From: an uncultured Roseovarius sp.
Lineage (GTDB): Bacteria > Pseudomonadota > Alphaproteobacteria > Rhodobacterales > Rhodobacteraceae
Assembly: GCA_947497295.1 (NCBI GenBank)
Contig: CANMFU010000002.1
Span: 248,001 to 312,000, forward strand
Length of the DNA stretch: 64,000 nucleotides
Direction of reading: 5' to 3'
Both the position numbers and the translations under genes were made by a program. A model generated the notes under the pieces. That model was given only the letters and a program-made list of their open reading frames with translations, had not been told where the DNA came from and did not search any database. Shown here piece by piece: positions 1 through 64,000 of this stretch; positions within the stretch are counted from its first letter, which is position 1; each line of letters begins with the position of its first letter.

Positions 1-1
1 G

Positions 2-949
2 CCGGAGGGTGCGGGCATGGTCTGCGTCGATTGCCATGTCGGCAACAGCCACCAATGGCCCGGCTCACGCTATCACGGCACGATCACCGACACCTCGCAC
101 CAGCGGCCGGGCATGCGCAACACCGATATTCTGGCCTGCAATTCGTGCCACACCGCGACCCCGCACAAGGCGCTGTCGGTCATGGGCAACAAGCTGAACG
201 ATCACACCGACCGCGTCGCCTGCCAGACCTGCCACATCCCCGAATATGCCAAGGGCGGCGTTGCGACAAAAACATGGTGGGACTGGTCGACCGCAGGCAA
301 GTTGAAGGACGGCAAGCCCTATGTCGAAAAGGACGCGGCCGGCCGGGATACCTACCTGACCATCAAGGGCGACTTTGAATGGGGCGAGGATGTCGTGCCG
401 ACTTATGAATTCTGGGATGGGATCGTCGAATACACGATGGTCGGCGACCGGATCGACCCTTCGGGCGTTGTCGGCGTCAACCGGATCGGCGGCAGCGCGG
501 ATCAGCCCGGATCGGTGATCTTCCCGTTCAAGCGGATGCGGGGCAGACAGGCCTATGACGCGGTCAACGAATACCTGATCCAGAATAATGTGTACGGGCC
601 GGAAGGCGACAGTGCCCTGTGGAGCAATTATAGTTGGGAGAAAGCGCTGAAGGCGGGAATGGCAGACAGCGACATCCCTTATTCCGGCGAATTCGGCTTT
701 ACCGAGACCGAGATGTGGTGGCCGACGACCCATATGGTCGCCCCCGCGAATGAGGCGCTGAAATGCGGTCAATGCCACGCAAAGGACGGCAGGCTGGCCG
801 ATCTGGCGGGCTTTTACCTGCCGGGGCGCGACGGTTTTGCACTGACGGACCGGATCGGATTGTGGCTGCTGGCGCTGGCGCTGGCGGGCGTAGCGCTGCA
901 TGCGGGGCTGCGGATCGCGTCGCGTCGCCGCGATAAAGGGGAGGGCTGA
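2..949 (+). CDS. Octaheme c-type cytochrome, tetrathionate-reductase family (3' part, runs off left edge)
   Basis: The reading frame is open to the left edge, so the N-terminus and the first hemes lie outside the window. Four CXXCH heme motifs are visible, at bases 23-37 (CVDCH), 137-151 (CNSCH), 221-235 (CQTCH) and 764-778 (CGQCH). A long heme-poor stretch precedes the last one, and the protein ends in one membrane anchor (about 840-910) followed by an Arg/Lys-rich tail. This layout fits the octaheme tetrathionate reductase (OTR) family, periplasmic multiheme enzymes that can reduce tetrathionate, nitrite or hydroxylamine in vitro. The cytochrome b gene starts 3 bases downstream, which suggests a two-gene module passing quinol electrons to a membrane-anchored periplasmic multiheme protein. 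The natural substrate cannot be told from sequence. Confidence 0.82.
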   Translation, partial: PEGAGMVCVDCHVGNSHQWPGSRYHGTITDTSHQRPGMRNTDILACNSCHTATPHKALSVMGNKLNDHTDRVACQTCHIPEYAKGGVATKTWWDWSTAGKLKDGKPYVEKDAAGRDTYLTIKGDFEWGEDVVPTYEFWDGIVEYTMVGDRIDPSGVVGVNRIGGSADQPGSVIFPFKRMRGRQAYDAVNEYLIQNNVYGPEGDSALWSNYSWEKALKAGMADSDIPYSGEFGFTETEMWWPTTHMVAPANEALKCGQCHAKDGRLADLAGFYLPGRDGFALTDRIGLWLLALALAGVALHAGLRIASRRRDKGEG

Positions 950-952
950 GCG

Positions 953-1558
953 ATGGCAGATTTGCAATATGTCAAGATCTTCACCCGGTTCGAGCGGTTC
1001 TGGCACTGGATGCAGGCGCTGCTGGTTCTGGCGCTGCTGTTCACCGGCGCGCGGCTGCACGGGCTGATCGGCGGCATGCACTGGGGGCAGGCGTTTCAGC
1101 TACATCTGATCGCCGCCGGGCTGATCATCATTCTGTGGATCTTTGCCATCTTCTGGCACTTCACCACCGGAGCGTGGCAGCATTATATCCCGACCTTGCG
1201 CAATCTGGTGCCGGTGATCCGTTACTACGCATACGGCATTTTTCGCGGTGAGCCGCACCCGGCCAAGCCGACGATCCGGCGCAAGCACAATCCGTTGCAG
1301 CGGATCAGCTACCTGTTTCTGAAGCTGGTGATAAATCCGGCGATCTGGATCACCGGCATCCTCTACCTGACGGTCGCTCTGACCGGGTTTGACCTTCAGA
1401 CAGTCGCTTGGCTGCATGTGGTCGCGGCCTATGCGATGGCGATTTTCGTGGTGATCCATGTCTACATGGCGACCACGGGCGACACCCCGACCGCCTATGT
1501 CAAGGCAATGACGACCGGCTATGAATGGGTCAGCGTAGAGGACAATGCCGGGCCGTAG
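953..1558 (+). CDS. Membrane cytochrome b (b561/thiosulfate-reductase type)
   Basis: This 201-residue protein has about four hydrophobic helices with helix-embedded histidines suited to bis-His heme b ligation: the FWHWMQ motif near residue 18, HLIAAG near 51, and WLHVV and VIHVY near 155-170. It resembles cytochrome b subunits of formate dehydrogenase, thiosulfate reductase and octaheme cytochrome modules. It starts 3 bases after the octaheme cytochrome stop, so the two are surely co-transcribed. The likely role is quinol oxidation and electron transfer to the periplasmic multiheme partner. It is the last gene of that unit, because a decayed insertion sequence follows. Confidence 0.85.
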   Translation: MADLQYVKIFTRFERFWHWMQALLVLALLFTGARLHGLIGGMHWGQAFQLHLIAAGLIIILWIFAIFWHFTTGAWQHYIPTLRNLVPVIRYYAYGIFRGEPHPAKPTIRRKHNPLQRISYLFLKLVINPAIWITGILYLTVALTGFDLQTVAWLHVVAAYAMAIFVVIHVYMATTGDTPTAYVKAMTTGYEWVSVEDNAGP

Positions 1559-1605
1559 TCGGCCATCAGCCCGACGGGTTTATCGCGCTCAAAGATCGGG
1601 TTTGG

Positions 1606-2416
1606 TCATTCGGCGTTGCTCATAACTCTGTGTCGGCACAAGCTACACAAGGCGTTTGGGGTCTTGGGCGGTGGCGGCCAGAGGGTCTTCTTTTTTGGCT
1701 CTTGATGATCGTCAAAGCCTGAAGCGGGGTAGTTTTCGCCATCATTTGAGGGACAAACAGCCTTTCGGCTTTCTTGTGCTGGCTGCGAGCGACTTGAAAT
1801 GCTTTCGTATTCGCCAGATGTCGAACTGTTTGCCGGGCCTCGTCGTCCATCAATGGCCTTGCGAACGGCGACTGGAATGTAAGGCGTGATCTCGCGCTCC
1901 AGCGACCATGACAGAAACGGCCTTGTGTCATACGCTATCATTAAAGCGTTTCGCGAAAAACCTGAATCACAGATTCTCGTGAAACGCGCGCGCCATATCA
2001 GCGTTGCGCCAATCAGCACGTTGTTTGCGCAGGCATCGATCAGCAGATCAAAGACACGCCGCATGACATCTCGACTGGCACAACGTCCATGCCGGTTGAC
2101 GGAAATGTCGAGCGTTCAGGCACCGCTTCATCCAGCCAAAGACGGCGAAACGAACGACAGGCCAGGTTCAAATGCACGTCCTCCACGGCGCGTCTGAGAC
2201 CGAATGCCGTAGAGATAGCTCACAAGCAACATCCGGCTCATCCAGTGAGGATCAGCCGGACGGGCGGCCTGCGTGCCTGTAAAGCGCAGCCAGTTCAGTG
2301 CGAAGGGCCTTGAAGCCTGCAAACTGGTCCACAGGGCGCAGCAGGTGATCTTCAAGACTGCAATCTTCCATTCGGAGACCGTAGAAAAGTTGCCGCTGCG
2401 GTCCGACTTGCCCCAT
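1606..2416 (-). pseudogene. IS1182-family transposase relic
   Basis: The reverse strand carries pieces of an IS1182-type transposase in shifting frames. The N-terminal part (about 2416-2130) reads MEDCSLEDHLLRPVDQFAGF and then PHWMSRMLLVSYLYGIRSQT, typical of the conserved start of this family. The middle part (about 2064-1790) holds VFDLLIDACANNVLIGA and SLEREITPYIPV. At least two frameshifts and internal deletions separate the pieces and no complete frame survives. Terminal inverted repeats were not identified. The relic separates the octaheme-cytochrome module from the cyd operon and is the only mobile DNA in the first 23 kb. Confidence 0.78.
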
Positions 2417-2592
2417 CACAACGCTATCGTCCTTTACAATATATCAATTGAATCAGGGGCGTGGCTGGCAATCAAATAAATTACGCGATCAGAAATACAG
2501 CATCCAGCGGGCCAAGTTTTTCAACCATATCGGTGGCTTTGGCGTCAGCCTTGAGCGGCCCTCAATCCAAAAGGCCGCTCAAGTTGATCGTA

Positions 2593-3036
2593 TCAGAAGC
2601 TGAGCACTCTGGTATCCGCCGCCATCAGCCGCTGGGCCATCTCGGCCGGATCGGCGACACCGACGCCATCGAGCAGCGCGGAGGCATCAAGCGCCTTGCC
2701 CGGCAGGTAGATCGCGCAAACCTCGGTCGTCGCGCCGGTTTTCTCGCGGATCATCTGCATCAGGCCCTGCGGGCTCATGTCCTTGGGCGGTTGACCGGCG
2801 GTCGCGCTGGCGGGGGCGTCCTTGAGCGCCAGATCGCCGGCGGGGCCGCACAGCATGATATGGGCCTTGGCGCCTTGCTGCGCGGCCTGCATGGTCAGCA
2901 CCATCGCCATCAGCTGCGTCTGCGGCTCGGCCGAGGTGACGACAGTCACCAGGTTCGGCACCGGCTCTGCCATCGCCGCGCCGGTGGCCAGAAGTGTCGA
3001 GGTTGCGACCCCGGCTGCAAGAAGTGTTTTTTTCAT
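2593..3036 (-). CDS. Secreted DsrE-like protein
   Basis: This 147-residue protein has a clear Sec signal peptide (MKKTLLAAGVATSTLLATGAAMA, residues 1-23, cut after AMA). The mature part looks like a DsrE/DsrF-type fold: an early strand (VTVVTSAEP), a helix rich in Gln/Met, a KAHIMLCGP strand with a cysteine near residue 63, and a second cysteine in TEVCAIYLPG near 107. DsrE-fold proteins are small sulfur-handling or regulatory proteins, but most are cytoplasmic, so the periplasmic location is notable. It is the last gene in the cyd direction, 63 bases after another DsrE-like gene. Function is inferred only from fold-like features. Confidence 0.68.
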   Translation of the reverse strand: MKKTLLAAGVATSTLLATGAAMAEPVPNLVTVVTSAEPQTQLMAMVLTMQAAQQGAKAHIMLCGPAGDLALKDAPASATAGQPPKDMSPQGLMQMIREKTGATTEVCAIYLPGKALDASALLDGVGVADPAEMAQRLMAADTRVLSF

Positions 3037-3099
3037 TTGCTTTATCCTTTCAGAATCTCATGGTTTTCGGTTATGGCAGCGCCGCGCCGCGGCGGGCGA

Positions 3100-3516
3100 T
3101 CACCAAGTGAGTGTCACAACATCGTCCTGAAACAGCTGACCGCCGGTTCGCTCGGGGCTGCCCACTTCTAGACCTGGCAGCAGATCGTCCTGGGCCACGC
3201 CGTATTGCTCCATGCACATCGGGCAGACGAGGATGGTCGCGCCGCCGTCGAGCAGTTTTTGCAGCATCGCTTGCTGATCGCCGAATTGGTCGGCGTTGGC
3301 TTGAGCCGCCGCCATCACGCCGCGGTCATTCAGAAACACGGTCAGCGGGTGACCGCGCTCCAACTGGTTGCCGCCAAATCCCAGCGCCATGGTCACGCGG
3401 TGTCCGTCATCCGAGGTCAGGTTGATGAACAGCGGGTCGTCGTCACCGGCAAAGGCGGTGCCGGTGCACAGAAGTGCGACTGCGGCGGCTGCTGCGACAG
3501 TTTTGAGCTTGAACAT
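3100..3516 (-). CDS. Secreted DsrE-like protein with CPMC motif
   Basis: This 138-residue protein carries a signal peptide (residues 1-23, ending GTAFA). It contains the DsrE-family pattern PLFINLTSDDGHRVTMAL, then HPLTVFLNDRGV, and the cysteine pair ILVCPMCMEQYG near residues 97-105. That pattern matches DsrE-family domains where the cysteines can bind sulfur or form a disulfide. It sits between cydX and a second secreted DsrE-like gene and reads the same way, so it is probably part of the cyd transcript or immediately follows it. A periplasmic thiol or sulfur role next to a cytochrome bd oxidase and a CydDC thiol exporter is plausible but unproven. Confidence 0.75.
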   Translation of the reverse strand: MFKLKTVAAAAAVALLCTGTAFAGDDDPLFINLTSDDGHRVTMALGFGGNQLERGHPLTVFLNDRGVMAAAQANADQFGDQQAMLQKLLDGGATILVCPMCMEQYGVAQDDLLPGLEVGSPERTGGQLFQDDVVTLTW

Positions 3517-3558
3517 GGGGTATCTCCGTTTGGTTGGGGTTGCGGTAGAAAACAGGTG

Positions 3559-3708
3559 TCAGGTGTTGGCGCTTGCGGGGTCATCGTCCACGGCGGGATC
3601 GTCCTCGTCCCACAGCACGCGGTCGCCCTGCATTTCGAGCCACATCGCGTTGAGGACAGCAAATCCGGCCGCCAGCGGCAGGCCAAGGATCCAGGCGAAA
3701 TACCACAT
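3559..3708 (-). CDS. cydX: Cytochrome bd oxidase small subunit CydX
   Basis: This 49-codon gene starts with MWYFAWILGLPLAAGF, nearly the same as the start of E. coli CydX (MWYFAWILGTLLACSF), and has one membrane helix followed by an acidic tail (WDEDDPAVDDDP). CydX is a single-pass subunit that stabilises the heme b595/d site of cytochrome bd. It begins 15 bases after the cydB stop, the expected place in a cydABX operon. It is longer than the 37-residue E. coli protein because of the acidic C-terminus. The start is fixed by the conserved MWYFAW motif and the absence of an earlier start. Confidence 0.93.
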   Translation of the reverse strand: MWYFAWILGLPLAAGFAVLNAMWLEMQGDRVLWDEDDPAVDDDPASANT

Positions 3709-3723
3709 TTTGCGTTCCTTCCT

Positions 3724-4884
3724 TTAATAGGCCGAGCCGGAATCGGTGACGTCGACCTCGGTGACCTTGCCCCACAGCACCCGGTAGACCCAGGCGGTGT
3801 AGGCCAGAATGATCGGCATGAAGATCGCCGTCGCCACCAGCATCACGAACAGCGTCTGGTGCGACGATGACGCGTCCCACACCGTCAACGACGCGCGCGG
3901 ATCAAGCGACGAGGGCAGGATGAAGGGAAACATCGTCAGCCCGACCGATGAGATGGCGCCGAAAATCCCCAGTTTGGACCACAGCAGCGTCGTGCCTTCG
4001 CGCCCCGCGCGCAGGCCCAGCACCGTCATGACCATGCCCAGAAATCCCAGCAGGGGCGCCAGCGTGATCCACGGGCGCGCGCCGTAGGCGGACAGCCAGC
4101 TATCGCTGCGCACCACCTCGGAATAAAGCGGGTTTGACGGGCCGTTTACCGCCGCCTCGCTCACCAGCGCATAGCCGTCGATCCCGACAGCCAGCCACAG
4201 ACCCGCCAGCGCATAACCCAAAATCGTCGCAATCCCGCACCATGTGCCGATAGCGCGCGCCCGCGCGGCCACCGGCCCTTCGGCCTTGAGCGACAGCCAG
4301 GCGGCGCCGTGGGTGGTGAGCATCGCCAATGACACCATTCCCGCCAGCAGCGCGAAGGGGTTCAGCAGACCCGCAAACTTGGCGTAAAACGTGCCCTCGT
4401 AGCGGCTGAACAGATCATCCGTCAGCTCGAACGGGACCCCTTGAAGCACATTGCCCATCGCGACGCCAAAGATCAGCGCAGGCACCGCGCCCCCGGCGAA
4501 AAGCGCCCAGTCCCACATGCTGCGCCATAGCGCGTCCTCGCGTTTCGAGCGGTATTTGAACGCCACGGGCCGCACGATAAGCGCGGCAAGGATCACGAAC
4601 ATCGCAAGGTAAAAACCCGAGAAGCTGACCGCATAGAGCGGCGGCCACGCGGCAAAGATCGCACCGCCGCCAAGGATGAACCAGACCTGATTGCCCTCCC
4701 AGACCGGGCCGACCGTATTGATGACGATGCGGCGCTCGACGTCTGTTTTTGCCGCAAACGGCAGCAGCACGCCCACCCCCATGTCAAACCCGTCCGTCAG
4801 CGCGAAACCGATCAGCAGCACCCCCAGCAACAGCCACCAGATCACGCGCAGAACGTCGTAGTCGATCAATTCATACAGGATCAT
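3724..4884 (-). CDS. cydB: Cytochrome bd ubiquinol oxidase subunit II
   Basis: This 386-residue polytopic protein begins [20 protein letters not shown] and carries the CydB hallmarks [11 protein letters not shown] and [20 protein letters not shown]. CydB pairs with CydA to form the high-affinity quinol oxidase that reduces oxygen to water at low oxygen tension. The frame is open 114 codons upstream, but that part lies inside cydA and is not conserved. The ATG at 4884, five bases after the cydA stop, matches the family start. It is followed by cydX and is clearly part of the cydDCABX unit. Confidence 0.96.
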
Positions 4885-4889
4885 TGCAT

Positions 4890-6503
4890 CTACTCCGCTG
4901 GGGTTTCGGCAAAGGGATCCCTGCCATCGGTGGTGCGCATGCGATGGGCGTGCCGGGTCATCCAGGCTTCGGTTTCCTCGACATCCTCGGTCGGTCCGCG
5001 GCGGATGAATTTCAGCATCAGACCCATCTCGACGATGAACAGGATCGTGTAGAAGATCATGAAACCCGCCAGCGTCAGCAGCACATCGGCAACCGACAGG
5101 TGGCTGACCGACAGCGCCGTCGGCAGCACCCCGTCCACCGTCCATGGCTGGCGGCCATATTCGGCCACGATCCAGCCCAGTTCGGCGGCGATCCATGGCG
5201 CGGGGATGATAAAGACGGCGCCCCACAGCGCCCAGCGCGGATAGACCTGCCCGCGAAAGCTGGACCGCCAGAAGAAATAGGCCATCAAGGCAACAAAGCC
5301 AAAGCCGAGGCCAACCATGATGCGGAACGCCCAGAACAGCGGCCAGACATGCGGCACCGTGTCATCGGCGGCCTGCGTGATCTGCGCCTCCGTGGCGTCG
5401 CGCGGATCATCCACATAGCGTTTGAGCAGCAGCGCATAGCCCAGATTGCCGCCGTGATCCTCGAAGACGGCGCGTACCTCGGGCGGCGCCTCATCACGTT
5501 CCGCACGGATCGTCATCAGCGCGTCATAGGCGACGATGCCGGAGCGGATGCGTTCCTCGGACTCCGCGACAAGATCGTTGATGCCGGGAATTTCGGTGGT
5601 CAGCGTCCTTGTACCGATCAGCCCCATCATCCACGGAATCTTTACCGCGTAATGCGTCTCGCGCGCTTCCATGTCGGGAAAACCGATCAGGTTGAAGGGG
5701 GCCGGCGCGGGCTCGGTTTCCCACATGCCCTCGATGGCGGCCATTTTCATTTGCTGGTTATGCGACACGTCATAGCCGGATTCGTCGCCCAAGAGCACCA
5801 CCGACAGCGCCGAGGCCAGCCCGAACGACGCCGCCACCGTGATCGACCGGCGCGCCAGTTCCACATGTCGCCCCTTCAGCAGATACCACGCCGAGACGCC
5901 CAGCACGAAAACCGCCGCCGTGACATAGCCCGCCGACACCGTATGCACGAATTTGGCCTGCGCGACGGAGTTGAACATCACCTCGAAGAAGCTGGTCATC
6001 TCCATGCGCATCGTGTCGGGGTTGAACACGGCGCCCACCGGGTTCTGCATCCAGCCATTGGCGATCAGGATCCAGAGCGCGGAAAAGTTTGATCCGATGG
6101 CCACCAGCCACGTCACAGTCAGGTGCGCCACCTTGCTGAGTTTGTCCCAGCCAAAGAAGAACAGCCCCACGAATGTCGCCTCAAGAAAAAAGGCCATCAA
6201 CCCTTCCAGCGCCAGCGGCGCGCCGAAAATGTCACCGACGTAGTGGCTGAAATAGGACCAGTTCATGCCGAACTGGAACTCCATCGTGATGCCCGTCGCC
6301 ACCCCAAGCGCAAAGTTGATGCCAAAGAGCAGACCCCAGAATTTCGTCATCTGGCGCCAGATCGGGCGGCCCGTCATGACATAGACCGTCTCCATGATCG
6401 CGACGATCACCGACAGGCCCAGCGTCAATGGCACAAAGAGGAAATGATACATGACCGTCGCCGCAAATTGCAGGCGCGACAGCTCGACGATATCAAGGTC
6501 CAT
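4890..6503 (-). CDS. cydA: Cytochrome bd ubiquinol oxidase subunit I
   Basis: This 537-residue protein is near collinear with E. coli CydA. His20 in [12 protein letters not shown] corresponds to the heme b595 ligand. The b558 ligands appear as FVHTV (near 186) and the Met of FRIMVG (near 390). The Q-loop region contains the conserved KRY and GYALLLK elements, and WNPVG/GWMQNP and EYGRQPW motifs are present. It uses quinol to reduce oxygen at the cytoplasmic membrane. A gap of about 105 bases separates it from cydC and contains a possible FNR-type box, so cydAB may have its own promoter besides reading from cydDC. Confidence 0.97.
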
Positions 6504-6605
6504 TTATCAGCTTCCCTTAGTCCCCAAGGCGAGCAATCTGGCGAAGCAATGCCGACTCTCAATTATCTCAAGGGTATATTGGTATGCTGATTCCAGTCGG
6601 TGACA

Positions 6606-6619
6606 TTATCACAGATCAA
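6606..6619 (-). promoter_or_regulatory. Possible FNR/Anr-type half-symmetric box upstream of cydA
   Basis: On the minus strand this reads TTGATCTGTGATAA, which fits the FNR consensus TTGAT-N4-ATCAA in the left half and partly in the right half. It overlaps the end of cydC and lies about 100 bases upstream of the cydA start. FNR-like control of cyd genes is well known in proteobacteria. One short, imperfect match is weak evidence. Confidence 0.3.
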
Positions 6620-8213
6620 TGGATATTTGTCTGTCGAACACCGAATGAGCCGCGCCGCGATGCAACGCCGCAAGGATCGCCGCCTCTGGCAGAACCGCGC
6701 GGATGCCATCCAGCACGCGATCAGCCGTGCCCGCATCCAGCCCTTCTGTCGGCTCGTCCAGCAGCAGAAGGCGCGGCGATTTAAGGATGGCCCGCGCCAG
6801 CGCCAGACGCCGCGCCTGCCCACCCGATAGGCCCGCGCCCCCCTCGGTCAGCCTTGCGTCCAGCCCGCCGCGCTCGCGGATCGCATCGTCCAGCGCGACA
6901 GCCGTTAGCGCGCGCCACATTGCCTCGTCGCTCGCATCGGACGCAAGGGACAGGTTCTCGCGGATGGTTCCGGCAATCAGCGCACTGCGTTGCGGCACCA
7001 TTGCGACGAATTCGCGCAGCGCCGCCTCGGGCCAGTCACCGGGGCGCCGCCCGAGGATTGTGATTGCGCCCGCCTCCGCCAGCCCGGCAATCTGCATCAG
7101 CAGGCTTGTCTTGCCGCAGCCACTTGGGCCAGTCAGGGCTATGGTGTCACCGGCATCAAGCTCAAAGCGCAACTTCGGCTTGCGGATCGCAAGGAGCGGC
7201 GCTGTCATCAAATCCGGCGCCGGTGTGACGGATATGTTGGGCTGCGTCTTCGCGTCCGCTCCGATCCGCCGGGCGGCACCGACCATCCTGCCATAGTCAG
7301 AAAAACCACGCCTCAATGGCAGCAGCGTTTCGGCCAGCGCAAGGGCGACAAAGACGCCGATGGCTCCGATTGCCGGGCCGATCAACCCGCGCGCGATCAT
7401 CCATCCGCCAGCAATCAGCGCCAGCCCGGTCACCACCGCAACCAGCACCGACAGCGCGGCGCCCGCGCCCCGGTCCGCCAGATCGAGTGCCCGCGCGGCC
7501 TTGCGCGTGTCCGCGTTCAGCGCCAACAGCGCCGCCTCGCGCAAGCCCAGCGCCCCATCAAGGATCAGCGACTGGCGGTTGCGGATCATATCGATCACAC
7601 CGCGCCGCAGCGTCTGATCCTGCGCCTCGACCGCATCCGAGGGCTGGATACTGCGCCGCGCCAGACGCCAGAGAATAAGCGCGGCAAAAGGCGCGTAACC
7701 GGCCAGAACGGCCCACGCGATCGGCCAGCCGGCCAGCCATCCAAGCGCAAGGAAAACCAGCGCATGGGTTACAATCGCCGCCAGTCCTGGCAGCACAAGC
7801 CGCAGGATGACACCGTCCAGCGCATCGACGTCCGACACGATCCGCGTCAGCACCGCCTCGCTGCGCAGGCTGGCCAGACCACGGTCGCCCAGCCGCGCCT
7901 GCCGCCTGAGCAGCGTCACGCGCAGCGCCGCCAGCGCGCGCAGGGTCGCGTCATGGGTCAAAATCCGCTCGCCGTATCGCGCGGCCGTGCGGCCCAGCGC
8001 CAAAAACCGCACCCCGGCGGACGGGCGGAACACGTCAAAGGCGATCCCGATCCCGGCGATCCCGGCAATCCCCGTGGCGGTGATGAACCAGCCGGACAGG
8101 CCCAGCAGTGCCGCCCCCATCAGCAGCACGATGACCGATAGCGCCGCCCCCCGCGCCATCGCCCAGGGGGACGCGGTCACAAGCAGGCGGATGATTGGCA
8201 AAAGCGCCCTCAT
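6609..8213 (-). CDS. cydC: Thiol reductant ABC exporter subunit CydC
   Basis: This 534-residue half-transporter has an N-terminal six-helix membrane domain (about 1-310) and a C-terminal ATPase. Walker A is GPSGCGKTS, the signature is LSGGQARRLALARA, and Walker B plus D-loop is LLLDEPTEGLD. It pairs with CydD to export glutathione and cysteine (or heme-linked reductant), needed to assemble cytochrome bd. It overlaps the cydD stop by four bases, showing translational coupling, and is followed by cydABX, the usual alphaproteobacterial order. Length fits the family. Confidence 0.93.
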   Translation of the reverse strand: MRALLPIIRLLVTASPWAMARGAALSVIVLLMGAALLGLSGWFITATGIAGIAGIGIAFDVFRPSAGVRFLALGRTAARYGERILTHDATLRALAALRVTLLRRQARLGDRGLASLRSEAVLTRIVSDVDALDGVILRLVLPGLAAIVTHALVFLALGWLAGWPIAWAVLAGYAPFAALILWRLARRSIQPSDAVEAQDQTLRRGVIDMIRNRQSLILDGALGLREAALLALNADTRKAARALDLADRGAGAALSVLVAVVTGLALIAGGWMIARGLIGPAIGAIGVFVALALAETLLPLRRGFSDYGRMVGAARRIGADAKTQPNISVTPAPDLMTAPLLAIRKPKLRFELDAGDTIALTGPSGCGKTSLLMQIAGLAEAGAITILGRRPGDWPEAALREFVAMVPQRSALIAGTIRENLSLASDASDEAMWRALTAVALDDAIRERGGLDARLTEGGAGLSGGQARRLALARAILKSPRLLLLDEPTEGLDAGTADRVLDGIRAVLPEAAILAALHRGAAHSVFDRQISIDL

Positions 8214-9880
8214 GGCCGCACCTCGATGGACCGGTCCATTGCGTCCGCCAGCGCCGGATCGTGGGTTGCGACGATCAGGCTGTGCCCGCTCTCTTTCAGC
8301 CGGATCAGGGCGCGGATAATCTGCGCCGCCGTCGCGGGGTCAAGGTCTGCTGTCGGCTCATCAGCAAGGATCAACTCGCGCCCGCTCAGGATCGCGCGGG
8401 CGATCATCAGCCGCCGCGCCTCGCCGCCCGATACACCGCCGCCGGTCTCGCCCAGCCGGGAATCAAGTCCGGCTGGCAGACGCTGAACAACCCCCTCCGC
8501 TTCGGCCAGTTGCAGGGCCGGCCAAGGGTCCACGCCCCGTTCGCCCGGATCGAGCCAGTCCCGCAGGCTTTGATCGGGGAAATGCGGCGCTTGCGGCATC
8601 AGGGCAATCCGCGAGCGCCAAGCGTCGGCGGTGTCGGCGTCCAGCGGCGTCCCGCAGACGGAAATCCCCCCCTTTGCGAGCGGAACAAGCCCGGCGATGG
8701 CCGCAAGCGCGGTGCTTTTGCCCGCCCCGCTGGGTCCGGTCAACGCCAAAGCCTCTCCGGCGCTCAGTTGCAAATCAGGCAGCGGCACCTCGCGCCCCGG
8801 CAACGCCGCCACAGCCCCCGCAAGCGACAGCGTCAGGGGGCCGCTCAGCGGCGCCACCGCCTTGGCGTTGCCGACGAAATCCACACGCTCGGCGGCGTCC
8901 AGTGCATCCAGATCGGCCACCACCGACAGCCCGGCGGCCCGGTCATGCCACGCGGCGGCCATATCGCGGAAAGGTTGGAAATACTCCGGCGCAATCAGCA
9001 ACAGGAACAGCCCCTCGCCCAACCCGAGCGGACTGCCCCAACTGCCGAACTGTATCGCCCCGAGCAGGGTGAAGCCGACAAAGACCGCGACCATCGCAAC
9101 GCCGATGGCGCTGAACAGCTCCAGTACGGTCGAGGACAGGAACGCCACGCGCAGGACCGCCATGGTGCGGATGCGCAGCGCCTCGGCGCGGCCCGAAAAA
9201 TCTGCGGCGGCCCGCTCTGTCGCGCCCAGAAGCCGGATGTCGAGCATGGCAGACAGGCGGTCCATCAGCATCGCGTTCATCGAGCCGATCTCGTCCATCT
9301 GGCGGCGCGATGCCTCTTCGGCGGCCATGCCGACCAGCGCCATGAAGACCGGGATCAGTGGCCCCGCGACCAGCAGAACCAGCCCCGCCGCCCATGAAAA
9401 CCAGAATGTGACGGCCAGCAGCACAAGCGGCAGGATCATGAGCCGCACCATCGCGACGTGATACCGCGTGATCCACGGCTGAAGCAGCGGCAGTTTCTGC
9501 ACGATCAGGGCGGCAATCTCGGCTGATCCGGCACCCGCGCGCGCCCGCGCCTCGCGCACGATCAGGGCGGTGCGTTCGCGCGTGATCGTCCGGTCGGCGG
9601 CATCGAACAGCCATCTTCCCGCGCGATGGTCGAGCGCAGCGCGCAGCACCCCTCCCAGCACAAAGACCAGCGCCGCAGGGCCGGTGCGGCCCATGTCGCC
9701 CGACACCCAGCCCGAAATGGCCCATGCCAGCGCCGCAGCCTGAATGGGCCAGATCAACCCCGCAATGACCGCAAACGCCCCCGCAACCCGCAAAGACCGG
9801 GATACGGGGCCGATGATGCGCGCACTCGCGCGTTGCGAAGCAGTCGGGGTTTTCTGTGGGTTTGTACCGGTCACTGCCAT
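8210..9880 (-). CDS. cydD: Thiol reductant ABC exporter subunit CydD
   Basis: This 556-residue half-transporter is the first gene of the leftward cyd unit. The membrane domain spans about residues 25-320. The ATPase has Walker A GPSGAGKST, signature VSGGEARRLMIARA and Walker B LILADEPTADLD. With CydC it forms the heterodimeric exporter of thiol reductants to the periplasm required for bd-oxidase maturation. The gene ends within the cydC start (ATGA-type overlap). Promoter elements upstream were not resolved. The first 20 or so residues are poorly conserved, so an internal start is possible. Confidence 0.93.
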   Translation of the reverse strand: MAVTGTNPQKTPTASQRASARIIGPVSRSLRVAGAFAVIAGLIWPIQAAALAWAISGWVSGDMGRTGPAALVFVLGGVLRAALDHRAGRWLFDAADRTITRERTALIVREARARAGAGSAEIAALIVQKLPLLQPWITRYHVAMVRLMILPLVLLAVTFWFSWAAGLVLLVAGPLIPVFMALVGMAAEEASRRQMDEIGSMNAMLMDRLSAMLDIRLLGATERAAADFSGRAEALRIRTMAVLRVAFLSSTVLELFSAIGVAMVAVFVGFTLLGAIQFGSWGSPLGLGEGLFLLLIAPEYFQPFRDMAAAWHDRAAGLSVVADLDALDAAERVDFVGNAKAVAPLSGPLTLSLAGAVAALPGREVPLPDLQLSAGEALALTGPSGAGKSTALAAIAGLVPLAKGGISVCGTPLDADTADAWRSRIALMPQAPHFPDQSLRDWLDPGERGVDPWPALQLAEAEGVVQRLPAGLDSRLGETGGGVSGGEARRLMIARAILSGRELILADEPTADLDPATAAQIIRALIRLKESGHSLIVATHDPALADAMDRSIEVRP

Positions 9881-10350
9881 ACCTATTTACACATTCACGT
9901 CAATGTCACGGCCCACTTGGAATGAGCAGCCCCAACTGATGGGTCCATAATGACAGGAGCGCATAAGTCGCCGTGCTCTGGTTTGGATAGATGGGTCCTG
10001 GAGCCGTCGGCAGACAGTAGGGCAGCGTACAGTTGCAGATGTCACTATGACTCCACCGGATTTCGACAAATAATTGGTTTTCGCGGCGCGAATAGACGAT
10101 TTCGCAATTCGGCAACCCATCCACTTCCACCACTGGTTTACTGTCAAACCAAACAAGGTTTTGACATGATTTCTTCAGCGCCCCGCGCGCTGCGTTGGAT
10201 CGGGCTGCGGCGCGGTTAACCTCACGCGCTGACGACCGTGGTTTTTTCGGTACGGGTATCAGGCTGCGATATCGCGGGCCGCCGCCCAATTCGCGTTTGC
10301 CGCGCAGTTTGTCTACATGGCCCGGCGCGCTGCAATGAATTCTGGCGGAG
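9881..10350. other. Intergenic region upstream of cydD
   Basis: About 470 bases with no gene I can support. It lies upstream of cydD and downstream of the leftward EF-hand gene, so it should hold the cydD promoter and the end of the EF-hand transcript. I see no clear FNR box, hairpin terminator or RNA gene. Open frames on the minus strand here have no recognisable protein features. Confidence 0.5.
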
Positions 10351-10767
10351 TCACATAGCCGTCCCCGTCGGCGTCAGCGCCGCCAAACTTTTCTCACCGG
10401 CCTCCAAAAATTGCTCGCGGGTGACAAATCCGTCTGCGTCTGCGTCCATCGCGGTAAATGCGGCGTCTTTTTCGGCCTGCTTTTCTTCGTAGCGCGGTCC
10501 ACGCTGCTCGGGGCCCGATCCTCGGCCCATCTGAACCGCGATATATTCTTCACGGGTCAACTGCCCGTCGTTATTGGCGACCATAGCGTCAAAGACGCTT
10601 GCCCGCCACTCGGCCGCTTCGGCGGCACTCAGGCGTCCGTCACCATCGGCATCCAGCACCTAAAAGCGTTCGAACATGCCCTGTCCACCACCCTGGGCAA
10701 AGGACATATCAGGACCGGTGACAACAAGCATGGCAGCCAGCGCCGCAAATCCAAGTTGGGACCCCAT
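10351..10767 (-). pseudogene. Secreted EF-hand protein split by an amber codon
   Basis: Read through, this is one continuous frame of 139 codons: a signal peptide from the ATG at 10767 (MGSQLGFAALAAMLVVTG, cleaved near SFAQ), a linker GGGQGMFERF, an in-frame TAG at 10660-10662, then VLDADGDGRLSAAEAAEW and further EF-hand loops (NNDGQLTREEY, DADADGFVTREQF). Three calcium-binding loops of the DxDGDG or DxDxDG type are present. The stop falls immediately before the first loop, so translation from the ATG gives only 35 residues. Restart at the GTG at 10659 would give an EF-hand domain without its export signal. Otherwise the frame is undamaged, which suggests a recent nonsense mutation, readthrough or a sequencing error. 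Confidence 0.75.
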
Positions 10768-10980
10768 TTTCAACTCCGCTTCTGATGACCAATTTAGTTG
10801 ACGATCCACATAGATGATGCCGTGACGCACTGCGTTGATTTGCATCAGTGCTTTGAGAGCGCATTGTCAGCTCGCAACACAAACAAGACCGAATGGTTTG
10901 GCACCGCGTTCGCCGAGTCCGTTCAAAAAGACCCAGCAAAATCACTGCTTACGCTGTAAGCAACGCCTGTTGGTCAGCAA

Positions 10981-12840
10981 TTACAAGGGCCAGACGATCA
11001 GCAGCAATGGAGCGCTGATGACCACGACAAGCATCTCCAGCGGCAGGCCCAGCTTCCAATAGTCGCCAAAGCGGAATCCGCCCGGCCCCAGGATCAAGGT
11101 GTTGTTCTGGTGGCCGATGGGCGTCAGGAACGCGCAAGAGGCGCCAATCGCGACCGCCATTAGAAAGCTGTCGGGATTGACGCCCAGCATCGCCGATATA
11201 CCCAGCGCAATGGGGCACAGGACGGCGGCGGTGGCGGCGTTGTTCATCACGTCCGACAGAAACATTGTCGTGACAAGCACCACCACCAACGCAGCGATAG
11301 GATTGCCCTGCGCGACGGTCTGTACCAGAAACCGCGCCAGCAGATCGGCGGCACCCGTGCTTTGCATCGCGCCCGCGACCGGGATCAATGCCGCCAACAG
11401 CACGATCACTGGCCAATCGATGGCGGTATAAATCTTTCGCGGCGGAACCGTGCGCAGCACCACCGACGCGATCAGCCCCAGTGTAAATGCGGGCGCCGCC
11501 GGTAGCAGCCCAAGAGCGACGATTGCAACGGCCGCCAACATGATTGCGCCTGCGATAATCGCCCGGCGCTTGTCCGGGATGCGCAATTCACGCTCGCCCA
11601 ATGGCACGCAACCTGTGTCGCTAATGAAGGCACTGACGGCCTCCGACGCGCCCTGCACCATCAGCAGATCGCCAGATCTCAGCTTGAGCGTTCTCAGCCT
11701 TGCACGCGGTGGCTGCCCTTCGCGCGACACGGCCAAAAGGTTGACGCCGTAGCGCGTCCGAAGATGCAGATCCGTGGCCGAGCGCCCGACAATGGTCGCG
11801 CCGGGTAGCACTGCAAGTTCGCGCAGCACGATATCATCGCTTCGATCCGGACTCTGATCGTCATTGTCCTCGGATACTTTATTATCGGTAGCGTCAGATG
11901 TCTCTGCCTGTGCGGTGGGATCTGCCCGGTCGTCCGCGTCTGGTGGCGCGGCCATCTGCTGTTCCAGCTTGATATCAAAAACTGACAGCGCTTTGGCCAG
12001 CGCATCGACGTCGGCCTGAAGCACCAGAATGTCCTTTGCACGAATAACCCGCCCGCCATGCGGCGCGGTCAGGCGCACCTCGTTGCGGACCAGGCCGACG
12101 ATCTGCGCGTCGCTGTCTTTGATCTCGCTCTCGAACGCGCGCAGGGTCAGGCCGACAGCCTTGCTTTTCTCTGGTACGCGCAGCTCTGTGAAATAGTCTC
12201 CTGTGTCGAACCCTTCGCCTGCTGCGGATGTGCGCGCGGGCACAAGCCGCCAGCCAATGATGGCAACAAAGATCACCCCGGCAACCGCAACAGCCACGCC
12301 CACTGGGGCAAAGTCAAACATGTCGAAAAAGCCCAGTCCCGCCTCGGCCCGGAACCCCGAGACGATCAGGTTAGGCGGCGTCCCGATGACGGTGGTCATC
12401 CCGCCAAGGATCGTGGCAAACGCCAGCGGCATCAGCACCTGCCCATGCGTCAGGTTCAACCGGTACGAAAGCTGGACCGCGACCGGCATCAAGAGCGCCA
12501 TCGCGCCGACATTGTTCATGAACCCCGACAGCGCAGCGCCCAGTCCCATCAGCGCAACCATACTGGTCAACCGTCCGGCGTCACGTGGCAGGATACTGCG
12601 CGCAAGCCAATCGACCGCGCCGGTGTTCTGCAACCCCTGACTGAGAACCAACACACAGGCCACAGTGATAACGGCCGGGTGGCCAAAGCCCGCAAAGGCA
12701 TTTGCCCCCGGAACCAACCCGGCGATCACGCAGGCCATAAGCGCGGCCAATGCCACAACATCATGACGAAACCGTCCCCACAAAAACAGCCCCATAGTGG
12801 CAGCAAGTATGGAGAAAATCAGCGCTTGGGGTGTGGTCAT
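10981..12840 (-). CDS. SLC13/DASS-type permease with central TrkA-C domains
   Basis: This 619-residue protein has an N-terminal membrane half (about 1-200), a cytoplasmic middle with two TrkA-C-like segments (TLRAFESEIKDSDAQIVGL near 235 and REGQPPRARLRTLKLRSGDL near 365) separated by an acidic linker, and a C-terminal membrane half. The transport motifs GFMNNVGAMALLMPVA and SDVMNNAATAAVLCPIA, with GTPPNLIVSG, are typical of the SLC13 anion symporters. Bacterial members with RCK-C domains move sulfate or dicarboxylates. The substrate here is unknown. It stands alone on the minus strand. Confidence 0.87.
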   Translation of the reverse strand: MTTPQALIFSILAATMGLFLWGRFRHDVVALAALMACVIAGLVPGANAFAGFGHPAVITVACVLVLSQGLQNTGAVDWLARSILPRDAGRLTSMVALMGLGAALSGFMNNVGAMALLMPVAVQLSYRLNLTHGQVLMPLAFATILGGMTTVIGTPPNLIVSGFRAEAGLGFFDMFDFAPVGVAVAVAGVIFVAIIGWRLVPARTSAAGEGFDTGDYFTELRVPEKSKAVGLTLRAFESEIKDSDAQIVGLVRNEVRLTAPHGGRVIRAKDILVLQADVDALAKALSVFDIKLEQQMAAPPDADDRADPTAQAETSDATDNKVSEDNDDQSPDRSDDIVLRELAVLPGATIVGRSATDLHLRTRYGVNLLAVSREGQPPRARLRTLKLRSGDLLMVQGASEAVSAFISDTGCVPLGERELRIPDKRRAIIAGAIMLAAVAIVALGLLPAAPAFTLGLIASVVLRTVPPRKIYTAIDWPVIVLLAALIPVAGAMQSTGAADLLARFLVQTVAQGNPIAALVVVLVTTMFLSDVMNNAATAAVLCPIALGISAMLGVNPDSFLMAVAIGASCAFLTPIGHQNNTLILGPGGFRFGDYWKLGLPLEMLVVVISAPLLLIVWPL

Positions 12841-12869
12841 GGCATCGGTCTTTGAGTATCAGCCGCGCC

Positions 12870-13184
12870 TCAACGCCGTGAAAGCTTGCCGAATTCACTA
12901 TCCAGAAGAGCGCGGATTTTCTTTGCACCACCACGCAAGGCGGATTCTACATTCGCATCGGCGTGGGTTACGGTTTGCGGCTGCATGCCTTCGGGACGGG
13001 CCTCGATCGTGCAGACGATATCATCTGCACCACCTTTGGCAGCATTTTCGTCCGCCAGATGCACCTCAATTCGGGTCAGGCGGCTGGTAAGATGTCGCAG
13101 CGAGGACGTAACAATAGTCTCGGCAACCTCGGCCAAGCGGTCGTCACCCTGAATGTTTGCGTCTGTGTTGAGTTGGAATTGCAT
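12870..13184 (-). CDS. HPF/RaiA-family ribosome-associated protein
   Basis: This 104-residue protein shows the HPF/YfiA fold pattern: a beta strand MQFQLNTDANIQ, an amphipathic helix, the strand LTRIEVHLADENAAKGGADD, the strand IVCTIEARPEGMQPQTVTH and a C-terminal helix ANVESALRGGAKKIRALLDS. Such proteins bind the 30S A/P sites in stationary phase. It is a short form, lacking the C-terminal dimerisation domain of the long HPF common in alphaproteobacteria, so it may be a second, stress-related copy. It sits 29 bases upstream of the permease gene and next to rsgA, another 30S-linked gene on the other strand. Confidence 0.75.
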   Translation of the reverse strand: MQFQLNTDANIQGDDRLAEVAETIVTSSLRHLTSRLTRIEVHLADENAAKGGADDIVCTIEARPEGMQPQTVTHADANVESALRGGAKKIRALLDSEFGKLSRR

Positions 13185-13625
13185 GTCAGTACCTTTCGAG
13201 TTTTGTATGAGTTTATCGGGCCATAACGCATGGGGGCCAAACCGATCCGGCCATAAGCGCGGTCTTCAGGTTACCCGATCTTTCGGTCGACGATATCGCA
13301 TTCTCAACCCAACACAAGGACTTGAAAGCAAAAGAAATATTAAGAAATAACGCTTTTCGGACTGTCCGCTCTGCGGACAAATTCGCTACCTGCGTTGATT
13401 CCGGCTCAGCCCTGCGGCCCTGATTGACCCAAGCCTGCGACAACGTGGTACTGCATCTCGGGATCGTTGCGATCGTTCGGTTCAGGCCGGATGGTGTTCC
13501 GGCTCCGTCCCGAGCGCTCCGCCCCTTCGTGCAGGTGACAAGGGCATTTGCGCCGTAACGCCAAAAACCGACACTTGCGCGTCGGGCAGACGGGAAAAAG
13601 CTTGCGCCAATCCAATCTCGCGGCC
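13185..13625. other. Divergent intergenic region between HPF-like gene and rsgA
   Basis: About 440 bases between divergent genes, expected to contain both promoters. I see no convincing gene. A frame running into rsgA from 13548 gives an N-terminal extension with no family-like sequence. Confidence 0.5.
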
Positions 13626-14672
13626 ATGCAGGCTTTTGTGACCCATTCGCAAGATACAAGATCAACCTCATTGGCCGCCCTTGGATGGTCGGCGTTCTTT
13701 GCCGACCAGCTCGCCTGTGAGGAGGCAGCATTGGCGCCGATGCGTATTGCGACCGTCCACCGCAGCAGACTGACCGCAGAATCCGAAACCGGCCCGGCGC
13801 GTCTGAACCTTCCCACCAACGTCAGGACGACGGAGTTTGCAGTTGGCGATTGGGCGCTGGTAAACCCCGAGACGCATATGCTGATCCGGCGGCTGGACAG
13901 GCTGGCGCTGCTGCAGCGCAGAACCGAGGGCGGGCGGCCTCAGCAACTGATCGCGGCGAATGTCGACACTCTTTTTATCGTTACATCCTGCAATGATGAT
14001 TTCAACCCGGCCAGGCTTGAGCGGTATCTGGCCTTGGCAAATGAAGCGGGGACCAAACCCGTGATCGTCCTGACGAAGATCGATCAGGTAGCCGATGCCG
14101 CGCCCTATGTCGCTCAGGCGGCAGCGCTTCAGCCTGGGCTGGACGTTGCGTTAGTGAATGCGAAGACACCGGAGGCGGCGCAGGTTTTGGCGCCTTGGTG
14201 CGGGCCCGGACAAACCGTTGCACTTGTCGGATCGTCAGGGGTTGGGAAATCAACGCTGCTGAACACGCTGTCTGCGAAATTGGCTGAGAATGCGCAGCCA
14301 ACAGGAAGCATTCGCGAGGATGATGCCAAAGGCCGCCATACCACGACATCGCGTTCGCTTCACGCGATCAAGGGCGGTGGCTTGGTGATCGATACGCCCG
14401 GCATGCGAACCCTGCATGTTAGTAACATTTCGGACGGGCTCGACATGGTGTTTGCCGAGATCGCCGAACTGGCGCCGGCGTGTCGCTTTGGCGATTGCAC
14501 CCACGACCACGAGCCGGGCTGCGCCATTCAGGAAGCGATCGCCGCCGGTAAGGTTGACCCGGCACGCCTTGATCGGTGGCGCAAACTGCTGGAGGAGAAC
14601 CGCGCCAATACCCCTGTCCAGTCCGGCCCGCGTAACAACAAGATTTTGAAAACCGGAAAAAAACGACGCTGA
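13626..14672 (+). CDS. rsgA: Ribosome small-subunit-dependent GTPase A
   Basis: This circularly permuted GTPase of about 348 residues matures the 30S subunit. The order is OB-fold, then G4 (VLTKIDQ), then G1 (GSSGVGKST), G2 region (GRHTTTSR) and G3 (DTPGMR). A C-terminal zinc knuckle CRFGDCTHDHEPGC completes the family pattern. I chose the ATG at 13626 because the conserved region begins just after it with ALGWSAFFADQL. The frame is open to 13548, so a longer form is possible. It is monocistronic, and its product ends in a basic tail (KTGKKRR). Confidence 0.92.
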   Translation: MQAFVTHSQDTRSTSLAALGWSAFFADQLACEEAALAPMRIATVHRSRLTAESETGPARLNLPTNVRTTEFAVGDWALVNPETHMLIRRLDRLALLQRRTEGGRPQQLIAANVDTLFIVTSCNDDFNPARLERYLALANEAGTKPVIVLTKIDQVADAAPYVAQAAALQPGLDVALVNAKTPEAAQVLAPWCGPGQTVALVGSSGVGKSTLLNTLSAKLAENAQPTGSIREDDAKGRHTTTSRSLHAIKGGGLVIDTPGMRTLHVSNISDGLDMVFAEIAELAPACRFGDCTHDHEPGCAIQEAIAAGKVDPARLDRWRKLLEENRANTPVQSGPRNNKILKTGKKRR

Positions 14673-15114
14673 AGTGAAGCTGCAAAACGTGAAGCCAATC
14701 TTTCGCCGCCTTCCAGCGACCGCTACAGATTTTGCGTTGATGCCTGGGGCATCCTGACCGCAAGACTGTGCCATAAGCCGCCATTCGCTAATTGGCGGCC
14801 TACTGCCCCCAAAGCACTTTCACACCAGCCCAGCGTCAATGCGTGGTCGGGTTCACAGCGCGGCAAAAGCCAAAAACAGCAGTCCGTCGCGTCCCGTGGT
14901 TTTTGTTGCATCGGCAGAAATCAGCGCGGAATCACCGATAATGTCCGACTTTCGTAGTTGCGACCCGCGAAAATCCGCCTGTTCTCAAGTGGTTCGTCAG
15001 ATTCATGTGGCGGCCCGGTGAAACCCGGCCTAATGCATCCCATGTTGTGGACCTGTCAGGTGAGTGAGTCGCCTGCGCAGGATTTCACCTGTCCGAAAAG
15101 GTTAATGGGTCTCA
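14673..15114. other. Intergenic region upstream of opgG with a hairpin
   Basis: About 440 bases without a supportable gene. A perfect 7-bp inverted repeat (GCCGCCA / TGGCGGC) lies at 14777-14783 and 14793-14799 with a 9-base loop. It lacks a following T-run, so it is not a typical intrinsic terminator. The opg promoter should be in the distal part. Confidence 0.45.
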
Positions 15115-16773
15115 ATGTCAGTAAAGCCTCGGTCTTTTGAACAGGGTCTGTGCCGTCTTGACCGCCGCACTCTTCTGTCGGCTCTTACCGGCTCTGTGGT
15201 CGGTGCCGCTTTTGCGCGCAGCGCTCTGGCGCAAGATGTTGCCGAGCCTGCATCACAGACAAAAGCGGACTCTCCTGCGCCGGATGCTCAGACATCTGAA
15301 CCGGCCGCCGCTCAGCCGTTCTCGTTTGAGTGGCTGGACGCGCGCATGCGCGATGTAGCGCAGGCCAAATATGTGGCACCTGTTGACGCTCCCGAAGTGA
15401 TTGCGGACCTCGATTACGACGACTACCGCAAAATTCAGTTTGATCCCAAGAGCGCCCGTTGGGACGAGGAAGGCGTTCTGTTCCGCCTGCACGCCTTCCA
15501 TCCGGGATGGCTTTATAAACAGACGGTTGCGATCCACGAGGTTGTGGACGGGACTCAAACCCCGATGGCCTTTTCCACTGACGATTTCCTTTATTACAAC
15601 GACTTGGCCCCGCGCGTGCCGCAACATGTCGAACTGCCGGGCGTGGCTGGGTTTCGTCTGAATACCCCGCTCAACCGCGCCGACATGTTTGATGAATTGA
15701 TCGCCTTTGTCGGCGCCTCCTATTTCCGCGCCCTGAGCCGTGACAGCAGCTATGGTTTGTCGGCGCGCGGCCTTGCGATCAACACAGGCCTTGGCGGCGA
15801 AGAGGAATTCCCGCGCTTTTCCGAGTTCTGGCTGGAGCGTCCAACCGCAGGCCAGGAAGACGTTGTGCTGTATGCCGCGCTCGACAGCCCGTCCTGCACC
15901 GGGGCCTACCGCTTTGTCATCCGACCCGGCGCCGAGACGACCGTCGATGTCACCGCCAAACTGCATTTCCGCCGCGATGTGGAGCAGTTGGGCGTGGCGC
16001 CGCTAACCTCGATGTTCCTGTTCGATGAGAAAAACAGCGACGTATTCGACGATTACCGTCCGCAGGTCCATGACAGTAACGCCTTGATGGTTGTGCGCAC
16101 GGACGGGGATGTACTCTGGCGTCCTCTCAATAACCCGCCACGTCTGGCCAGCACCTATCTGAATGAGCCCGATCTGAAATCCTTTGGTCTGATCCAGCGG
16201 GACCGCGATTTTGATGATTATCAGGACGCAGGCGCGCAGTATCAGGACCGTCCGTCCGTGTTGGTCCAGCCGCAGGGCGACTGGGGCGCCGGGTCGATCC
16301 GTCTGGTCGAAATCCCCTCGGATCTGGAAGGCAATGACAATATCGTCAGCTTCTGGGTGCCCTCGGAAAAACCGCGTGCGGGGGAAAGCCGTGAGTATGC
16401 CTATCGCTTGCGCTGGGGCGCGCTGGGCACTGACCGCGACGGAGACCGCGCGTGGATTGTCAACACGTTGGCTGGCAAGGGCGGCACTTCAGGTGTGTCC
16501 GGGGCCAAGGGCTCACTGCGTAAATTTGTCATCGATTTTGATGGCGGGTTGATGGCAAGTCTTCCAGATGACGCGCAGATGGAGCCCGTCGTCACCCTGT
16601 CGAATGGCAAGATCCAGCATGTCGCCCTGTCCAAGATCGCAAATACCACGAAGTGGCGTCTTGTGATCGATGTGGACGGCGAAAGCGCACGCATTGTGGA
16701 ACTTGTCGCCCATGTTGCGGGTTTTGGTCGCAAGCTCACCGAAACCTGGATTTATCAATGGCTGCGCGAATGA
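15115..16773 (+). CDS. opgG: Osmoregulated periplasmic glucan biosynthesis protein G
   Basis: This 552-residue periplasmic protein starts with a Tat-like signal (LDRRTLLSALTG, cleaved near residues 38-40, ALAQ), followed by a Pro/Ala-rich linker and the MdoG domain. Family-typical segments include FSFEWLDARMRDVAQ, RLHAFHPGWLYKQ, GVAGFRLNTPLN, GASYFRALS and RGLAINTGLGGEEEFP. OpgG acts with the OpgH synthase to build branched periplasmic glucans. It is the first gene of an opgG-opgI-opgH-opgC operon. Its stop overlaps the next small gene (ATGA). Confidence 0.94.
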   Translation: MSVKPRSFEQGLCRLDRRTLLSALTGSVVGAAFARSALAQDVAEPASQTKADSPAPDAQTSEPAAAQPFSFEWLDARMRDVAQAKYVAPVDAPEVIADLDYDDYRKIQFDPKSARWDEEGVLFRLHAFHPGWLYKQTVAIHEVVDGTQTPMAFSTDDFLYYNDLAPRVPQHVELPGVAGFRLNTPLNRADMFDELIAFVGASYFRALSRDSSYGLSARGLAINTGLGGEEEFPRFSEFWLERPTAGQEDVVLYAALDSPSCTGAYRFVIRPGAETTVDVTAKLHFRRDVEQLGVAPLTSMFLFDEKNSDVFDDYRPQVHDSNALMVVRTDGDVLWRPLNNPPRLASTYLNEPDLKSFGLIQRDRDFDDYQDAGAQYQDRPSVLVQPQGDWGAGSIRLVEIPSDLEGNDNIVSFWVPSEKPRAGESREYAYRLRWGALGTDRDGDRAWIVNTLAGKGGTSGVSGAKGSLRKFVIDFDGGLMASLPDDAQMEPVVTLSNGKIQHVALSKIANTTKWRLVIDVDGESARIVELVAHVAGFGRKLTETWIYQWLRE

Positions 16774-16994
16774 TGATTCATAATCCCTCTTCGTTTATGT
16801 CCGACGCGCTTGTGCGTGACACCCGCAAGGCGTCCGTTCTGCGCGACGCGGCTATGCCCGATGCACCCATGTCGATGCCGGTTCAGGTGATCGAAGCCTC
16901 ACATGGCACACTGGTCCCCGCCGCAGGGAGCAGGCCGCGGGGCCTGATCTCTGTGCTTACCCAAGGCTTTCGCCGAACGGCGCGTGGCCGCTAA
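16770..16994 (+). CDS. opgI: Small OpgI-like protein between opgG and opgH
   Basis: A 74-residue reading frame fits exactly between opgG (overlap ATGA at 16770-16773) and opgH (start 3 bases after its stop). It has no membrane helix, is Met/Arg-rich and ends RRTARGR. Rhodobacter sphaeroides has a small opgI gene in the same place in its opgGIH-opgC operon, and I name this one by position. It may substitute for the N-terminal cytoplasmic extension present on E. coli OpgH, which this OpgH lacks. That is inference, as no sequence motif shows it. Confidence 0.6.
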   Translation: MMIHNPSSFMSDALVRDTRKASVLRDAAMPDAPMSMPVQVIEASHGTLVPAAGSRPRGLISVLTQGFRRTARGR

Positions 16995-16997
16995 TAG

Positions 16998-18797
16998 ATG
17001 ATGCATAAATCGTCCTATGGCCGTGTGCTTGGGGCGCGGACGCTTGCTTTGGTAGCGAGTGTCGGCCTTGGGGCCGGTGCCGCAGCGCTCTTTTTACAGT
17101 TCGGTGCGACTGACGGCTATCAGGTGGTGGACGGCGTGCGCGCCGCTTTGGTATTTATCACAACATTTTGGCTGGCATGGGGCGCAATGCAATCGGTGGC
17201 GGGGCTGATCACGGCCCGTCGGCCTGCAGCGCCGCTCACAGCGCCCATTACCACCCGCACTGCCATTTTAATGCCGGTCTATAACGAAGATCCCGGCGCA
17301 GTTTTCGCCCGCGTGGCAGCAATGGATGACGCCCTTGCGCGGATTGGCCTGACGGAGCATTTTGATTTTGCTATTCTCTCGGATACGCAGGATGACCGGC
17401 TGGGCGCTGAGGAAGAACGCTGGTTTGTGCACTTGTGGGACGACCGCCACCAAGGCACGCGCAAGGCAAAGGGCAAGGCTGCGAGGTTTTTCTACCGCCG
17501 CCGTCGTCGCAACATCGGGCGCAAGGCGGGAAATATCCAGGATTTCTTTGAAACCTCTGGCGCGAACTATGACTTTGCCCTGATCTTGGATGCGGACAGC
17601 ATCATGGAAGCGGCCACAATCGCGGACATGGTGCGCCGCATGCAGGCTGATCCCAATCTGGGCCTGTTGCAAACCCTGCCGCGTATCGCAGGGGCGCGGT
17701 CGCGATTTGGCCGTGCAATGCAGTTCGCCGCCGGGTTTTATTCACCGATTTTTGCCCAGGGGCAGGCCGCCATGCAAGGCATGACTGGCCCGTTTTGGGG
17801 TCATAACGCATTGGTCCGGGTGCGCGCCTTTGCACAAAGCTGCGCGCTGCCCGAACTTACCGGACCGCCCCCGTTCGGCGGCCACATCCTCAGCCATGAC
17901 TATGTAGAAGCTGCGCTGCTGGCGCGCGCAGGATGGTCTGTCCGCGTCGATCCCGATCTGGACGGATCGTATGAGGAAGGCCCGGAAAACATGATCGACT
18001 TTGCCAAGCGCGACCGGCGTTGGTGTCAGGGAAATCTGCAACATATCCGGGTGATTTCGGCACCCGGCCTGAAAGCATGGTCAAGATACGTGTTTTTCCA
18101 AGGCATCCTGAGCTATATCGCACCGCTGTTTTGGATGATGTTTCTCGTTGCCAGCCTCTACGCGGCGGCGACCGCACCCGCGCCGGATTTCTTTCCCGAA
18201 CCGTTCCAGTTGTTCCCGGTCTTTCCCTCTGATCAGACCTCAAAAGCTGTCAGCGTGGCGGTCGGTGTGTTTGGGCTTTTGGTCCTGCCCAAGGTGCTTA
18301 TCCTGCTGGATGCGGCACTGAGGGGGCGGGTTTCGCAGTTTGGCGGACCCGTAATCGCCCTGCGCGGCATGGTGCGCGAACTGGTAATGTCGTCGATCAA
18401 CGCGCCGATCATGCTGATGTGGCAAACACGCGCCGTGCTTCAGGTTTTGAGGGGGCATGACGGCGGCTGGCCCGCCCAAACCCGCGGCGATGGACGTCTC
18501 ACTTTGCCCGAATCCTTTGCCGCCGGATGGTGGATTCAGCTTTGGGGCATCGCTGTGATTTTGCTCACCTACATCTTTGCCGCCAATCTCTTGCTTTGGG
18601 TCTTGCCGATTGGCGTGCCTCTGATTCTGGCTCCGCTGGTGATCTGGATCACCTCGCAGCCCTCAAAATCGCTGGTCTTTCTCACACCCGAAGAAAAATC
18701 GCTGCCAAGGGTCATCGCGGATTACCACCGGATCATGACCCGATGGGCCAAGACCGCAGCCCCGCCCAGCGCCGCTGCGGTCGAAGTGTCAGTCTGA
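16998..18797 (+). CDS. opgH: Glucan glucosyltransferase OpgH
   Basis: This 599-residue inner-membrane GT2 enzyme polymerises glucose from UDP-glucose into osmoregulated periplasmic glucans. N-terminal helices lie at about 12-75. The cytoplasmic GT2 domain has MPVYNEDPGAVFARV, FAILSDTQDD, the FFYRRRRRNIGRKAGNI segment, LILDADSIM (DxD), SHDYVEAALL and the RDRRWCQGNLQH (QxxRW-like) motif, and several C-terminal helices follow. It is shorter than the E. coli enzyme because the long N-terminal extension is missing. It is tightly packed with opgI before and opgC after (one base apart). Confidence 0.94.
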   Translation: MMHKSSYGRVLGARTLALVASVGLGAGAAALFLQFGATDGYQVVDGVRAALVFITTFWLAWGAMQSVAGLITARRPAAPLTAPITTRTAILMPVYNEDPGAVFARVAAMDDALARIGLTEHFDFAILSDTQDDRLGAEEERWFVHLWDDRHQGTRKAKGKAARFFYRRRRRNIGRKAGNIQDFFETSGANYDFALILDADSIMEAATIADMVRRMQADPNLGLLQTLPRIAGARSRFGRAMQFAAGFYSPIFAQGQAAMQGMTGPFWGHNALVRVRAFAQSCALPELTGPPPFGGHILSHDYVEAALLARAGWSVRVDPDLDGSYEEGPENMIDFAKRDRRWCQGNLQHIRVISAPGLKAWSRYVFFQGILSYIAPLFWMMFLVASLYAAATAPAPDFFPEPFQLFPVFPSDQTSKAVSVAVGVFGLLVLPKVLILLDAALRGRVSQFGGPVIALRGMVRELVMSSINAPIMLMWQTRAVLQVLRGHDGGWPAQTRGDGRLTLPESFAAGWWIQLWGIAVILLTYIFAANLLLWVLPIGVPLILAPLVIWITSQPSKSLVFLTPEEKSLPRVIADYHRIMTRWAKTAAPPSAAAVEVSV

Positions 18798-18798
18798 T

Positions 18799-19941
18799 AT
18801 GTCCGGATCCACGTCGCCAGCGGCCCCGCCACGCTCCATCCGCGATCCGCGCCTCGATTTTTTTCGCGGCCTGGCGCTGGTAATGATTTTCATCAACCAC
18901 GTCCCCGGCAACCCGCTGGAGATATTCACCAACCGCAATTTTGGTTTTTCGGACGCCGCCGAAGGCTTTGTCATCATGTCGGGCATGGCGGCGGGTCTGG
19001 CATATCCGGCCGCCTTTACACGCCTGCCGCTGTGGCGTGCCGTGGCAAAATGCTGGGGGCGGGCGTGGACGCTATATCAAGTGCATCTGATGATCTCCAT
19101 GATCTGCCTGGCGATAATGCTGGGGGCGGCCTATTGGTTTGGCGCCGAAAAAATGTGGCAGATCAACAATGTCGGCCCATGGATGAAAGCCCCTGTTCAG
19201 GCGACCATCGGTATCGCGACACTGGGCCATCAATTTGGCTATGTGAACATCCTGCCAATGTATGCGGCGCTCTTGCTGCTGACGCCTGTGATGATCCTGG
19301 TCGCGCAGCGCCACACCTGGGCCATGCTTGCAGGCTCATTCTTGCTATGGATCATCACCGGCGAAACGCGATTGAACATCCCCGCGTATCCCAACGACGG
19401 CGGCTGGTTCTTTAATCCCTTTGCTTGGCAATTCCTCTTTGCCATAGGTCTGGCGACCGGGATGCGACTGAAATCAGGTGAGCGGCTCTTGCCGAATGTG
19501 GCTTGGGCCAAATGGCTCTCTTTGGCTTTCCTGATATTCGTTCTGCTGTGGATGAAGATCGACATCGTCCAAAGCGCCGGTCGTTCAGGTTTAGCGTTTT
19601 TACGGGATCACGGCTTTCCGTTCTACCTCACCAGTTTCGACAAAACGTTCCTTTCCGCGCCGCGTTTGCTGCACATTTTGGCTCTGGTGTATTTCCTGTC
19701 CACCCAAAGCTGGGTAACACGCCTATCCGCCAGCCGCTGGGTTTGGCCTGTTGAATTGATGGGGCGGTTTGGTCTGGCCTGTTTTGCTCTCGGGACCGTG
19801 CTTTCTATCCTTGGCCAGTCGATCAAAGCCGCATTGATCTATGATCCTTGGATCTTTGACCTGGGCTATGTGTTCCTGGCCCTCGCACTCCAAATGGGGT
19901 TCGCGCGAGTGAAATGGCAACTGGCGCAAAAGCCCGCCTGA
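18799..19941 (+). CDS. opgC: OpgC-type glucan succinyltransferase
   Basis: This 380-residue polytopic membrane protein starts with the OpgC signature RDPRLDFFRGLALVMIFINH followed by SDAAEGFVIMSGM, and has about ten helices. OpgC proteins transfer succinyl groups to periplasmic glucans, giving them negative charge. It begins one base after opgH, so it belongs to the operon, in the same order as in Rhodobacter sphaeroides. The acyl donor and acceptor site are not readable from sequence. Confidence 0.9.
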   Translation: MSGSTSPAAPPRSIRDPRLDFFRGLALVMIFINHVPGNPLEIFTNRNFGFSDAAEGFVIMSGMAAGLAYPAAFTRLPLWRAVAKCWGRAWTLYQVHLMISMICLAIMLGAAYWFGAEKMWQINNVGPWMKAPVQATIGIATLGHQFGYVNILPMYAALLLLTPVMILVAQRHTWAMLAGSFLLWIITGETRLNIPAYPNDGGWFFNPFAWQFLFAIGLATGMRLKSGERLLPNVAWAKWLSLAFLIFVLLWMKIDIVQSAGRSGLAFLRDHGFPFYLTSFDKTFLSAPRLLHILALVYFLSTQSWVTRLSASRWVWPVELMGRFGLACFALGTVLSILGQSIKAALIYDPWIFDLGYVFLALALQMGFARVKWQLAQKPA

Positions 19942-20229
19942 TCGGTCCTCATCTTCGTGAAAGCGCGCGGCGGCAACAGGCGCGGGCGCAAAAGATCCAG
20001 AACCACGTTTTCACCTCATGCGGACCCGAGCAGGCGCGCAGACCGTGCAGCCAATTACGCGTGCATGATATGCAGCTGGCCCCCCAATCTGCCCAAGACG
20101 TATCAGTCCGAACGCGAGACGCGTTTTACAATAACGAACATTGCCGAACCGGCTCTAACCTGTATGTTGCAGCAGCAATTCACTGTCGGCATGTGCCGTG
20201 CGGCAGAGCGAAACTGTGAGGTCACTGTC

Positions 20230-20640
20230 ATGCCCCTGAAAGACTGTCATGTCATAGACCTGCCCAAGATCACGGATGCCCGTGGAAACCTGACCTTTGT
20301 AGAGGGCGGCAATCATATCCCATTCGACATAAAGCGGGTTTACTATCTCTATGATGTGCCCGGTGGCGCAGACCGCGGTGAGCATGCCCACAAGTCGCTG
20401 CATCAGTTCGTGATCTGCATGTCGGGCAGTTTCGACATGGTGCTGGATGATGGGTTCAACACAAAGCGATTTCATCTAAACCGGTCCTATTTCGGGGTCT
20501 ATGTCTGTCCGATGATGTGGCGATATCTCGACAATTTTTCCTCGGGTTCTGTGTGTATGGTCATGGCATCCGCGCGCTACGACGAGGACGACTATATCAG
20601 GGATCGCGCAGAGTTTCTCGAAGCGGTCGGTGCATCATGA
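20230..20640 (+). CDS. fdtA: FdtA/QdtA-type dTDP-4-keto-6-deoxyglucose 3,4-ketoisomerase
   Basis: This 136-residue cupin contains DARGNLTFVEGG, IKRVYYLYDVPGG and the catalytic histidine motif RGEHAHKSLHQ, all typical of FdtA/QdtA/Tyl1a isomerases. These convert dTDP-4-keto-6-deoxyglucose to the 3-keto isomer on the way to 3-amino-3,6-dideoxyhexoses. I chose the ATG at 20230 because the conserved domain begins immediately and a GAGG lies about 10 bases upstream. It overlaps the next gene by four bases (ATGA). Whether it makes the galacto or gluco isomer cannot be decided. Confidence 0.85.
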   Translation: MPLKDCHVIDLPKITDARGNLTFVEGGNHIPFDIKRVYYLYDVPGGADRGEHAHKSLHQFVICMSGSFDMVLDDGFNTKRFHLNRSYFGVYVCPMMWRYLDNFSSGSVCMVMASARYDEDDYIRDRAEFLEAVGAS

Positions 20641-21731
20641 AGGTTCCATTTCTCGATCTGAAGGCTGCGCACGACCACCTGCAAGGTCAGATTGAAGCGG
20701 CTCTGTTGCGTGTGGCGCGGTCGGGCTCATATGTGTTGGGTCCGGAGCTGGAAGATTTCGAAGCAGCATTTGCGCGGTACGTGGGCAGCCCGCATTGTGC
20801 CGGCGTGGCCAACGGGCTGGATGCGTTGCGTCTGGGGCTTGAGGCGATGGGCGTCGGTCCCGGCGACGAGGTTGTCGTGCCCGCCAACACCTATATCGCG
20901 ACCTGGCTGGCGGTCAGTCAATGCGGTGCGGTTCCGGTCCCGGTTGAACCGCTGGAAGACACCTATAACATTGATCCCGATGCTGTTCGTGCCGCAATAA
21001 CGGAGCGGACGAAAGCAGTCCTTCCGGTGCATCTCTATGGCCAGCCTGCGGACATGAATGTATTAGAGATGATTGCGCAGCGGCATGGTTTGTCAGTCCT
21101 CGAAGATGGCGCCCAAGCGCATGGTGCGCGCTACAAATCGCGCCGGATAGGAAGCAAGGGCACAGTCGCCTGGAGCTATTATCCAACCAAGAATTTGGGC
21201 GCACTGGGCGACGGTGGCGCGTTGACGACCGATGACGATGCGATATCTGCGCGTGTTCGGCTTCTTAGAAACTACGGTTCGTCCATCAAGTACCAAAACG
21301 ACGTTAAAGGATTTAACAGTCGTCTGGACCCCATTCAGGCGGCGGTTCTAAAGGTCAAGCTGGACGCCCTGGACGACGCAACATCCCGGCGACAGAGCAT
21401 TGCAAAGCGCTATTCAGAGGCTTTCTCAGGCGCCGGTCTTTGCAGTCCGTTTGTGCCCGCCTGGGCCGATCCCGTCTGGCATCTGTATGTTTTGCGGCAT
21501 CCTGATCGCGCTTCGTTTCAAAAACGTTTGGCAGATGCCGGAATCGCAACCGTTATCCATTACCCGATTCCACCCCATTTGCAGACCGCTTATGAAAACG
21601 CTGGTCATCGGCGGGGGAGCTTTCCGTTGACGGAACGTCTGGCCGCCGAAGTCCTGAGCCTGCCGATGTGCCCGGCTCAGACAGACGAGCAGACGGAATA
21701 TGTGATTGATAATATCCTCAAGCTGGCATGA
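20637..21731 (+). CDS. fdtB: DegT/DnrJ/EryC1/StrS-family sugar aminotransferase (FdtB/QdtB-like)
   Basis: This 364-residue PLP enzyme starts MKVPFLDLKAAHDHL. It shows GVANGLDALRLGLEAMG (cofactor phosphate binding), VVVPANTYIATWLAV, EDGAQAHGARYK and the lysine motif YYPTKNLGALGDGG that binds PLP. It aminates the 3-keto sugar made by the preceding isomerase. The translational coupling (ATGA) supports a joint pathway to a 3-amino-3,6-dideoxyhexose. The acetyltransferase (FdtC/QdtC) that usually follows is not in this window. Confidence 0.88.
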   Translation: MKVPFLDLKAAHDHLQGQIEAALLRVARSGSYVLGPELEDFEAAFARYVGSPHCAGVANGLDALRLGLEAMGVGPGDEVVVPANTYIATWLAVSQCGAVPVPVEPLEDTYNIDPDAVRAAITERTKAVLPVHLYGQPADMNVLEMIAQRHGLSVLEDGAQAHGARYKSRRIGSKGTVAWSYYPTKNLGALGDGGALTTDDDAISARVRLLRNYGSSIKYQNDVKGFNSRLDPIQAAVLKVKLDALDDATSRRQSIAKRYSEAFSGAGLCSPFVPAWADPVWHLYVLRHPDRASFQKRLADAGIATVIHYPIPPHLQTAYENAGHRRGSFPLTERLAAEVLSLPMCPAQTDEQTEYVIDNILKLA

Positions 21732-21922
21732 ATGCAGTGCCTTGAGATTTTACACAATCAGTCCAGCGGTAACGCGTCGGCGAAATCTGACCCTGAAAAT
21801 CTGGATATGTCGCGCGTTATTTTGCGCGTCTTGCGTGCTGCGCCGCTGGCTCTTCGCACAAGAGTTATCTAAGAACATCTTGATTGCGACTTGAACGGGC
21901 CAACCTGCGGAGACCAGACAGC

Positions 21923-22660
21923 GTGAAGACCGAGTGCATGATCATTCATCTTGAACGCGCTCAAGCGCGCTTGCCTCAGGTAGAAGCGACGAAAGACATG
22001 GTGCCTCTGAGATCGCATGTTCTGGCGGCGGTAGACGGGCAGCAGATGGACGCGTCGCAGTCTCGGGCCTATATCCGCAAACTGCTGCGCCCACACTATC
22101 CATTTCAGTTGCGTCCATCCGAGATCGCCACGTTTCACAGCCATCGGGCCTGCTGGACGCGCATCATCAAAGAGGATCTCGATGCTGCCCTGATCCTCGA
22201 AGACGATTTACGCCTCGACCCCGAGGTTTTCCCCAAGGCACTGGACCTTGCACTGTCCAACGTTCAACCGGGCGATTTCGTGCGGTTTCCGATCAAGCTT
22301 CGCGAAGATGCGCTGCGCGAAATAGCATCAACCGGCTCCATCCAAATGCAGGCATATGACAGGATCGCGCTTGGCATGGTCGCCCAATTGGTAACCCGCG
22401 ACGCGGCGCAAGAACTTTTGGCGGCGTCCGAGACATTTGACCGACCTGTGGACAATTTCCTGCAGATGCAGTGGGTGCACAACGTGCGGGTGCTGACGGT
22501 TTGGCCATCGGGCGTGCGTGAAATTTCAAACGAATTAGGCGGCAGCCTGATCGGACGCAATAGCGGATTTGTTGAAAAACTGCGGCGGGAAATTCTGCGC
22601 CCCCTGTATCGTCGCAAGATCAGGGCGCTGGCCAGGCGGAACCTCAATGCATCAAGATAA
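21923..22660 (+). CDS. Glycosyltransferase family 25 protein
   Basis: This protein of about 245 residues has the GT25 pattern: the early MIIHLERAQARLPQVE, the middle PSEIATFHSHRACWTRI, and the acidic motif AALILEDDLRLDP that coordinates the metal-nucleotide sugar. GT25 enzymes add galactose or related sugars to lipopolysaccharide. I prefer the GTG at 21923, which has GGAG about 10 bases upstream. The ATG at 21938 is an alternative. It overlaps the following glycosyltransferase by 14 bases, so the two are co-transcribed, probably for a surface polysaccharide. Confidence 0.82.
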   Translation: MKTECMIIHLERAQARLPQVEATKDMVPLRSHVLAAVDGQQMDASQSRAYIRKLLRPHYPFQLRPSEIATFHSHRACWTRIIKEDLDAALILEDDLRLDPEVFPKALDLALSNVQPGDFVRFPIKLREDALREIASTGSIQMQAYDRIALGMVAQLVTRDAAQELLAASETFDRPVDNFLQMQWVHNVRVLTVWPSGVREISNELGGSLIGRNSGFVEKLRREILRPLYRRKIRALARRNLNASR

Positions 22661-23510
22661 CGCAGACGCCCGCGTTACCATTGTAACCGTCGGCTATAAT
22701 AGCGCGGCGGTGCTTGCGGATATGCTTGCATCGGTGCCCGCGCGCACGCCAGTGGTGATTTTCGACAATGCCTCGCAGGATCGCCCCAGTCTGCACCAGA
22801 TCGTCGCGACGAGAGGCGCTCAGACGCGCCTTATCGAAAGCGACAGCAACCTTGGATTCGGCGGGGGCTGCAACCACGGCGCGGCGGGGGCGGAAACGGA
22901 ATTTCTGCTGTTTCTGAACCCCGATACAATGCTGTTTCCCGACACCTTGCAGACCCTCGTTCAGGCCGCTGACCAGAATCCTGACGTATCGGGATTCAAC
23001 CCGCGAATTCTCAACGACGACGGAACATCCATCCTGAAACGGCGCAGCGATCTGGTGGCCCGTTCCAAGTGGTTGCCGCGTGGCGACATCACACAGGACT
23101 CCGTCCTGCCCGTCCTTTCCGGTGCCGCGTTTTTTGTCCGGCGCGCCGATTTCAACGCCGTCGGCGGGTTTGACCCGAAGATATTCCTGTTCTTCGAAGA
23201 CGATGACCTGAGCGTTCGCTTGTCCGATGCCACGGGCGGTTTGATGTACGTACATGATGCCAAGGTTCGCCACATTGGCGGGGCATCCTCCGGATGGTCC
23301 CCCAAGAGCGAGAAACTCAAAAACTGGCATTGGGGATTTTCCCAGATTTACACGTTGCGCAAGCACGGCTTGCACACGGCCTGCGTTGGAGCGTTCCTGA
23401 AAACTGCGTTCAGGGCATTATCTCCGGTCACGATCCTATCGTCCAAACGTCGACAAAAGTATTCTGCGCGCCTCTCGGGCATGATAGCTTCACTCCGATC
23501 GACGCCCTGA
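22647..23510 (+). CDS. Glycosyltransferase family 2 (rhamnosyltransferase-like)
   Basis: This 287-residue soluble GT2 enzyme contains VTIVTVGYNS at the N-terminus, IESDSNLGFGGGCNHGA, the DxD-containing LLFLNPDTML, SGAAFFVRRADFNAVGGFD and FLFFEDDDLSVRL. These are hallmarks of the WbbL/RfbF-type subgroup that transfers rhamnose or similar sugars. The start inside the upstream gene is set by the conserved beginning. It ends the sugar cluster, and mobile-element relics begin about 110 bases downstream. Confidence 0.87.
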   Translation: MHQDNADARVTIVTVGYNSAAVLADMLASVPARTPVVIFDNASQDRPSLHQIVATRGAQTRLIESDSNLGFGGGCNHGAAGAETEFLLFLNPDTMLFPDTLQTLVQAADQNPDVSGFNPRILNDDGTSILKRRSDLVARSKWLPRGDITQDSVLPVLSGAAFFVRRADFNAVGGFDPKIFLFFEDDDLSVRLSDATGGLMYVHDAKVRHIGGASSGWSPKSEKLKNWHWGFSQIYTLRKHGLHTACVGAFLKTAFRALSPVTILSSKRRQKYSARLSGMIASLRSTP

Positions 23511-23622
23511 AACATAACACTGCGCGCAGAAGCTATGTGTGGCTTGCCTGACCTGATGGGATGAACTGCCTTCCCACCAAACCGCTGCTATTGTTGCGGG
23601 CATAGGTGGAGAGAGGAGCATT

Positions 23623-23805
23623 CTGATCGATATCGAAGTTTTGGGCATTGATCTGGGCCAGTCGGTTTGCAGCCTGGCAGGATTGGACGCGACTGGAGCG
23701 GTCATATATCGCAAGCGCCTTCAACGGCACCGACTTCTGAACTTTATGAAAGCTTGCGTCCCTGTGGTGTGGCTATGCAAGCCTGCGGTGGCGCGCATCA
23801 GGTCG
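23623..23805 (+). pseudogene. IS110-family transposase N-terminal fragment
   Basis: The start of an IS110 (DEDD) transposase is readable as DIEVLGIDLGQSVCSLAGLD followed by ATGAVIYRKRLQRHRLLNFM, and then, after a frameshift near 23750, CGVAMQACGGAHQVG. It stops where the IS3-family relic on the other strand begins. The rest of the transposase is gone. It marks the left outer edge of the catabolic island. Confidence 0.72.
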
Positions 23806-24112
23806 GCAACGCATTATTCCAAAGCCGAGGATTCTGAACGCAAATCCTTCACCCCAGGTGACGTGGCCTGACGCGCGGTGTCACCCGAGAGCCGACGCTT
23901 GCCAGCCTCAAGGAATTCCTTCGACCAACTGTAATACAGGCTCTCGCCAATCCCTTCCCGACAGCCAGCATCGAGATGCTCTCCTCGCCACGCAGACCCG
24001 CCAGGACGATGCGAATCTTTTCCTCCGCCGAATAGGTCTGACGGGTTTCGCGCCGGATGTTCTTGACCAGCTTGTCGGCAGCATCTTTCGATATCTGGGG
24101 CTTCTTCGTCAT
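23798..24112 (-). pseudogene. IS3-family orfA, frameshifted (copy A)
   Basis: Reading leftward from the ATG at 24112: MTKKPQISKDAADKLVKN, then TYSAEEKIRIVLAGLRGEES, and after a one-base shift CREGIGESLYYSWSKEFLEA and GKRRLSGDTARQATS, ending at a premature TAA at 23814-23816. This is the helix-turn-helix orfA of an IS3-family element. orfB is absent. A candidate left terminal repeat beginning TGTCC reads leftward from about 24227. The 5' part is repeated in inverted orientation at 40504-40675. Confidence 0.8.
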
Positions 24113-24297
24113 CTCGATGTCCTGATCGATAAGATGAACCAGAAATCCTCCCTTATTCAAATCCTCAAATCGGCCATACGCTCATTGCGCAGCATTCTCT
24201 AAAATTGGGTGGCGGGAGTGCAGGACAAATTCAGCCGTTTGCTGAGTGATCGCTAAGCGACTTAACGTATACAAACCATATCCATATTTCCCAATTC

Positions 24298-24399
24298 ATG
24301 GATACTAAAGACGATCTCAAAGCCTTCGCCGCCCTCAGTCAGCCTACGCGGCTCGAGGTGTTTCGCTTGCTCATCAAGGCCGGAAACCGGCTTCGATGA
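24298..24399 (+). pseudogene. ArsR-family repressor, 5' fragment
   Basis: A 33-codon frame reads MDTKDDLKAFAALSQPTRLE followed by VFRLLIKAG, the classic start of an ArsR/SmtB winged-helix repressor. It loses homology at about base 24385 and ends in a chance TGA. The rest of the gene and any arsenic genes are missing, so the left end of the catabolic island seems to have been joined here by a deletion or insertion. Confidence 0.75.
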
Positions 24400-24407
24400 T
24401 GTTTTAG

Positions 24408-26066
24408 TCAAACGTTTGCATCTTCCGCCTCATAAGTTACGCGGCCATCGCAGATAGTCACGGCGACAGTCGCCGCGCTGGCGTTTTGTTCCAGGCTTTC
24501 GAGATCACCGTCGATCAACACCAGGTCTGCCGCCAACCCCTGCTTCAGAGCACCGCGATGATCTTCGCAAAAGTCGCAATAGGCGCCGCAGATGGTATAG
24601 GCGGCCAGACATTCATCAAGCGTGAGCCGCTGATCGGGCATGGCGTCATCCCAGGGTCTGCGGGTCAGCGCACAGTGGATCGCATAAAGCGGCGAAAGCG
24701 GCGACACCGGCCAATCCGTCCCGAAAGCCAGCGGCACGTCGCGGTCCCGGATCATCCGCCACGGGAACGCCGTGTTCCAGCGCGCGCGACCCATGATCGT
24801 GGTTGTAGGCTCCAGCGGCAACCCTGCCGATCCTGGTGGATGCACCGGCTGCATTGACGCGGCAATGCCCAAGGGTTTCAAACGGTCGAGGTCTGCCGGC
24901 GTGATCGTATCGATATGTTCGATCCGATGGCGTGAATCGCGGGCGCCGTTGGCGCGGGCCGCGGCCTCATAGCCGTCGATGGTAGCGCGCACCGCACCGT
25001 CGCCCACCGCATGCGTGGCCACCTGCAAACCACGTTTGTCCGCCTCGATACAGATCGCGTTGAAGATATTCGGCGCGATCAGCGGCTCGGAGCGAAAGCC
25101 CGCGCGCCCCGGATAGTCGGTGACGGTCAGCGCCGTCCAAGTGTCAAAGACCCCGTCGAGGAACATCTTGATACGCCCGAAATGCAGCCAGCCGGGCACT
25201 TCTTCGCCAAATAGTTCGATCCGGTCCACGCCGGCGACGCCATCGCTTTCGACCAGTTTGAGCGGCAGGCTGACCCGCACGGCCATGTTTCCCGCAAGCG
25301 CCAGATCCCGCATCAACCCCGCCTGGTAGGGATTACCGTCCATATTGACGGCGCTGGTGATGCCATGGCTTGCGCAATACTCCCCGGCCATGCGGATCAG
25401 GGCACGGTCGTGGGCGCGCGCGCCTTCTGGCACGGGATCAAGCCCCTTGTTATCCAGACTGTCACGGCCCTGCAGTTTGGACAGCTGTTGAACAAAACTC
25501 ATCGCCGCGAATTCGCGCAGTTCTCCGGTGGCCAGCCCGTCATCGCCCATCACGACATCGGAGCCGGGTTCAAGGTCAGCGCCGTGCAGGATCCCCGCAA
25601 GTTCAAGCGCGCTTGTATTGGCCCAGGCGCAGTGCAGGTCGACGGAATACATGCAAATTGGCCGGTCCGGGCTGATCTTGTCGAGCAGATGCCGGTCCGG
25701 GCGCCGGTCGTCGCCGAAGATGGTGTAGTTCGCCGCAAAGCCCGAGAGCATGTCCGCACCCGGATTGTCATTGATGAAGGTCTCGAATGCGGCGCAGACA
25801 GCATCGAATCCGAAGATCTCGCCAAGGTTCAGCATCGACAGGGTTGCGCCACCCATGAAAAGATGAAGGTGGCTTTCGATGAAGCCCGGCAGAAGTTCGC
25901 GCCCGCCCGCATCAATTATTCGCGTCTGCGGCCCCGTCAGAGCGCGGATATCCTCATCCGTTCCCAGCGCCTCGATGCGCCCGCATCCGACGGCCACAGC
26001 CGTCGTGCCGGGCGCTGCAAACAGCGGGCGCACCCTGGCGTTCAGAATAGCGAGATCGGCCGGCAT
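24408..26066 (-). CDS. YtcJ-type metal-dependent amidohydrolase
   Basis: This 552-residue amidohydrolase-superfamily protein has an N-terminal beta-sandwich (AILNARVRPLF), the HxH metal motif GFIESHLHLFMGG, RIKMFLDGVFDTWTALT, the His motifs VATHAVGDGAV and RHRIEHID, and the active-site Asp in AFGTDWPVSP. It should hydrolyse an amide or cyclic amide bond, probably in the cytoplasm since no signal peptide is present. It is the last gene of the leftward ABC-importer operon, 48 bases after the binding-protein gene, which suggests that it acts on the imported compound. The substrate is unknown. Confidence 0.87.
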   Translation of the reverse strand: MPADLAILNARVRPLFAAPGTTAVAVGCGRIEALGTDEDIRALTGPQTRIIDAGGRELLPGFIESHLHLFMGGATLSMLNLGEIFGFDAVCAAFETFINDNPGADMLSGFAANYTIFGDDRRPDRHLLDKISPDRPICMYSVDLHCAWANTSALELAGILHGADLEPGSDVVMGDDGLATGELREFAAMSFVQQLSKLQGRDSLDNKGLDPVPEGARAHDRALIRMAGEYCASHGITSAVNMDGNPYQAGLMRDLALAGNMAVRVSLPLKLVESDGVAGVDRIELFGEEVPGWLHFGRIKMFLDGVFDTWTALTVTDYPGRAGFRSEPLIAPNIFNAICIEADKRGLQVATHAVGDGAVRATIDGYEAAARANGARDSRHRIEHIDTITPADLDRLKPLGIAASMQPVHPPGSAGLPLEPTTTIMGRARWNTAFPWRMIRDRDVPLAFGTDWPVSPLSPLYAIHCALTRRPWDDAMPDQRLTLDECLAAYTICGAYCDFCEDHRGALKQGLAADLVLIDGDLESLEQNASAATVAVTICDGRVTYEAEDANV

Positions 26067-26114
26067 CTGTCCCTCCGCGGCAATGGCGGAGGCCCGGTGG
26101 CCCCCGCTGTTCGG

Positions 26115-27131
26115 TTACTGCAGCAATTGAGTCCAGACCCGCGTCACCAGATCCTGCGCCTTGGGGCTACAGGTGCGCGACATCTCGACCGGTACCGTGG
26201 GATAGAGCGCCGGGGCGTCCTCTTCGGTGTACTTCTTCTGGGAATCGATGACGGTCATCGGGGAAGAATGCGCATAGTGGTTCATCTCGATGGTAGCGTT
26301 TTCGGGGGTCGAGATGAACTCGATGAACTTGATCGCATTCTCGCGGTTCGGCGCGCCCTTCGGAATCACCATGCTGTCGATCCAGCCCACCAGACCCTCC
26401 TTGGGCATTGCGTATTCCAGTTGGGCGCCTTCGGCAATCGCGCGCACGACCTCGCCATCCCACCAGTAATGCGCGGCGACCTCGCCCGAGCTCAGCCGGC
26501 CTTCGATGTTGTCCGAGGAATAGGCGGCGACATGTTCCTTTTGCGCCATCAGCAGGTCCAGCACGCGCTTCATCTCATCGGGGTCTTCGGAGCAGAATGG
26601 CACGCCGAGATAAAGCTGCGCGGCACCGACGACTTCATCCGGATAGGACAGCAGCGCAATACTGCCCGAAAGGTCGCTTTCGGGTTCAAAGAAATACTTC
26701 ATGCTATCGGTGGGGCCATCATACTGGGCGGTGTTCACGGCAAAGCCCGCCGTGCCATAGGCCATCGGGATGGAATATTCCTGGTTCTCGTCCCACCACT
26801 GGTTGCGGTACTGCTCCTGGATATTTTCATAAGCATCAAGCGTGTTGGCGCCGTAGTTTTCGAGCAGTCCTTCGTCGATCATGATCCGCAGAAAGTGCTG
26901 CGACGGCACCGCGATGTCATATCCCGATGAGCCTGCCTGAAGCTTGGTCAGCAAGTCTTCGTTGGATGTGTAGCCGTCCACGTTGACCTGAACGTCATAC
27001 TCCTGCGAAAATTTTTCAATCAGTTCCGGCGCGATGGATTCCGACCAGACGTAAAGGTTCAGCGTGCCTTCGGCCATCGCCGAGGTGCCCATGCACAGGG
27101 CGATGGCCGTTGCTGTTGGCAATTTTGTCAT
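26115..27131 (-). CDS. Periplasmic binding protein, polyamine (PotD/PotF) type
   Basis: This 338-residue protein has a signal peptide (cleaved near residue 20, SAMA). It aligns with PotD/PotF along LYVWSESIAPELIEKF, YTSNEDLLTKLQAGSSGYDI, YSIPMAYGTAGFAVN, YWWDGEVV and VGWIDSMVIPKGAPN. The aspartate in WIDS corresponds to the polyamine-contacting Asp of PotD (WMDS). Such proteins bind putrescine, spermidine or related amines. The conserved acidic contact supports a cationic ligand. It is encoded with its own permeases and ATPase. Confidence 0.88.
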   Translation of the reverse strand: MTKLPTATAIALCMGTSAMAEGTLNLYVWSESIAPELIEKFSQEYDVQVNVDGYTSNEDLLTKLQAGSSGYDIAVPSQHFLRIMIDEGLLENYGANTLDAYENIQEQYRNQWWDENQEYSIPMAYGTAGFAVNTAQYDGPTDSMKYFFEPESDLSGSIALLSYPDEVVGAAQLYLGVPFCSEDPDEMKRVLDLLMAQKEHVAAYSSDNIEGRLSSGEVAAHYWWDGEVVRAIAEGAQLEYAMPKEGLVGWIDSMVIPKGAPNRENAIKFIEFISTPENATIEMNHYAHSSPMTVIDSQKKYTEEDAPALYPTVPVEMSRTCSPKAQDLVTRVWTQLLQ

Positions 27132-27167
27132 GTTCTTACTCTCCTGTTGAAGTTTTTTTATCGAGGG

Positions 27168-27971
27168 TCATTCGCCGTCTTTCTGACCGCGCGCCGCGAC
27201 GGTCAGCGCGGCTGTCGCCAATATCAACGAACCGATGATGAGCATCGTGGCAATGGCGTTAAGCTCGGGCGAAGTGCCCGCCCGGATCAGCGAGAAGATG
27301 TAGACCGGCAGCGTCGTCGTCCCGCCCGAACTGAGCATGTTAGAGGTGATGAAATCATCCATCGAGATCAGGAAGGCGAGCATCGCGCCAGAGAACAGCC
27401 CCGGAAAGATCAGCGGCAGCGTCACCCGGCGAAATACGGTCCAGCGCGAGGCATACAGATCGGTCGCCGCCTCCTCATAGTCCAGCGACATGCCCTGAAG
27501 CCGCGCCCGGATCGGCAGGAAGGCGAAGGGCGTGCAAAAGGCCGAATGCGCGATCACCAGCTTGATCATGCCGTTCTGCAGGCCGATCAGCGAAAACAGG
27601 ATCAGCGTTGCCACGGCCAGCACGATTTCGGGCAAAAGCAGCGGCAGGTTCACCACCGTCTCCGACAGTTTGCGAAAGCGCACGTTCCTGCCCCGGATGA
27701 TCGACAGTGCCGCCAGAAGCGCGATCGTCGTGGCCACCACGGTCGCGATGGCGGCCACGGTAAGGGATGTCTTGAGCGCGGCCATAAGCGCGTCGTTCTT
27801 CAGTGCCGAGCCATACCATTTGAACGAAAACTCCGTCCACACGCTGGTGATGCGGTTGGCATTGAACGAATAGAGGATGACGATCAAAAGGGGTGCGTAG
27901 AGATAGACAAAGAACGCGATGCTGATCAGCCCCAGCCCGGGATAGCGTTTCACGTCATGCTGCTTGCTCAT
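27168..27971 (-). CDS. ABC transporter permease, PotC type
   Basis: This 267-residue protein has six predicted helices and the EAA loop DYEEAATDLYASRWTVFRRV, followed by LPLIFPGLFSGAMLAF, both typical of PotC/PotI-like permeases. It overlaps the stop of the preceding permease (ATGA) and precedes the binding-protein gene by 36 bases. It forms the translocation channel with the PotB-type permease. Confidence 0.9.
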   Translation of the reverse strand: MSKQHDVKRYPGLGLISIAFFVYLYAPLLIVILYSFNANRITSVWTEFSFKWYGSALKNDALMAALKTSLTVAAIATVVATTIALLAALSIIRGRNVRFRKLSETVVNLPLLLPEIVLAVATLILFSLIGLQNGMIKLVIAHSAFCTPFAFLPIRARLQGMSLDYEEAATDLYASRWTVFRRVTLPLIFPGLFSGAMLAFLISMDDFITSNMLSSGGTTTLPVYIFSLIRAGTSPELNAIATMLIIGSLILATAALTVAARGQKDGE

Positions 27972-28891
27972 GCGTCGGCCTCCTTGCGGGCGCTGCGCAG
28001 CGCTAAGGCGATCAGGACCAGCATCACGACCACCAGCAAGGTCATGGCGATGGCCGCCCCAAAGGGCCAGTTGCGGCCGCCGCCGAATTGCAGCTGGATC
28101 AGCGAGCCCATCATCATCTGCTTGCCCCCGCCCATCAGGATCGGTTCGAGAACCGCGCCCAGCGCCGGCACGAAGACAAGGATCGCCCCCGACACGATGC
28201 CCGGCGCCGTCAGCGGCAGGATCACCCGGCGCAGGGTCGTCCAGCGGTTGCCATAAAGATCATGCGCCGCCTCGATCAGGGTGCCGTCCAGCTTTTCGAT
28301 GGAGGCGAACACCGGCAGGACCATCAGCGGAATATAGGTATAGACCATCGCGGCCAGCGTCGCGCCGTCGTTGTACATCAGTGTCATGCCCGAAGGCGCG
28401 CCAAAGAATTCGAGGAAACGCGGCAATGGGCCGTCTTTTCCCAGAATGATCATCCATGCATAGATCCGCAGGATCATCGACATCCAGAACGGCAGCGTCA
28501 CCAGAAACACCAGCGCCGATTTGCGGCTCCCCGGCTGCCGGGCGATCCAGTAGGCGACGGGCACCGCAAGGATGAGGCAGAGGATGGTCGTTACGGTTGC
28601 CAGCAGGATGGTCCGCAGGATGATGATCACATATTGCGGCGTGAACTCCATTTCGCCGGTCCAGCCTTCGTTGAACAGGATCTGGCGGTAACCCGACAGA
28701 TCGAACCCCCAGTCGAACCCGCCATAGGCGCCCCTGATGGCGACAGAGACCGCCGCGATGATGAAAATCGGCAGGATCAGGGCAAATCCCATCAGCAGCC
28801 AGGATGGCGCCAACCCCAGATACGGCAGGTTGACGCGGCGGCGCAGCCGAACCCGCGCCGGGCCCGTATGATGTGCCGACGTCTCGCTCAT
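27968..28891 (-). CDS. ABC transporter permease, PotB type
   Basis: This 307-residue protein has an N-terminal basic region (RLRRRVNLPYLG), six helices, a large first periplasmic loop and the EAA loop LIEAAHDLYGNRWTTLRRV followed by LPLTAPGIVSGAILVF. This is the PotB/PotH pattern. It overlaps both neighbours by four bases, so the importer genes are translationally coupled. Confidence 0.9.
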   Translation of the reverse strand: MSETSAHHTGPARVRLRRRVNLPYLGLAPSWLLMGFALILPIFIIAAVSVAIRGAYGGFDWGFDLSGYRQILFNEGWTGEMEFTPQYVIIILRTILLATVTTILCLILAVPVAYWIARQPGSRKSALVFLVTLPFWMSMILRIYAWMIILGKDGPLPRFLEFFGAPSGMTLMYNDGATLAAMVYTYIPLMVLPVFASIEKLDGTLIEAAHDLYGNRWTTLRRVILPLTAPGIVSGAILVFVPALGAVLEPILMGGGKQMMMGSLIQLQFGGGRNWPFGAAIAMTLLVVVMLVLIALALRSARKEADA

Positions 28892-29961
28892 GCTGCCAGC
28901 ACCCGCGCGGAGCCTTCGACGAAACCGACATGCACGGTGCTGCCGACCGCGATTGTATCGCCTTCGCGCGAGGCATTGCGCCGCGAGGCGCGAATTTCGA
29001 CGCCGCCCGCCGATAGCTGGTAATGGGTATAGCCGCCCAGATAATGCTTCTTCACCACATCGGCCTGAAAATCGACCCCCTGAACCTGATCCCCGAGGTT
29101 GAGCTTCTCCGGCCGGATCGACAATGTCGCCTTTCCCGCCGGCACATGCGTCGCGGATGGCACGCTGATGATCTGACCAAATGGCGTGCGGACGGTCGCG
29201 GTCGTCTGCGTCGAGTCAAGCACATCGACCTCGAAGAAATTCGTCTCGCCAACAAAATCCGCGACAAACCGGTTCAACGGCTCCTCATAAATCTCCGATG
29301 GCGCGCCGATTTGCTGAACCTCGCCGCCGCCAAGAACCGCTATGCGGTCGGACATGTCCAGGGCTTCTTCCTGATCGTGGGTCACAAAAACAAAGGTGAT
29401 GCCGGTGTCGCGCTGAAGCGTGCGCAACTCGTCGCGCATGGCCTGCCGCAGTTTCAGGTCCAGCGCCGAAAGCGGCTCGTCCAGCAGCAGGACTTCGGGC
29501 TCGGGGGCGAGCGCCCGGGCAAGCGCGATGCGTTGCCGCTGCCCGCCCGACAGCTGCGCGGGCTTGCGGTTGGCAAATGCGCTCATATGCACCCGCTCCA
29601 GCATTTCGCCCACGCGGGCGGTGATCCGCGCTTTGTCCCAGCCGAGGTTTTCAAGGCCGAAAGCCACGTTCTGGGCAAGCGTCATATGCGGAAACAGCGC
29701 ATAGCTCTGAAAAACCGTATTCACGCGCCGCTTGTGCGGCGGGATGTCGACGATGTCGCGGCCGTGCAGCAGCAGTCTTCCGGTGTCGGGGGTCTCGAAA
29801 CCCGCCATCATCCGCAGCAAGGTGGTCTTGCCGCAGCCCGACGGTCCGAGCATCGTGAAAAACTCGTTCTCGCGAATATCGAAATTGACCGAGCTCAGCG
29901 CCTGATAGGAGCCAAAACTTTTTGAGACGTCGATCACTTCTACAGCGGTTTGCTGACTCAT
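28888..29961 (-). CDS. ABC transporter ATPase, PotA type
   Basis: This ATPase of 357 residues has Walker A GPSGCGKTT, Q-loop NTVFQSYALFPHM, signature LSGGQRQRIALARAL, Walker B LLLDEPLSALD, H-loop VTHDQEEALDMSD and a C-terminal TOBE domain. It energises the polyamine-type importer. I chose the ATG at 29961 (MSQQTAVEVIDVSKSFG) because the 28 upstream codons are not family-like. It is the first gene of a leftward operon and lies about 125 bases downstream of a LysR-type dyad. Confidence 0.92.
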   Translation of the reverse strand: MSQQTAVEVIDVSKSFGSYQALSSVNFDIRENEFFTMLGPSGCGKTTLLRMMAGFETPDTGRLLLHGRDIVDIPPHKRRVNTVFQSYALFPHMTLAQNVAFGLENLGWDKARITARVGEMLERVHMSAFANRKPAQLSGGQRQRIALARALAPEPEVLLLDEPLSALDLKLRQAMRDELRTLQRDTGITFVFVTHDQEEALDMSDRIAVLGGGEVQQIGAPSEIYEEPLNRFVADFVGETNFFEVDVLDSTQTTATVRTPFGQIISVPSATHVPAGKATLSIRPEKLNLGDQVQGVDFQADVVKKHYLGGYTHYQLSAGGVEIRASRRNASREGDTIAVGSTVHVGFVEGSARVLAA

Positions 29962-30085
29962 TCGCTTTTTCCCATATGTGGGGGTCGCGCCCCGGTCTTG
30001 CGGTGCCCTCTGATGCGAGCGGTGGTGATGCAGAATAGACGTCAAACCGATGGCACAGGTAAATGAGCGCTTGCAGAAGTGCTGG

Positions 30086-30100
30086 TTAGGGTGTGCCTAA
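30086..30100. promoter_or_regulatory. Candidate LysR-type operator, site 1
   Basis: TTAGGGTGTGCCTAA is a perfect 5-bp inverted repeat (TTAGG/CCTAA) around 5 bases and contains the LysR motif T-N11-A. It lies about 125 bases upstream of the importer ATPase start and 246 bases upstream of the hydroxylase. A 14/15-identical site occurs upstream of the other leftward operon at 40188. Confidence 0.6.
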
Positions 30101-30129
30101 GCGATCCGAGCGCGTGCGCGGTCAAGGCG

Positions 30130-30143
30130 ATCAATCTATTGAT
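30130..30143. promoter_or_regulatory. Second palindrome in the divergent promoter
   Basis: ATCAATCTATTGAT is a 6-bp perfect inverted repeat with a 2-base centre, lying 30 bases from the TTAGG dyad. It could be a second binding site or a promoter-linked AT-rich element. No copy was noticed at the other operon. Confidence 0.3.
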
Positions 30144-30345
30144 AGAAAAGAAAGAAATACCAATTCCGCTTGATCCGGAGAGACTGTACCTACAGCAATT
30201 CGGTATGCGCCGAAGTTGCGCCGGACCGATCAGGAGCGCAGGATTAGGCAAATCCATAACGCAGGTGACAAAACGCCTCCTTTGGATCAGCCCGGTAGGC
30301 GTGGCAGAGTCGTTTCCGACAAGGTCCCACAAGCAGGAGGTTAGC

Positions 30346-31905
30346 ATGGTCCGGACAGCCAAAGACTATCGCGAGGCAATGCGGGCGGAGCGGGAGATCT
30401 ACATCGACGGAGCGCGGGTTGCGGATATTGAAACGCACCCCGCCTTTGCCCCCCTGATCGATCTACGCGCTCATATCTACGACATGCAGCTTGACCCCGC
30501 CCATCGCGATGTTCTGACCAAAACCACCCAGGGCCGGACCGATACGGTTAGCGCCGCACTGCCCTTCTCGCAGTCTGATTGGTGGGCCAAGCGCCGGGCG
30601 ACCGATCGCATCCTTGATGACATCGGCGGCATCGCTGCCCGCACGGGGGATGAAACGGTCGGTGAGTTCTGGTCGCTGCATGATTGTCGCGATGCGCTTG
30701 TGGATATGGACCCCCAGTTCGGCGGCAATATCGACCGGCACGTTCGGGCGGCCATCGAGGACGATCTTTTCAACGTGTCCGCCAATACGGACCCCAAGGG
30801 CGACCGGTCGCGGCCCCCGCAGAACCAGGACCCGGACATCCTGCTGCGCGTCGTGCGCGAAACCGATGCGGGCGTAATCGTGCGCGGCGCCAAGTTCGAG
30901 ACCGGCGCCGCCTATGCGGATCGCGCTTACACCAAACCCAATATCGCCGCCTGGGGCGACAGGCTTGCCCCTGAATATGCCGTTGGCTTTGTCTGCGATC
31001 TGAATGCGACAGGGTTAAAATTCATCTGCCGGTCGGGCTTTGCAAAGCCAGGCACCGAACGCGACTATCCTCTGTCCAACAAGTTCGATGAGATTGAGGC
31101 GCTGGTGGTTTTTGACGATGTACTGGTCCCCTGGGAAGACGTGCTGTTCTACCGCCAACCGCGCGCCGCGACCCTGATCCGCGCCACGCTGCACAGATAT
31201 TCCGCCTTCGCCTTCCTCCACCGCATACTGAAGTTCGGTGACATGCTGATCGGGGCGGCGCTGATGAATGTGCGTCAGACAGGGCTCGAGGGGCAGCAGG
31301 CCGTGCGCGACAAATTGGCCAAGCTGGCGGTCTGGCGCGAAGGGCTTCATGCACACCTCACCGCGGCGATCGCACTGGGGGAAAAATCACCGGCTGGTCT
31401 GATGATGCCCAACCAATCTCTGCTCTATGCGGGGCGCGTTCACGCGACGTCCTGCCTGCATGACATGGTGAATATCACGCGCGAGCTTTGCGGTGGGCAA
31501 TTGTCCCTGACGCCCGGCGCAGCGGCGTTCGAGGCCCCCGAGACCGAGCCTTGGCTGACCAAATACTACGCACAGGGCGACGGCTGGTCTGCGGAGGAGC
31601 GCCGCAAGCTCATGGCGTTTGCGCGCGATCTTGTCAGTTCCGATTACGCAGGCCACAGACTGGGACTTCAGTTGTTTGCACAATCGCCGGCTTATGCACA
31701 ACTTGCGTCGGTCTATCGCCATTTCGACTGGGACGGCCCGCTGGCGCTGGTGCGCGATGCCGCCGGTCTGGAGGCGCAAGCCTCTGCTGCCGCGGCGGTC
31801 GGCGGCGGCGGGAATCCCTCGCAGGGCGCTTGCGGCTGGCTCGATCCGAAACTACCACGGGTAAAGAGGTCGCTGGTCAATCTCGATGATTACTTCAAAA
31901 CCTGA
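30346..31905 (+). CDS. HpaB-like FADH2-dependent hydroxylase (4-hydroxyphenylacetate 3-hydroxylase family)
   Basis: This 519-residue protein matches the large oxygenase component of two-component flavin monooxygenases. The N-terminal MVRTAKDYREAMRAEREIYI with DGARV is the family start, and ALVVFDDVLVPWEDVLFYRQ, HRYSAFAFLHRILKFGD and the C-terminal TRELCGGQLSLTP regions fit. These enzymes hydroxylate phenols or related rings using FADH2 from a separate reductase. No flavin reductase gene is nearby, so a reductase elsewhere must serve. The start is fixed by AGGAGG at 30334-30340. It is co-directional with and 32 bases upstream of a lysR gene. Confidence 0.85.
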   Translation: MVRTAKDYREAMRAEREIYIDGARVADIETHPAFAPLIDLRAHIYDMQLDPAHRDVLTKTTQGRTDTVSAALPFSQSDWWAKRRATDRILDDIGGIAARTGDETVGEFWSLHDCRDALVDMDPQFGGNIDRHVRAAIEDDLFNVSANTDPKGDRSRPPQNQDPDILLRVVRETDAGVIVRGAKFETGAAYADRAYTKPNIAAWGDRLAPEYAVGFVCDLNATGLKFICRSGFAKPGTERDYPLSNKFDEIEALVVFDDVLVPWEDVLFYRQPRAATLIRATLHRYSAFAFLHRILKFGDMLIGAALMNVRQTGLEGQQAVRDKLAKLAVWREGLHAHLTAAIALGEKSPAGLMMPNQSLLYAGRVHATSCLHDMVNITRELCGGQLSLTPGAAAFEAPETEPWLTKYYAQGDGWSAEERRKLMAFARDLVSSDYAGHRLGLQLFAQSPAYAQLASVYRHFDWDGPLALVRDAAGLEAQASAAAAVGGGGNPSQGACGWLDPKLPRVKRSLVNLDDYFKT

Positions 31906-31937
31906 CCTGCGGCACCCTTGCCGGATCGAAAACCGAA

Positions 31938-32879
31938 ATGCCGCTACGCTACACACTCAGACAGTTGGAGTATTTCGTCGCGGTCGGCGAAACCGGCAGC
32001 ATTGCGGGGGCATCGCAGCAGGTCAACGTCTCGTCGCCGTCGGTATCGGCGGGTGTCTCCCAGCTTGAAGAGGAACTGGGCGTCAAGCTGTTCGTGCGTC
32101 ACCATGCGCAAGGGCTGACCCCGACCTCCGCAGGGCGCAAGCTGCTTGACCATGCGCGATACGTGCTGCAACAGGCGAGCGTTCTGCGCGATCTGGCCGG
32201 GGACCTGTCAGGCAGCGTACGCGGCCCGCTGGCCATCGGATGTCTGAGCACCTTTGCGCAAATCGTTTTGCCCGGATTGCGGCACAGCTTTGTCCAGCAG
32301 CACTCCGACGTGCGCATCACGCAGATCGAGGCCGATCAATCGGGTCTTTTCAGCCTTCAGCGGCAGGCCAAGATAGACCTTGCCCTGACCTACGATCTGG
32401 ACCTGCCCCGGGATCTGACGTTCCTTCCGATCCTCGAATTGCCGCCCCTGGTCGCGCTGCATGAAGCCCACCCGCTTGCCCATCTGCCTGCGATTTCGAT
32501 CACCGATCTGGCACCCCATCCGATGGTATTGCTGGATCTGCCCCATAGCGCGGATTACTTTCTGTCATTTTTCGCCGAACACGGCCTGCGCGCAAACATT
32601 GCCGAGCGGACCCGCGACATGGCGGTGATGCGCGGGCTGGTCGCCAACGGCTTTGGGTATTCCATCGTGAACGTGCGCCCGCAGAACGATCTGGCCCCGG
32701 ACGGCAAGCCCATCCGGTTCGTTCCGCTGACCGGCAAGCAGCGGCCGATGAAACTGGGCATCTTGACCAGCGCCGGATCCGATCACACGCAGTTGCACCA
32801 AGCCTTCGTCAGCCACGCGCAAAGCTGGATTGAAAGCCATGCATCCAAGCTTTTGGGCGTGCCGTCACCGCGCGACTGA
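31938..32879 (+). CDS. LysR-family transcriptional regulator
   Basis: This 313-residue protein has an N-terminal winged helix (LRQLEYFVAVGETGSIAGAS, SSPSVSAGVSQLEEELGVKL, RHHAQGLTPTSAGRKLLDHA) and a C-terminal effector-binding domain. It is the only intact regulator in the island. It sits next to the hydroxylase and close to two matching T-N11-A dyads, so it is the natural candidate for controlling all three transcription units, likely with the pathway substrate or an intermediate as co-inducer. Its 3' end overlaps the convergent deacylase gene by 15 bases. Confidence 0.92.
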   Translation: MPLRYTLRQLEYFVAVGETGSIAGASQQVNVSSPSVSAGVSQLEEELGVKLFVRHHAQGLTPTSAGRKLLDHARYVLQQASVLRDLAGDLSGSVRGPLAIGCLSTFAQIVLPGLRHSFVQQHSDVRITQIEADQSGLFSLQRQAKIDLALTYDLDLPRDLTFLPILELPPLVALHEAHPLAHLPAISITDLAPHPMVLLDLPHSADYFLSFFAEHGLRANIAERTRDMAVMRGLVANGFGYSIVNVRPQNDLAPDGKPIRFVPLTGKQRPMKLGILTSAGSDHTQLHQAFVSHAQSWIESHASKLLGVPSPRD

Positions 32880-34040
32880 CCGGCCTGATATCTCGGCCTT
32901 CAGGCGATCCATCATTGCATCGCATTGTCCGAGTTGCGCAAGCGTGACGAATTCATCCACCTTGTGCCCCTGCGCCTCCATGCTGCCGGGGCCGCAGACC
33001 ACAGTCGGAGTACCAAGCCCCGCAATAAATCCCGCTTCGGTGCCGAAGGCGACCTTGGTCAGATCGCCCGAGCCGCAAAGCCGCGCCACGCGCTGAACTG
33101 CGGGATGATCGGGCGCGATTTCCAGTCCGGGATAGGTATTGACGACCTCGATGTCGATCCCGACATCCGCGTGCCGGGCGCGAAACGGGGCGCTGATGCG
33201 ATCCACTACACGCGCCAGCCGGTCCACAAAGTCCTGCAATGCGTCCTGCGGAAGATGGCGCAGCTCAAACTCGACAACGGCCTTTTCTGGCACGATGTTG
33301 AGCGCCGTACCGCCCTGAGTGGTCCCGGCGTGAACCGTGGTATAGGGCACGTCATAGGTAGCATCCTGCACGTCGGACGTCTCATAGTCGCGCTGGATTG
33401 TCCGCAGCGCAGTTATGAAATCCGCCGCCAGATGCAGCGCGTTAACGTATTTTGGCGCCAGCGCGGAATGGCCGGCAACCCCGCGGCAGGTGGCGCGCAG
33501 CGCAGCTTTGCCCTTGTGCGCGGTTGCGGGCCTCATCATCGTGGGCTCGCCTACGATGCAAAGGTCCGGCTTCCAGCCCAGGCCCTCAAACTCTGGCATC
33601 ATCTTGCGAATGCCCAGGCAACCGATTTCTTCGTCATAGGAGATGATCATCATCAAGGGCGCCTGTAGCGCGTCCGCATCCACCCGCTGCGCCAGCGACA
33701 ACATCGCCGCCAGATACCCTTTCATGTCGGTCGTGCCACGGCCGAACAGCTTGTCCTCTACCTGCGTCATCTCGAACGGCGGCCGGGTCCATGCCTGCCC
33801 GTCGACCGGCACCACATCGCTATGCGCGGAAAGCAGCACGCCCCCTGCCCCGCCGGGACCGATGCGCGCGACGAGTCCGGATTTGGCAAGCACCGGATCG
33901 GGGATTCGCTGCGTCGCAAAACCGGCGCGTTGCAGCAGTCCTTCGGCATAGTCGATCAGCGCCAGATTGCTTTCGGCGCTGACCGTGGGAAACCCGATCA
34001 ACCGGCCGAGGATATCAAGCGTCGCGCGATGGGGCGTCAT
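32865..34040 (-). CDS. ArgE/DapE-type metallopeptidase (N-acyl deacylase)
   Basis: This 391-residue M20-family protein contains the metal and catalytic motifs LLSAHSDVVPVDG, GRGTTDMKGYLAAM, SYDEEIGCLG, TVHAGTTQGGTALNIVP (dimerisation-domain His) and the final His in MEAQGHKVDEF. It resembles acetylornithine deacetylase, but the setting is catabolic and no arginine genes are near. It probably removes an N-acyl group from a pathway intermediate. It overlaps the upstream flavoprotein gene by four bases (ATGA) and is the last gene of the leftward oxidative operon. Confidence 0.88.
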   Translation of the reverse strand: MTPHRATLDILGRLIGFPTVSAESNLALIDYAEGLLQRAGFATQRIPDPVLAKSGLVARIGPGGAGGVLLSAHSDVVPVDGQAWTRPPFEMTQVEDKLFGRGTTDMKGYLAAMLSLAQRVDADALQAPLMMIISYDEEIGCLGIRKMMPEFEGLGWKPDLCIVGEPTMMRPATAHKGKAALRATCRGVAGHSALAPKYVNALHLAADFITALRTIQRDYETSDVQDATYDVPYTTVHAGTTQGGTALNIVPEKAVVEFELRHLPQDALQDFVDRLARVVDRISAPFRARHADVGIDIEVVNTYPGLEIAPDHPAVQRVARLCGSGDLTKVAFGTEAGFIAGLGTPTVVCGPGSMEAQGHKVDEFVTLAQLGQCDAMMDRLKAEISGRSVAR

Positions 34041-36106
34041 TGCGCGGCCAATTCCGTGATCTCGCGCCGGAACGGCAGGTCGTCGCCGATGTCTGCGCCG
34101 TCCAATTCACGTGCATAGCGGTGACCGGCATAGGTCGCCCAGGCAATCGGCCCGGCGGCCTCGGCGTCGCCAAAGATCCTGACCGACCGGATCCCCGCAT
34201 CGGCCCAATCCGCCTGTCGCGCGGTCAGGTCATGGAATAGCCCGTCATTGCCGGTGCGCGAAGTGACCATGACGACCGCATCGCATTCGTAATTGCGGGT
34301 CTTGCCGGTGTAGACGCAGTTGCTGACCACATGATCGGCCCCGATTTCCGCAACGCCGCGGTTCAATACGATATCAACGCCCATTTCGTCCAGCTTGGCG
34401 TGAATCGTCGCTTGCTCCAACGTGTTGTTCGTCCAGTCCGAGACGAAGGCCGACGGCGTGATCAACGTCACCTTTGCCCCCTTTTGGATCAGCAACTCGG
34501 CCAGCACACCGCCCATATAATAATGGTCGTCGTCAAAAATCACCACATTGCCGCCCGGCACCGTGCCGTCCATCAGATCGTCAGGCGTAAAAATCCGCGC
34601 ACCTTCGGCAATCGGCATCGGCACCACGTGTTGCCGGGCAACGCCGTCGCGCCGCCAGGCGGCGCCGGTCGCGATGGCGACGTTCTGGAACCCGAATTCG
34701 AGGATGCTCTCGGCGTCCAACTCGCTCTCGCGATAAATTTCGACATTGGGCCGCTGCGATAACTGGTAGTCGCGGTAATCCACCACGCGGCCCCAGGCCG
34801 ACAGGCCGGGCAGCGCGCGTTCGCGGGTGACGCGCCCGCCAATCACGTCCTTTGCCTCGGCCACGGCCACGTCATAGCCGCGGCGGCACAGCGCCCAGGC
34901 GGCCTCAAGCCCCGCCGGGCCAGAGCCGATAACCAGAACGTTCTCGCTGTCGCCCTTGGCGTTCATGTTTTCCGGATGCCAGCCCTTGCGCCATTCCTCC
35001 ATGAAGGTTGGGTTCTGGGTACAGCGGCTGATGGACATGGTCATGTCGCCGGTGATGCAGATATTGCAGCCAATGCATTCGCGGATATCGTCGATGCGGC
35101 CTTCCTCGATCTTTTTCGGCAGGAACGGGTCAGCGATCGAGGGGCGCGCGCAGCCGATCATATCGAGCGTGCCGGACTTGATCATCTTGACCATGACATC
35201 GGGCGAGGTGAACCGTCCGACCCCAACGATGGGCTTGTCCGTGAAGTCGTGGATCGCCTTGACCAAATCGAACTGTGCCGCCTCCTCCTTGAACCGCGAC
35301 GGCCCCGAGCAATCCTCCCAGGCCCCATGGGCCAGATCCCAGATGTCGGGCAGATCGCGGTGCATTTCGATGAAGTCGCGCACCTCGGCATTGGAAAATC
35401 CGAGATCGCCGATGGATTCGTCCAGCGACACGCGCATCGCAATTGCCATCGTGTCACCCACCGCGTCGCGAATATCCGCGACCACCTCGCGGGCGAAACG
35501 CGAACGATTCTCCAGGCTGCCGCCATACGCGTCGGTTCGGTGGTTGGTGGCGCGGCTCAGGAAGTGCTGGAAAATCCCGAAACCATGCGCGCCATAGAGA
35601 TTGATCAGATCGAACCCCGCGTCCCTTGATCGCTTTGCCGCGTTCACGAACCAGCGGCGCAGGTCGCCGATCTCGGCTGTCGACATGGCGCGGGCCTGCA
35701 CCGGGTCATTGGTAAAGGTGCGGATCGGCAGCGCGGAGGGTGCAAGCGGCACCTCCTTGGAGTAAAGGTTCGGCCCGTTGATCCCGGAATAAGCCAGCTG
35801 GATGCCCGCCAGCGCGCCGTGTTCTTTCATCTTCTCCGACATGCGCCGCAACTGCGGGATGTCCTTGTCCTCCCACAGGCGCAATTCGATGAAAGGCGTG
35901 ATTTCCGACGTGTGGTGCATCTCGCACTGCTCGGTAAAGATCACGGCCCAGCCGCCCTGGGACTTGATGCCGCGCATTTCCGCCGCAGCCGATGGATCGC
36001 GATAGCCGCCGCCGTTGCAATGCGGGACCTGATAGAACCGGTTTTTTGCGGTGTGCGGACCGATCTTGATCGGGTCGAACAGAATGTCATAGCGGGCGTC
36101 GCGCAT
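34037..36106 (-). CDS. Trimethylamine-dehydrogenase-like iron-sulfur flavoprotein
   Basis: This 689-residue protein follows TMADH/DMADH layout: an FMN TIM barrel (1-340), a [4Fe-4S] segment with Cys at about 344, 347, 350 and 362 (CIGCNICITGDM and SRC), and FAD/ADP-binding domains beginning LVIGSGPAGLEAA. Cys30 in RFYQVPHCNGGG is conserved, which in TMADH carries the covalent 6-S-cysteinyl FMN. In the substrate bowl, the TMADH Tyr60 position reads Gln (FTEQCE), as I recall for dimethylamine dehydrogenase, and no Trp matches Trp355. It should oxidatively N-demethylate a secondary or tertiary amine and pass electrons to ETF or a similar acceptor. No etf genes are nearby, and the substrate is not established. 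Confidence 0.87.
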   Translation of the reverse strand: MRDARYDILFDPIKIGPHTAKNRFYQVPHCNGGGYRDPSAAAEMRGIKSQGGWAVIFTEQCEMHHTSEITPFIELRLWEDKDIPQLRRMSEKMKEHGALAGIQLAYSGINGPNLYSKEVPLAPSALPIRTFTNDPVQARAMSTAEIGDLRRWFVNAAKRSRDAGFDLINLYGAHGFGIFQHFLSRATNHRTDAYGGSLENRSRFAREVVADIRDAVGDTMAIAMRVSLDESIGDLGFSNAEVRDFIEMHRDLPDIWDLAHGAWEDCSGPSRFKEEAAQFDLVKAIHDFTDKPIVGVGRFTSPDVMVKMIKSGTLDMIGCARPSIADPFLPKKIEEGRIDDIRECIGCNICITGDMTMSISRCTQNPTFMEEWRKGWHPENMNAKGDSENVLVIGSGPAGLEAAWALCRRGYDVAVAEAKDVIGGRVTRERALPGLSAWGRVVDYRDYQLSQRPNVEIYRESELDAESILEFGFQNVAIATGAAWRRDGVARQHVVPMPIAEGARIFTPDDLMDGTVPGGNVVIFDDDHYYMGGVLAELLIQKGAKVTLITPSAFVSDWTNNTLEQATIHAKLDEMGVDIVLNRGVAEIGADHVVSNCVYTGKTRNYECDAVVMVTSRTGNDGLFHDLTARQADWADAGIRSVRIFGDAEAAGPIAWATYAGHRYARELDGADIGDDLPFRREITELAAQ

Positions 36107-36175
36107 TTTTATCTCCTTTACGGGCGTGGTACGGGCGTCGCGCGCACTCCCGGGGCTTCTTTCTATTGGGGCGGA

Positions 36176-37672
36176 TCAGGCCTGATACTTGATCCAGGTG
36201 GTTTTCAAGGCGGTGTATTTGTCCAGCGAATGCAGCGACAGATCGCGGCCAAAGCCCGATTGCTTCATCCCGCCAAAGGGCGTTTGCGCCGAAAGGGCAT
36301 CCACGGTGTTCACCGATACGGTGCCGACATTCAAACGATCCGCCACGCGGCAGGCACGGCTGAGCCCCCCGGTCCAGACCGACGCGGCCAGCCCATAGAT
36401 GGAATCGTTGGCCATGCGAACCGCATCGTCTTCGCTGTCGAAGGCTATGACAGACAGGACCGGACCAAAGATCTCGTCGCGCGCAAGCGGGTTATCCTGC
36501 GTCACCTCGTCAAAGATGGTCGGCTGCACGAAACAGCCCTTGCCATCCACCGTGACCCGGTCGCCACCGGTCACCAAATTGGCGGTCTTCTTGCCGTCCT
36601 CGACAAAGCCCATGATTCCCTGCGTCTGCTTTTCATCAACGATCGCGCCCATTTTCGATACCGGATCGAGCGGATCACCGGGCTGCATCGCCTCGGCTCG
36701 CTCTTTCAGCTTTGCAATAAGGTCGTCCTTGATCGCGCGCTCCACATAGAGCCGCGAATTGGCCGAGCAGACCTCGCCTTGATTGAAGAAGATGCCGAAG
36801 GCGGCCATATCGGCCGCCGCATCAAGGTTTTCGCAATCGGCAAAGACGATATTGGGGCTTTTGCCGCCGGTTTCCGGCCAGACCTGTTTCAGGTTCGACT
36901 GGCCGGAATACTGCATGAACATCTTGCCAATGGCGGTCGAGCCGGTGAAGGCCAGACAGTCGACATCCATGTGCAGACCCAGCGCCTTGCCTGCAGTGTG
37001 GCCGTACCCCGGCACCACGTTGAACACGCCATCGGGCACACCCGCCTCGGCCGCCAATTCGGCCAGCCGCAGCGCCGAGAGCGGCGATTGTTCGGCGGGC
37101 TTCAGCACGACGGAATTGCCCGCCGCCAGCGCCGCCGCCGCCTTCCACGTCGCCATGTCCAGCGGGAAGTTCCACGGCGTCACCGCGCCGACCACGCCCA
37201 ATGGAACGCGGCGCACCAGCGCCAGATCGCCGGGGCCGGTCGGGGCGACCTCGTCATAGATCTTGTCGATGGCTTCCGCGTACCATTGGAAAAAATGCGC
37301 CGATCCGGGCGCATCCACGGTTGAGGCGTCCGTGATCGTCTTGCCCATATCAAGACTGTCGAGCAGGGCCATTTCCTCAAGATTGGCGCGAATGAGATCG
37401 GCCAGCTTCAGCAGCACCGCCTTGCGATCCCCCGGCGCCATGCGCGACCAATGCCCGGCCTCGAACGCCCGGCGGCCGGCGGTGACGGCGCGGTCCACGT
37501 CTTCGGCGTCACACTCGGCCACGGCGGTCAAAACAGCGCCGGTGGCCGGATTGATGCTGTCGAACGTTCTGCCCGACGCCGCATCAACGAACTTGCCGTC
37601 AATGAAGGCCTTGTTGCGAAAGCCAAGAGTAGCGGCGCGTGTTCTCCAGTCCTGATGCGAAAGATCAGCCAT
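36176..37672 (-). CDS. NAD-dependent aldehyde dehydrogenase (PuuC-like)
   Basis: This 498-residue ALDH has TPWNFPLDMATWKAAAAL, the Rossmann FTGSTAIGKMF, the catalytic Glu in PETGGKSPN and the catalytic Cys in NQGEVCSANSR. The overall match is closest to the betaine-aldehyde/gamma-glutamyl-aminobutyraldehyde group that acts on amino-aldehydes. It would oxidise the aldehyde released during amine breakdown. I chose the ATG at 37672 (MADLSHQDW) because the 86 upstream codons lie in the next gene. A 69-base gap separates it from the flavoprotein gene. Confidence 0.9.
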   Translation of the reverse strand: MADLSHQDWRTRAATLGFRNKAFIDGKFVDAASGRTFDSINPATGAVLTAVAECDAEDVDRAVTAGRRAFEAGHWSRMAPGDRKAVLLKLADLIRANLEEMALLDSLDMGKTITDASTVDAPGSAHFFQWYAEAIDKIYDEVAPTGPGDLALVRRVPLGVVGAVTPWNFPLDMATWKAAAALAAGNSVVLKPAEQSPLSALRLAELAAEAGVPDGVFNVVPGYGHTAGKALGLHMDVDCLAFTGSTAIGKMFMQYSGQSNLKQVWPETGGKSPNIVFADCENLDAAADMAAFGIFFNQGEVCSANSRLYVERAIKDDLIAKLKERAEAMQPGDPLDPVSKMGAIVDEKQTQGIMGFVEDGKKTANLVTGGDRVTVDGKGCFVQPTIFDEVTQDNPLARDEIFGPVLSVIAFDSEDDAVRMANDSIYGLAASVWTGGLSRACRVADRLNVGTVSVNTVDALSAQTPFGGMKQSGFGRDLSLHSLDKYTALKTTWIKYQA

Positions 37673-37685
37673 GCGTTGTTCCTTT

Positions 37686-38360
37686 TCAATCGTCGCCGGG
37701 CACGCCGTAGGACGGCGCCTCGCGGGGGTCGAGCGCCCGCTGGATGTACGCATCCAGCTGCGGCTTGTAGATCTCCCAGGCGGTTGCGACGGCCTCGATG
37801 GGGCAGTCCTCGGTCCAGTCGCAGCGCAGATCGGCCACTGGCCAGGCGACCTTGCCTGCGATCTGCATCCCGGCGGAATGGACCGGCCCCGCTTCGCCGC
37901 CAGCAGCCAGACCCGCGCGCATGGCGGCAATCAGGCGGTCGCCGAGATGGCCTGTGGCCGAAAGGTAACCGTCGACGATCGCCTGCGGCACACCATCGTT
38001 ATCCAGGAGATTGCCACCCGAGGCCACATTTTCGGCCTGCGCCTGCGTCCAGATACCCAGCGAGTTCGGCCCGGAATGGATTGCCGTGCCGCCGTCAGCG
38101 TCGACAGCCAAAACCTGACGGTATTCCACGAACCTCGCTTCCGACGCCATCTTTGCAATCGCCACTGCGGCGCTCATGCCGCGCTGCATCAGATCCAGCG
38201 TCAGCGGCCCCAGCGCCGGGTCCGTGACGTTCTGTGAGGCCACTGCGCCGACGCCAGCCCTTGTGTAGGAACACCGCGCCGCCACCGCGGGGGACGACGA
38301 AGAAATGGCCACACCGAACATGCCGGTATCGGGGCAGCGGGCTACCAGTGAAAAGGTCAT
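37686..38360 (-). CDS. DUF1028-family protein
   Basis: This 224-residue protein begins MTFSLVARCPDTGMFGVAIS and continues SSSPAVAARCSY, the start of DUF1028 proteins, which are related to Ntn-hydrolases. It also has GPNSLGIWTQAQAENVASGGN and LLDNDGV. The biochemical role is unknown, but members cluster with amidases, RidA proteins and amino-compound catabolism. The ATG at 38360 overlaps the RidA gene stop by four bases. The co-occurrence supports an amide or imine processing step. Confidence 0.87.
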   Translation of the reverse strand: MTFSLVARCPDTGMFGVAISSSSPAVAARCSYTRAGVGAVASQNVTDPALGPLTLDLMQRGMSAAVAIAKMASEARFVEYRQVLAVDADGGTAIHSGPNSLGIWTQAQAENVASGGNLLDNDGVPQAIVDGYLSATGHLGDRLIAAMRAGLAAGGEAGPVHSAGMQIAGKVAWPVADLRCDWTEDCPIEAVATAWEIYKPQLDAYIQRALDPREAPSYGVPGDD

Positions 38361-38785
38361 GTCTCGTATCCTTCCGGAATGACCGCCGTGCCGTCGATTT
38401 CGACCAGCCATTCGGGCCGCGCCAGCGCCTGCACCACCAGCCCTGTTGATACCGGATGCACGCCTTTGATGTATTCGCCCATGGTGCGATACACCGCCTC
38501 GCGGTGGCGCACATCGGTGATGTAGACGACGACCTTGACCAGATGCGCCATCTCGCCGCCGGCCTCTTCGATCAACTGTTTGATGTTCTGCATGACCTTA
38601 TGGGTTTGCTGTGCGGGATCGTGACTGTCGATATTCTTGGCATCGTCCAGATTTTGCGGACACTGCCCACGCAGCCAGACCGTCTTGCCGCCTTGGGTAA
38701 CCACGGCCTGACACAGGTCGTTGTCCAGTTTCTGTTCGGGGTATGTCTGGCCAGTATTGAACTTGCGAATGCGGGTATGAGCCAT
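38357..38785 (-). CDS. RidA-family imine/enamine deaminase-like protein
   Basis: This 142-residue protein is of the Rid (YjgF/YER057c) family: VTQGGKTVWLRGQCPQNLDD, HDPAQQTHKVMQNIKQLIEE, VVVYITDVRHREAV and RPEWLVEIDGTAVIP. The Arg and Glu of the last motif correspond to the active-site pair of RidA. Such proteins hydrolyse reactive enamines or imines formed in amine oxidation. Placed between a flavin monooxygenase and DUF1028, it likely clears an imine intermediate. Confidence 0.9.
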   Translation of the reverse strand: MAHTRIRKFNTGQTYPEQKLDNDLCQAVVTQGGKTVWLRGQCPQNLDDAKNIDSHDPAQQTHKVMQNIKQLIEEAGGEMAHLVKVVVYITDVRHREAVYRTMGEYIKGVHPVSTGLVVQALARPEWLVEIDGTAVIPEGYET

Positions 38786-38800
38786 TGGATTTTCCTTGGA

Positions 38801-40078
38801 TTATTCGGCGGCGGACTGCACAATTGCAGCCTCGCCTTCGTAACGCTGATAGGCACGCTGGATTTCGATCTGATCCGCGATGTGCTTTGCATCGTGCCAC
38901 ACACCCCATAGGAAGGATGATCCCCGCCGCGATTGCCAAGGCAGACCAAGGAAATAGACATCCGGCTCGACCGACGATCCGCGCTGATGGATCGGCGCGC
39001 CTTTTTCATCAAACGCATTGACCTTAAGCCAGCCGAAATCCTGCCGAAATCCTGTGGCCCAGATGATTGAGGTCACGCCCTCGGCAGCCAGATCGATCGA
39101 GCGTACCGGGCTGGTCAGGCAATCCGGATCGGGATAGGCCTCGCGCGCCTCCGGCTCTTGCGGCAGGTCGATGCCGGTGCGCGCGACATAGGCATCGGCC
39201 ATGTCCAGCACTTCAAGGTAATTGGCATCCCCCGCTGCGATATTCCCCTGAAGATCGCCCGCAAAGCTCAGGACGCCATCCTCGTAGCCGCTTGTAAGCC
39301 CTGTTAGGGTGACGCCCTCGCCCGCCAACCGGCGAAAATCCATCGTCTGCCCGCCCCGCGCGCCGCTGACGGAAATGGTCACATGCTCGGTCCCCGGTGC
39401 CGGCGCGGCCATGTCCCACAGGCCCAGAACGCCCAGCCACCACACATTGTCGCGGCCCCGGTACCGTCGCGGCGGACGGTCATGCGGCCCCACCGAGAGG
39501 AAGACCTTGCGCCCGGCCCGGTTCAACTCGTCCGCAATCTGCGCGCCGGAGGACCCGGCGCCGACAACCATCACGGCACCTTCCGGCAGTTGTTCAGGGT
39601 TCTTGTAATGGAAGGAATGCAGCTGTTTGATATCCGCACTTTCAGGGACGATCGGGGGAATGACCGGATGCTGAAACGCACCGGTCGCGGCAACAACGCG
39701 GCGCGCCTTGATCTCGCCCTCGCTTGTCTTGACCAGAAATCCGCCGCTACCCGGAAGGCGCTCAACTGCGAGCACTTCGACTCCCTCGCGGATTGGCGCG
39801 TTGATCATCGCGGCATAATCGACAAGATACTGCGCCATCCGGTCCTTGGGAACGAACTCGTCAGGATGGCAGCTTTCGAATTGCATCCCCGGAAAGCGAT
39901 CATGCCACGCAGGACCATTGGCGACCAGGTTGTCCCAACGACCGGTGCGCCATGCTTCGGCTGTGCGGTTTTTCTCTACGACAATATGAGGGACCTTCGC
40001 GCGGCCGAGATGTTCGCTCATCGCGATGCCGGCCTGTCCGCCCCCGACAATCAATGTATCTGTTTTTTCCACCAGCAC
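38801..40078 (-). CDS. FAD/NADP-dependent flavin monooxygenase
   Basis: This protein of about 425 residues has an N-terminal FAD site (DTLIVGGGQAGIAMSEHLG), a second Rossmann site for NADP (MVVGAGSSGAQIADELN) and the FMO-type link VTSIIWATGFRQDFGWL. It resembles YUCCA/CzcO-like single-component monooxygenases that oxidise amines or ring carbons. I prefer the GTG at 40078, which has GAGGAG 8 bases upstream. It is the first gene of the leftward operon ending at the deacylase, and lies 110 bases downstream of a LysR-type dyad. Confidence 0.87.
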   Translation of the reverse strand: MLVEKTDTLIVGGGQAGIAMSEHLGRAKVPHIVVEKNRTAEAWRTGRWDNLVANGPAWHDRFPGMQFESCHPDEFVPKDRMAQYLVDYAAMINAPIREGVEVLAVERLPGSGGFLVKTSEGEIKARRVVAATGAFQHPVIPPIVPESADIKQLHSFHYKNPEQLPEGAVMVVGAGSSGAQIADELNRAGRKVFLSVGPHDRPPRRYRGRDNVWWLGVLGLWDMAAPAPGTEHVTISVSGARGGQTMDFRRLAGEGVTLTGLTSGYEDGVLSFAGDLQGNIAAGDANYLEVLDMADAYVARTGIDLPQEPEAREAYPDPDCLTSPVRSIDLAAEGVTSIIWATGFRQDFGWLKVNAFDEKGAPIHQRGSSVEPDVYFLGLPWQSRRGSSFLWGVWHDAKHIADQIEIQRAYQRYEGEAAIVQSAAE

Positions 40079-40503
40079 GTCAGCGCTCCTCTCATTTGAT
40101 TGCCCACAACCTGCCCTCAAGCGGAGCGATACACCGTTCTTATGCGGTACCCGAAAGATGGAAAATTACGATTTCTGTCATCATTGCTTAGGGTGAGCCT
40201 AAACCGAACCTACTTGTGCGATCTTTCACCCCCCGCCTTTCGTCACCTCTGCTACGCCTACCAAGCAAACGAACGACAGGACGGAGATTTATTTCACACT
40301 GCACAGAGCATGGACGTCAGTGTACAAAAAGCCGGGCTGCTGTAGCACATAGAGAAAATCCGAGTGCCACACAGCCGCACGGCGGCCAGGAGCCAATGTT
40401 AAACAGCTTCTTTAAGTGATTATGTTTAGTCCCCGCAGTGGACAGAACGGGTAAGGTCGCCCGGTGCTGGCCAGAGCTGTCTGACGTCAGCACCTGTGGG
40501 ACA
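40079..40503. other. Promoter region of the oxidative operon and right edge of the island
   Basis: About 425 bases with no supportable gene. The proximal part carries the dyad at 40188-40202. The distal part runs into an IS3-family relic at 40504. No terminator or RNA gene was recognised. Confidence 0.5.
40188..40202. promoter_or_regulatory. Candidate LysR-type operator, site 2
   Basis: TTAGGGTGAGCCTAA is the same dyad as at 30086-30100 with one base changed in the spacer, and keeps T-N11-A spacing. It lies 110 bases upstream of the flavin monooxygenase start, almost the same distance as site 1 from the importer ATPase. Two such sites in front of two leftward operons of one island argue for shared control. 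Confidence 0.62.
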
Positions 40504-40675
40504 GATTTGAGGATTTGAATAAGGGAGGATTTCTGGTTCATCTGATCGATTAGAAAATCGAGATGACGAAGAAGCCCCAGACATCGAAAGATGCTGCCGA
40601 CAAGGTGATCAAGAACATCCAGCGCAAGACCCGTCAAACCTATTCTGCCGAGGAAAAGATCTGCATTGCCTTGGC
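40504..40675 (+). pseudogene. IS3-family orfA, 5' fragment (copy B)
   Basis: From the ATG at 40563 this reads MTKKPQTSKDAADKVIKN then TYSAEEKIC, the same orfA start as copy A but in the opposite orientation. The leader GATTTGAGGATTTGAATAAG is shared as well. By eye the two copies differ at scattered positions over about 165 bases, so this is not a recent duplication. The element is cut at about 40675 and joined to an unrelated reading frame. Confidence 0.78.
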
Positions 40676-40699
40676 GCGGCAAAGGCGCATCTGGAGGAT

Positions 40700-41392
40700 G
40701 TGCTGGAGCGGTTGGGCATCCGCATTCGGCCCGAGGATTTCAGCATGTCACGCGTCGATTACTGCGTCGATATCTTGGCCGCGGCTGCCTTCAAGCTCGA
40801 TCAGGAACGGTTCGTGAACCAAAAGGCATGGCCCGACTGTCTGCGCCATGCCAATGCCGTGCTGGACCGGAAGCCGACGACTGCCCGTTCGCGCACCATG
40901 CGCGGCCGCGCGCGGTGTGAGACGGGCGACGCGGAGGCCGGGATTGAGGATCTCGATCGCGCGGTGCGCGACGGGCCTGATATCGCCGCCGTGCGCAACC
41001 AACGCGCCATCGTGTTCGGCAAGATGGGCCGCCCGGACCTTCGGATCGAGGACAGCCGCATCGCACTGCGCCACGCGCCGGGCGACAGCGGCATCCTGCA
41101 CCATCTCGGCGTCATGCTGGCAAAGACCGGACAGGCAGAAGAGGTCCTGGGCATCTTCACCGACCTTGTGTCGCGCCACACCGAGGCCGATGATCGCGCC
41201 TGGCGCGGCGAATGTCACCGGCTCTTGGGAAACCTGCCCGGGGCCATCGCCGACTTTGAACACCCCCTGACGATGGAGGGTGTCTCCGACGAGGATGCCA
41301 CCTGGATCAACGAAAAATTTGACATCGCGCGCAAGGCGCAGGGCAAGGCGTGGCACCCGGCCCCGGCGACATTCACCGGAAGGGACCAATGA
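40700..41392 (+). CDS. Chimeric ORF: replication-protein-like start joined to a TPR protein
   Basis: The first about 40 codons (LERLGIRIRPEDFSMSRVDY, CVDILA) resemble an internal piece of a replication-initiation-like protein. After about residue 47 the frame changes character to tetratricopeptide repeats: LRHANAVLDRKPTTARSRTM, GIEDLDRAVRDGPDIAAVRN, RIEDSRIALRHAPGDSGILH. The original N-terminus of the TPR gene seems lost and the present frame is an accident of joining next to the IS3 relic. The start given is a GTG with no good ribosome-binding site, so expression is doubtful. The 3' end overlaps the convergent GAD-like gene by 20 bases. Confidence 0.55.
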   Translation: MLERLGIRIRPEDFSMSRVDYCVDILAAAAFKLDQERFVNQKAWPDCLRHANAVLDRKPTTARSRTMRGRARCETGDAEAGIEDLDRAVRDGPDIAAVRNQRAIVFGKMGRPDLRIEDSRIALRHAPGDSGILHHLGVMLAKTGQAEEVLGIFTDLVSRHTEADDRAWRGECHRLLGNLPGAIADFEHPLTMEGVSDEDATWINEKFDIARKAQGKAWHPAPATFTGRDQ

Positions 41393-42014
41393 ACCTATCG
41401 CCACCGTATTTCGCCGCCTCGGACACATCCTTGAAGATGCGGTGATGCTCCAGCGGGCCGAGCGCGTGAATGCGCGCGATTTCGTCCGCCACCGCCAATT
41501 TGCAAATCCGGTTTTTCGCTGCCGAGTCCACCCGAAAAGGCGGTCCGCACCCGTACTTCTCGCCAATAGCGATGGGGCCGAATTCGGGGGTGCCCCGCCG
41601 GTGGTAGTCCACATCGCTTTTCGTTTGCGGGGAGTAATGCATCTCGATGTTCAGGCAATGCACCAGCCAGGAAACGAGATCCGAAAACTTCCCGAACACG
41701 GCATAGAAGGGCGAAGCAGTTAACTGGCTGAAGCCAAGGTGGATATCATAAAGCACCGAACCCCGGCCCATCAGCAGAATGTGTCCCGGGGCGAAACAGG
41801 CGAAAGGCGCAAGCGCACGCTGCATCGGGGCCGGACCGCAAAGTTGCAGCCGCCTGTCGCCGAACAGCACGGTGGTTCCGTGCCGCAGCCAGATCTCCTG
41901 CAGGCTGTACGGAACCAACCCCTCGTACGCGCGCACCGCTTCCTCCGGAACGGACCGGGCCATGTCTGCGTTTGTGATCTCGTTCAGAACCGGGAGGAAA
42001 TCTTCGTAACTCAT
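41373..42014 (-). CDS. GAD-like/DUF1851 protein, Tdi1-type immunity candidate
   Basis: This 213-residue protein starts MSYEDFLPVLNEITNADMAR followed by VPEEAVRAYEGLVPYSLQEI, a GAD-like N-terminal domain, and continues with a DUF1851-like half (LFGDRRLQLCGPAPMQRALA, GHILLMGRGSVLYDIHLG). This two-domain layout is that of Tdi1, the immunity protein of the type VI DNase Tde1. No toxin gene is adjacent. I chose the ATG at 42014 because the domain begins there. A paralogue lies 218 bases upstream in the same direction. Confidence 0.75.
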   Translation of the reverse strand: MSYEDFLPVLNEITNADMARSVPEEAVRAYEGLVPYSLQEIWLRHGTTVLFGDRRLQLCGPAPMQRALAPFACFAPGHILLMGRGSVLYDIHLGFSQLTASPFYAVFGKFSDLVSWLVHCLNIEMHYSPQTKSDVDYHRRGTPEFGPIAIGEKYGCGPPFRVDSAAKNRICKLAVADEIARIHALGPLEHHRIFKDVSEAAKYGGDRFIGPFR

Positions 42015-42231
42015 GACACGTTTTGAAGATGGGTCTTGCACGGAAGAGTGTGTTCCGAATTGTTCATTATACAGCCGACAAATGCGTTGCAGGTGACAAA
42101 GACGACCCTGCACGCGCGATTTGCAACGGTCAGGTCCGTCGCGATGAGTGTGGGAGGGCGCAACCGCCGTAGCGTGCTGGGCCGGTCATGCTTTGCCTGA
42201 TCCGTATTCGCAATGATGTCGGTACGCTCCA

Positions 42232-43017
42232 TTACCATGAGCCTTGTCCGGAACCCACGGCGCGCACATGCTCCAGCCGTCCGCGCACCAGCCGCACCAG
42301 ACGCAGCGGTGCCGCCGACGCCGCCTCTGCGAACGCCTTGAGGGCGGGCTTGCGCGACAGGCGCTCAAGCGGATGGCGGGGGATGGCGCCACCTGTTGCC
42401 GCAAGCGGCGGATCGAACGCAAAGACCTCGCCTGCCGCCAACGGGCCAAGGGCGGCAGTCGCATCGGCGAAGACCGGATCGCCGAACGGATCCCAGAAAT
42501 CGATCTCGTCCGGGCGTAACGGCATTAGCGTGCGCGCCCGGCTGTTGCGATCGGAGGGCGACGCGCCCGGTTTGATATGGGCGGGCAGGACGGGTTGCGG
42601 CATGTCATCGGGCGCGAGTGCAGGACATTGAACGCTCATGTCGTTGAAATCCAGGGTCGCCTGAAAATGCGGGCCGGTCCACAGTCGCGCCCGGCCAAAA
42701 CAGTCAAACCCGACAAGCTGACACAGTGCAGGATCGAAATCCTGGTCCTTTGCGAAAAGCCGTCTTACCAGCGGCGCGAAGGGTTCGGGATCGCAAAGCT
42801 GAAACCGGCGGTCAGCAAACTGGCCGAACCCGTATTCCTCCAGCATCGCGACGAAAGCCTCGGGCAGATGCCGGGACAGCCGACGCAGATGGGCCTTGCC
42901 GGGCACCTCCCCGTCCTGCGGCACCCCCTTCAGTGCTAGATGGTCGGCAAAGATCTGCATGCCACGCGGGTCGGGCGGCGGTTCGGACCCGGTCAGACGC
43001 GATAGCCATGATGCCAC
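42232..43017 (-). CDS. GAD-like/DUF1851 protein, second Tdi1-type immunity candidate
   Basis: The core reads PDPRGMQIFADHLALKGVPQ, AFVAMLEEYGFGQFADRRFQ, LCDPEPFAPLVRRLF and LVGFDCFGRARLWTG, matching the pattern of the neighbouring GAD-like gene with low identity. The start is uncertain: the GTG at 43017 gives a short leader before the domain, and the ATG at 42963 is another option. It reads leftward, divergent from the gene at 43119. Like its neighbour it probably protects against a secreted DNase, but no toxin gene is present. Confidence 0.7.
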   Translation of the reverse strand: MASWLSRLTGSEPPPDPRGMQIFADHLALKGVPQDGEVPGKAHLRRLSRHLPEAFVAMLEEYGFGQFADRRFQLCDPEPFAPLVRRLFAKDQDFDPALCQLVGFDCFGRARLWTGPHFQATLDFNDMSVQCPALAPDDMPQPVLPAHIKPGASPSDRNSRARTLMPLRPDEIDFWDPFGDPVFADATAALGPLAAGEVFAFDPPLAATGGAIPRHPLERLSRKPALKAFAEAASAAPLRLVRLVRGRLEHVRAVGSGQGSW

Positions 43018-43118
43018 GGATCGGGGCCTCCTTCCCGTTTCGACACCCGATGATCGGCTGTTCGCTTGCGCCGCGCAAGGGACAACCGCATTGAACATGC
43101 GCGCCCTGCAAGCGTAGC

Positions 43119-44315
43119 ATGGTGCGAATGGCGTGGCTTTGTGCCCCGCCCGATACCGGAAGGTCCGCCACGTTGAACTGGTCCGAAGTCCCCCGCCGCA
43201 ATGCGGACATAATCGAAAAATACACGCTGCCGCTGCCGGACATCGCCGCCCTGTGCTGCACGACAGCGGCGCGGACAAATGGCGGGCATGTCCTGGATGT
43301 GCGGTTCGCGCCGGACGGCGCGCTGAATATCCTGACATCCATATGGTTCATGACGGGTGATGACGCGCTGCCGGATAACCGGTCCGTCTTTTTCCACTGG
43401 GTGGACGGCGCACCCGTCGCAACCGTTCTTGAAGACATCGAAAAGCCGCCGACCCCTGAAAACCCGGGCGGTGTCTGGACAAATCACTTTCACCCTATCC
43501 TGACCGATGACGGCATCGTGCATCTGGCAGCGCATCTGACAGCGGCGGTTTTCACGCCGATCAGGAATGGGAAGCCATCTCCACATCAACACCTCGCCCT
43601 TGCCGGAACGGCCCCGCGGGTTCCCGCGCGGCCGGAGGAGGCAAGCGGAATCGCCCGGATACCCCAAGCCAGCTTTCCCACATATTCCAACGGGCTGATC
43701 TGCGTGCCGACCACCACCACCCATGCCGCGACCAGCTATGGCTTTTTGCGCCATGACGTGGGAGCGGGGACGCTGGCCTGGCAGGATTGGCCCGCCCCCA
43801 AGGCGCCCGGCGGCGGTCTCTTCGGGTTTTTCCGCAAGCCCGGAACCACGGCTCCGGACATCCGGCAAATCGGAGCACAGCATGGGCTGGAGGCCCTGGA
43901 AGCGATCGCCGCCACCGAAGACGGCGTTCTGATCCACAGCGCGGGCAGCCTTCACAACATCAAGTATGGCGATGACGCCGTTGCGGTTCTGCACCTGTCC
44001 GGGACAGGCGAAGTTCGCTGGCTGCTCTACGAGGATTACCGGCCCGATGGCGGCGGTGGCAAGAAATACGGGCTGAGACCGCGCTTTGCCCAGGACGGGC
44101 AGCGCGTGATGCTGCGGTCCAGCTATAAATCCACCGACCCTTTCAAGGGCGGCACCGGGCTGATCGACGCCGCGACCGGGGCGATATCGATGATCGACAT
44201 GCCGCGCGGATTTCGCGGGGCAGAGATTTACGCGATGCGGGGCGATCGGGCGCTGATCGCCAAGAGTTTTACACGGGGGGCCGATCTGAGTTTTGCGCTT
44301 TGCGCCCTGGATTGA
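43119..44315 (+). CDS. Hypothetical protein in the immunity array
   Basis: I do not recognise this 398-residue protein. It has no signal peptide or membrane helix. The sequence has a beta-rich look with Gly/Asp turns (VLDVRFAPDGALNILTSIWF, GVLIHSAGSLHNIKYGDDAV, DGQRVMLRSSYKSTDPFKGG), suggestive of a propeller-like or WD-type fold. It is divergent from a GAD-like gene and followed 32 bases later by a PoNi-like immunity gene in the same direction, so a role in the same defence context is possible. Confidence 0.7.
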   Translation: MVRMAWLCAPPDTGRSATLNWSEVPRRNADIIEKYTLPLPDIAALCCTTAARTNGGHVLDVRFAPDGALNILTSIWFMTGDDALPDNRSVFFHWVDGAPVATVLEDIEKPPTPENPGGVWTNHFHPILTDDGIVHLAAHLTAAVFTPIRNGKPSPHQHLALAGTAPRVPARPEEASGIARIPQASFPTYSNGLICVPTTTTHAATSYGFLRHDVGAGTLAWQDWPAPKAPGGGLFGFFRKPGTTAPDIRQIGAQHGLEALEAIAATEDGVLIHSAGSLHNIKYGDDAVAVLHLSGTGEVRWLLYEDYRPDGGGGKKYGLRPRFAQDGQRVMLRSSYKSTDPFKGGTGLIDAATGAISMIDMPRGFRGAEIYAMRGDRALIAKSFTRGADLSFALCALD

Positions 44316-44347
44316 GATGCAGAAACGATTTACCGATGGAACACCTT

Positions 44348-45121
44348 ATGCGTGACGCACATTTCGACACGGCCTTCTGGCAGGACAGGCTGACCCGACA
44401 GGGCGCGCGGATCGACAAGTTCGCCGGGCATTACACGTCGGAACCGCTGGGTTCAAAACGCAAGCGCAATGCGGGGCAGACGCTGGTGGACCTGCTATTC
44501 GACAGGGCGCTGGCCGAATATTCCGCCGGCCTGCCCATCGAGACGGCCAACGAGTCGCTGCACCAGGCCACCGTCGAAGTTTTCCCCGATCTGGTCGCCC
44601 TGTTCCCGCCGGGGCACGCGTTCGGCGTCTCGCGCCCCGGCTATGCGACGATCCACCGGCATATCGCCGCGCTGGTTCTGGCGCGGGCCGATGCGGCGCA
44701 GGCCGGATCCGTTTTTGCGGCGCTGGATGCGCTGGATCTGGATGCAGAGGGGTATGGCGGCCATTGTGCGATCTGGGCGGCCTATCGCGCCCATTTCGGC
44801 GTGCCCGACCCGCACACGCCGTCCGGCGTTCACTGGCCCGAAGCCTATGACCACCTCTGGTCCGCCATCTCCCCCGACACGCCCGCCGCGGCGCGCGCCG
44901 AACACCTCGGGGGTTTTATCGATACCTGGTATGGCGCGATGAAGGGCGAACTTGCCGCGCAGACGGAGCGGCTCGGCGGACCAGCCGCGCAAAGCCAATT
45001 CGTGGGGTACTGGTGTCTCGAGGCCGCGGCCGCGTCGGTCGCATTCGGGATCGACGATGCACCGTGCCGCGCCCACCCGCATTACCCTACCGACTGGGCC
45101 GATTGGGCGCGGCGGGCCTGA
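44348..45121 (+). CDS. PoNi-like immunity protein (DUF1910/DUF1911)
   Basis: This protein of about 257 residues begins MRDAHFDTAFWQDRLTRQGA, with an N-terminal helical domain of the DUF1910 type. It ends with the DUF1911 signature FVGYWCLEAAAASVAFGIDD followed by RAHPHYPTDWADW. This is the pattern of PoNi proteins, which neutralise PoNe DNase toxins delivered by type VI or other secretion systems. The ATG at 44348 has GGAA about 10 bases upstream, and the ATG at 44336 is an alternative. No PoNe toxin is visible nearby. Two broken relatives lie at 47.3-48.3 kb. Confidence 0.8.
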   Translation: MRDAHFDTAFWQDRLTRQGARIDKFAGHYTSEPLGSKRKRNAGQTLVDLLFDRALAEYSAGLPIETANESLHQATVEVFPDLVALFPPGHAFGVSRPGYATIHRHIAALVLARADAAQAGSVFAALDALDLDAEGYGGHCAIWAAYRAHFGVPDPHTPSGVHWPEAYDHLWSAISPDTPAAARAEHLGGFIDTWYGAMKGELAAQTERLGGPAAQSQFVGYWCLEAAAASVAFGIDDAPCRAHPHYPTDWADWARRA

Positions 45122-45137
45122 TCCCGCAGGCCCGGTC

Positions 45138-45470
45138 TCAGTCGACCTTCGGGCGCAGCTCGTCGCGGATTGTATTCAGCGTGCGCGGCGTCACCGCCCA
45201 GCGGCTGCGGTCAGTATCCTCGAACGTCACCTTGTAGCGCCCGCCGGTGCTGTCGAACTGGATCAGCAGCTTGACCGGCGGCACCTGGTCTTCGGTATAG
45301 ACGCAATCGATATAATCGATGAACGCCTCTTTTATAAGGCGCGGCTTGACTGAAGCTGCGATAGCCGGGCCATCTTCGACGACGGCGTACCCATAGGAGT
45401 CCCACGGCTTTTTCCTGTCGTCTATGCCGAACACCATCGCAAAGGACGTCCAGCCAGGCACCGGTTTCAT
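45138..45470 (-). CDS. Small DUF600/YezG-like immunity candidate
   Basis: This 110-residue protein shows the order seen in DUF600 (YezG/SmuG-type) immunity proteins: an N-terminal helix, GWTSFAMVFGIDDRKK, YGYAVVEDG, and a C-terminal beta pair VKLLIQFDSTGGRYKVTFED. Coding-like sequence (FKVLLGQIIAN) continues about 15 codons upstream of the ATG to an in-frame TAA, so the true 5' end may be lost or start at a non-ATG codon. It converges with the PoNi-like gene. Confidence 0.5.
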   Translation of the reverse strand: MKPVPGWTSFAMVFGIDDRKKPWDSYGYAVVEDGPAIAASVKPRLIKEAFIDYIDCVYTEDQVPPVKLLIQFDSTGGRYKVTFEDTDRSRWAVTPRTLNTIRDELRPKVD

Positions 45471-45585
45471 ATTGGCAATTATCTGCCCCAGCAGAACTTT
45501 GAACGGATCATCTTACACGGGCCACCTCGATATCTTTCAATCTGGTGTCACTGTCTCGGCGCAGGCCAAGCGTCGCCTGACGCCT

Positions 45586-46557
45586 CTATCTCAGCATATC
45601 GGCAAAGCGCCGCAGCGCAATCGCGCTGCCTTGGTCCAGGGGCCACCTGGACCCGGTGGCGGCGCCCACGGCGGCATCGTCAATCACCCCGGCGGCGACC
45701 CCGCAAGCGGCAGCACCGCCCGACAGACAATCGGCGATCAGCATCTCGAGATATCCAGTCCAGTCCGTGTCGCCGCTGGCCCGTCCGGTCTCGTAGATCG
45801 CACGCGAACACAGATCGGGGGCGCCGGTGACGTCGCAGCCCGCGACCATCAGCGCGCGGCCGCGATCCGGCATTCCCAGCGCATAGGCCGCGGCCGCCCC
45901 GTTGCGGCAGGCCTGCCCGATTCCCAGCGCGCATCCCTTTTCGTAGTAGTCGACCCGGCGACCCACCGTGCCGCCAGCGGTTCCGTCATCGACATAGGTT
46001 TCCGCCAATACCGCGCAGGCCACGCCTTCGCCACCCTCGCACGCCGCGATCAGCGTCTGGCCCGGTGCCTTGTCCTGCCCATCGGCTGTCAGCAGGGCCG
46101 CCCAGGCGGAAACGGTACAGGCCACCGCGCCGCCCTGCGCGCAGGCGGCGTCTGGCCAGTCGCCTGGCAGGCGTGGCAGCGACCGGGCAAGCTGTTCGCA
46201 TGTGTGCGCGGTTCCAGCTTCACACCCCGATATCAACAGGCGCGCGTCTTCGGGTTTTATCGGATCAAAGCCCGCCGTGACGGCATTGCCGAAAAACATG
46301 CATCCGGTTGCGTCACCCAAAGCGCAGGCGCGCCGCACCAGCGCCGGGTCCGCCCCAGCGACAACGCCGCGTTTGCCCCAGAAATAACGGATACGGCAGG
46401 CTTGGCCATCGCCACCCTCGCACCCCGCCGCCAACGCGGCGCCAGCGTCCTGCATATCGATCCCGCCCAGCACGGCAGCGCCGGCCCGGTCAAGCGCGGT
46501 TTGCGCCTCGGCGGGAAGGGGCAGGAAAAGCACGGCGAACAGGATCAGTCGAAACAT
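45586..46557 (-). CDS. Secreted cysteine-rich Sel1-like repeat protein
   Basis: This 323-residue protein has a signal peptide (MFRLILFAVLFLPLPAEAQ). The mature part is a run of about eight Ala/Gly/Cys-rich repeats such as AAGCEGGDGQACRIRYFWG, RRACALGDATGCMFFGNAV, ISGCEAGTAHTCEQLARSL and IAACEGGEGVACAVLAETY. The paired cysteines within each unit match disulfide-stabilised Sel1-like repeats (Helicobacter cysteine-rich proteins). It probably acts in the periplasm as a binding protein. Sel1 proteins often lie in toxin-immunity regions, which fits its neighbours. Confidence 0.75.
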   Translation of the reverse strand: MFRLILFAVLFLPLPAEAQTALDRAGAAVLGGIDMQDAGAALAAGCEGGDGQACRIRYFWGKRGVVAGADPALVRRACALGDATGCMFFGNAVTAGFDPIKPEDARLLISGCEAGTAHTCEQLARSLPRLPGDWPDAACAQGGAVACTVSAWAALLTADGQDKAPGQTLIAACEGGEGVACAVLAETYVDDGTAGGTVGRRVDYYEKGCALGIGQACRNGAAAAYALGMPDRGRALMVAGCDVTGAPDLCSRAIYETGRASGDTDWTGYLEMLIADCLSGGAAACGVAAGVIDDAAVGAATGSRWPLDQGSAIALRRFADMLR

Positions 46558-46658
46558 GTTGGTGTCCCTTGAATACAGTCTGGCGAAAAATCAGCGCTGA
46601 AAAAACATCAGAAGCCTGGCGATGGAATGAATCAGCGTGCGCCCCGGTCCGCCGCGCG

Positions 46659-46943
46659 TTAAAACACCCGCTCCGCGATGTCGAGCGTGTCGTCGATCTC
46701 CTCCACCATGCCGGGCCATTCCTGAAACAGCCCGGGCCGGATTTCCACGGCCTCTCGCAGGGCCGCCCCCATGGCCATTGCGGTTTCGGGCTCGGTCCAG
46801 TTGAGCATCTCTTCGGACCACGCTTTCTGCCTGACGGGTGGCAAGTTTTGATTCACGATATCATTCATCTCCGGCGTGGATCCGACATGTTCCGAGATAT
46901 CCTTGACTCCGGCTTCGGTCAGCAAGCGTGTGAACGGGCTCAC
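46659..46943 (-). pseudogene. Unrecognised small protein, probably 5'-truncated
   Basis: A 94-residue frame reads SPFTRLLTEAGVKDISEHVG, VRQKAWSEEMLNWTEPETAM and RPGLFQEWPGMVEEIDDTLD. It has a natural amino-acid balance but no family I recognise. A second leftward frame from 47079 (YLDLILFWREPVHTL) ends where this one begins, in a different phase, so the two may be parts of one gene split by a frameshift near 46930. No ribosome-binding site supports the internal ATG. Confidence 0.4.
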
Positions 46944-47139
46944 GCCAGAACAGGATCAGATCAAGGTATTCGTTACCCATAATGGCGGCATCGTCGTTTC
47001 GGAAAGCAACATGGAATTCGACCAGCGTGACCTCCCGCAGCCTTCGGCCAAGTATTGGCCGGAAATGGCGGTATGACAAGCGCGGGTGCCTGCCAGCGCC
47101 TCGTTGCCAAAAGGATATCTGTTGGCACCGGAAAATGTA

Positions 47140-47573
47140 GCGGACACGATCGCAAGCGCAATTTGACCTGACCGTCTATTTGTCCGGCGCAATCCTGTTG
47201 GCGGTCATCGTGCTGATCTACTGGCCCCGCGCGCCAAGGGACAAAGTATAGCCGTGCGGCCGGCAGTGCATGACCGCTCGCCTGCCTTTGCGAGGACCGG
47301 AAAACCATGACCCGCGATACTCTGGCGGATGCCGACAATTTCACGAAAGTGGTCGAAAAACAGGAGGCCGATGTCGCCGAGGATCTGGCGATCATCGAAG
47401 ATGAGTTGGAAAAGCGCGGCGCCGATGCGGGGTGGCATGGGCAACAGGCTCGTCGGCGATCAGATTATCGCAGTCGACGCCGCCGATTGCCGCGCCGATC
47501 CGATTATCGCGACCACCCGCATTACCCGACCGGTCTGGCCGACCGGGCGCCGGCAAAGCTCGGGCCTGAATGA
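47140..47573 (+). pseudogene. Remnants: membrane-anchor tail and PoNi-like C-terminus
   Basis: Two scraps lie here. At 47140-47251 an open frame ends in a single helix (VYLSGAILLAVIVLIYWPRA), preceded by an in-frame TAG. At 47307-47573 a frame starts MTRDTLADADNFTKVVEKQE and, after an Arg-rich low-quality stretch, ends RDHPHYPTGLADRAPAKL, matching the DUF1911 C-terminus of PoNi proteins. Neither is a complete gene. They suggest repeated gain and loss of immunity genes. Confidence 0.45.
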
Positions 47574-47587
47574 CCGGCGGACGGACC

Positions 47588-48263
47588 ATGCGTGATTTCA
47601 GAAAGACACCCGACTATTGGTCGGCGCACATTGAGGACAGTGCGGCTTTCAAAGCGAAATTGCGGCGGGATCTGGTCGACGCTGAAACCTGCTTCAAGGG
47701 CAAACGGAATACCGCTTCTTTCCTCAACCGAAACGAATTCAACCTGTGCAGCGCCATGTATTCGTCTGAATATCCTGTTTCCGATTGTGCGCGACAGGTG
47801 CGAAAGCTTCTTTTATCCGCGTATCCCGTGTTCGTTGCAGTATGCCGGATGGGAACCGCACGTGACCAAGCCTCTGAGGACGGCGGCACCGATTTCAAGA
47901 CGCGGTATCTTGCCCTCGCGGTGCTTGCCCGGCTGACGGCGAAAGAGGCCGCGCCGCTGGTCGATGCGCTTGATTTCTGGTCCGATCGCGATGCGGTCTG
48001 GGAGCGGTTCATCGTCCATCTGGGCCTTGGCCGTGGCCGCGCGCCCGCACCGTCACTGCTGTGGCCGGACGCATATCAACCGCTCCTCGAGGCGCTCGAC
48101 CCTGCATCCGATGCCGCTGCACGACAGGCCGCTCTTTTTGAGTTCGACAAGAACTGGCTCAAGAAGATGCGCAAATCCACAATCCCCCGCTATTCAAACC
48201 ACACCAACGAAAAGCATCGCACCTATGTCGGCTACTGGAATTTCGAAGCCGCCGCTGGGCGGT
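47588..48263 (+). pseudogene. PoNi-like immunity gene, C-terminally truncated
   Basis: The frame starts MRDFRKTPDYWSAHIEDSAA and follows a PoNi-type helical pattern up to HRTYVGYWNFEAAAG, where the DUF1911 motif should continue with the FGIDDS.. and HPYYP elements. Instead it runs out of frame into unrelated sequence (reading on to 48580). About 30 C-terminal residues are missing. The missing end resembles the scrap at 47500-47570 just upstream, which suggests rearrangement between tandem copies. Confidence 0.65.
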
Positions 48264-48329
48264 CCTCGGCGGGGGTCTGCTGGTCTCCGCCCTGTTGTTG
48301 CGCAGGCGGCGGCGAAAGGAGCGAACCTG

Positions 48330-48461
48330 ATGCGCAGGATTGCCGTCGCGTTTTTCAAGCAGGGCGTCATGCTTGTCATCTTGCTCGCCTGCGTGCTGCT
48401 CGCTTTTGCGGGAGGCAGCGTGTTTCCGGGCGACACCGAAACAGCGCGATCCTTGTCTTGA
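48330..48461 (+). CDS. 43-residue membrane protein
   Basis: MRRIAVAFFKQGVMLVILLA then CVLLAFAGG: one membrane helix after a basic N-terminus, ending with a short acidic/polar tail. AGGAG lies 8 bases upstream. The ATG overlaps the TGA of a preceding frame (TGATG at 48328-48332) whose end is a membrane helix plus Arg-rich tail (VLGGGLLVSALLLRRRRRKE). The coupling and good ribosome-binding site suggest a real small gene. Function is unknown. Confidence 0.5.
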   Translation: MRRIAVAFFKQGVMLVILLACVLLAFAGGSVFPGDTETARSLS

Positions 48462-48466
48462 GTTTT

Positions 48467-48580
48467 ATGACCCTTCTTTCCCTGAACGCGGCCGTGCTGT
48501 TCTGGCTCTGGTGGCGCCTTGGCCCGGTGAGTTCGCGGAATATGCACGATAGGAAGAACCGGACGGGTCGAGAGCCATGA
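48467..48580 (+). CDS. 37-residue membrane protein
   Basis: MTLLSLNAAVLFWLWWRLGP gives a single aromatic-rich membrane helix followed by a basic tail (MHDRKNRTGREP). It starts 5 bases after the previous small gene, and its stop overlaps the next start (ATGA at 48577). There is no clear ribosome-binding site, so translation would depend on coupling. Function is unknown. Confidence 0.35.
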   Translation: MTLLSLNAAVLFWLWWRLGPVSSRNMHDRKNRTGREP

Positions 48581-48774
48581 ACAAAACCGATACCGCAATC
48601 AGCGCAAGCGGGATCCCATGAAGATTTCTCCCAATCGGGACCCCCGAAGAGCGCGCCGAAGAGGCGAAAACCGCGGGTGACACCACGATCTTGTTCGCAG
48701 TCCTGCTTGGCGTCAGCTGCTTTGTTTTTCTCTGGGGTGCAGCTGAATTTCCCCCTGCGGGCGACGGTACATAG
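48577..48774 (+). pseudogene. Small membrane protein interrupted by in-frame TGA
   Basis: From the ATG at 48577 the frame gives MNKTDTAISASGIP, meets a TGA at 48619-48621, then continues RFLPIGTPEERAEEAKTAGD and TTILFAVLLGVSCFVFLWGA to a TAG at 48772. The part after the TGA looks coding: an acidic amphipathic stretch and a membrane helix. It is either a pseudogene or two separate frames. Confidence 0.3.
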
Positions 48775-48951
48775 TCCACGGTCCGCTGGGCGGCCTCTCC
48801 CGCGCCGCTCGTGTTCGGGTATCTCACGCTCCAAGCCTTGTTTGGAGACATTCATTGCTGCGACCATCGCAATGCAGCGATTTCTGGCCGTCTTGTCATC
48901 GCACCCGCCGCAGCGGGCCTTCTGGCCCTGGCTTTGGACAGCTCACTGAAC

Positions 48952-49149
48952 GTGCTGCGAACCTTGCTCAGGCATGTGTCCGGCATCATCCTCAACCTTG
49001 TCGGTCTGGCCCTGGTGATCTTTGCGTTGATCGCCTTTGCCTCATCAACCTACATCGCTGCAACTCTTCTGGGTTGCGCAGGATTTGCGATTGTCGCCGC
49101 TGGCCAATATCGGGGCGATCGGCAGGCGATCGACACCTGCAGGTTTTGA
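48952..49149 (+). CDS. Small two-helix membrane protein
   Basis: The sequence LRTLLRHVSGIILNLVGLAL then ASSTYIAATLLGCAGFAIVA gives two helices and a short polar tail (YRGDRQAIDTCRF). I place the start near the GTG at 48952, while the frame is open back to 48811. The layout (LRxxxR, helix, Ala-rich turn, helix) resembles the protein at 49225, so the two may be diverged paralogues. Function is unknown. Confidence 0.45.
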   Translation: MLRTLLRHVSGIILNLVGLALVIFALIAFASSTYIAATLLGCAGFAIVAAGQYRGDRQAIDTCRF

Positions 49150-49224
49150 CAGCTGCGGCCGGCCGGATATCCGCTTGCGCCAAGGTCGGCGCCGGCGCGT
49201 CATCCGCGAGATGACACTCGAAGT

Positions 49225-49515
49225 GTGCAGATCGTGAACTTCTACCTGAGGTTCATACGCAACGTCGTCGCGGACACGGCGGGGCAACTGCTCACCGGCA
49301 TCGGTTTTCTGGTGCTTCTTGGTGCCCTCGTTGCGAAACTTTGGGGCATTGCAGCCATAGGCGCGGCGCTCATGATCATCGGGTTTCTGCTGTTTCCAAA
49401 GGAATGGAGGATGGGCGTTTTGCCGGACATGAGCCGATTGCGCACCGCGCCGGATAGCCATATCGAGCGCCAAAGCCACCGTAGCGGCGACCGGACGAAG
49501 CGTCGCAGCCTGTGA
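49225..49515 (+). CDS. Small two-helix membrane protein
   Basis: This protein of about 96 residues has the core NFYLRFIRNVVADTAGQLLT, IGFLVLLGALVAKLWGIAAI and GAALMIIGFLLFP. Two or three helices are followed by a soluble basic tail. The start is one of two GTG codons (49225 or 49234). Its stop overlaps the next start (GTGA at 49512-49515), so the two are coupled. I do not recognise the family. Confidence 0.5.
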   Translation: MQIVNFYLRFIRNVVADTAGQLLTGIGFLVLLGALVAKLWGIAAIGAALMIIGFLLFPKEWRMGVLPDMSRLRTAPDSHIERQSHRSGDRTKRRSL

Positions 49516-49803
49516 CAGCACATCCCTGTCCTGTCTGCGGCGGGCATGAATTGCCTGACGATGACCAGTGCTGGTTGGACCACCGGCGCGGCATATGCCC
49601 CGCCTGTGGTTCGGTGGTCGAACTGTCTTCTCTGCAACGTTTTCGCATCATGGGGTGGAACGTGATCGTCGGCTGGGGATCGGGCTGTCGATCCTGATGC
49701 TCGCCTGGCGCTGGTGCTCACGGTCCCAATCTATCTGGCTTTCACGGTCCTGTTTCGCATTTTATCGCACTACCGGACCGTCGATAGAAGGAGCGACAGA
49801 TGA
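49512..49803 (+). pseudogene. Zinc-ribbon membrane protein, frameshifted
   Basis: The N-terminal part from the GTG at 49512 has two cysteine pairs, HPCPVCGGHE and GICPACGSVV, typical of a zinc ribbon, and then MGWNVIVGWG before a TGA at 49695. In another frame the sequence continues LALVLTVPIYLAFTVLFRIL and ends RRSDR at 49803, a membrane helix that fits a ribbon-plus-anchor protein. A small indel near 49680 would explain the split. It is coupled to the previous gene. Confidence 0.45.
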
Positions 49804-49907
49804 ACCCGCCTGCAGCGTTCGCAGACATCGAACGCTGCAGACACGCCGATAAAAATGATAGTTTCGCCGATGAGGGGCGATAAGGCCCTCGGATGGTGCA
49901 GAATTGA

Positions 49908-50162
49908 ATGATGACCGGAAAGGGGTTCAGAATTGGCGCCAAGAGGATGATTTTCCTGTTTCTCTGTGGCACGGCGGGTGTGTCGATGCCGATCGCCGGT
50001 CTTCTCGGGGTGTTGTTTTTCATGGATGAGGCATATTTTCTCATCCTGTGCTGTAGCCTTTGGATTACCCTGGTGTTTTACGGTGTCGAAATTTCGCAGG
50101 ACAAATTCAGCAAGGAATTCACCGCACCGGATGGACCTGCACCACCAGATACCCGAAGCTGA
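49908..50162 (+). CDS. Small membrane protein, 84 residues
   Basis: The protein has a basic N-terminus (MMTGKGFRIGAKRM) and two helices (IFLFLCGTAGVSMPIAGLLG and YFLILCCSLWITLVF), followed by a polar tail with EISQDKFSKEF. Composition and layout look like a genuine inner-membrane protein. No family was recognised. It closes a run of tiny membrane-protein genes that starts at 48.3 kb. Confidence 0.5.
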   Translation: MMTGKGFRIGAKRMIFLFLCGTAGVSMPIAGLLGVLFFMDEAYFLILCCSLWITLVFYGVEISQDKFSKEFTAPDGPAPPDTRS

Positions 50163-50524
50163 CTTGAGGACTTTGGAAATCCTTGCCTCGAATATCGGCT
50201 TGCGGGACTGGCCGCATGATTTGAGACGCCGAAAGGGCTGAACCGATCGCTCATCGACGCAAGTTCCCGTCTCGGCGTTTGCTGCCCGCGGCTGGTTCGA
50301 CCGCGAAACCGGCGTCAAGCATGACCGGCCCGACGTATCGACGATTCCCATCCCCTGCCCGTCAGCACACGGAGGAAACAGGAGGCTGGTTCGTGGTTTG
50401 CAGAACGCCATTCCCGATTTCGAACCGGTGGTGCATCGTCATGCGGGTGCGCGCCTGCACGCCGACCCGCGAACAGCCGGTCGAGAAGACGGCCGGAGAA
50501 TACCGGTAGTCAAGACCGGCCGCG
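50163..50524. other. Intergenic region with no recognised gene
   Basis: About 360 bases between the small membrane protein and the convergent ankyrin-like gene. Frames are present on both strands but none has a family-like composition. No hairpin terminator, promoter or RNA gene was noticed. Confidence 0.4.
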
Positions 50525-51628
50525 TTATGGCCCCCAGGTTTCGCTGCCCTTGTCCGGCACGGACAGCGGCGCGTCGTGACGGGAATGCAGTTCGTCCTCG
50601 GCCAGATACCAGCCGCCGTCGGCCTGATAATCGAAGTCTGGCAGGCGGTCGCGCAGCGCCTCGAATTCATCTTCGAGACCCCAGGCGATCCCCAGATGAA
50701 CGTAAAGCTGATCGAGCCGCCACGCCAGATGGCGAATCTCCGGTTCCGGCCCTTTTCCGATGCTTTCGATCACTTCCGCTAACCGGTCGAGGACCTCCTG
50801 CACGTCTTCCTGCGTGCCCTTCGGCAGGGCCCCAGACCGCGCCATCCTGAAGAATGTTTCGATCGAGGCCGAGCTGGAACCGCCAGCGTGTTCCAGCATC
50901 ACACTGTAGCCCAGGTATCCGCCTGATTGGTGAGTGTCGGGGAACGGTAGCCGGAGCCAGGGATCAGCGCCATGGTCGAGCATCATCACCATCGCGCCCA
51001 AATTGTGTTCAAGGTCGGCGCGGGTGAACGGGGTTTCGGCCAGGAACCCGTGGCGCAGCACGTTCGGGTCCGCGCCGGCCTCGAGATAGGCGCGCAGATA
51101 GGGCAGCGTCTCGTCGAAATCGGGGAACAGCAGGAACGCTGGCGCATCGCGTGTCCTTTGCCGGGTCATGATGAACAGGACTTCTGCGAACCAGGCTCCA
51201 GGATCGGCACCTGCGTCCAGCAATGCGCGCGTGGCGGGCAGGTTGCGGGCCTTTGCGGCCTCGATCAGCAACGTGGCCTCGAAGGCGACCGGTGTGCCGT
51301 TGCGGCTGAAATCGAGCGTCGGCGCGCGATAGCCCCGGCCAAGCTGCCCGGCCGAGAATGGCGTCAGGTCCGGCACCTCGCCCTCGGCGATCTGGCGGGC
51401 GAGGGCGCGGATATCCTCTGGCGCATCGGCCCAGCGTTGATCGAATTCCTGCCAGTCGACAACACGCACCGGCGCGGGGCGCACCGTGTCCTTTTTTGCC
51501 GGGGCCGGCGCGGATCGGGATGGCCCGCTCTCCCACCGCAACTGAACGGGCACGAAATACATCACTCCAGCAAGGCCTGCGATCAGCACGGCCTGCACGG
51601 CCAATGCGATCATCACCCATTTCTTCAT
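50525..51628 (-). CDS. Membrane-anchored ankyrin-like repeat protein
   Basis: This protein of 367 residues has an N-terminal anchor (MKKWVMIALAVQAVLIAGLA), a Pro/Ala/Lys linker and then ankyrin-type repeats: ARNLPATRALLDAGADPGAW, TLPYLRAYLEAGADPNVLRH and LGAMVMMLDHGADPWLRLPF. The C-terminal third (from about residue 250) is helical and acidic. Ankyrin proteins of this kind occur as immunity or adaptor proteins in toxin islands. The anchor suggests a periplasm-facing role. I chose the ATG at 51628 because the anchor begins there. Confidence 0.72.
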   Translation of the reverse strand: MKKWVMIALAVQAVLIAGLAGVMYFVPVQLRWESGPSRSAPAPAKKDTVRPAPVRVVDWQEFDQRWADAPEDIRALARQIAEGEVPDLTPFSAGQLGRGYRAPTLDFSRNGTPVAFEATLLIEAAKARNLPATRALLDAGADPGAWFAEVLFIMTRQRTRDAPAFLLFPDFDETLPYLRAYLEAGADPNVLRHGFLAETPFTRADLEHNLGAMVMMLDHGADPWLRLPFPDTHQSGGYLGYSVMLEHAGGSSSASIETFFRMARSGALPKGTQEDVQEVLDRLAEVIESIGKGPEPEIRHLAWRLDQLYVHLGIAWGLEDEFEALRDRLPDFDYQADGGWYLAEDELHSRHDAPLSVPDKGSETWGP

Positions 51629-51942
51629 CCCGCCTCTCCCCGGTGCCGACCGTGCCGGGCCGACTTTGTTGCACAGGCCAGTCAAGGGTCGGATGTCACC
51701 TGCTCGGGGACGGAGCGACGCTAAGGCTTTTGCGGCAGATATGTCAAGGGCAGCGCCGCGGCCGAGGAAAGCGATGCGGACTCGCTCGACGAAGACGCTG
51801 CCCAGCGGACTTGCCCTTCTTCCAGGCGTTGCGACGTGTCAGCGGATGATGGAATATCAGAAGAACAAGGCAAGCGGTGCGAAGGATACGAGACAGGACC
51901 GGGACCGTTCGGGCAAGCGGAAGGCATGTGGAGGTCAAGGTC

Positions 51943-53300
51943 TCAATCCACGGCAAGGTTTTCCTCGTGTCCGGGGCCGCGTTGATCGTCTCTGCGTGCG
52001 CTGCGGAGGAGTGTCGCAGCGGGCAGGGCCGTGCAATCGGCCTCCACGAAATGGGGCCGTACAATCAGCACATGATGTTCTGGCGCATCCAGGAACGCGT
52101 TTCCGAGGCTGTCGTCGCCTTTCTGGATGCGGGCGTTGACCCTGAGATCCGTGGCGTCACGGGAATGACAGACGATGCCGATGGTGATGATGAAGGCAAC
52201 CGCGCCCATCACATAGCGGATCGCGCCCGCGCTCTGGTTCATCATCGTTTGAAAGGCGCCCCGCGCATCGGATTTGAGGCCGACGCCCGGGACATTCGGC
52301 ATGTCCTGCAAGGTCTGGTAGATTATCTCGGCTCGGTCGGAATTGATGGAAAGATAGGCCCCCGACACCCGGTTCGGTTCGCACAGATCCCGGTTGAGCG
52401 CGCCGACGTCCATATAGGCGGGGGCACCCAGCAGGCTGGTCGCGATGCAGGTCACAGGCAGGCGCAGGACCGGCTGGCGGCCTTCGCGCACGTCGACCGT
52501 CAGGGTGTCGCCCGCCCTGACATGCAGGATGTCGGCCAGCGGCGTGGAAAGTGTCACGCCCTCTTTCGCCAGCGGGATCGGGGCCAGCCCCGCGTCGATG
52601 GCGCGGTTGAGGCGCGGCGCCTCGGGCAACCCGTTGATCGCGCCGCCGATGGCGATGGCCAGCACCAGCTTGAGATACTGCATGCCGACCTCAAATTTGG
52701 TATAGGCAAAGGCCTTCATCAGGCCGATCTGGCTGCGTTCGGACTGCACCATCCGGCTGATTACGATATAGAGAAGGAACGCCGCGACGACGAGGAAGGT
52801 CGGCGGCATACCCCCCCCCGCAACCCATCGGGTTCCTCGGAGATGTAGCGGTTAGAGGATTGATCGGACAGCGGATCGGCGCCGGTGCCGCCGTAAGCGT
52901 CCAGCAACCGGTCCACGGCATCCTGCACCGCAGGTTCCGACGCGCCGCGCGACAGCGACACGAGCGCCTCATTAAACGGGCCCTGCATGTCATAGGCGGC
53001 GGCGAGCGCCGAATTGCTCATCCAGATCACGCCGAAACGCGCATCGTCGGGCAACAATTCGCCTGGGGCGGTCGTGTAGAGGAATTCCGGCGATTGTGCG
53101 AGGCCAACGATGTGGAACGTCCACCGCGTGCCGTTCATCGTGGCGGTGATGCTGTTGCCGGGTTTCAGCTGGTTCGCATTGGCAAATGATTTCAGCAACA
53201 GGATCTCGTCGCTGTTCTCGCTGTCGATCATGCGCCCGGCGGTCAGGTAGACGGCGTTGAGGCGGGGATCGCGCCGATCCGGCAGCGACACGGCCTTTGC
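51943..53300 (-). pseudogene. FtsX/MacB-type ABC permease, multiply broken
   Basis: Leftward frames contain a long piece of a periplasmic/membrane permease: ENSDEILLLKSFANANQLKP, LYTTAPGELLPDDARFGVIW, MSNSALAAAYDMQGPFNEAL, then SNRYISEEPDGLRGG. After a frame change at a run of nine C (52808-52816) it continues FLVVAAFLLYIVISRMVQSE, IGLMKAFAYTKFEVGMQYLK and ALNRDLCEPNRVSGAYLSIN. The order fits MacB-like permeases with DUF214 domains. The N-terminus joins unrelated sequence near 53300 and the C-terminus degrades below about 52150. No ATPase partner is present. Confidence 0.75.
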
Positions 53301-53517
53301 CTGCGCCGGTAGAAGCTGGCGATGCCGAGCGTCTTCGCCACCACCACGGAATTCCAGCAGTAGAACCCCCGGAAATAGGGGTCGGACGAGCCGTCGGGCA
53401 GGAATCCCGCCTCAATCGGATTCAGATCGTCGACGTCTCCTGCGTCGTGTACACGCGCGAGTTGTAGATGCCGGTCGACCAGTCGAGCACGCCCGGCACC
53501 TTCCAGCGCGTGTCGAC

Positions 53518-53811
53518 TTAATCCAGCAACGCCTCGTGTTGCCAATAGGCAGGGGTGTCCTGGGGCGGGGTATGGCTGTCATCGCCGTATTTCGACGCCA
53601 GATAGCGCAGGATCGTCGCGGATTCCGCGATTATCTCGCCCTCATCTTCGATCACCGGGGATTTGCCCAAGGGATGCACCCGCTTCAACGCGTCCGGCGC
53701 GCGAAAGCTGACGGTGCGGTCATAGTCGATCCGATCGCAGGGCTGGCCGAGATCGGCCAGCAGCCACAACACACGGCTCGCCCGCGAAATTTTAGCGCGT
53801 GCAGCGTAATC
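53518..53811 (-). pseudogene. Glutathione S-transferase N-terminal fragment
   Basis: The reading RASRVLWLLADLGQPCDRID, VHPLGKSPVIEDEGEIIAES and ATILRYLASKYGD is the thioredoxin-like domain of a GST, including the cis-Pro/ESATI glutathione-binding motif. A start MITLHALK at 53811 is in a different phase, so a small indel breaks the N-terminus, and the C-terminal helical domain is missing after about residue 95. It overlaps the end of the following dehydrogenase gene by two bases. Confidence 0.7.
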
Positions 53812-55183
53812 ATGACAAAAAGATCGACTTGGCGTTGGTAAACTCCTTCATGCCAAAGCCGCCATGTTCGCGGCCATAGCCGGAATCCTTCACACCACCG
53901 AAAGGCATGTTCGGATCCGCCGCCCCGAAATTGTTGATCCGCACCATGCCGGTATCGAAATGATCGCGGGCAAGTTTCAGCGCGCGCTCTTCATCCTGGC
54001 TGAAGATGCCGCCGCCCAAGCCGTATCGGCTGTCATTCGCGATACGCATGGCGTCCTCGTCGTCCTTGGCGCGGATGACCGAGGCCACGGGGCCGAAGAT
54101 CTCGTCATCATAGGCGGGCATGCCCGGCGTCACATCCGCCAAAACGGTGGCGGGGTAATAGGCGCCGGTTCGATCGGGCACGTCGCCCCCGCACAGAACC
54201 TTGGCGCCCTTCGCCACGCTCTGTTCCACCTGTTCCTTCACCGTGTAAAATTGTTCCTCGCTGGACAGCGGTCCAAGCTGGGTGTTCTCGTCCGTGGGAT
54301 CACCCAAAGTGATAGCCTGCATCTGCTCGACAAAAGCCGACACGAAGGTGTCATACACTCTGTCCGTCACGATGAAACGTTTGGCCGAAACGCAGGTCTG
54401 ACCGTTGTTATACAAACGTCCCATGACCGAGAATTTCACGGCCGTTTCAACGTCGGCATCTTCCAGCACCAGATAGGCGTCATTCGATCCCAGCTCGAGC
54501 ACGCTCTTTTTCAGCGCCTTGGCCGCCACGCTGCCGATATGGCGGCCTGCGGTGTCGCTGCCGGTCATCGTGACACCGCGCACGAGGGGATGTTCAATGA
54601 TTTCATCGCTGGTGTCGTGGTCAATCAGGATCACTTGGAACAGGTCTTCGGGCAGGCCGGCCTCGATGCACAGCTCGCGCAGCCGCAGGCCAGAGCCGGT
54701 GCAGATGCTGGCATGTTTCAGCACACATGCGTTGCCCGCCATGAGGTTTGCCGCCAGCACACGGACCGGCTGATACAGCGGAAAGTTCCACGGCTGGATC
54801 GAATAGATCACGCCGATCGGCTGGTGGGTAACGATACCGCGGGCGCCGTCGCCGTGGGTGCGTTCTTCGTCAGCCAGAACGTCGGCGCCATGCTTTGCGC
54901 TGTATTCGAAGATTGCGGCGCAGATCTCGACCTCGGTCTTGCCGTCCTTGATCAGCTTGCCGGTCTCGCGCGTCATCAGCGCAGCGAGTTCATCGGAATG
55001 GTCGCGCAGTACCTCGGCGATTCGCGTCAGATAGGGCGCCCGCTCGGCGTGGGACATGGCACGCCAGTCGAGGAATGCCGCTTGGGCGGCCTCCAGCTTC
55101 TGGATGACGTCGTCCTTGCTCATCAACGTATAGGTTTCGATTTCTGCGCCGGTTGCGGGGTTGGTTGTCGTGAATGTCGACAT
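53810..55183 (-). CDS. Succinate-semialdehyde-type aldehyde dehydrogenase
   Basis: This 457-residue ALDH has the motifs SIQPWNFPLYQPVRVLAANL, the cofactor-contact region VTMTGSDTAGRHIGS, catalytic Glu in SVLELGSNDAYLV and catalytic Cys in NNGQTCVSAKRFIV. The length of about 455 and the LELGSNDAYLV form match the short NAD(P)-dependent succinate-semialdehyde dehydrogenase group (Sad/GabD2-like). It oxidises succinate semialdehyde or similar aldehydes. It diverges from the reductase gene at 55376, with about 190 bases between them. Confidence 0.88.
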   Translation of the reverse strand: MSTFTTTNPATGAEIETYTLMSKDDVIQKLEAAQAAFLDWRAMSHAERAPYLTRIAEVLRDHSDELAALMTRETGKLIKDGKTEVEICAAIFEYSAKHGADVLADEERTHGDGARGIVTHQPIGVIYSIQPWNFPLYQPVRVLAANLMAGNACVLKHASICTGSGLRLRELCIEAGLPEDLFQVILIDHDTSDEIIEHPLVRGVTMTGSDTAGRHIGSVAAKALKKSVLELGSNDAYLVLEDADVETAVKFSVMGRLYNNGQTCVSAKRFIVTDRVYDTFVSAFVEQMQAITLGDPTDENTQLGPLSSEEQFYTVKEQVEQSVAKGAKVLCGGDVPDRTGAYYPATVLADVTPGMPAYDDEIFGPVASVIRAKDDEDAMRIANDSRYGLGGGIFSQDEERALKLARDHFDTGMVRINNFGAADPNMPFGGVKDSGYGREHGGFGMKEFTNAKSIFLS

Positions 55184-55375
55184 GGTTTCTCCTTCAAGCG
55201 TTGTCGGGTCAACACGCGGGTCGCAGTCCGGTTCCTGTGCAGCGCGCCGCAGGCCATCGGATCACCGAGACGTTATCGCCCTTCGTCGGCGCCAATCGCA
55301 TCTGCGAGGCGGGATTATGGAGCGTGCCGGCCTACCTCTTGGTGCAACACGATCGCGATAAGAGGAGACTTGGAC

Positions 55376-56482
55376 ATGGCCACCAACGGCAAACAATTAT
55401 TCACCACGCTCGAGGCCGACGGCACGCTGACCGTCGCGCTTGAGGAGGTGTCCTTTCCCGACCCCACCGGCAATCAGGTTCTGGTGCGAATGGAGGCGGC
55501 GCCGATCAACCCATCCGACCTTGCCATCCTTGTGGGCGGTGCAGACGTCGAGAACGCCCACTACACACCGGGAAAGTTCGTGGCCAAGATGCCTGAGCCG
55601 GTGAACGCCGCCTCGAAGGCGCGGCACGGTCTGAAGCTGCCCGCCGGAAATGAGGGAGCAGGGACCGTGATCGCGGCCGGCGACAGCGACGCTGCGCAGG
55701 CGCTCATGGGGCAGCGGGTGTCTTGCGTGCCGGGCAACGCTTACGGTGAATTTTGCCTTGCCGATGCCTCCATGTGCCTGCCACTCGGTGATCATTCCGC
55801 CGAAGAAGGCGCCAGCGCTTTCGTCAACCCGATGACCGCGCTCGGCTTCGTCGAAAATGCCAAGGCCGATGGGCAGGACGCCATCCTGCATACGGTGGGC
55901 GCGTCAAACCTTGGGCAGATGCTGACACGTATCTGCCGGGAAGACGGGATTGGCCTGGTGAACATCGTGCGCAAGAGCGATCAGGCCGATTTACTGAAGG
56001 GGCTTGGGTCCACCCATGTCGTCAACTCGTCCGACGATGACTTCATGGACCAGCTGACCGCCGCCATCCGTGCGACGGGCGCATTCTATGGCTTCGATCC
56101 CGTTGGCGGCGGCAAGCTGGTCGACACGGCCTTTCGCGCGATGGAGCGGGTGGCGACAGAGCAGATGAGTGAATATTCGCGCTATTGCTCGACCCAGATG
56201 AAGCGCATGTTCATCTATGGTCGCCTCAACACCAGCCCCACGATCCTGACGCCCAGCTACGGGTTCGGCTGGACGTTGTCGGGCTGGCTGCTGTTCCCCT
56301 TCCTGCAGTCCCTTGGACAGGAGACGATGGGCCGCATGCGGCAGCGCGTGCGTGACAATCTCACCACCACCTTCGCCAGCCACTACAAGACGCGCGTCAC
56401 CTTGGACGAGATGCTGACGAAGGAAGCCGTGCTGGACTACCGCGCCATGCGGACAGGTGAAAAATATCTCGTGACACCTTGA
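55376..56482 (+). CDS. MDR-family zinc-type alcohol dehydrogenase/quinone reductase-like protein
   Basis: This 368-residue medium-chain reductase begins MATNGKQLFTTLEADGTLTV. It contains VLVRMEAAPINPSDLAILVG, the KLPAGNEGAGTVIAAG turn and a nucleotide-binding half (DAILHTVGASNLGQMLTRIC). The usual zinc cysteines are absent, so it is probably a zinc-free quinone or enoyl reductase. I chose the ATG at 55376 with AGAGGAGA 10 bases upstream, although the frame is open far upstream through the antisense of the neighbouring gene. The substrate is unknown. Confidence 0.85.
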   Translation: MATNGKQLFTTLEADGTLTVALEEVSFPDPTGNQVLVRMEAAPINPSDLAILVGGADVENAHYTPGKFVAKMPEPVNAASKARHGLKLPAGNEGAGTVIAAGDSDAAQALMGQRVSCVPGNAYGEFCLADASMCLPLGDHSAEEGASAFVNPMTALGFVENAKADGQDAILHTVGASNLGQMLTRICREDGIGLVNIVRKSDQADLLKGLGSTHVVNSSDDDFMDQLTAAIRATGAFYGFDPVGGGKLVDTAFRAMERVATEQMSEYSRYCSTQMKRMFIYGRLNTSPTILTPSYGFGWTLSGWLLFPFLQSLGQETMGRMRQRVRDNLTTTFASHYKTRVTLDEMLTKEAVLDYRAMRTGEKYLVTP

Positions 56483-56536
56483 TCCGGACACGCGCATTGC
56501 AGCGGCGCTGCCCGACGGGGGCAGCGCCAACCGAAA

Positions 56537-56670
56537 TCACAGCACGGCGAGAACCTTCTCCGCCCCTGCCTCAGACGAGGCGGGGTTCAGGGCCGTCACC
56601 ATTCGACCTTCGCGCCCAGATCGCGCAGCTTGGTCATTGGTGGGAACAGCACTGGGTCGACGAGGCCGAT
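56537..56670 (-). pseudogene. DJ-1/PfpI-family C-terminal fragment
   Basis: Leftward, one frame gives VDPVLFPPMTKLRDLGAKVE and, after a shift, EGRMVTALNPASSEAGAEKV ending LAVL. The NPASS ending motif and the preceding KLRDLGA match the C-terminus of type-1 glutamine-amidotransferase-like (DJ-1/PfpI) proteins. The catalytic nucleophile region is missing, so only a frameshifted tail is left. Confidence 0.55.
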
Positions 56671-57149
56671 GCCCGCTGGCGGATTAAAAATAGATGACAC
56701 GACATGTCAGGTATCGACGACCTGGACTGTTCCCGCCTTCACGGCCTATTATGTTCATCGCGGTCGTTGTCTCACCTCGCCGCCGATGGACGCTCTCTTC
56801 CCTGACTCCGGGATACTTTGATTGCGAGGTTTCGGCCAAATGGGCGTGTTGCCTCTGTCGATTCCTGCTTCACGACGCAAAAAAGGAATTGACAGAGTGC
56901 GTTGTCGGGAACTGCATGGCTTGCTCGTGCCGCGATCCCCAGTCCTCAAGGACTTTGATATTATTTTGTATAGGTTCGAAACTGGTTGCGGGGGCCTGAG
57001 ACCACCGAAACCTTACCTCGTATCCGCGAATGTCCTCCACACGCATTGTCGCCTGCTGGTAGAAACCATGTGCTGTCGTTTCCACTGGCACCGAAGTCAA
57101 AATGGGGAATTTTTATTCAAAAACTCACAAGCTACTGATATCATGTGAT
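56671..57149. other. Intergenic region with no recognised gene
   Basis: About 480 bases, visibly more AT-rich in its right half (56.9-57.15 kb). A leftward frame at 56870-57100 and a rightward one at 56822-57148 have no family-like features. It is likely a junction between the chromosome-like segment and plasmid-derived DNA. Confidence 0.4.
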
Positions 57150-58451
57150 TCATTTTTCTTCAGGTGCCTTTGGGGCACGGCCAGACAGGTCTACCTGGCC
57201 TCCGTCCACCTCCAGATGTCCACGCTTGAGCAACAACCACTGCAACCCGACGACCTGCTTGGCCGTGGCCTTCCAAGTCGTTCCGAGCCTCTTGCGAAAG
57301 GCGGGTGGTAACCTCTGCACGACGGCCATGAGCGCCTCGCGTGTCGTCTCGATCTCGGCGAACTCATCGCGCAGGCGTTCCTCGGCTTCGATCTTCGCCC
57401 GAGCCTGCAGGGTGGACCAGGCACGGCCGAACATGCTGGCAGCGCGCTCTCGTCCCTGCTCGGACTTGGCCACTCGCGTAACCAGCGGCTTGGCACTCAT
57501 CGAAGCCTTGGCGGCATCCGGCACCATAAGGGCTGGACCTTCGACATCGTCCTTCACTTCGAAGAGACCTTCCGCGATGCCTTCTGCCGCAGCCAGCACA
57601 GCGTCAGCCTCATCCGCCAAGTGTTGCGCGGCGGTTTCGTGTGCACCAACCACGATCGAGCGCGCCTCCAACTTGGCGGTGTCGGCCTCAACGGCTCCCG
57701 TGGCTTCTTCGAGAGCCTTCTCGTGCGCATCAAGGGCAGCAGAGCGAGCCTTCAGCTCAACTTGCTCAGCTCGCATCTCGGCTACCACCTCCTGCCGCCA
57801 CTTCCAGGTGGGCTTATGGTGAACTGGATCCGGCCCTTGCATTCCCGCGGCTTTCGCTTGGCGCGCGGCAAAGGCTCGCGCCTCGCGTCGGGTCAGCCCC
57901 GCCTGGGCGAACCAGACCCCGGCGAGGTCCTGCGCGAGTTCATAGGACAGTATCGCCTCGTGCTTCGAGGGGGTGAGCATCGGGCGGCCATGCTGATCCT
58001 TGCCCCGAGGCAGAATCACGGCGTGGATGTGATAGGTTTTCTCGTCACGGTCGGCCCGCGCATGCAGGACATCGTCGCCGAAGGTGTAGGCCAACCAGCC
58101 GATGGCAAGATCCTCGAAGTCTTTTTCACGCCGGCGCTTTGCCATCATGCCGGGCCAGGTGCTTTGATCCCCAGCCGCGTCGAACCAGTCGGCATGTGCG
58201 GTGATGATGACCTCGCGCATCGGGCCATGCTTCGACGGCCGCCAGGGATCCTTCGGACCATCGACCAAACGCTGCTTGATCTCCTTGATCCGTTTGCGTT
58301 TCTTCAGTTTCGTCAATTCGTTGGCAAAATTGTCCATGCGCATGGCATCGATCTCGACCAACGCGTCCTCTGCCCAAGTCTCGCTGCCGATTAGCAGCTT
58401 ATTGAGCCGGGTGCGGCGTGGATCGACCTCGTTCCTACGCGACCGGACCAA
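57150..58451 (-). CDS. Pre/Mob-type relaxase (plasmid mobilisation), 5'-truncated
   Basis: This frame of 433 codons contains NEVDPRRTRLNKLLIGSETW, HGPMREVIITAHADWFDAAG, the catalytic-type motif RADRDEKTYHIHAVILPRGK (matching the HxDExxPHxH region of MobV relaxases) and FAQAGLTRREARAF, followed by a long Ala/Glu-rich coiled coil. The true N-terminus is lost: the first about four codons come from IS110 sequence (VRSRR from the end of WSGR), and the start is a TTG. It shows that plasmid-derived DNA was captured here. Mobility function is doubtful because the N-terminal nick-site-binding part is absent. Confidence 0.7.
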   Translation of the reverse strand: MVRSRRNEVDPRRTRLNKLLIGSETWAEDALVEIDAMRMDNFANELTKLKKRKRIKEIKQRLVDGPKDPWRPSKHGPMREVIITAHADWFDAAGDQSTWPGMMAKRRREKDFEDLAIGWLAYTFGDDVLHARADRDEKTYHIHAVILPRGKDQHGRPMLTPSKHEAILSYELAQDLAGVWFAQAGLTRREARAFAARQAKAAGMQGPDPVHHKPTWKWRQEVVAEMRAEQVELKARSAALDAHEKALEEATGAVEADTAKLEARSIVVGAHETAAQHLADEADAVLAAAEGIAEGLFEVKDDVEGPALMVPDAAKASMSAKPLVTRVAKSEQGRERAASMFGRAWSTLQARAKIEAEERLRDEFAEIETTREALMAVVQRLPPAFRKRLGTTWKATAKQVVGLQWLLLKRGHLEVDGGQVDLSGRAPKAPEEK

Positions 58452-59131
58452 TCTACCTCACCCGATTGGTGTCGCTTCGGTGTCAGCCCCAGAAACGCGC
58501 CGACATCTTGTGCTTTGCCGAACCTGCCTGGGTCATCGATCAGAGCGATAAAGCTGAGTGACACGACCGGTCCGACGCCGGGAATGGTCATCAGGCGACG
58601 GGCGACAGGGTGGTTTTGGGCTTTCGACTTTACCGCCGTGTCAAGATCAGCGGCAGCCTGGCACAGAGCGGTATGAGCGGCGATAAACCCGTCGGCAATC
58701 GCGCGCAGCATCGGGTCGGTTTCACCAGCTGCGGCTAACTGTTCGCAAAACGCTTGTCGCTGCGCACTCTGGCCGATACCGGTCATACGAATCCCAAAGG
58801 TTTTGAGAACGCCGCGAATGTGCCCTTCGAGTTCCTTGCGTAAGCGGATCAACCGCTCGCGTGCGCCAACCAAATTGCGCAGTCGATCCGCCTCCTCGCT
58901 TCTAATATACACCGGGGTGAACCAGCCTGTGCGAGCCAACTGGGCCAATCCTTCCGCATCCGCAGAATACGATTTGTTGGGCCGCGCGGAGAGACTCTTG
59001 TGCGCCTCGCGGGCATCGACGCAAGTGGCGGGCAATTCCAAACGGGCCAAGCCGCGCTGAAGCCAGATCGAAAGCGGGCCACTCTCATGAACGATCCGTT
59101 CCGGCGCAAGCGATCGGGTTCTAAGCCAGCC
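58440..59131 (-). pseudogene. IS110-family transposase, truncated at both ends
   Basis: The frame reads HESGPLSIWLQRGLARLELP, CVDAREAHKSLSARPNKSYS, DAEGLAQLARTGWFTPVYIR and then the C-terminal transposase_20 domain MTIPGVGPVVSLSFIALIDD and FLGLTPKRHQSGEVDWSGR. The first about 40 residues with the DEDD start are missing (replaced by IS91 sequence), and the last part beyond WSGR with the catalytic Ser region is replaced by the relaxase gene. It is nested between IS91 and relaxase relics. Confidence 0.78.
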
Positions 59132-60100
59132 TTGAATAAACTCGGGGGTGGCCAGCCGCATCACACTCTGGCGACCCCCGCGCTTTATGCCTTAATCCTT
59201 CCAGCGGAAGGCCACGGTATTGGCATCGGCGCTGACCAGGCGGGCGTTAGAGATTGCCACCCGGTGGGTATAGCGGCTCAGGTAGGCCAGCACCGCCTCG
59301 GGGCCGCCGAAGGGTGGCTTGGCATAATCCACCCATTCGGATTTGCGGAACGGGGCGAGCCAAGCAGCGAAAGCACCGGCCTCAGCCAGATCTTCAAGAT
59401 CGCCGAAGAAGGCGAGTTTGCCTGCGCGGTGCAGGTCCATCAGCCCCTCCAGAAACAGGCGCCGGAACAGCCCTGACAGCACCCGCACATGCAGGAAGAA
59501 GCCGGGGCGGCAGGCGATCCAGCGACGCCCGCCCGGCGACAGGCCGCCACCGGGAACGATCATGTGGACATGCGGGTGGTGCGTCAGCGCCGATCCCCAG
59601 GTGTGCAGGACGCTGGTCATGCCGACCCGCGCGCCCATGCGCTTGGGATCGGCGGCGATGGTCATCACCGTTTGCGCCGAAGATTTGAACAATAGCCCAT
59701 AGACGGCCCGCTTGTTCCAATAGGCGATCCGGGCAATCTCTGCTGGCAGCGTGAAGACGACATGGAAATACTCGATCGGCAACAGATACTCGGCGCGCGC
59801 CTCCATCCAGCCGTCCGACAGGCTGATCGAACTCCTCAAGCGCCCTACGTAATGGAGAGCCGGGATGGCGGCGGCGGACACAAGAACACGATCACATCGC
59901 CGCCAGATCCCCATTACCAGATCTGCCCATAATGCAGGAATTGTAGGCGATGTGACGATGGCCGCATTTTCCGCACGCCGCCACATGCCCGACGAGCGCC
60001 TCGGTCCGGCAGGCCTCAATCGCCGACATCACCTTGAGCTGGGTCAGGCTGACATGCCCGCCATTGATCCGCCGCCACGCAGGACCATGGGCGCAACGCC
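59132..60100 (-). pseudogene. IS91-family transposase relic
   Basis: Pieces in order on the minus strand: GGHVSLTQLKVMSAIEACRT with GHVAACGKCGHRHIAYNSC (zinc-binding start, about 60080-59940), an interrupted junction, then LPIEYFHVVFTLPAEIARIA, LHTWGSALTHHPHVHMIVPG (HUH motif), FLHVRVLSGLFRRLFLE and YAKPPFGGPEAVLAYLSRYT. At FRWKD an in-frame TAA (59192) interrupts it, after which IKRGGRQSVMRLATPEFIQ continues the same family pattern. The element is truncated at about 59132 by IS110 sequence. Confidence 0.82.
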
Positions 60101-60369
60101 ACTTCGCAGATCGCCTTGGCATCGGTCGCATCGTTTTTCTGGTGCTTGACGAATGGTTTGACGTAGACGGGCGGGATGAGACGGACCTCGTGGCCCAACT
60201 TCTCGATCTCGCCACCCCAGTAGTGTACGCCGCCGCAGGCTTCCATCACCACGACGCAAGGCGGCAACTGTCCAAAGATTGCCAGCACCTGATCCCGCCT
60301 CAGTTTCTTACGCAGAGCTGCCCGCCCGGTGGCGTCAGCGCCATGCACCTGAGACACATTATTCGCCAT
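60098..60369 (-). pseudogene. IS110-family transposase N-terminal fragment (second type)
   Basis: Reading leftward from 60369: MANNVSQVHGADATGRAALR, LPPCVVVMEACGGVHYWGGE, GHEVRLIPPVYVKPFVKHQK and NDATDAKAICEVAL. The last run, NDATDA, is the classic IS110 DEDD motif. The first about ten residues are missing and the frame is cut at about 60098 where IS91 sequence begins. It differs in sequence from the IS110 pieces at 23.6 and 58.4 kb. Confidence 0.75.
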
Positions 60370-60516
60370 TCGAAGCGCTTTGAATGCGTGAATGACTTCT
60401 GCCCTACGACATCCTTCCGAATTGGACGTGGATGTGATATGGTGTCTAACAGCTATCATATTGATCGACGAATTTGTTTCGCCGTGCGTGAGATACCTTT
60501 TAATAAGGAATCCATT

Positions 60517-61386
60517 ATGCGTACACTCTGGTGTATTGTCGCATTTGCTGGTGCGTTTGCTATCGCAGCAACAGAAACCCGGGCTCAGATCTCGTTCGAA
60601 GACGATCCGAACCCCGGCTTCTCCGCGCTTATCGAGGACGAAACGATTGTTCTCGAGCTCATTACTGCGGACAGCGACAACGACGTGGGCCAGCAGGTCG
60701 GAAACGGCCAGGTCGTCGACCCGCGGTTCTTCCAAGCCGTACTCCGCATGCGCACAGGGGGCACCTGCACGGCGTCGCTCGTCGGTCCGGCCGTCATCCT
60801 GATTGCGGCGCACTGCGTCGATGAGAGTCGGCGGATCGTCTTCGCAGCCGGTGCCGCCCAGGTCGCGGGGGTCTGCCGGATCGCTCCAACCTACAATCCC
60901 GTGCGCCACCACGACGATTGGGCGCTGTGTCTTCTTGAACGCCGCGTGGCGCCGGGCTCGCTCACCTTCGAGACGGTCGATACGGAAGCCCGGCCGCCCG
61001 CCGGGACAAGCGTGGCGCTGAACGGTTACGGCTGCACGTTCCGCGACGGTCCGCTCGATGGTCGCCTGAGGATCGGCTTTTCGACGACGGCCAACCGGCC
61101 GGCCGGGTTTCGCCGCGAACCCTCCGCGATCTACACAAAGAGCGATGTTGGGCAAGGCGAGGCCTTCCTCTGTCCAGGCGACAGCGGTGGCCCGCTCTTC
61201 GTGATGAACGACGACACCTCCGGCCCGCGGCGGATCGTCGGCGTCAATTCGCGGACGACCTTCGAGTACGGGGTATCGGTCTTCTCGGCAACCGCTGCGC
61301 CTACGGCCCGGGCCTTCATCGCCGATTTCGTCGATCTGACCGGTGCCAAAATCTGCGGGGTGAACCTTGAAATCGGCTGCAAATAA
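60517..61386 (+). CDS. Secreted trypsin-like serine protease (S1 family)
   Basis: This 289-residue protein has a signal peptide (MRTLWCIVAFAGAFAIAATE, cleaved near RAQ). The S1 triad is visible: His99 in LIAAHCVDE, Asp134 in HHDDWALCLL and Ser223 in CPGDSGGPLFV. Extra cysteines (TGGTCTAS, GVCRIAP, GYGCTF, CGVNLEIGC) suggest disulfides in the exported enzyme. GGAA lies 8 bases before the ATG at 60517. Its stop overlaps the next protease gene by 20 bases, so the two are co-expressed. The target is unknown. Confidence 0.88.
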   Translation: MRTLWCIVAFAGAFAIAATETRAQISFEDDPNPGFSALIEDETIVLELITADSDNDVGQQVGNGQVVDPRFFQAVLRMRTGGTCTASLVGPAVILIAAHCVDESRRIVFAAGAAQVAGVCRIAPTYNPVRHHDDWALCLLERRVAPGSLTFETVDTEARPPAGTSVALNGYGCTFRDGPLDGRLRIGFSTTANRPAGFRREPSAIYTKSDVGQGEAFLCPGDSGGPLFVMNDDTSGPRRIVGVNSRTTFEYGVSVFSATAAPTARAFIADFVDLTGAKICGVNLEIGCK

Positions 61387-63637
61387 ACGCGGGTGGGCTG
61401 CGGGATTTGCCCTGGCGCTGGCCATAGGTCAGGTGGCGCAGGCCGAAGGGTTTCTCCAGGTCCAGCTCGATCGGCCCATGACGCCTGAGATGCGTCTCGC
61501 ACTTGCAGACATCCTCGATCCCCTGACCGATCATGCCGCCCTTCTTGCCTCGGTGCAGCAGGCTGTGTTGGCCCAGGAACTCGTGCAGCAGGGGATCTTG
61601 CCGGTGCCGGCTCCGAGGCCTGCGAGCCCGATCCTTCGCCCGTCACTCCAGCGGGAACCCCTTGTCGCCTATCAACTCGACCGGAACACGCCCGGGGTCG
61701 GGGAATTCGATTTCGTGGGGTTGCGCAACCCCACGATGATGAATGTCGGCGACACTCCGGCCTTCATCGTGGCCGAACGCGACTCGGACCTCCTGCGCGC
61801 CTACGGGATCGACCAGCTTCCGGTCCCCATCGACGGGTCGGAAGGTGCCGAAAGCGTCGCCGTGCCGCTTTCGCGGCTGCAGATCGCAACGCTCAATGCC
61901 GCCCCCGACGCACGCATCTCGGATGATGTGACGCCCGTGCTGCTCAATTCCGATGGCGTGCGGAGCCTGGCGCGGCTCGATCGTGATATCGAAGTGCTCG
62001 GCCAATCAACCCGCACGTTTGAACTCCCCGCGGATGCGCCGCCGACTGAGGAACAACTCGCTGCGCTCGAAGCCGCATTCGAAGAAGCAGGGCTTTCCCC
62101 GCCAGTCCTGACCGAGACGCTTGCGGACGTCGAGGTCGACGTCGGTCCCGGTCGAATCGAACAGACGACCGCCGACGGCACCTGCACTGGCGAAGGGCCG
62201 GGATGGCCGTTCGATGCAGCCAGCGTGGCCGATATCATCGCCCACAACATCGAGGTCTTCGGTCGCCTCGGCATCCGTCGGTTCAGCCGGACGGAGGTCA
62301 TGGTTGTCGATTCAGGTCTGCCGGATGCGCTCATTGAGCACGATACCGTCGCGCCCTTCATTAATGTCGACCTTGCCGCCAGCCTCGCGCCCGGCCGCTA
62401 CGTGCGCGACACAGGTCTGGCGAAGACCTGCACCCGCCGCACTCGTCCGCCGCTCCGGCACCGACACGGCTTCGTCGCGCCCGCCGGGCAATTGGGCGAA
62501 TGCCTCGACGTGGCCGACAGGGCGGAAATCATTCCACCCCGCCCGTCCGAAGGTGTCTTGAACTACGTCTGGGACCACGGCGGGTTCGTTGGCGTCCTGG
62601 CCGCCGGCGGTCCCGATCTTATCGCGCGCGCTGATGATCTCGACCGATTCGTCTCGATCAGCTTTGCGCGCGTGATGCGCGACGACAACAACGCCCTGCG
62701 CGCCGACCCCAGCGACGTCACGGCCGCCATCGACTTTGGGCTGAGGCGCGAAGTTCCGATCCTGAATCTCAGCCTGCGCGTCAATGAGATCGGGGACCAA
62801 ACGATCTTTCCCAAGCTTGTCGAGTACTGGCGACCCGAGACCGGATTGACCGTGGCGGCGGCGGGCAATTCCGGCGGTGTGCTCGATGCGAACTCACGGG
62901 CCTTTCCCGCTTCGGTGGTAGCCTCGCCGCGAGACAATCTCATTGTCGTCGGCGGTGTGGAATGGGGCCCGGGGGGAACGATCCGCGCCTGGGAGCAAAG
63001 CAGCAGATCCCCCACAATTGTTGATATAGCGGCCCCCGCGCGTGCAATCCGGTCGTTCGATGGTGACGGCAACCTGTCGTGCTATCTTGGCACGTCGGTG
63101 GCCGCACCACAGGTCAGTTTCGTCGCGGCAATTCTCCATTCCATGGGCATGACGCGACCGGCGGCGATCAAGCGGCGCATCCTTGCAACCGCCGATTTCA
63201 ATTTGGAATTGGTCGCTGAAGAGCGCGTGCGCGACGGCCGGGTGCTGAATGCGCCGCGCGCGCTCGATGTCTTTGCCGACTTCCTCTGGCGGCGCGGCGC
63301 CTCGACGCCCGAGCGGGTCGAAATCCTGGGCCACCCCGCCGTGAGCGGCAACAGCTTTCTGAAACTCTGCGCCACCGGGGCCGACTACAACGGCTGGATC
63401 GACCTCATACGCCTTCACGCCTTCGAATGCAAATCCGGCGGCGAGGCGCGGATCTGGCGGGACGCCAACGAGGTATCCGGCATCAGCAACCTCGACACGA
63501 CCTGTACGCCGCAGGACGACGCGCCGCTGGTGGTCCGTGTCGGGGCAACCGAGGAGACGATCACGCTCGGCGAGATCGACAGACTGGTGCCCAGCCGCTT
63601 CCGGGCCGCGTTCGCTCTTGACACGCCGCCGCTGTGA
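61367..63637 (+). CDS. Secreted subtilisin-like serine protease (S8 family)
   Basis: This protein of 756 residues uses a TTG start at 61367 inside the trypsin gene. A GGGGTGA stretch lies just upstream and a signal peptide follows directly (GWAAGFALALAIGQVAQAEG). A long N-terminal region of about 280 residues precedes the S8 domain. The catalytic residues are Asp315 (VMVVDSGLPD), His404 (WDHGGFVGVLAAGG) and Ser577 (YLGTSVAAPQVS), with the oxyanion Asn in AAAGNSGGV. A cysteine-containing C-terminal region of about 110 residues follows. The His context and the large N-terminal region are unusual for S8 proteases. It is co-encoded with the trypsin-like gene. Confidence 0.87.
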   Translation: MKSAANKRGWAAGFALALAIGQVAQAEGFLQVQLDRPMTPEMRLALADILDPLTDHAALLASVQQAVLAQELVQQGILPVPAPRPASPILRPSLQREPLVAYQLDRNTPGVGEFDFVGLRNPTMMNVGDTPAFIVAERDSDLLRAYGIDQLPVPIDGSEGAESVAVPLSRLQIATLNAAPDARISDDVTPVLLNSDGVRSLARLDRDIEVLGQSTRTFELPADAPPTEEQLAALEAAFEEAGLSPPVLTETLADVEVDVGPGRIEQTTADGTCTGEGPGWPFDAASVADIIAHNIEVFGRLGIRRFSRTEVMVVDSGLPDALIEHDTVAPFINVDLAASLAPGRYVRDTGLAKTCTRRTRPPLRHRHGFVAPAGQLGECLDVADRAEIIPPRPSEGVLNYVWDHGGFVGVLAAGGPDLIARADDLDRFVSISFARVMRDDNNALRADPSDVTAAIDFGLRREVPILNLSLRVNEIGDQTIFPKLVEYWRPETGLTVAAAGNSGGVLDANSRAFPASVVASPRDNLIVVGGVEWGPGGTIRAWEQSSRSPTIVDIAAPARAIRSFDGDGNLSCYLGTSVAAPQVSFVAAILHSMGMTRPAAIKRRILATADFNLELVAEERVRDGRVLNAPRALDVFADFLWRRGASTPERVEILGHPAVSGNSFLKLCATGADYNGWIDLIRLHAFECKSGGEARIWRDANEVSGISNLDTTCTPQDDAPLVVRVGATEETITLGEIDRLVPSRFRAAFALDTPPL

Positions 63638-63704
63638 CGACGGACCGGTGGGCATCGCAAACCCGCCCCGGCGCCTGCCGGGCATCCAAAAGGGAGGAAG
63701 TCAC

Positions 63705-64000
63705 ATGAAGCTATCGGCCTTCATCGCGGTGATCTCTGCCGCTCTTCTGCTCGGTTCGCCTCTGCTGGCGCAGTCGAGTTCCTCGCCCCCCTCCGACGTG
63801 CCGGCCGATGCGGCAACGGCGATCGGCGCGCCCGCGATGTCGCAGATGAGCGATGCATCGGCCTCCGAAGCGCCCGAGGTCGGCCCCGAGACGCTCGCGG
63901 GCGACCAGTACATCTACACAACGCTTCGTGTGATCACGGCCGGCGACAACCGCGGATGCGGCGCGTCGGACTGGTCCTGCATGTCGCGTCTCTGCGCTCA
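63705..64000 (+). CDS. Secreted protein with cysteine-rich region (cut by right edge)
   Basis: Starts with GGGAGGAAG 5 bases before the ATG. The signal peptide MKLSAFIAVISAALLLGSPL ends LLAQ and is followed by a Ser/Pro/Ala-rich linker, then YIYTTLRVITAGDNRGCGAS and DWSCMSRLC. The gene lies 67 bases after the S8 protease in the same direction, so it is probably the third gene of the operon. It runs off the window, and no family can be assigned. Confidence 0.75.
   Translation, partial: MKLSAFIAVISAALLLGSPLLAQSSSSPPSDVPADAATAIGAPAMSQMSDASASEAPEVGPETLAGDQYIYTTLRVITAGDNRGCGASDWSCMSRLCA

Follow-up and report, generated by a model that had tools for sequence, protein, structure and literature searches.

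A shared TTAGG-N5-CCTAA dyad as the probable LysR operator of a two-operon histamine regulon in an uncultured Roseovarius

A 15-bp dyad, TTAGG-N5-CCTAA, lies before two leftward operons of a catabolic island in an uncultured Roseovarius sp. and is very probably recognized by the LysR-type regulator whose gene lies at 31938..32879 (+ strand); this regulator would switch on both operons as one histamine regulon. The island is part of a 64,000-nucleotide stretch of contig CANMFU010000002.1 (assembly GCA_947497295.1), here called the window, to which all coordinates refer. The case is built on the observed sites, their conservation before orthologous genes, their preferred distance from the start codon, the joint presence of dyad and LysR across loci, and the families to which the genes belong; DNA binding, activation, the transcription starts, and the ligand are predicted from sequence. 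Most likely, one regulator turns on both histamine uptake and histamine breakdown through two matching operators. It would bind TTAGG-N5-CCTAA at about −65 of the two leftward promoters, with a pathway intermediate, probably imidazole-4-acetate, as co-activator. Operon 1, once switched on, would provide PotABCD-like uptake and an amidohydrolase, while operon 2 would provide hinF-L-H-D, histamine dehydrogenase, and hinG.

Both operons are encoded on the minus strand. The first gene of operon 1 encodes a PotA-type ABC ATPase (28888..29961), assigned by family searches, and is followed by PotB-type (27968..28891) and PotC-type (27168..27971) permeases that are recognized by position and translation and named by context. 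Next come an ABC solute-binding protein (SBP) of the polyamine class (26115..27131), a candidate amine or histamine binder, and the last gene of the operon, an enzyme of the Amidohydrolase_3 family (24408..26066), both assigned by family searches. Operon 2 opens with a flavin monooxygenase (FMO) of the hinF type (38801..40078), by context an imidazoleacetate monooxygenase. A Rid-family protein (38357..38785), a DUF1028 protein (37686..38360), an aldehyde dehydrogenase (ALDH, 36176..37672), the histamine dehydrogenase (34037..36106), and an M20 amidohydrolase (32865..34040) follow. By context, the Rid, DUF1028, ALDH, and M20 proteins are of the hinL, hinH, hinD, and hinG types. The FMO, DUF1028, and M20 assignments derive from family search and gene order and the ALDH assignment from family searches; the Rid protein scores below the family cut-off and is placed by gene order.

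Operator 1, TTAGGGTGTGCCTAA, occupies 30086-30100, and operator 2, TTAGGGTGAGCCTAA, occupies 40188-40202. In each, two perfectly inverted 5-bp arms flank a spacer of 5 bases, and T2-N11-A14 gives the T-N11-A spacing of LysR-type boxes. Neither has a strand of its own; both are read leftward, operator 1 in the promoter of the ABC-uptake operon and operator 2 in that of the hinF-type catabolic operon, on the evidence of the dyad, the genome scan, the promoters of relatives, and a weight matrix. The first-pass annotation had described the repeats, their spacing, and their positions in this way, and the window confirms it. Its further claim, that both lie 110-125 bases before the first genes of leftward operons, agrees with the 124 bp measured from site 1 to the ATG of the ATPase gene (29961) and the 109 bp from site 2 to the GTG of the FMO gene (40078).

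The genome scan that the same annotation proposed finds exact TTAGG-N5-CCTAA twice in 3.92 Mb, at the two places in the window upstream of the island operons. By itself this count is not decisive, because the pattern read backward likewise has 2 exact copies in the genome. With at most one mismatch, the dyad has 11 sites in the genome (9 of them with one mismatch) versus 79 for the backward control. Shuffled versions of the window contain two or more sites with at most one mismatch in 7 of 100 cases (mean 0.37), and the pair is only moderately improbable within the window alone. The weight of evidence comes from the placement of the sites, 10 kb apart before two operons, and from their conservation in other genomes. 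Among 18 genomes of the same genus, taken regardless of gene-cluster content, a single exact site turns up in 6 and a pair in none.

Conservation was followed in two sets of loci. The window LysR has 53 matches outside its own genome, and the LysR-selected set takes the best 40 of these, each with as much as 20 kb of surrounding sequence; counting the own genome, 51 of the 198 family genomes have a match at E 1e-60 or better. The second set was selected by the DUF1028 protein, independently of LysR, and holds the best 80 of at least 434 confirmed relatives; some genomes are common to both. Dyads with at most one mismatch were counted in the 350 bp upstream of each gene, with genes excluded when they fell below identity thresholds (FMO 58, OYE 60, ATP 49, and others) or had less than 150 nt upstream.

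For the best 80 of at least 434 DUF1028 loci, the dyad is found upstream of 40 of 69 FMO genes (18 exact), 24 of 32 ABC ATPase genes (8 exact), and 27 of 47 histamine dehydrogenase genes (10 exact), and is missing at this stringency from the other 29, 8, and 20 promoters, respectively. Controls at these promoters are near zero: 29 permuted half-sites average 0.7 (FMO), 0.2 (ATPase), and 0.2 (histamine dehydrogenase) dyads and reach at most 5, 2, and 3, respectively; with six alternative spacers the count is 0 or 1. Removal of similar promoters by a crude ungapped test leaves 39/67, 23/31, and 24/44 in the same order. No dyad with at most one mismatch precedes the DUF1028 (0/79), ALDH (0/29), or SBP (0/29) genes of these loci, and the counts are 9/77 for Rid, 16/57 for M20, and 1/59 for LysR. 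Some of the Rid and M20 dyads sit between divergent genes. Permuted half-sites are sometimes frequent in coding upstream stretches, reaching 50/79 at DUF1028 and 16/29 at SBP, because of conserved codons.

In the LysR-selected set (best 40 of 53), the dyad precedes 18 of 35 FMO, 14 of 19 ATPase, and 10 of 21 histamine dehydrogenase genes. In an unguided ranking of all 5-base half-sites with spacers of 0-12 in this set, at up to one mismatch, TTAGG-N5-CCTAA comes out on top among the 4007 dyads counted before FMO genes and the 2488 before ATPase genes, and takes third place among the 2586 before histamine dehydrogenase genes. Ranked on exact copies, it leads at ATPase, follows the overlapping ATTAG-N7 in second place at FMO, and is absent from the 6 top dyads listed at histamine dehydrogenase. 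The promoter comparison in related genomes that had been suggested earlier thus comes out in favor of the dyad, which is kept upstream of the FMO, ATPase, and histamine dehydrogenase genes against permuted-control means of 0.2-0.7. By the measure of comparative footprinting, the dyads are a real, conserved operator, and the same dyad stands ahead of the corresponding genes in dozens of marine and soil relatives.

The anatomy of the promoters indicates in which direction the dyad is read. Promoters of relatives were aligned on an exact TTAG-N7-CTAA core located 60-150 bp before the start codon. The information content of the arms, 1.6-1.7 bits, is inflated by this choice, since promoters selected by their core have arms conserved partly by construction; positions downstream are unaffected. 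The near-invariance of T-N11-A in relatives likewise comes partly from choosing sites with at most one mismatch. The 25 bases before the arms hold 0.02-0.14 bits; downstream of the dyad the conserved positions are T +8, A +14, TT +23/+24, and a TA close to +46. If this TA is the −10 box, transcription would begin at about +57 and the dyad would be centred at about −65. The recognition site of LysR-type activators is a T-N11-A box near −65, and the T-N11-A spacing, the predicted centre near −65, and the conserved downstream bases therefore fit a LysR-type activator. Start codons lie a median of 109 bp from the site at FMO (73-287), 92 bp at ATPase (83-316), and 81 bp at histamine dehydrogenase (76-153).

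Both window promoters, read on the minus strand, carry the downstream elements. The downstream part of promoter 1 (30032..30085) has T +8, A +14, and TTT +23, and that of promoter 2 (40137..40187) has G +6, T +8, A +14, and TTT +23; the weight matrix recognizes both, and the composite pattern TTAG-N7-CTAA-N5-G-N-T-N5-A-N8-TT fits the first with one mismatch and the second with none. Possible −10 boxes, picked out by eye, are TATTCT at 30032-30037 and TAAGAA at 40137-40142. With at most one mismatch allowed, the two leftward promoters are the sole places in the genome that match the composite pattern, which was drawn up with the window's own promoters also in view; its backward control has one match per strand.

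The weight matrix covers the 50 bases after the dyad and pools the three promoter classes of relatives. On the left sides, 0.01% of window positions equal or exceed site 1 and 0.001% equal or exceed site 2, whereas the right-side figures are 28% and 23%, respectively. Site 1 therefore appears to face the ABC operon and not the hydroxylase-lysR unit. Scored against single classes, the left side of site 1 is a poor match to the ATPase-only matrix (6% of window positions reach its score) and a very good one to the histamine dehydrogenase-only matrix (0.001%). Promoter 1 also has A instead of G at +6, and its possible −10 is about 3 bases further off; from its composition, promoter 1 is not of the usual ATPase make.

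To the right of site 1 lies the hpaB-lysR unit, whose first gene encodes an HpaB-family flavin hydroxylase (30346..31905, + strand; family searches). The first-pass annotation had site 1 serve this unit as well and had one LysR account for all three transcription units. For the two leftward operons that account is strongly supported; for the hpaB-lysR unit it finds no support in the matrix, the composite pattern, or the counts upstream of lysR in relatives. With a right-side score equalled at 28% of window positions, no conserved promoter elements, and no composite promoter on that side, control of the unit by site 1 is unsupported by the promoter sequence. A distance of 245 bp separates site 1 from the hydroxylase gene start (30346), as against 124 bp to the ATPase gene, and a dyad precedes lysR in 1 of 59 cases among the best 80 of at least 434 DUF1028 loci and in 1 of 40 among the best 40 of 53 LysR-selected loci. 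LysR regulators often control a divergent unit, and site 1 does lie between divergent units, which speaks for control of all three units by one LysR, with autoregulation from site 1. So does a related locus, L124, where a one-mismatch site stands about 107 bp before a gene group headed by hpaB. HinK of P. aeruginosa, as described in PMC8231116, controls its own expression, a further point in favor. A promoter consensus scan of 29900-30400 on both strands finds none and is neutral between the readings. On balance, control of all three units is unlikely, and a regulon of the two leftward operons is preferred.

The proposed regulator of these two operons has an N-terminal HTH domain (HTH_1, PF00126) and a substrate-binding domain (LysR_substrate, PF03466), both above cut-off. 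It co-occurs with the dyad: among the best 80 of at least 434 DUF1028 loci, the dyad is present in 53 of the 57 whose LysR reaches 52% identity versus 4 of 23 others (Fisher 5e-11), the 52% line having been set after the table was seen and the Fisher value ignoring shared descent. Four loci pass this line and lack a scored site (L093, L099, L135, and L142), and in L142 an exact site is lost to the 150-nt minimum. When 18 of the other loci were searched across the whole genome, the three that bear sites proved to have a LysR (78, 58, and 47% identity), and 11 of the 13 scored as site-less gave no LysR match at 1e-50. L124 and L132 have a LysR of 49-51% in the genome and no promoter scorable by the rule.

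A table of 78 loci combines these results, with L124 and L132 dropped, a LysR line of 51%, LysR elsewhere in the genome entered for the 18 of 80 loci searched, and a site defined as one in an FMO, ATPase, histamine dehydrogenase, or M20 promoter. Dyad and LysR are found together in 56 loci, neither in 17, LysR only in 4, and the dyad only in 1, where a 47% LysR is present; the dyad thus accompanies this LysR in 56 of 60 loci and occurs in 1 of 18 without it (best 80 of at least 434). A pair test on the DUF1028 tree yields 9 independent pairs, 2 of them on well-supported branches, and the sign test cannot reach significance because the supported pairs are too few; shared descent may account for part of the co-occurrence. 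A quick LysR tree puts the window protein in a branch of 59 rows (support 89, below the 95 mark), 55 of them from dyad-bearing loci; among deeper rows at 41-48% identity, 1 of six scored comes from such a locus.

The link between dyad and LysR rests on co-occurrence. Further regulators, of the LysR type or unrelated, may be present in the genome, and one that accompanies the pathway from a locus outside the island might bind the dyad instead. This is improbable given the counts of 56/60 against 1/18, the 11 of 13 searched dyad-less loci with no LysR match at 1e-50, and the LysR present in each of three dyad-bearing genomes; the T-N11-A spacing and predicted −65 position also suit the LysR family. 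Conservation in orthologous promoters, co-occurrence, and activator-type geometry together lend strong support to the earlier proposal that the window LysR commands the two leftward operons.

The substrate of the regulon is indicated by the OYE-like protein at 34037-36106. Its best PDB match is the Rhizobium histamine dehydrogenase 6de6 (1235 bits over 686 residues), followed by a Nocardioides histamine dehydrogenase (837 bits), the FMN oxidoreductase 6l6j (646 bits), and trimethylamine dehydrogenase (527 bits). Thirteen active-site and pocket residues of the Rhizobium enzyme are named in PMC10180351, and all 13 are identical in the window protein. Descriptions in PMC6467879 and PMC8231116 give HinF as an FAD monooxygenase, HinL as an enamine deaminase, HinH as an amidase, HinD as an aldehyde dehydrogenase, and HinG as an amidase. 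The window FMO, Rid, DUF1028, ALDH, and M20 proteins fit HinF, HinL, HinH, HinD, and HinG by family and order, an assignment made from these published descriptions and gene order and not from Hin sequences. The window follows the hinF-L-H-G order, but ALDH and histamine dehydrogenase stand between H and G. Of 398 genomes searched across the phylum, 35 matched, and 30 loci were kept. All 17 loci from other classes have the order FMO-Rid-DUF1028; M20 comes next in 9 of them, and in the remaining 8 the sequence taken stops within about 340 bases.

Judged by homology and gene order, the pathway is histamine catabolism, and the ABC system would carry histamine. Degradation of another amine or an N-methyl heterocycle has little probability. 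Related dehydrogenases act on trimethylamine, a related oxidase acts on a nicotine intermediate (PMC5500553), and the slot taken by HpaB or a Rieske-like enzyme is not accounted for by a histamine pathway. Against these stand the 1235 bits to the Rhizobium enzyme compared with 527 to trimethylamine dehydrogenase, the identity of all 13 positions checked against PMC10180351, and the hinF-L-H-G gene order. Homarine, a first idea for the substrate suggested by an operon name, was dropped as the PDB matches pointed to histamine.

That the two dyads are a chance pair without function is the least credible reading: the backward pattern does occur twice in the genome and shuffled windows reach two sites in 7 of 100 cases, but the dyad recurs before orthologous genes at a favored distance from the start codon, where control counts are close to zero, and a chance origin is rejected on the comparative promoter counts and the unguided dyad ranking.

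With a histamine regulon under the window LysR as the preferred reading, the observation of two sites would yield an operator that can be tested in a histamine pathway widespread among marine and rhizobial bacteria, and the regulon would be recognizable from sequence alone. The LysR regulator is a candidate sensor of histamine or imidazole-acetate, and the DUF1028 and Rid proteins of these bacteria gain putative roles by context. It is an even bet that TTAGG-N5-CCTAA, with the core TTAG-N7-CTAA, marks a so far undescribed alphaproteobacterial histamine regulon, present in roseobacters, Paracoccus, Mesorhizobium, and Phyllobacterium. Such a regulon would pair a HinK-like regulator with an operator differing from that of Pseudomonas and join ABC uptake to dehydrogenase-type breakdown, its operators persisting through changes in gene order, operon count, and accessory oxygenase (HpaB or Rieske-like).

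Literature searches return no description of a TTAGG-N5-CCTAA operator among the matches listed, which does not establish its absence from print, and in a search with the sequence string none of the 10 titles listed out of 889 bears on a TTAGG half-site. In its T-N11-A dyad, its predicted centre near −65, and its conserved bases towards −35, the promoter resembles that of a canonical LysR-type activator. The half-site TTAGG sets it apart, as no described LysR box is known to have it. The nearest solved relatives of the regulator are the 'probable transcriptional regulator' chains 6m5f and 3fzv (173 bits), the former of which we take to be HinK. The window LysR may be the ortholog of HinK (PA0218) and, like it, respond to imidazole-4-acetate. 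The dehydrogenase is like that of Rhizobium sp. (6DE6), with a full-length match, 13 of 13 checked positions identical, and apparently no difference in kind.

Outside the Alphaproteobacteria, the TTAGG dyad occurs in none of 17 hinF promoters (30 loci kept from 398 phylum genomes), and unguided dyad counts in these 17 give no strong candidate. Among alphaproteobacterial loci outside the window, the site is present in 1 of the 3 that share its family and in 6 of the 9 from elsewhere in the class. From 0/17 in other classes against 6/9 in other families of the class, the TTAGG dyad therefore seems to be the operator of an alphaproteobacterial branch.

In P. aeruginosa, HinK controls hinDAC and hinFLHG through a motif common to the hinD and hinF promoters, according to PMC8231116. 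Like the HinK regulon of P. aeruginosa and P. putida, the window system places histamine genes under a LysR-type regulator, and by analogy it may work in the same way. The entry enzyme is histamine dehydrogenase in the window and the aminotransferase HinC in the HinK system, and uptake falls to an adjoining ABC system in the former and to HinA in the latter. Unlike those of the HinK system, the genes of the window system lie together in one island.

The dyad TTAGG-N5-CCTAA, the predicted operator of the LysR-type regulator encoded at window 31938-32879, was followed through loci of relatives, drawn from 80 picked via DUF1028 (best of 434). At the Alloyangia pacifica locus (L111), the dyad precedes the flavin monooxygenase gene, and the LysR, 58% identical to that of the window, lies ~100 kb away, on an equally long contig. 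Given this distance from the dyad-bearing cluster, the regulator is not necessarily adjacent to its target. The dyad is missing from the clusters of L128, L131, L150, L121, and L122, whose LysR proteins are more distant (41-48%); these clusters may use a different operator. At L124, where the LysR is 49% identical, a dyad with one mismatch (6744-6758) is located ~107 bp ahead of a gene group that begins with hpaB.

An open frame of 173 aa adjoining the cluster of L120 (8955-9476) resembles by eye the N-terminus of HpaB and is possibly a gene remnant. Immediately to the right of the histamine catabolic island, at window 40560-40690, is a short reading frame that likewise resembles, by eye, a transposase N-terminus and is a possible marker of the island edge. 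The genome also carries an additional DUF1028 gene outside the island (G000:C3:115281-115838).

In place of the HpaB hydroxylase gene of the window, five relatives carry Rieske-like oxygenase genes beside the hinF-type cluster, judged by eye from N-terminal sequence: L097 (8399-9562), L100 (1519-2586), L102 (7200-9496), L103 (8414-9565), and L092 (8371-9516).
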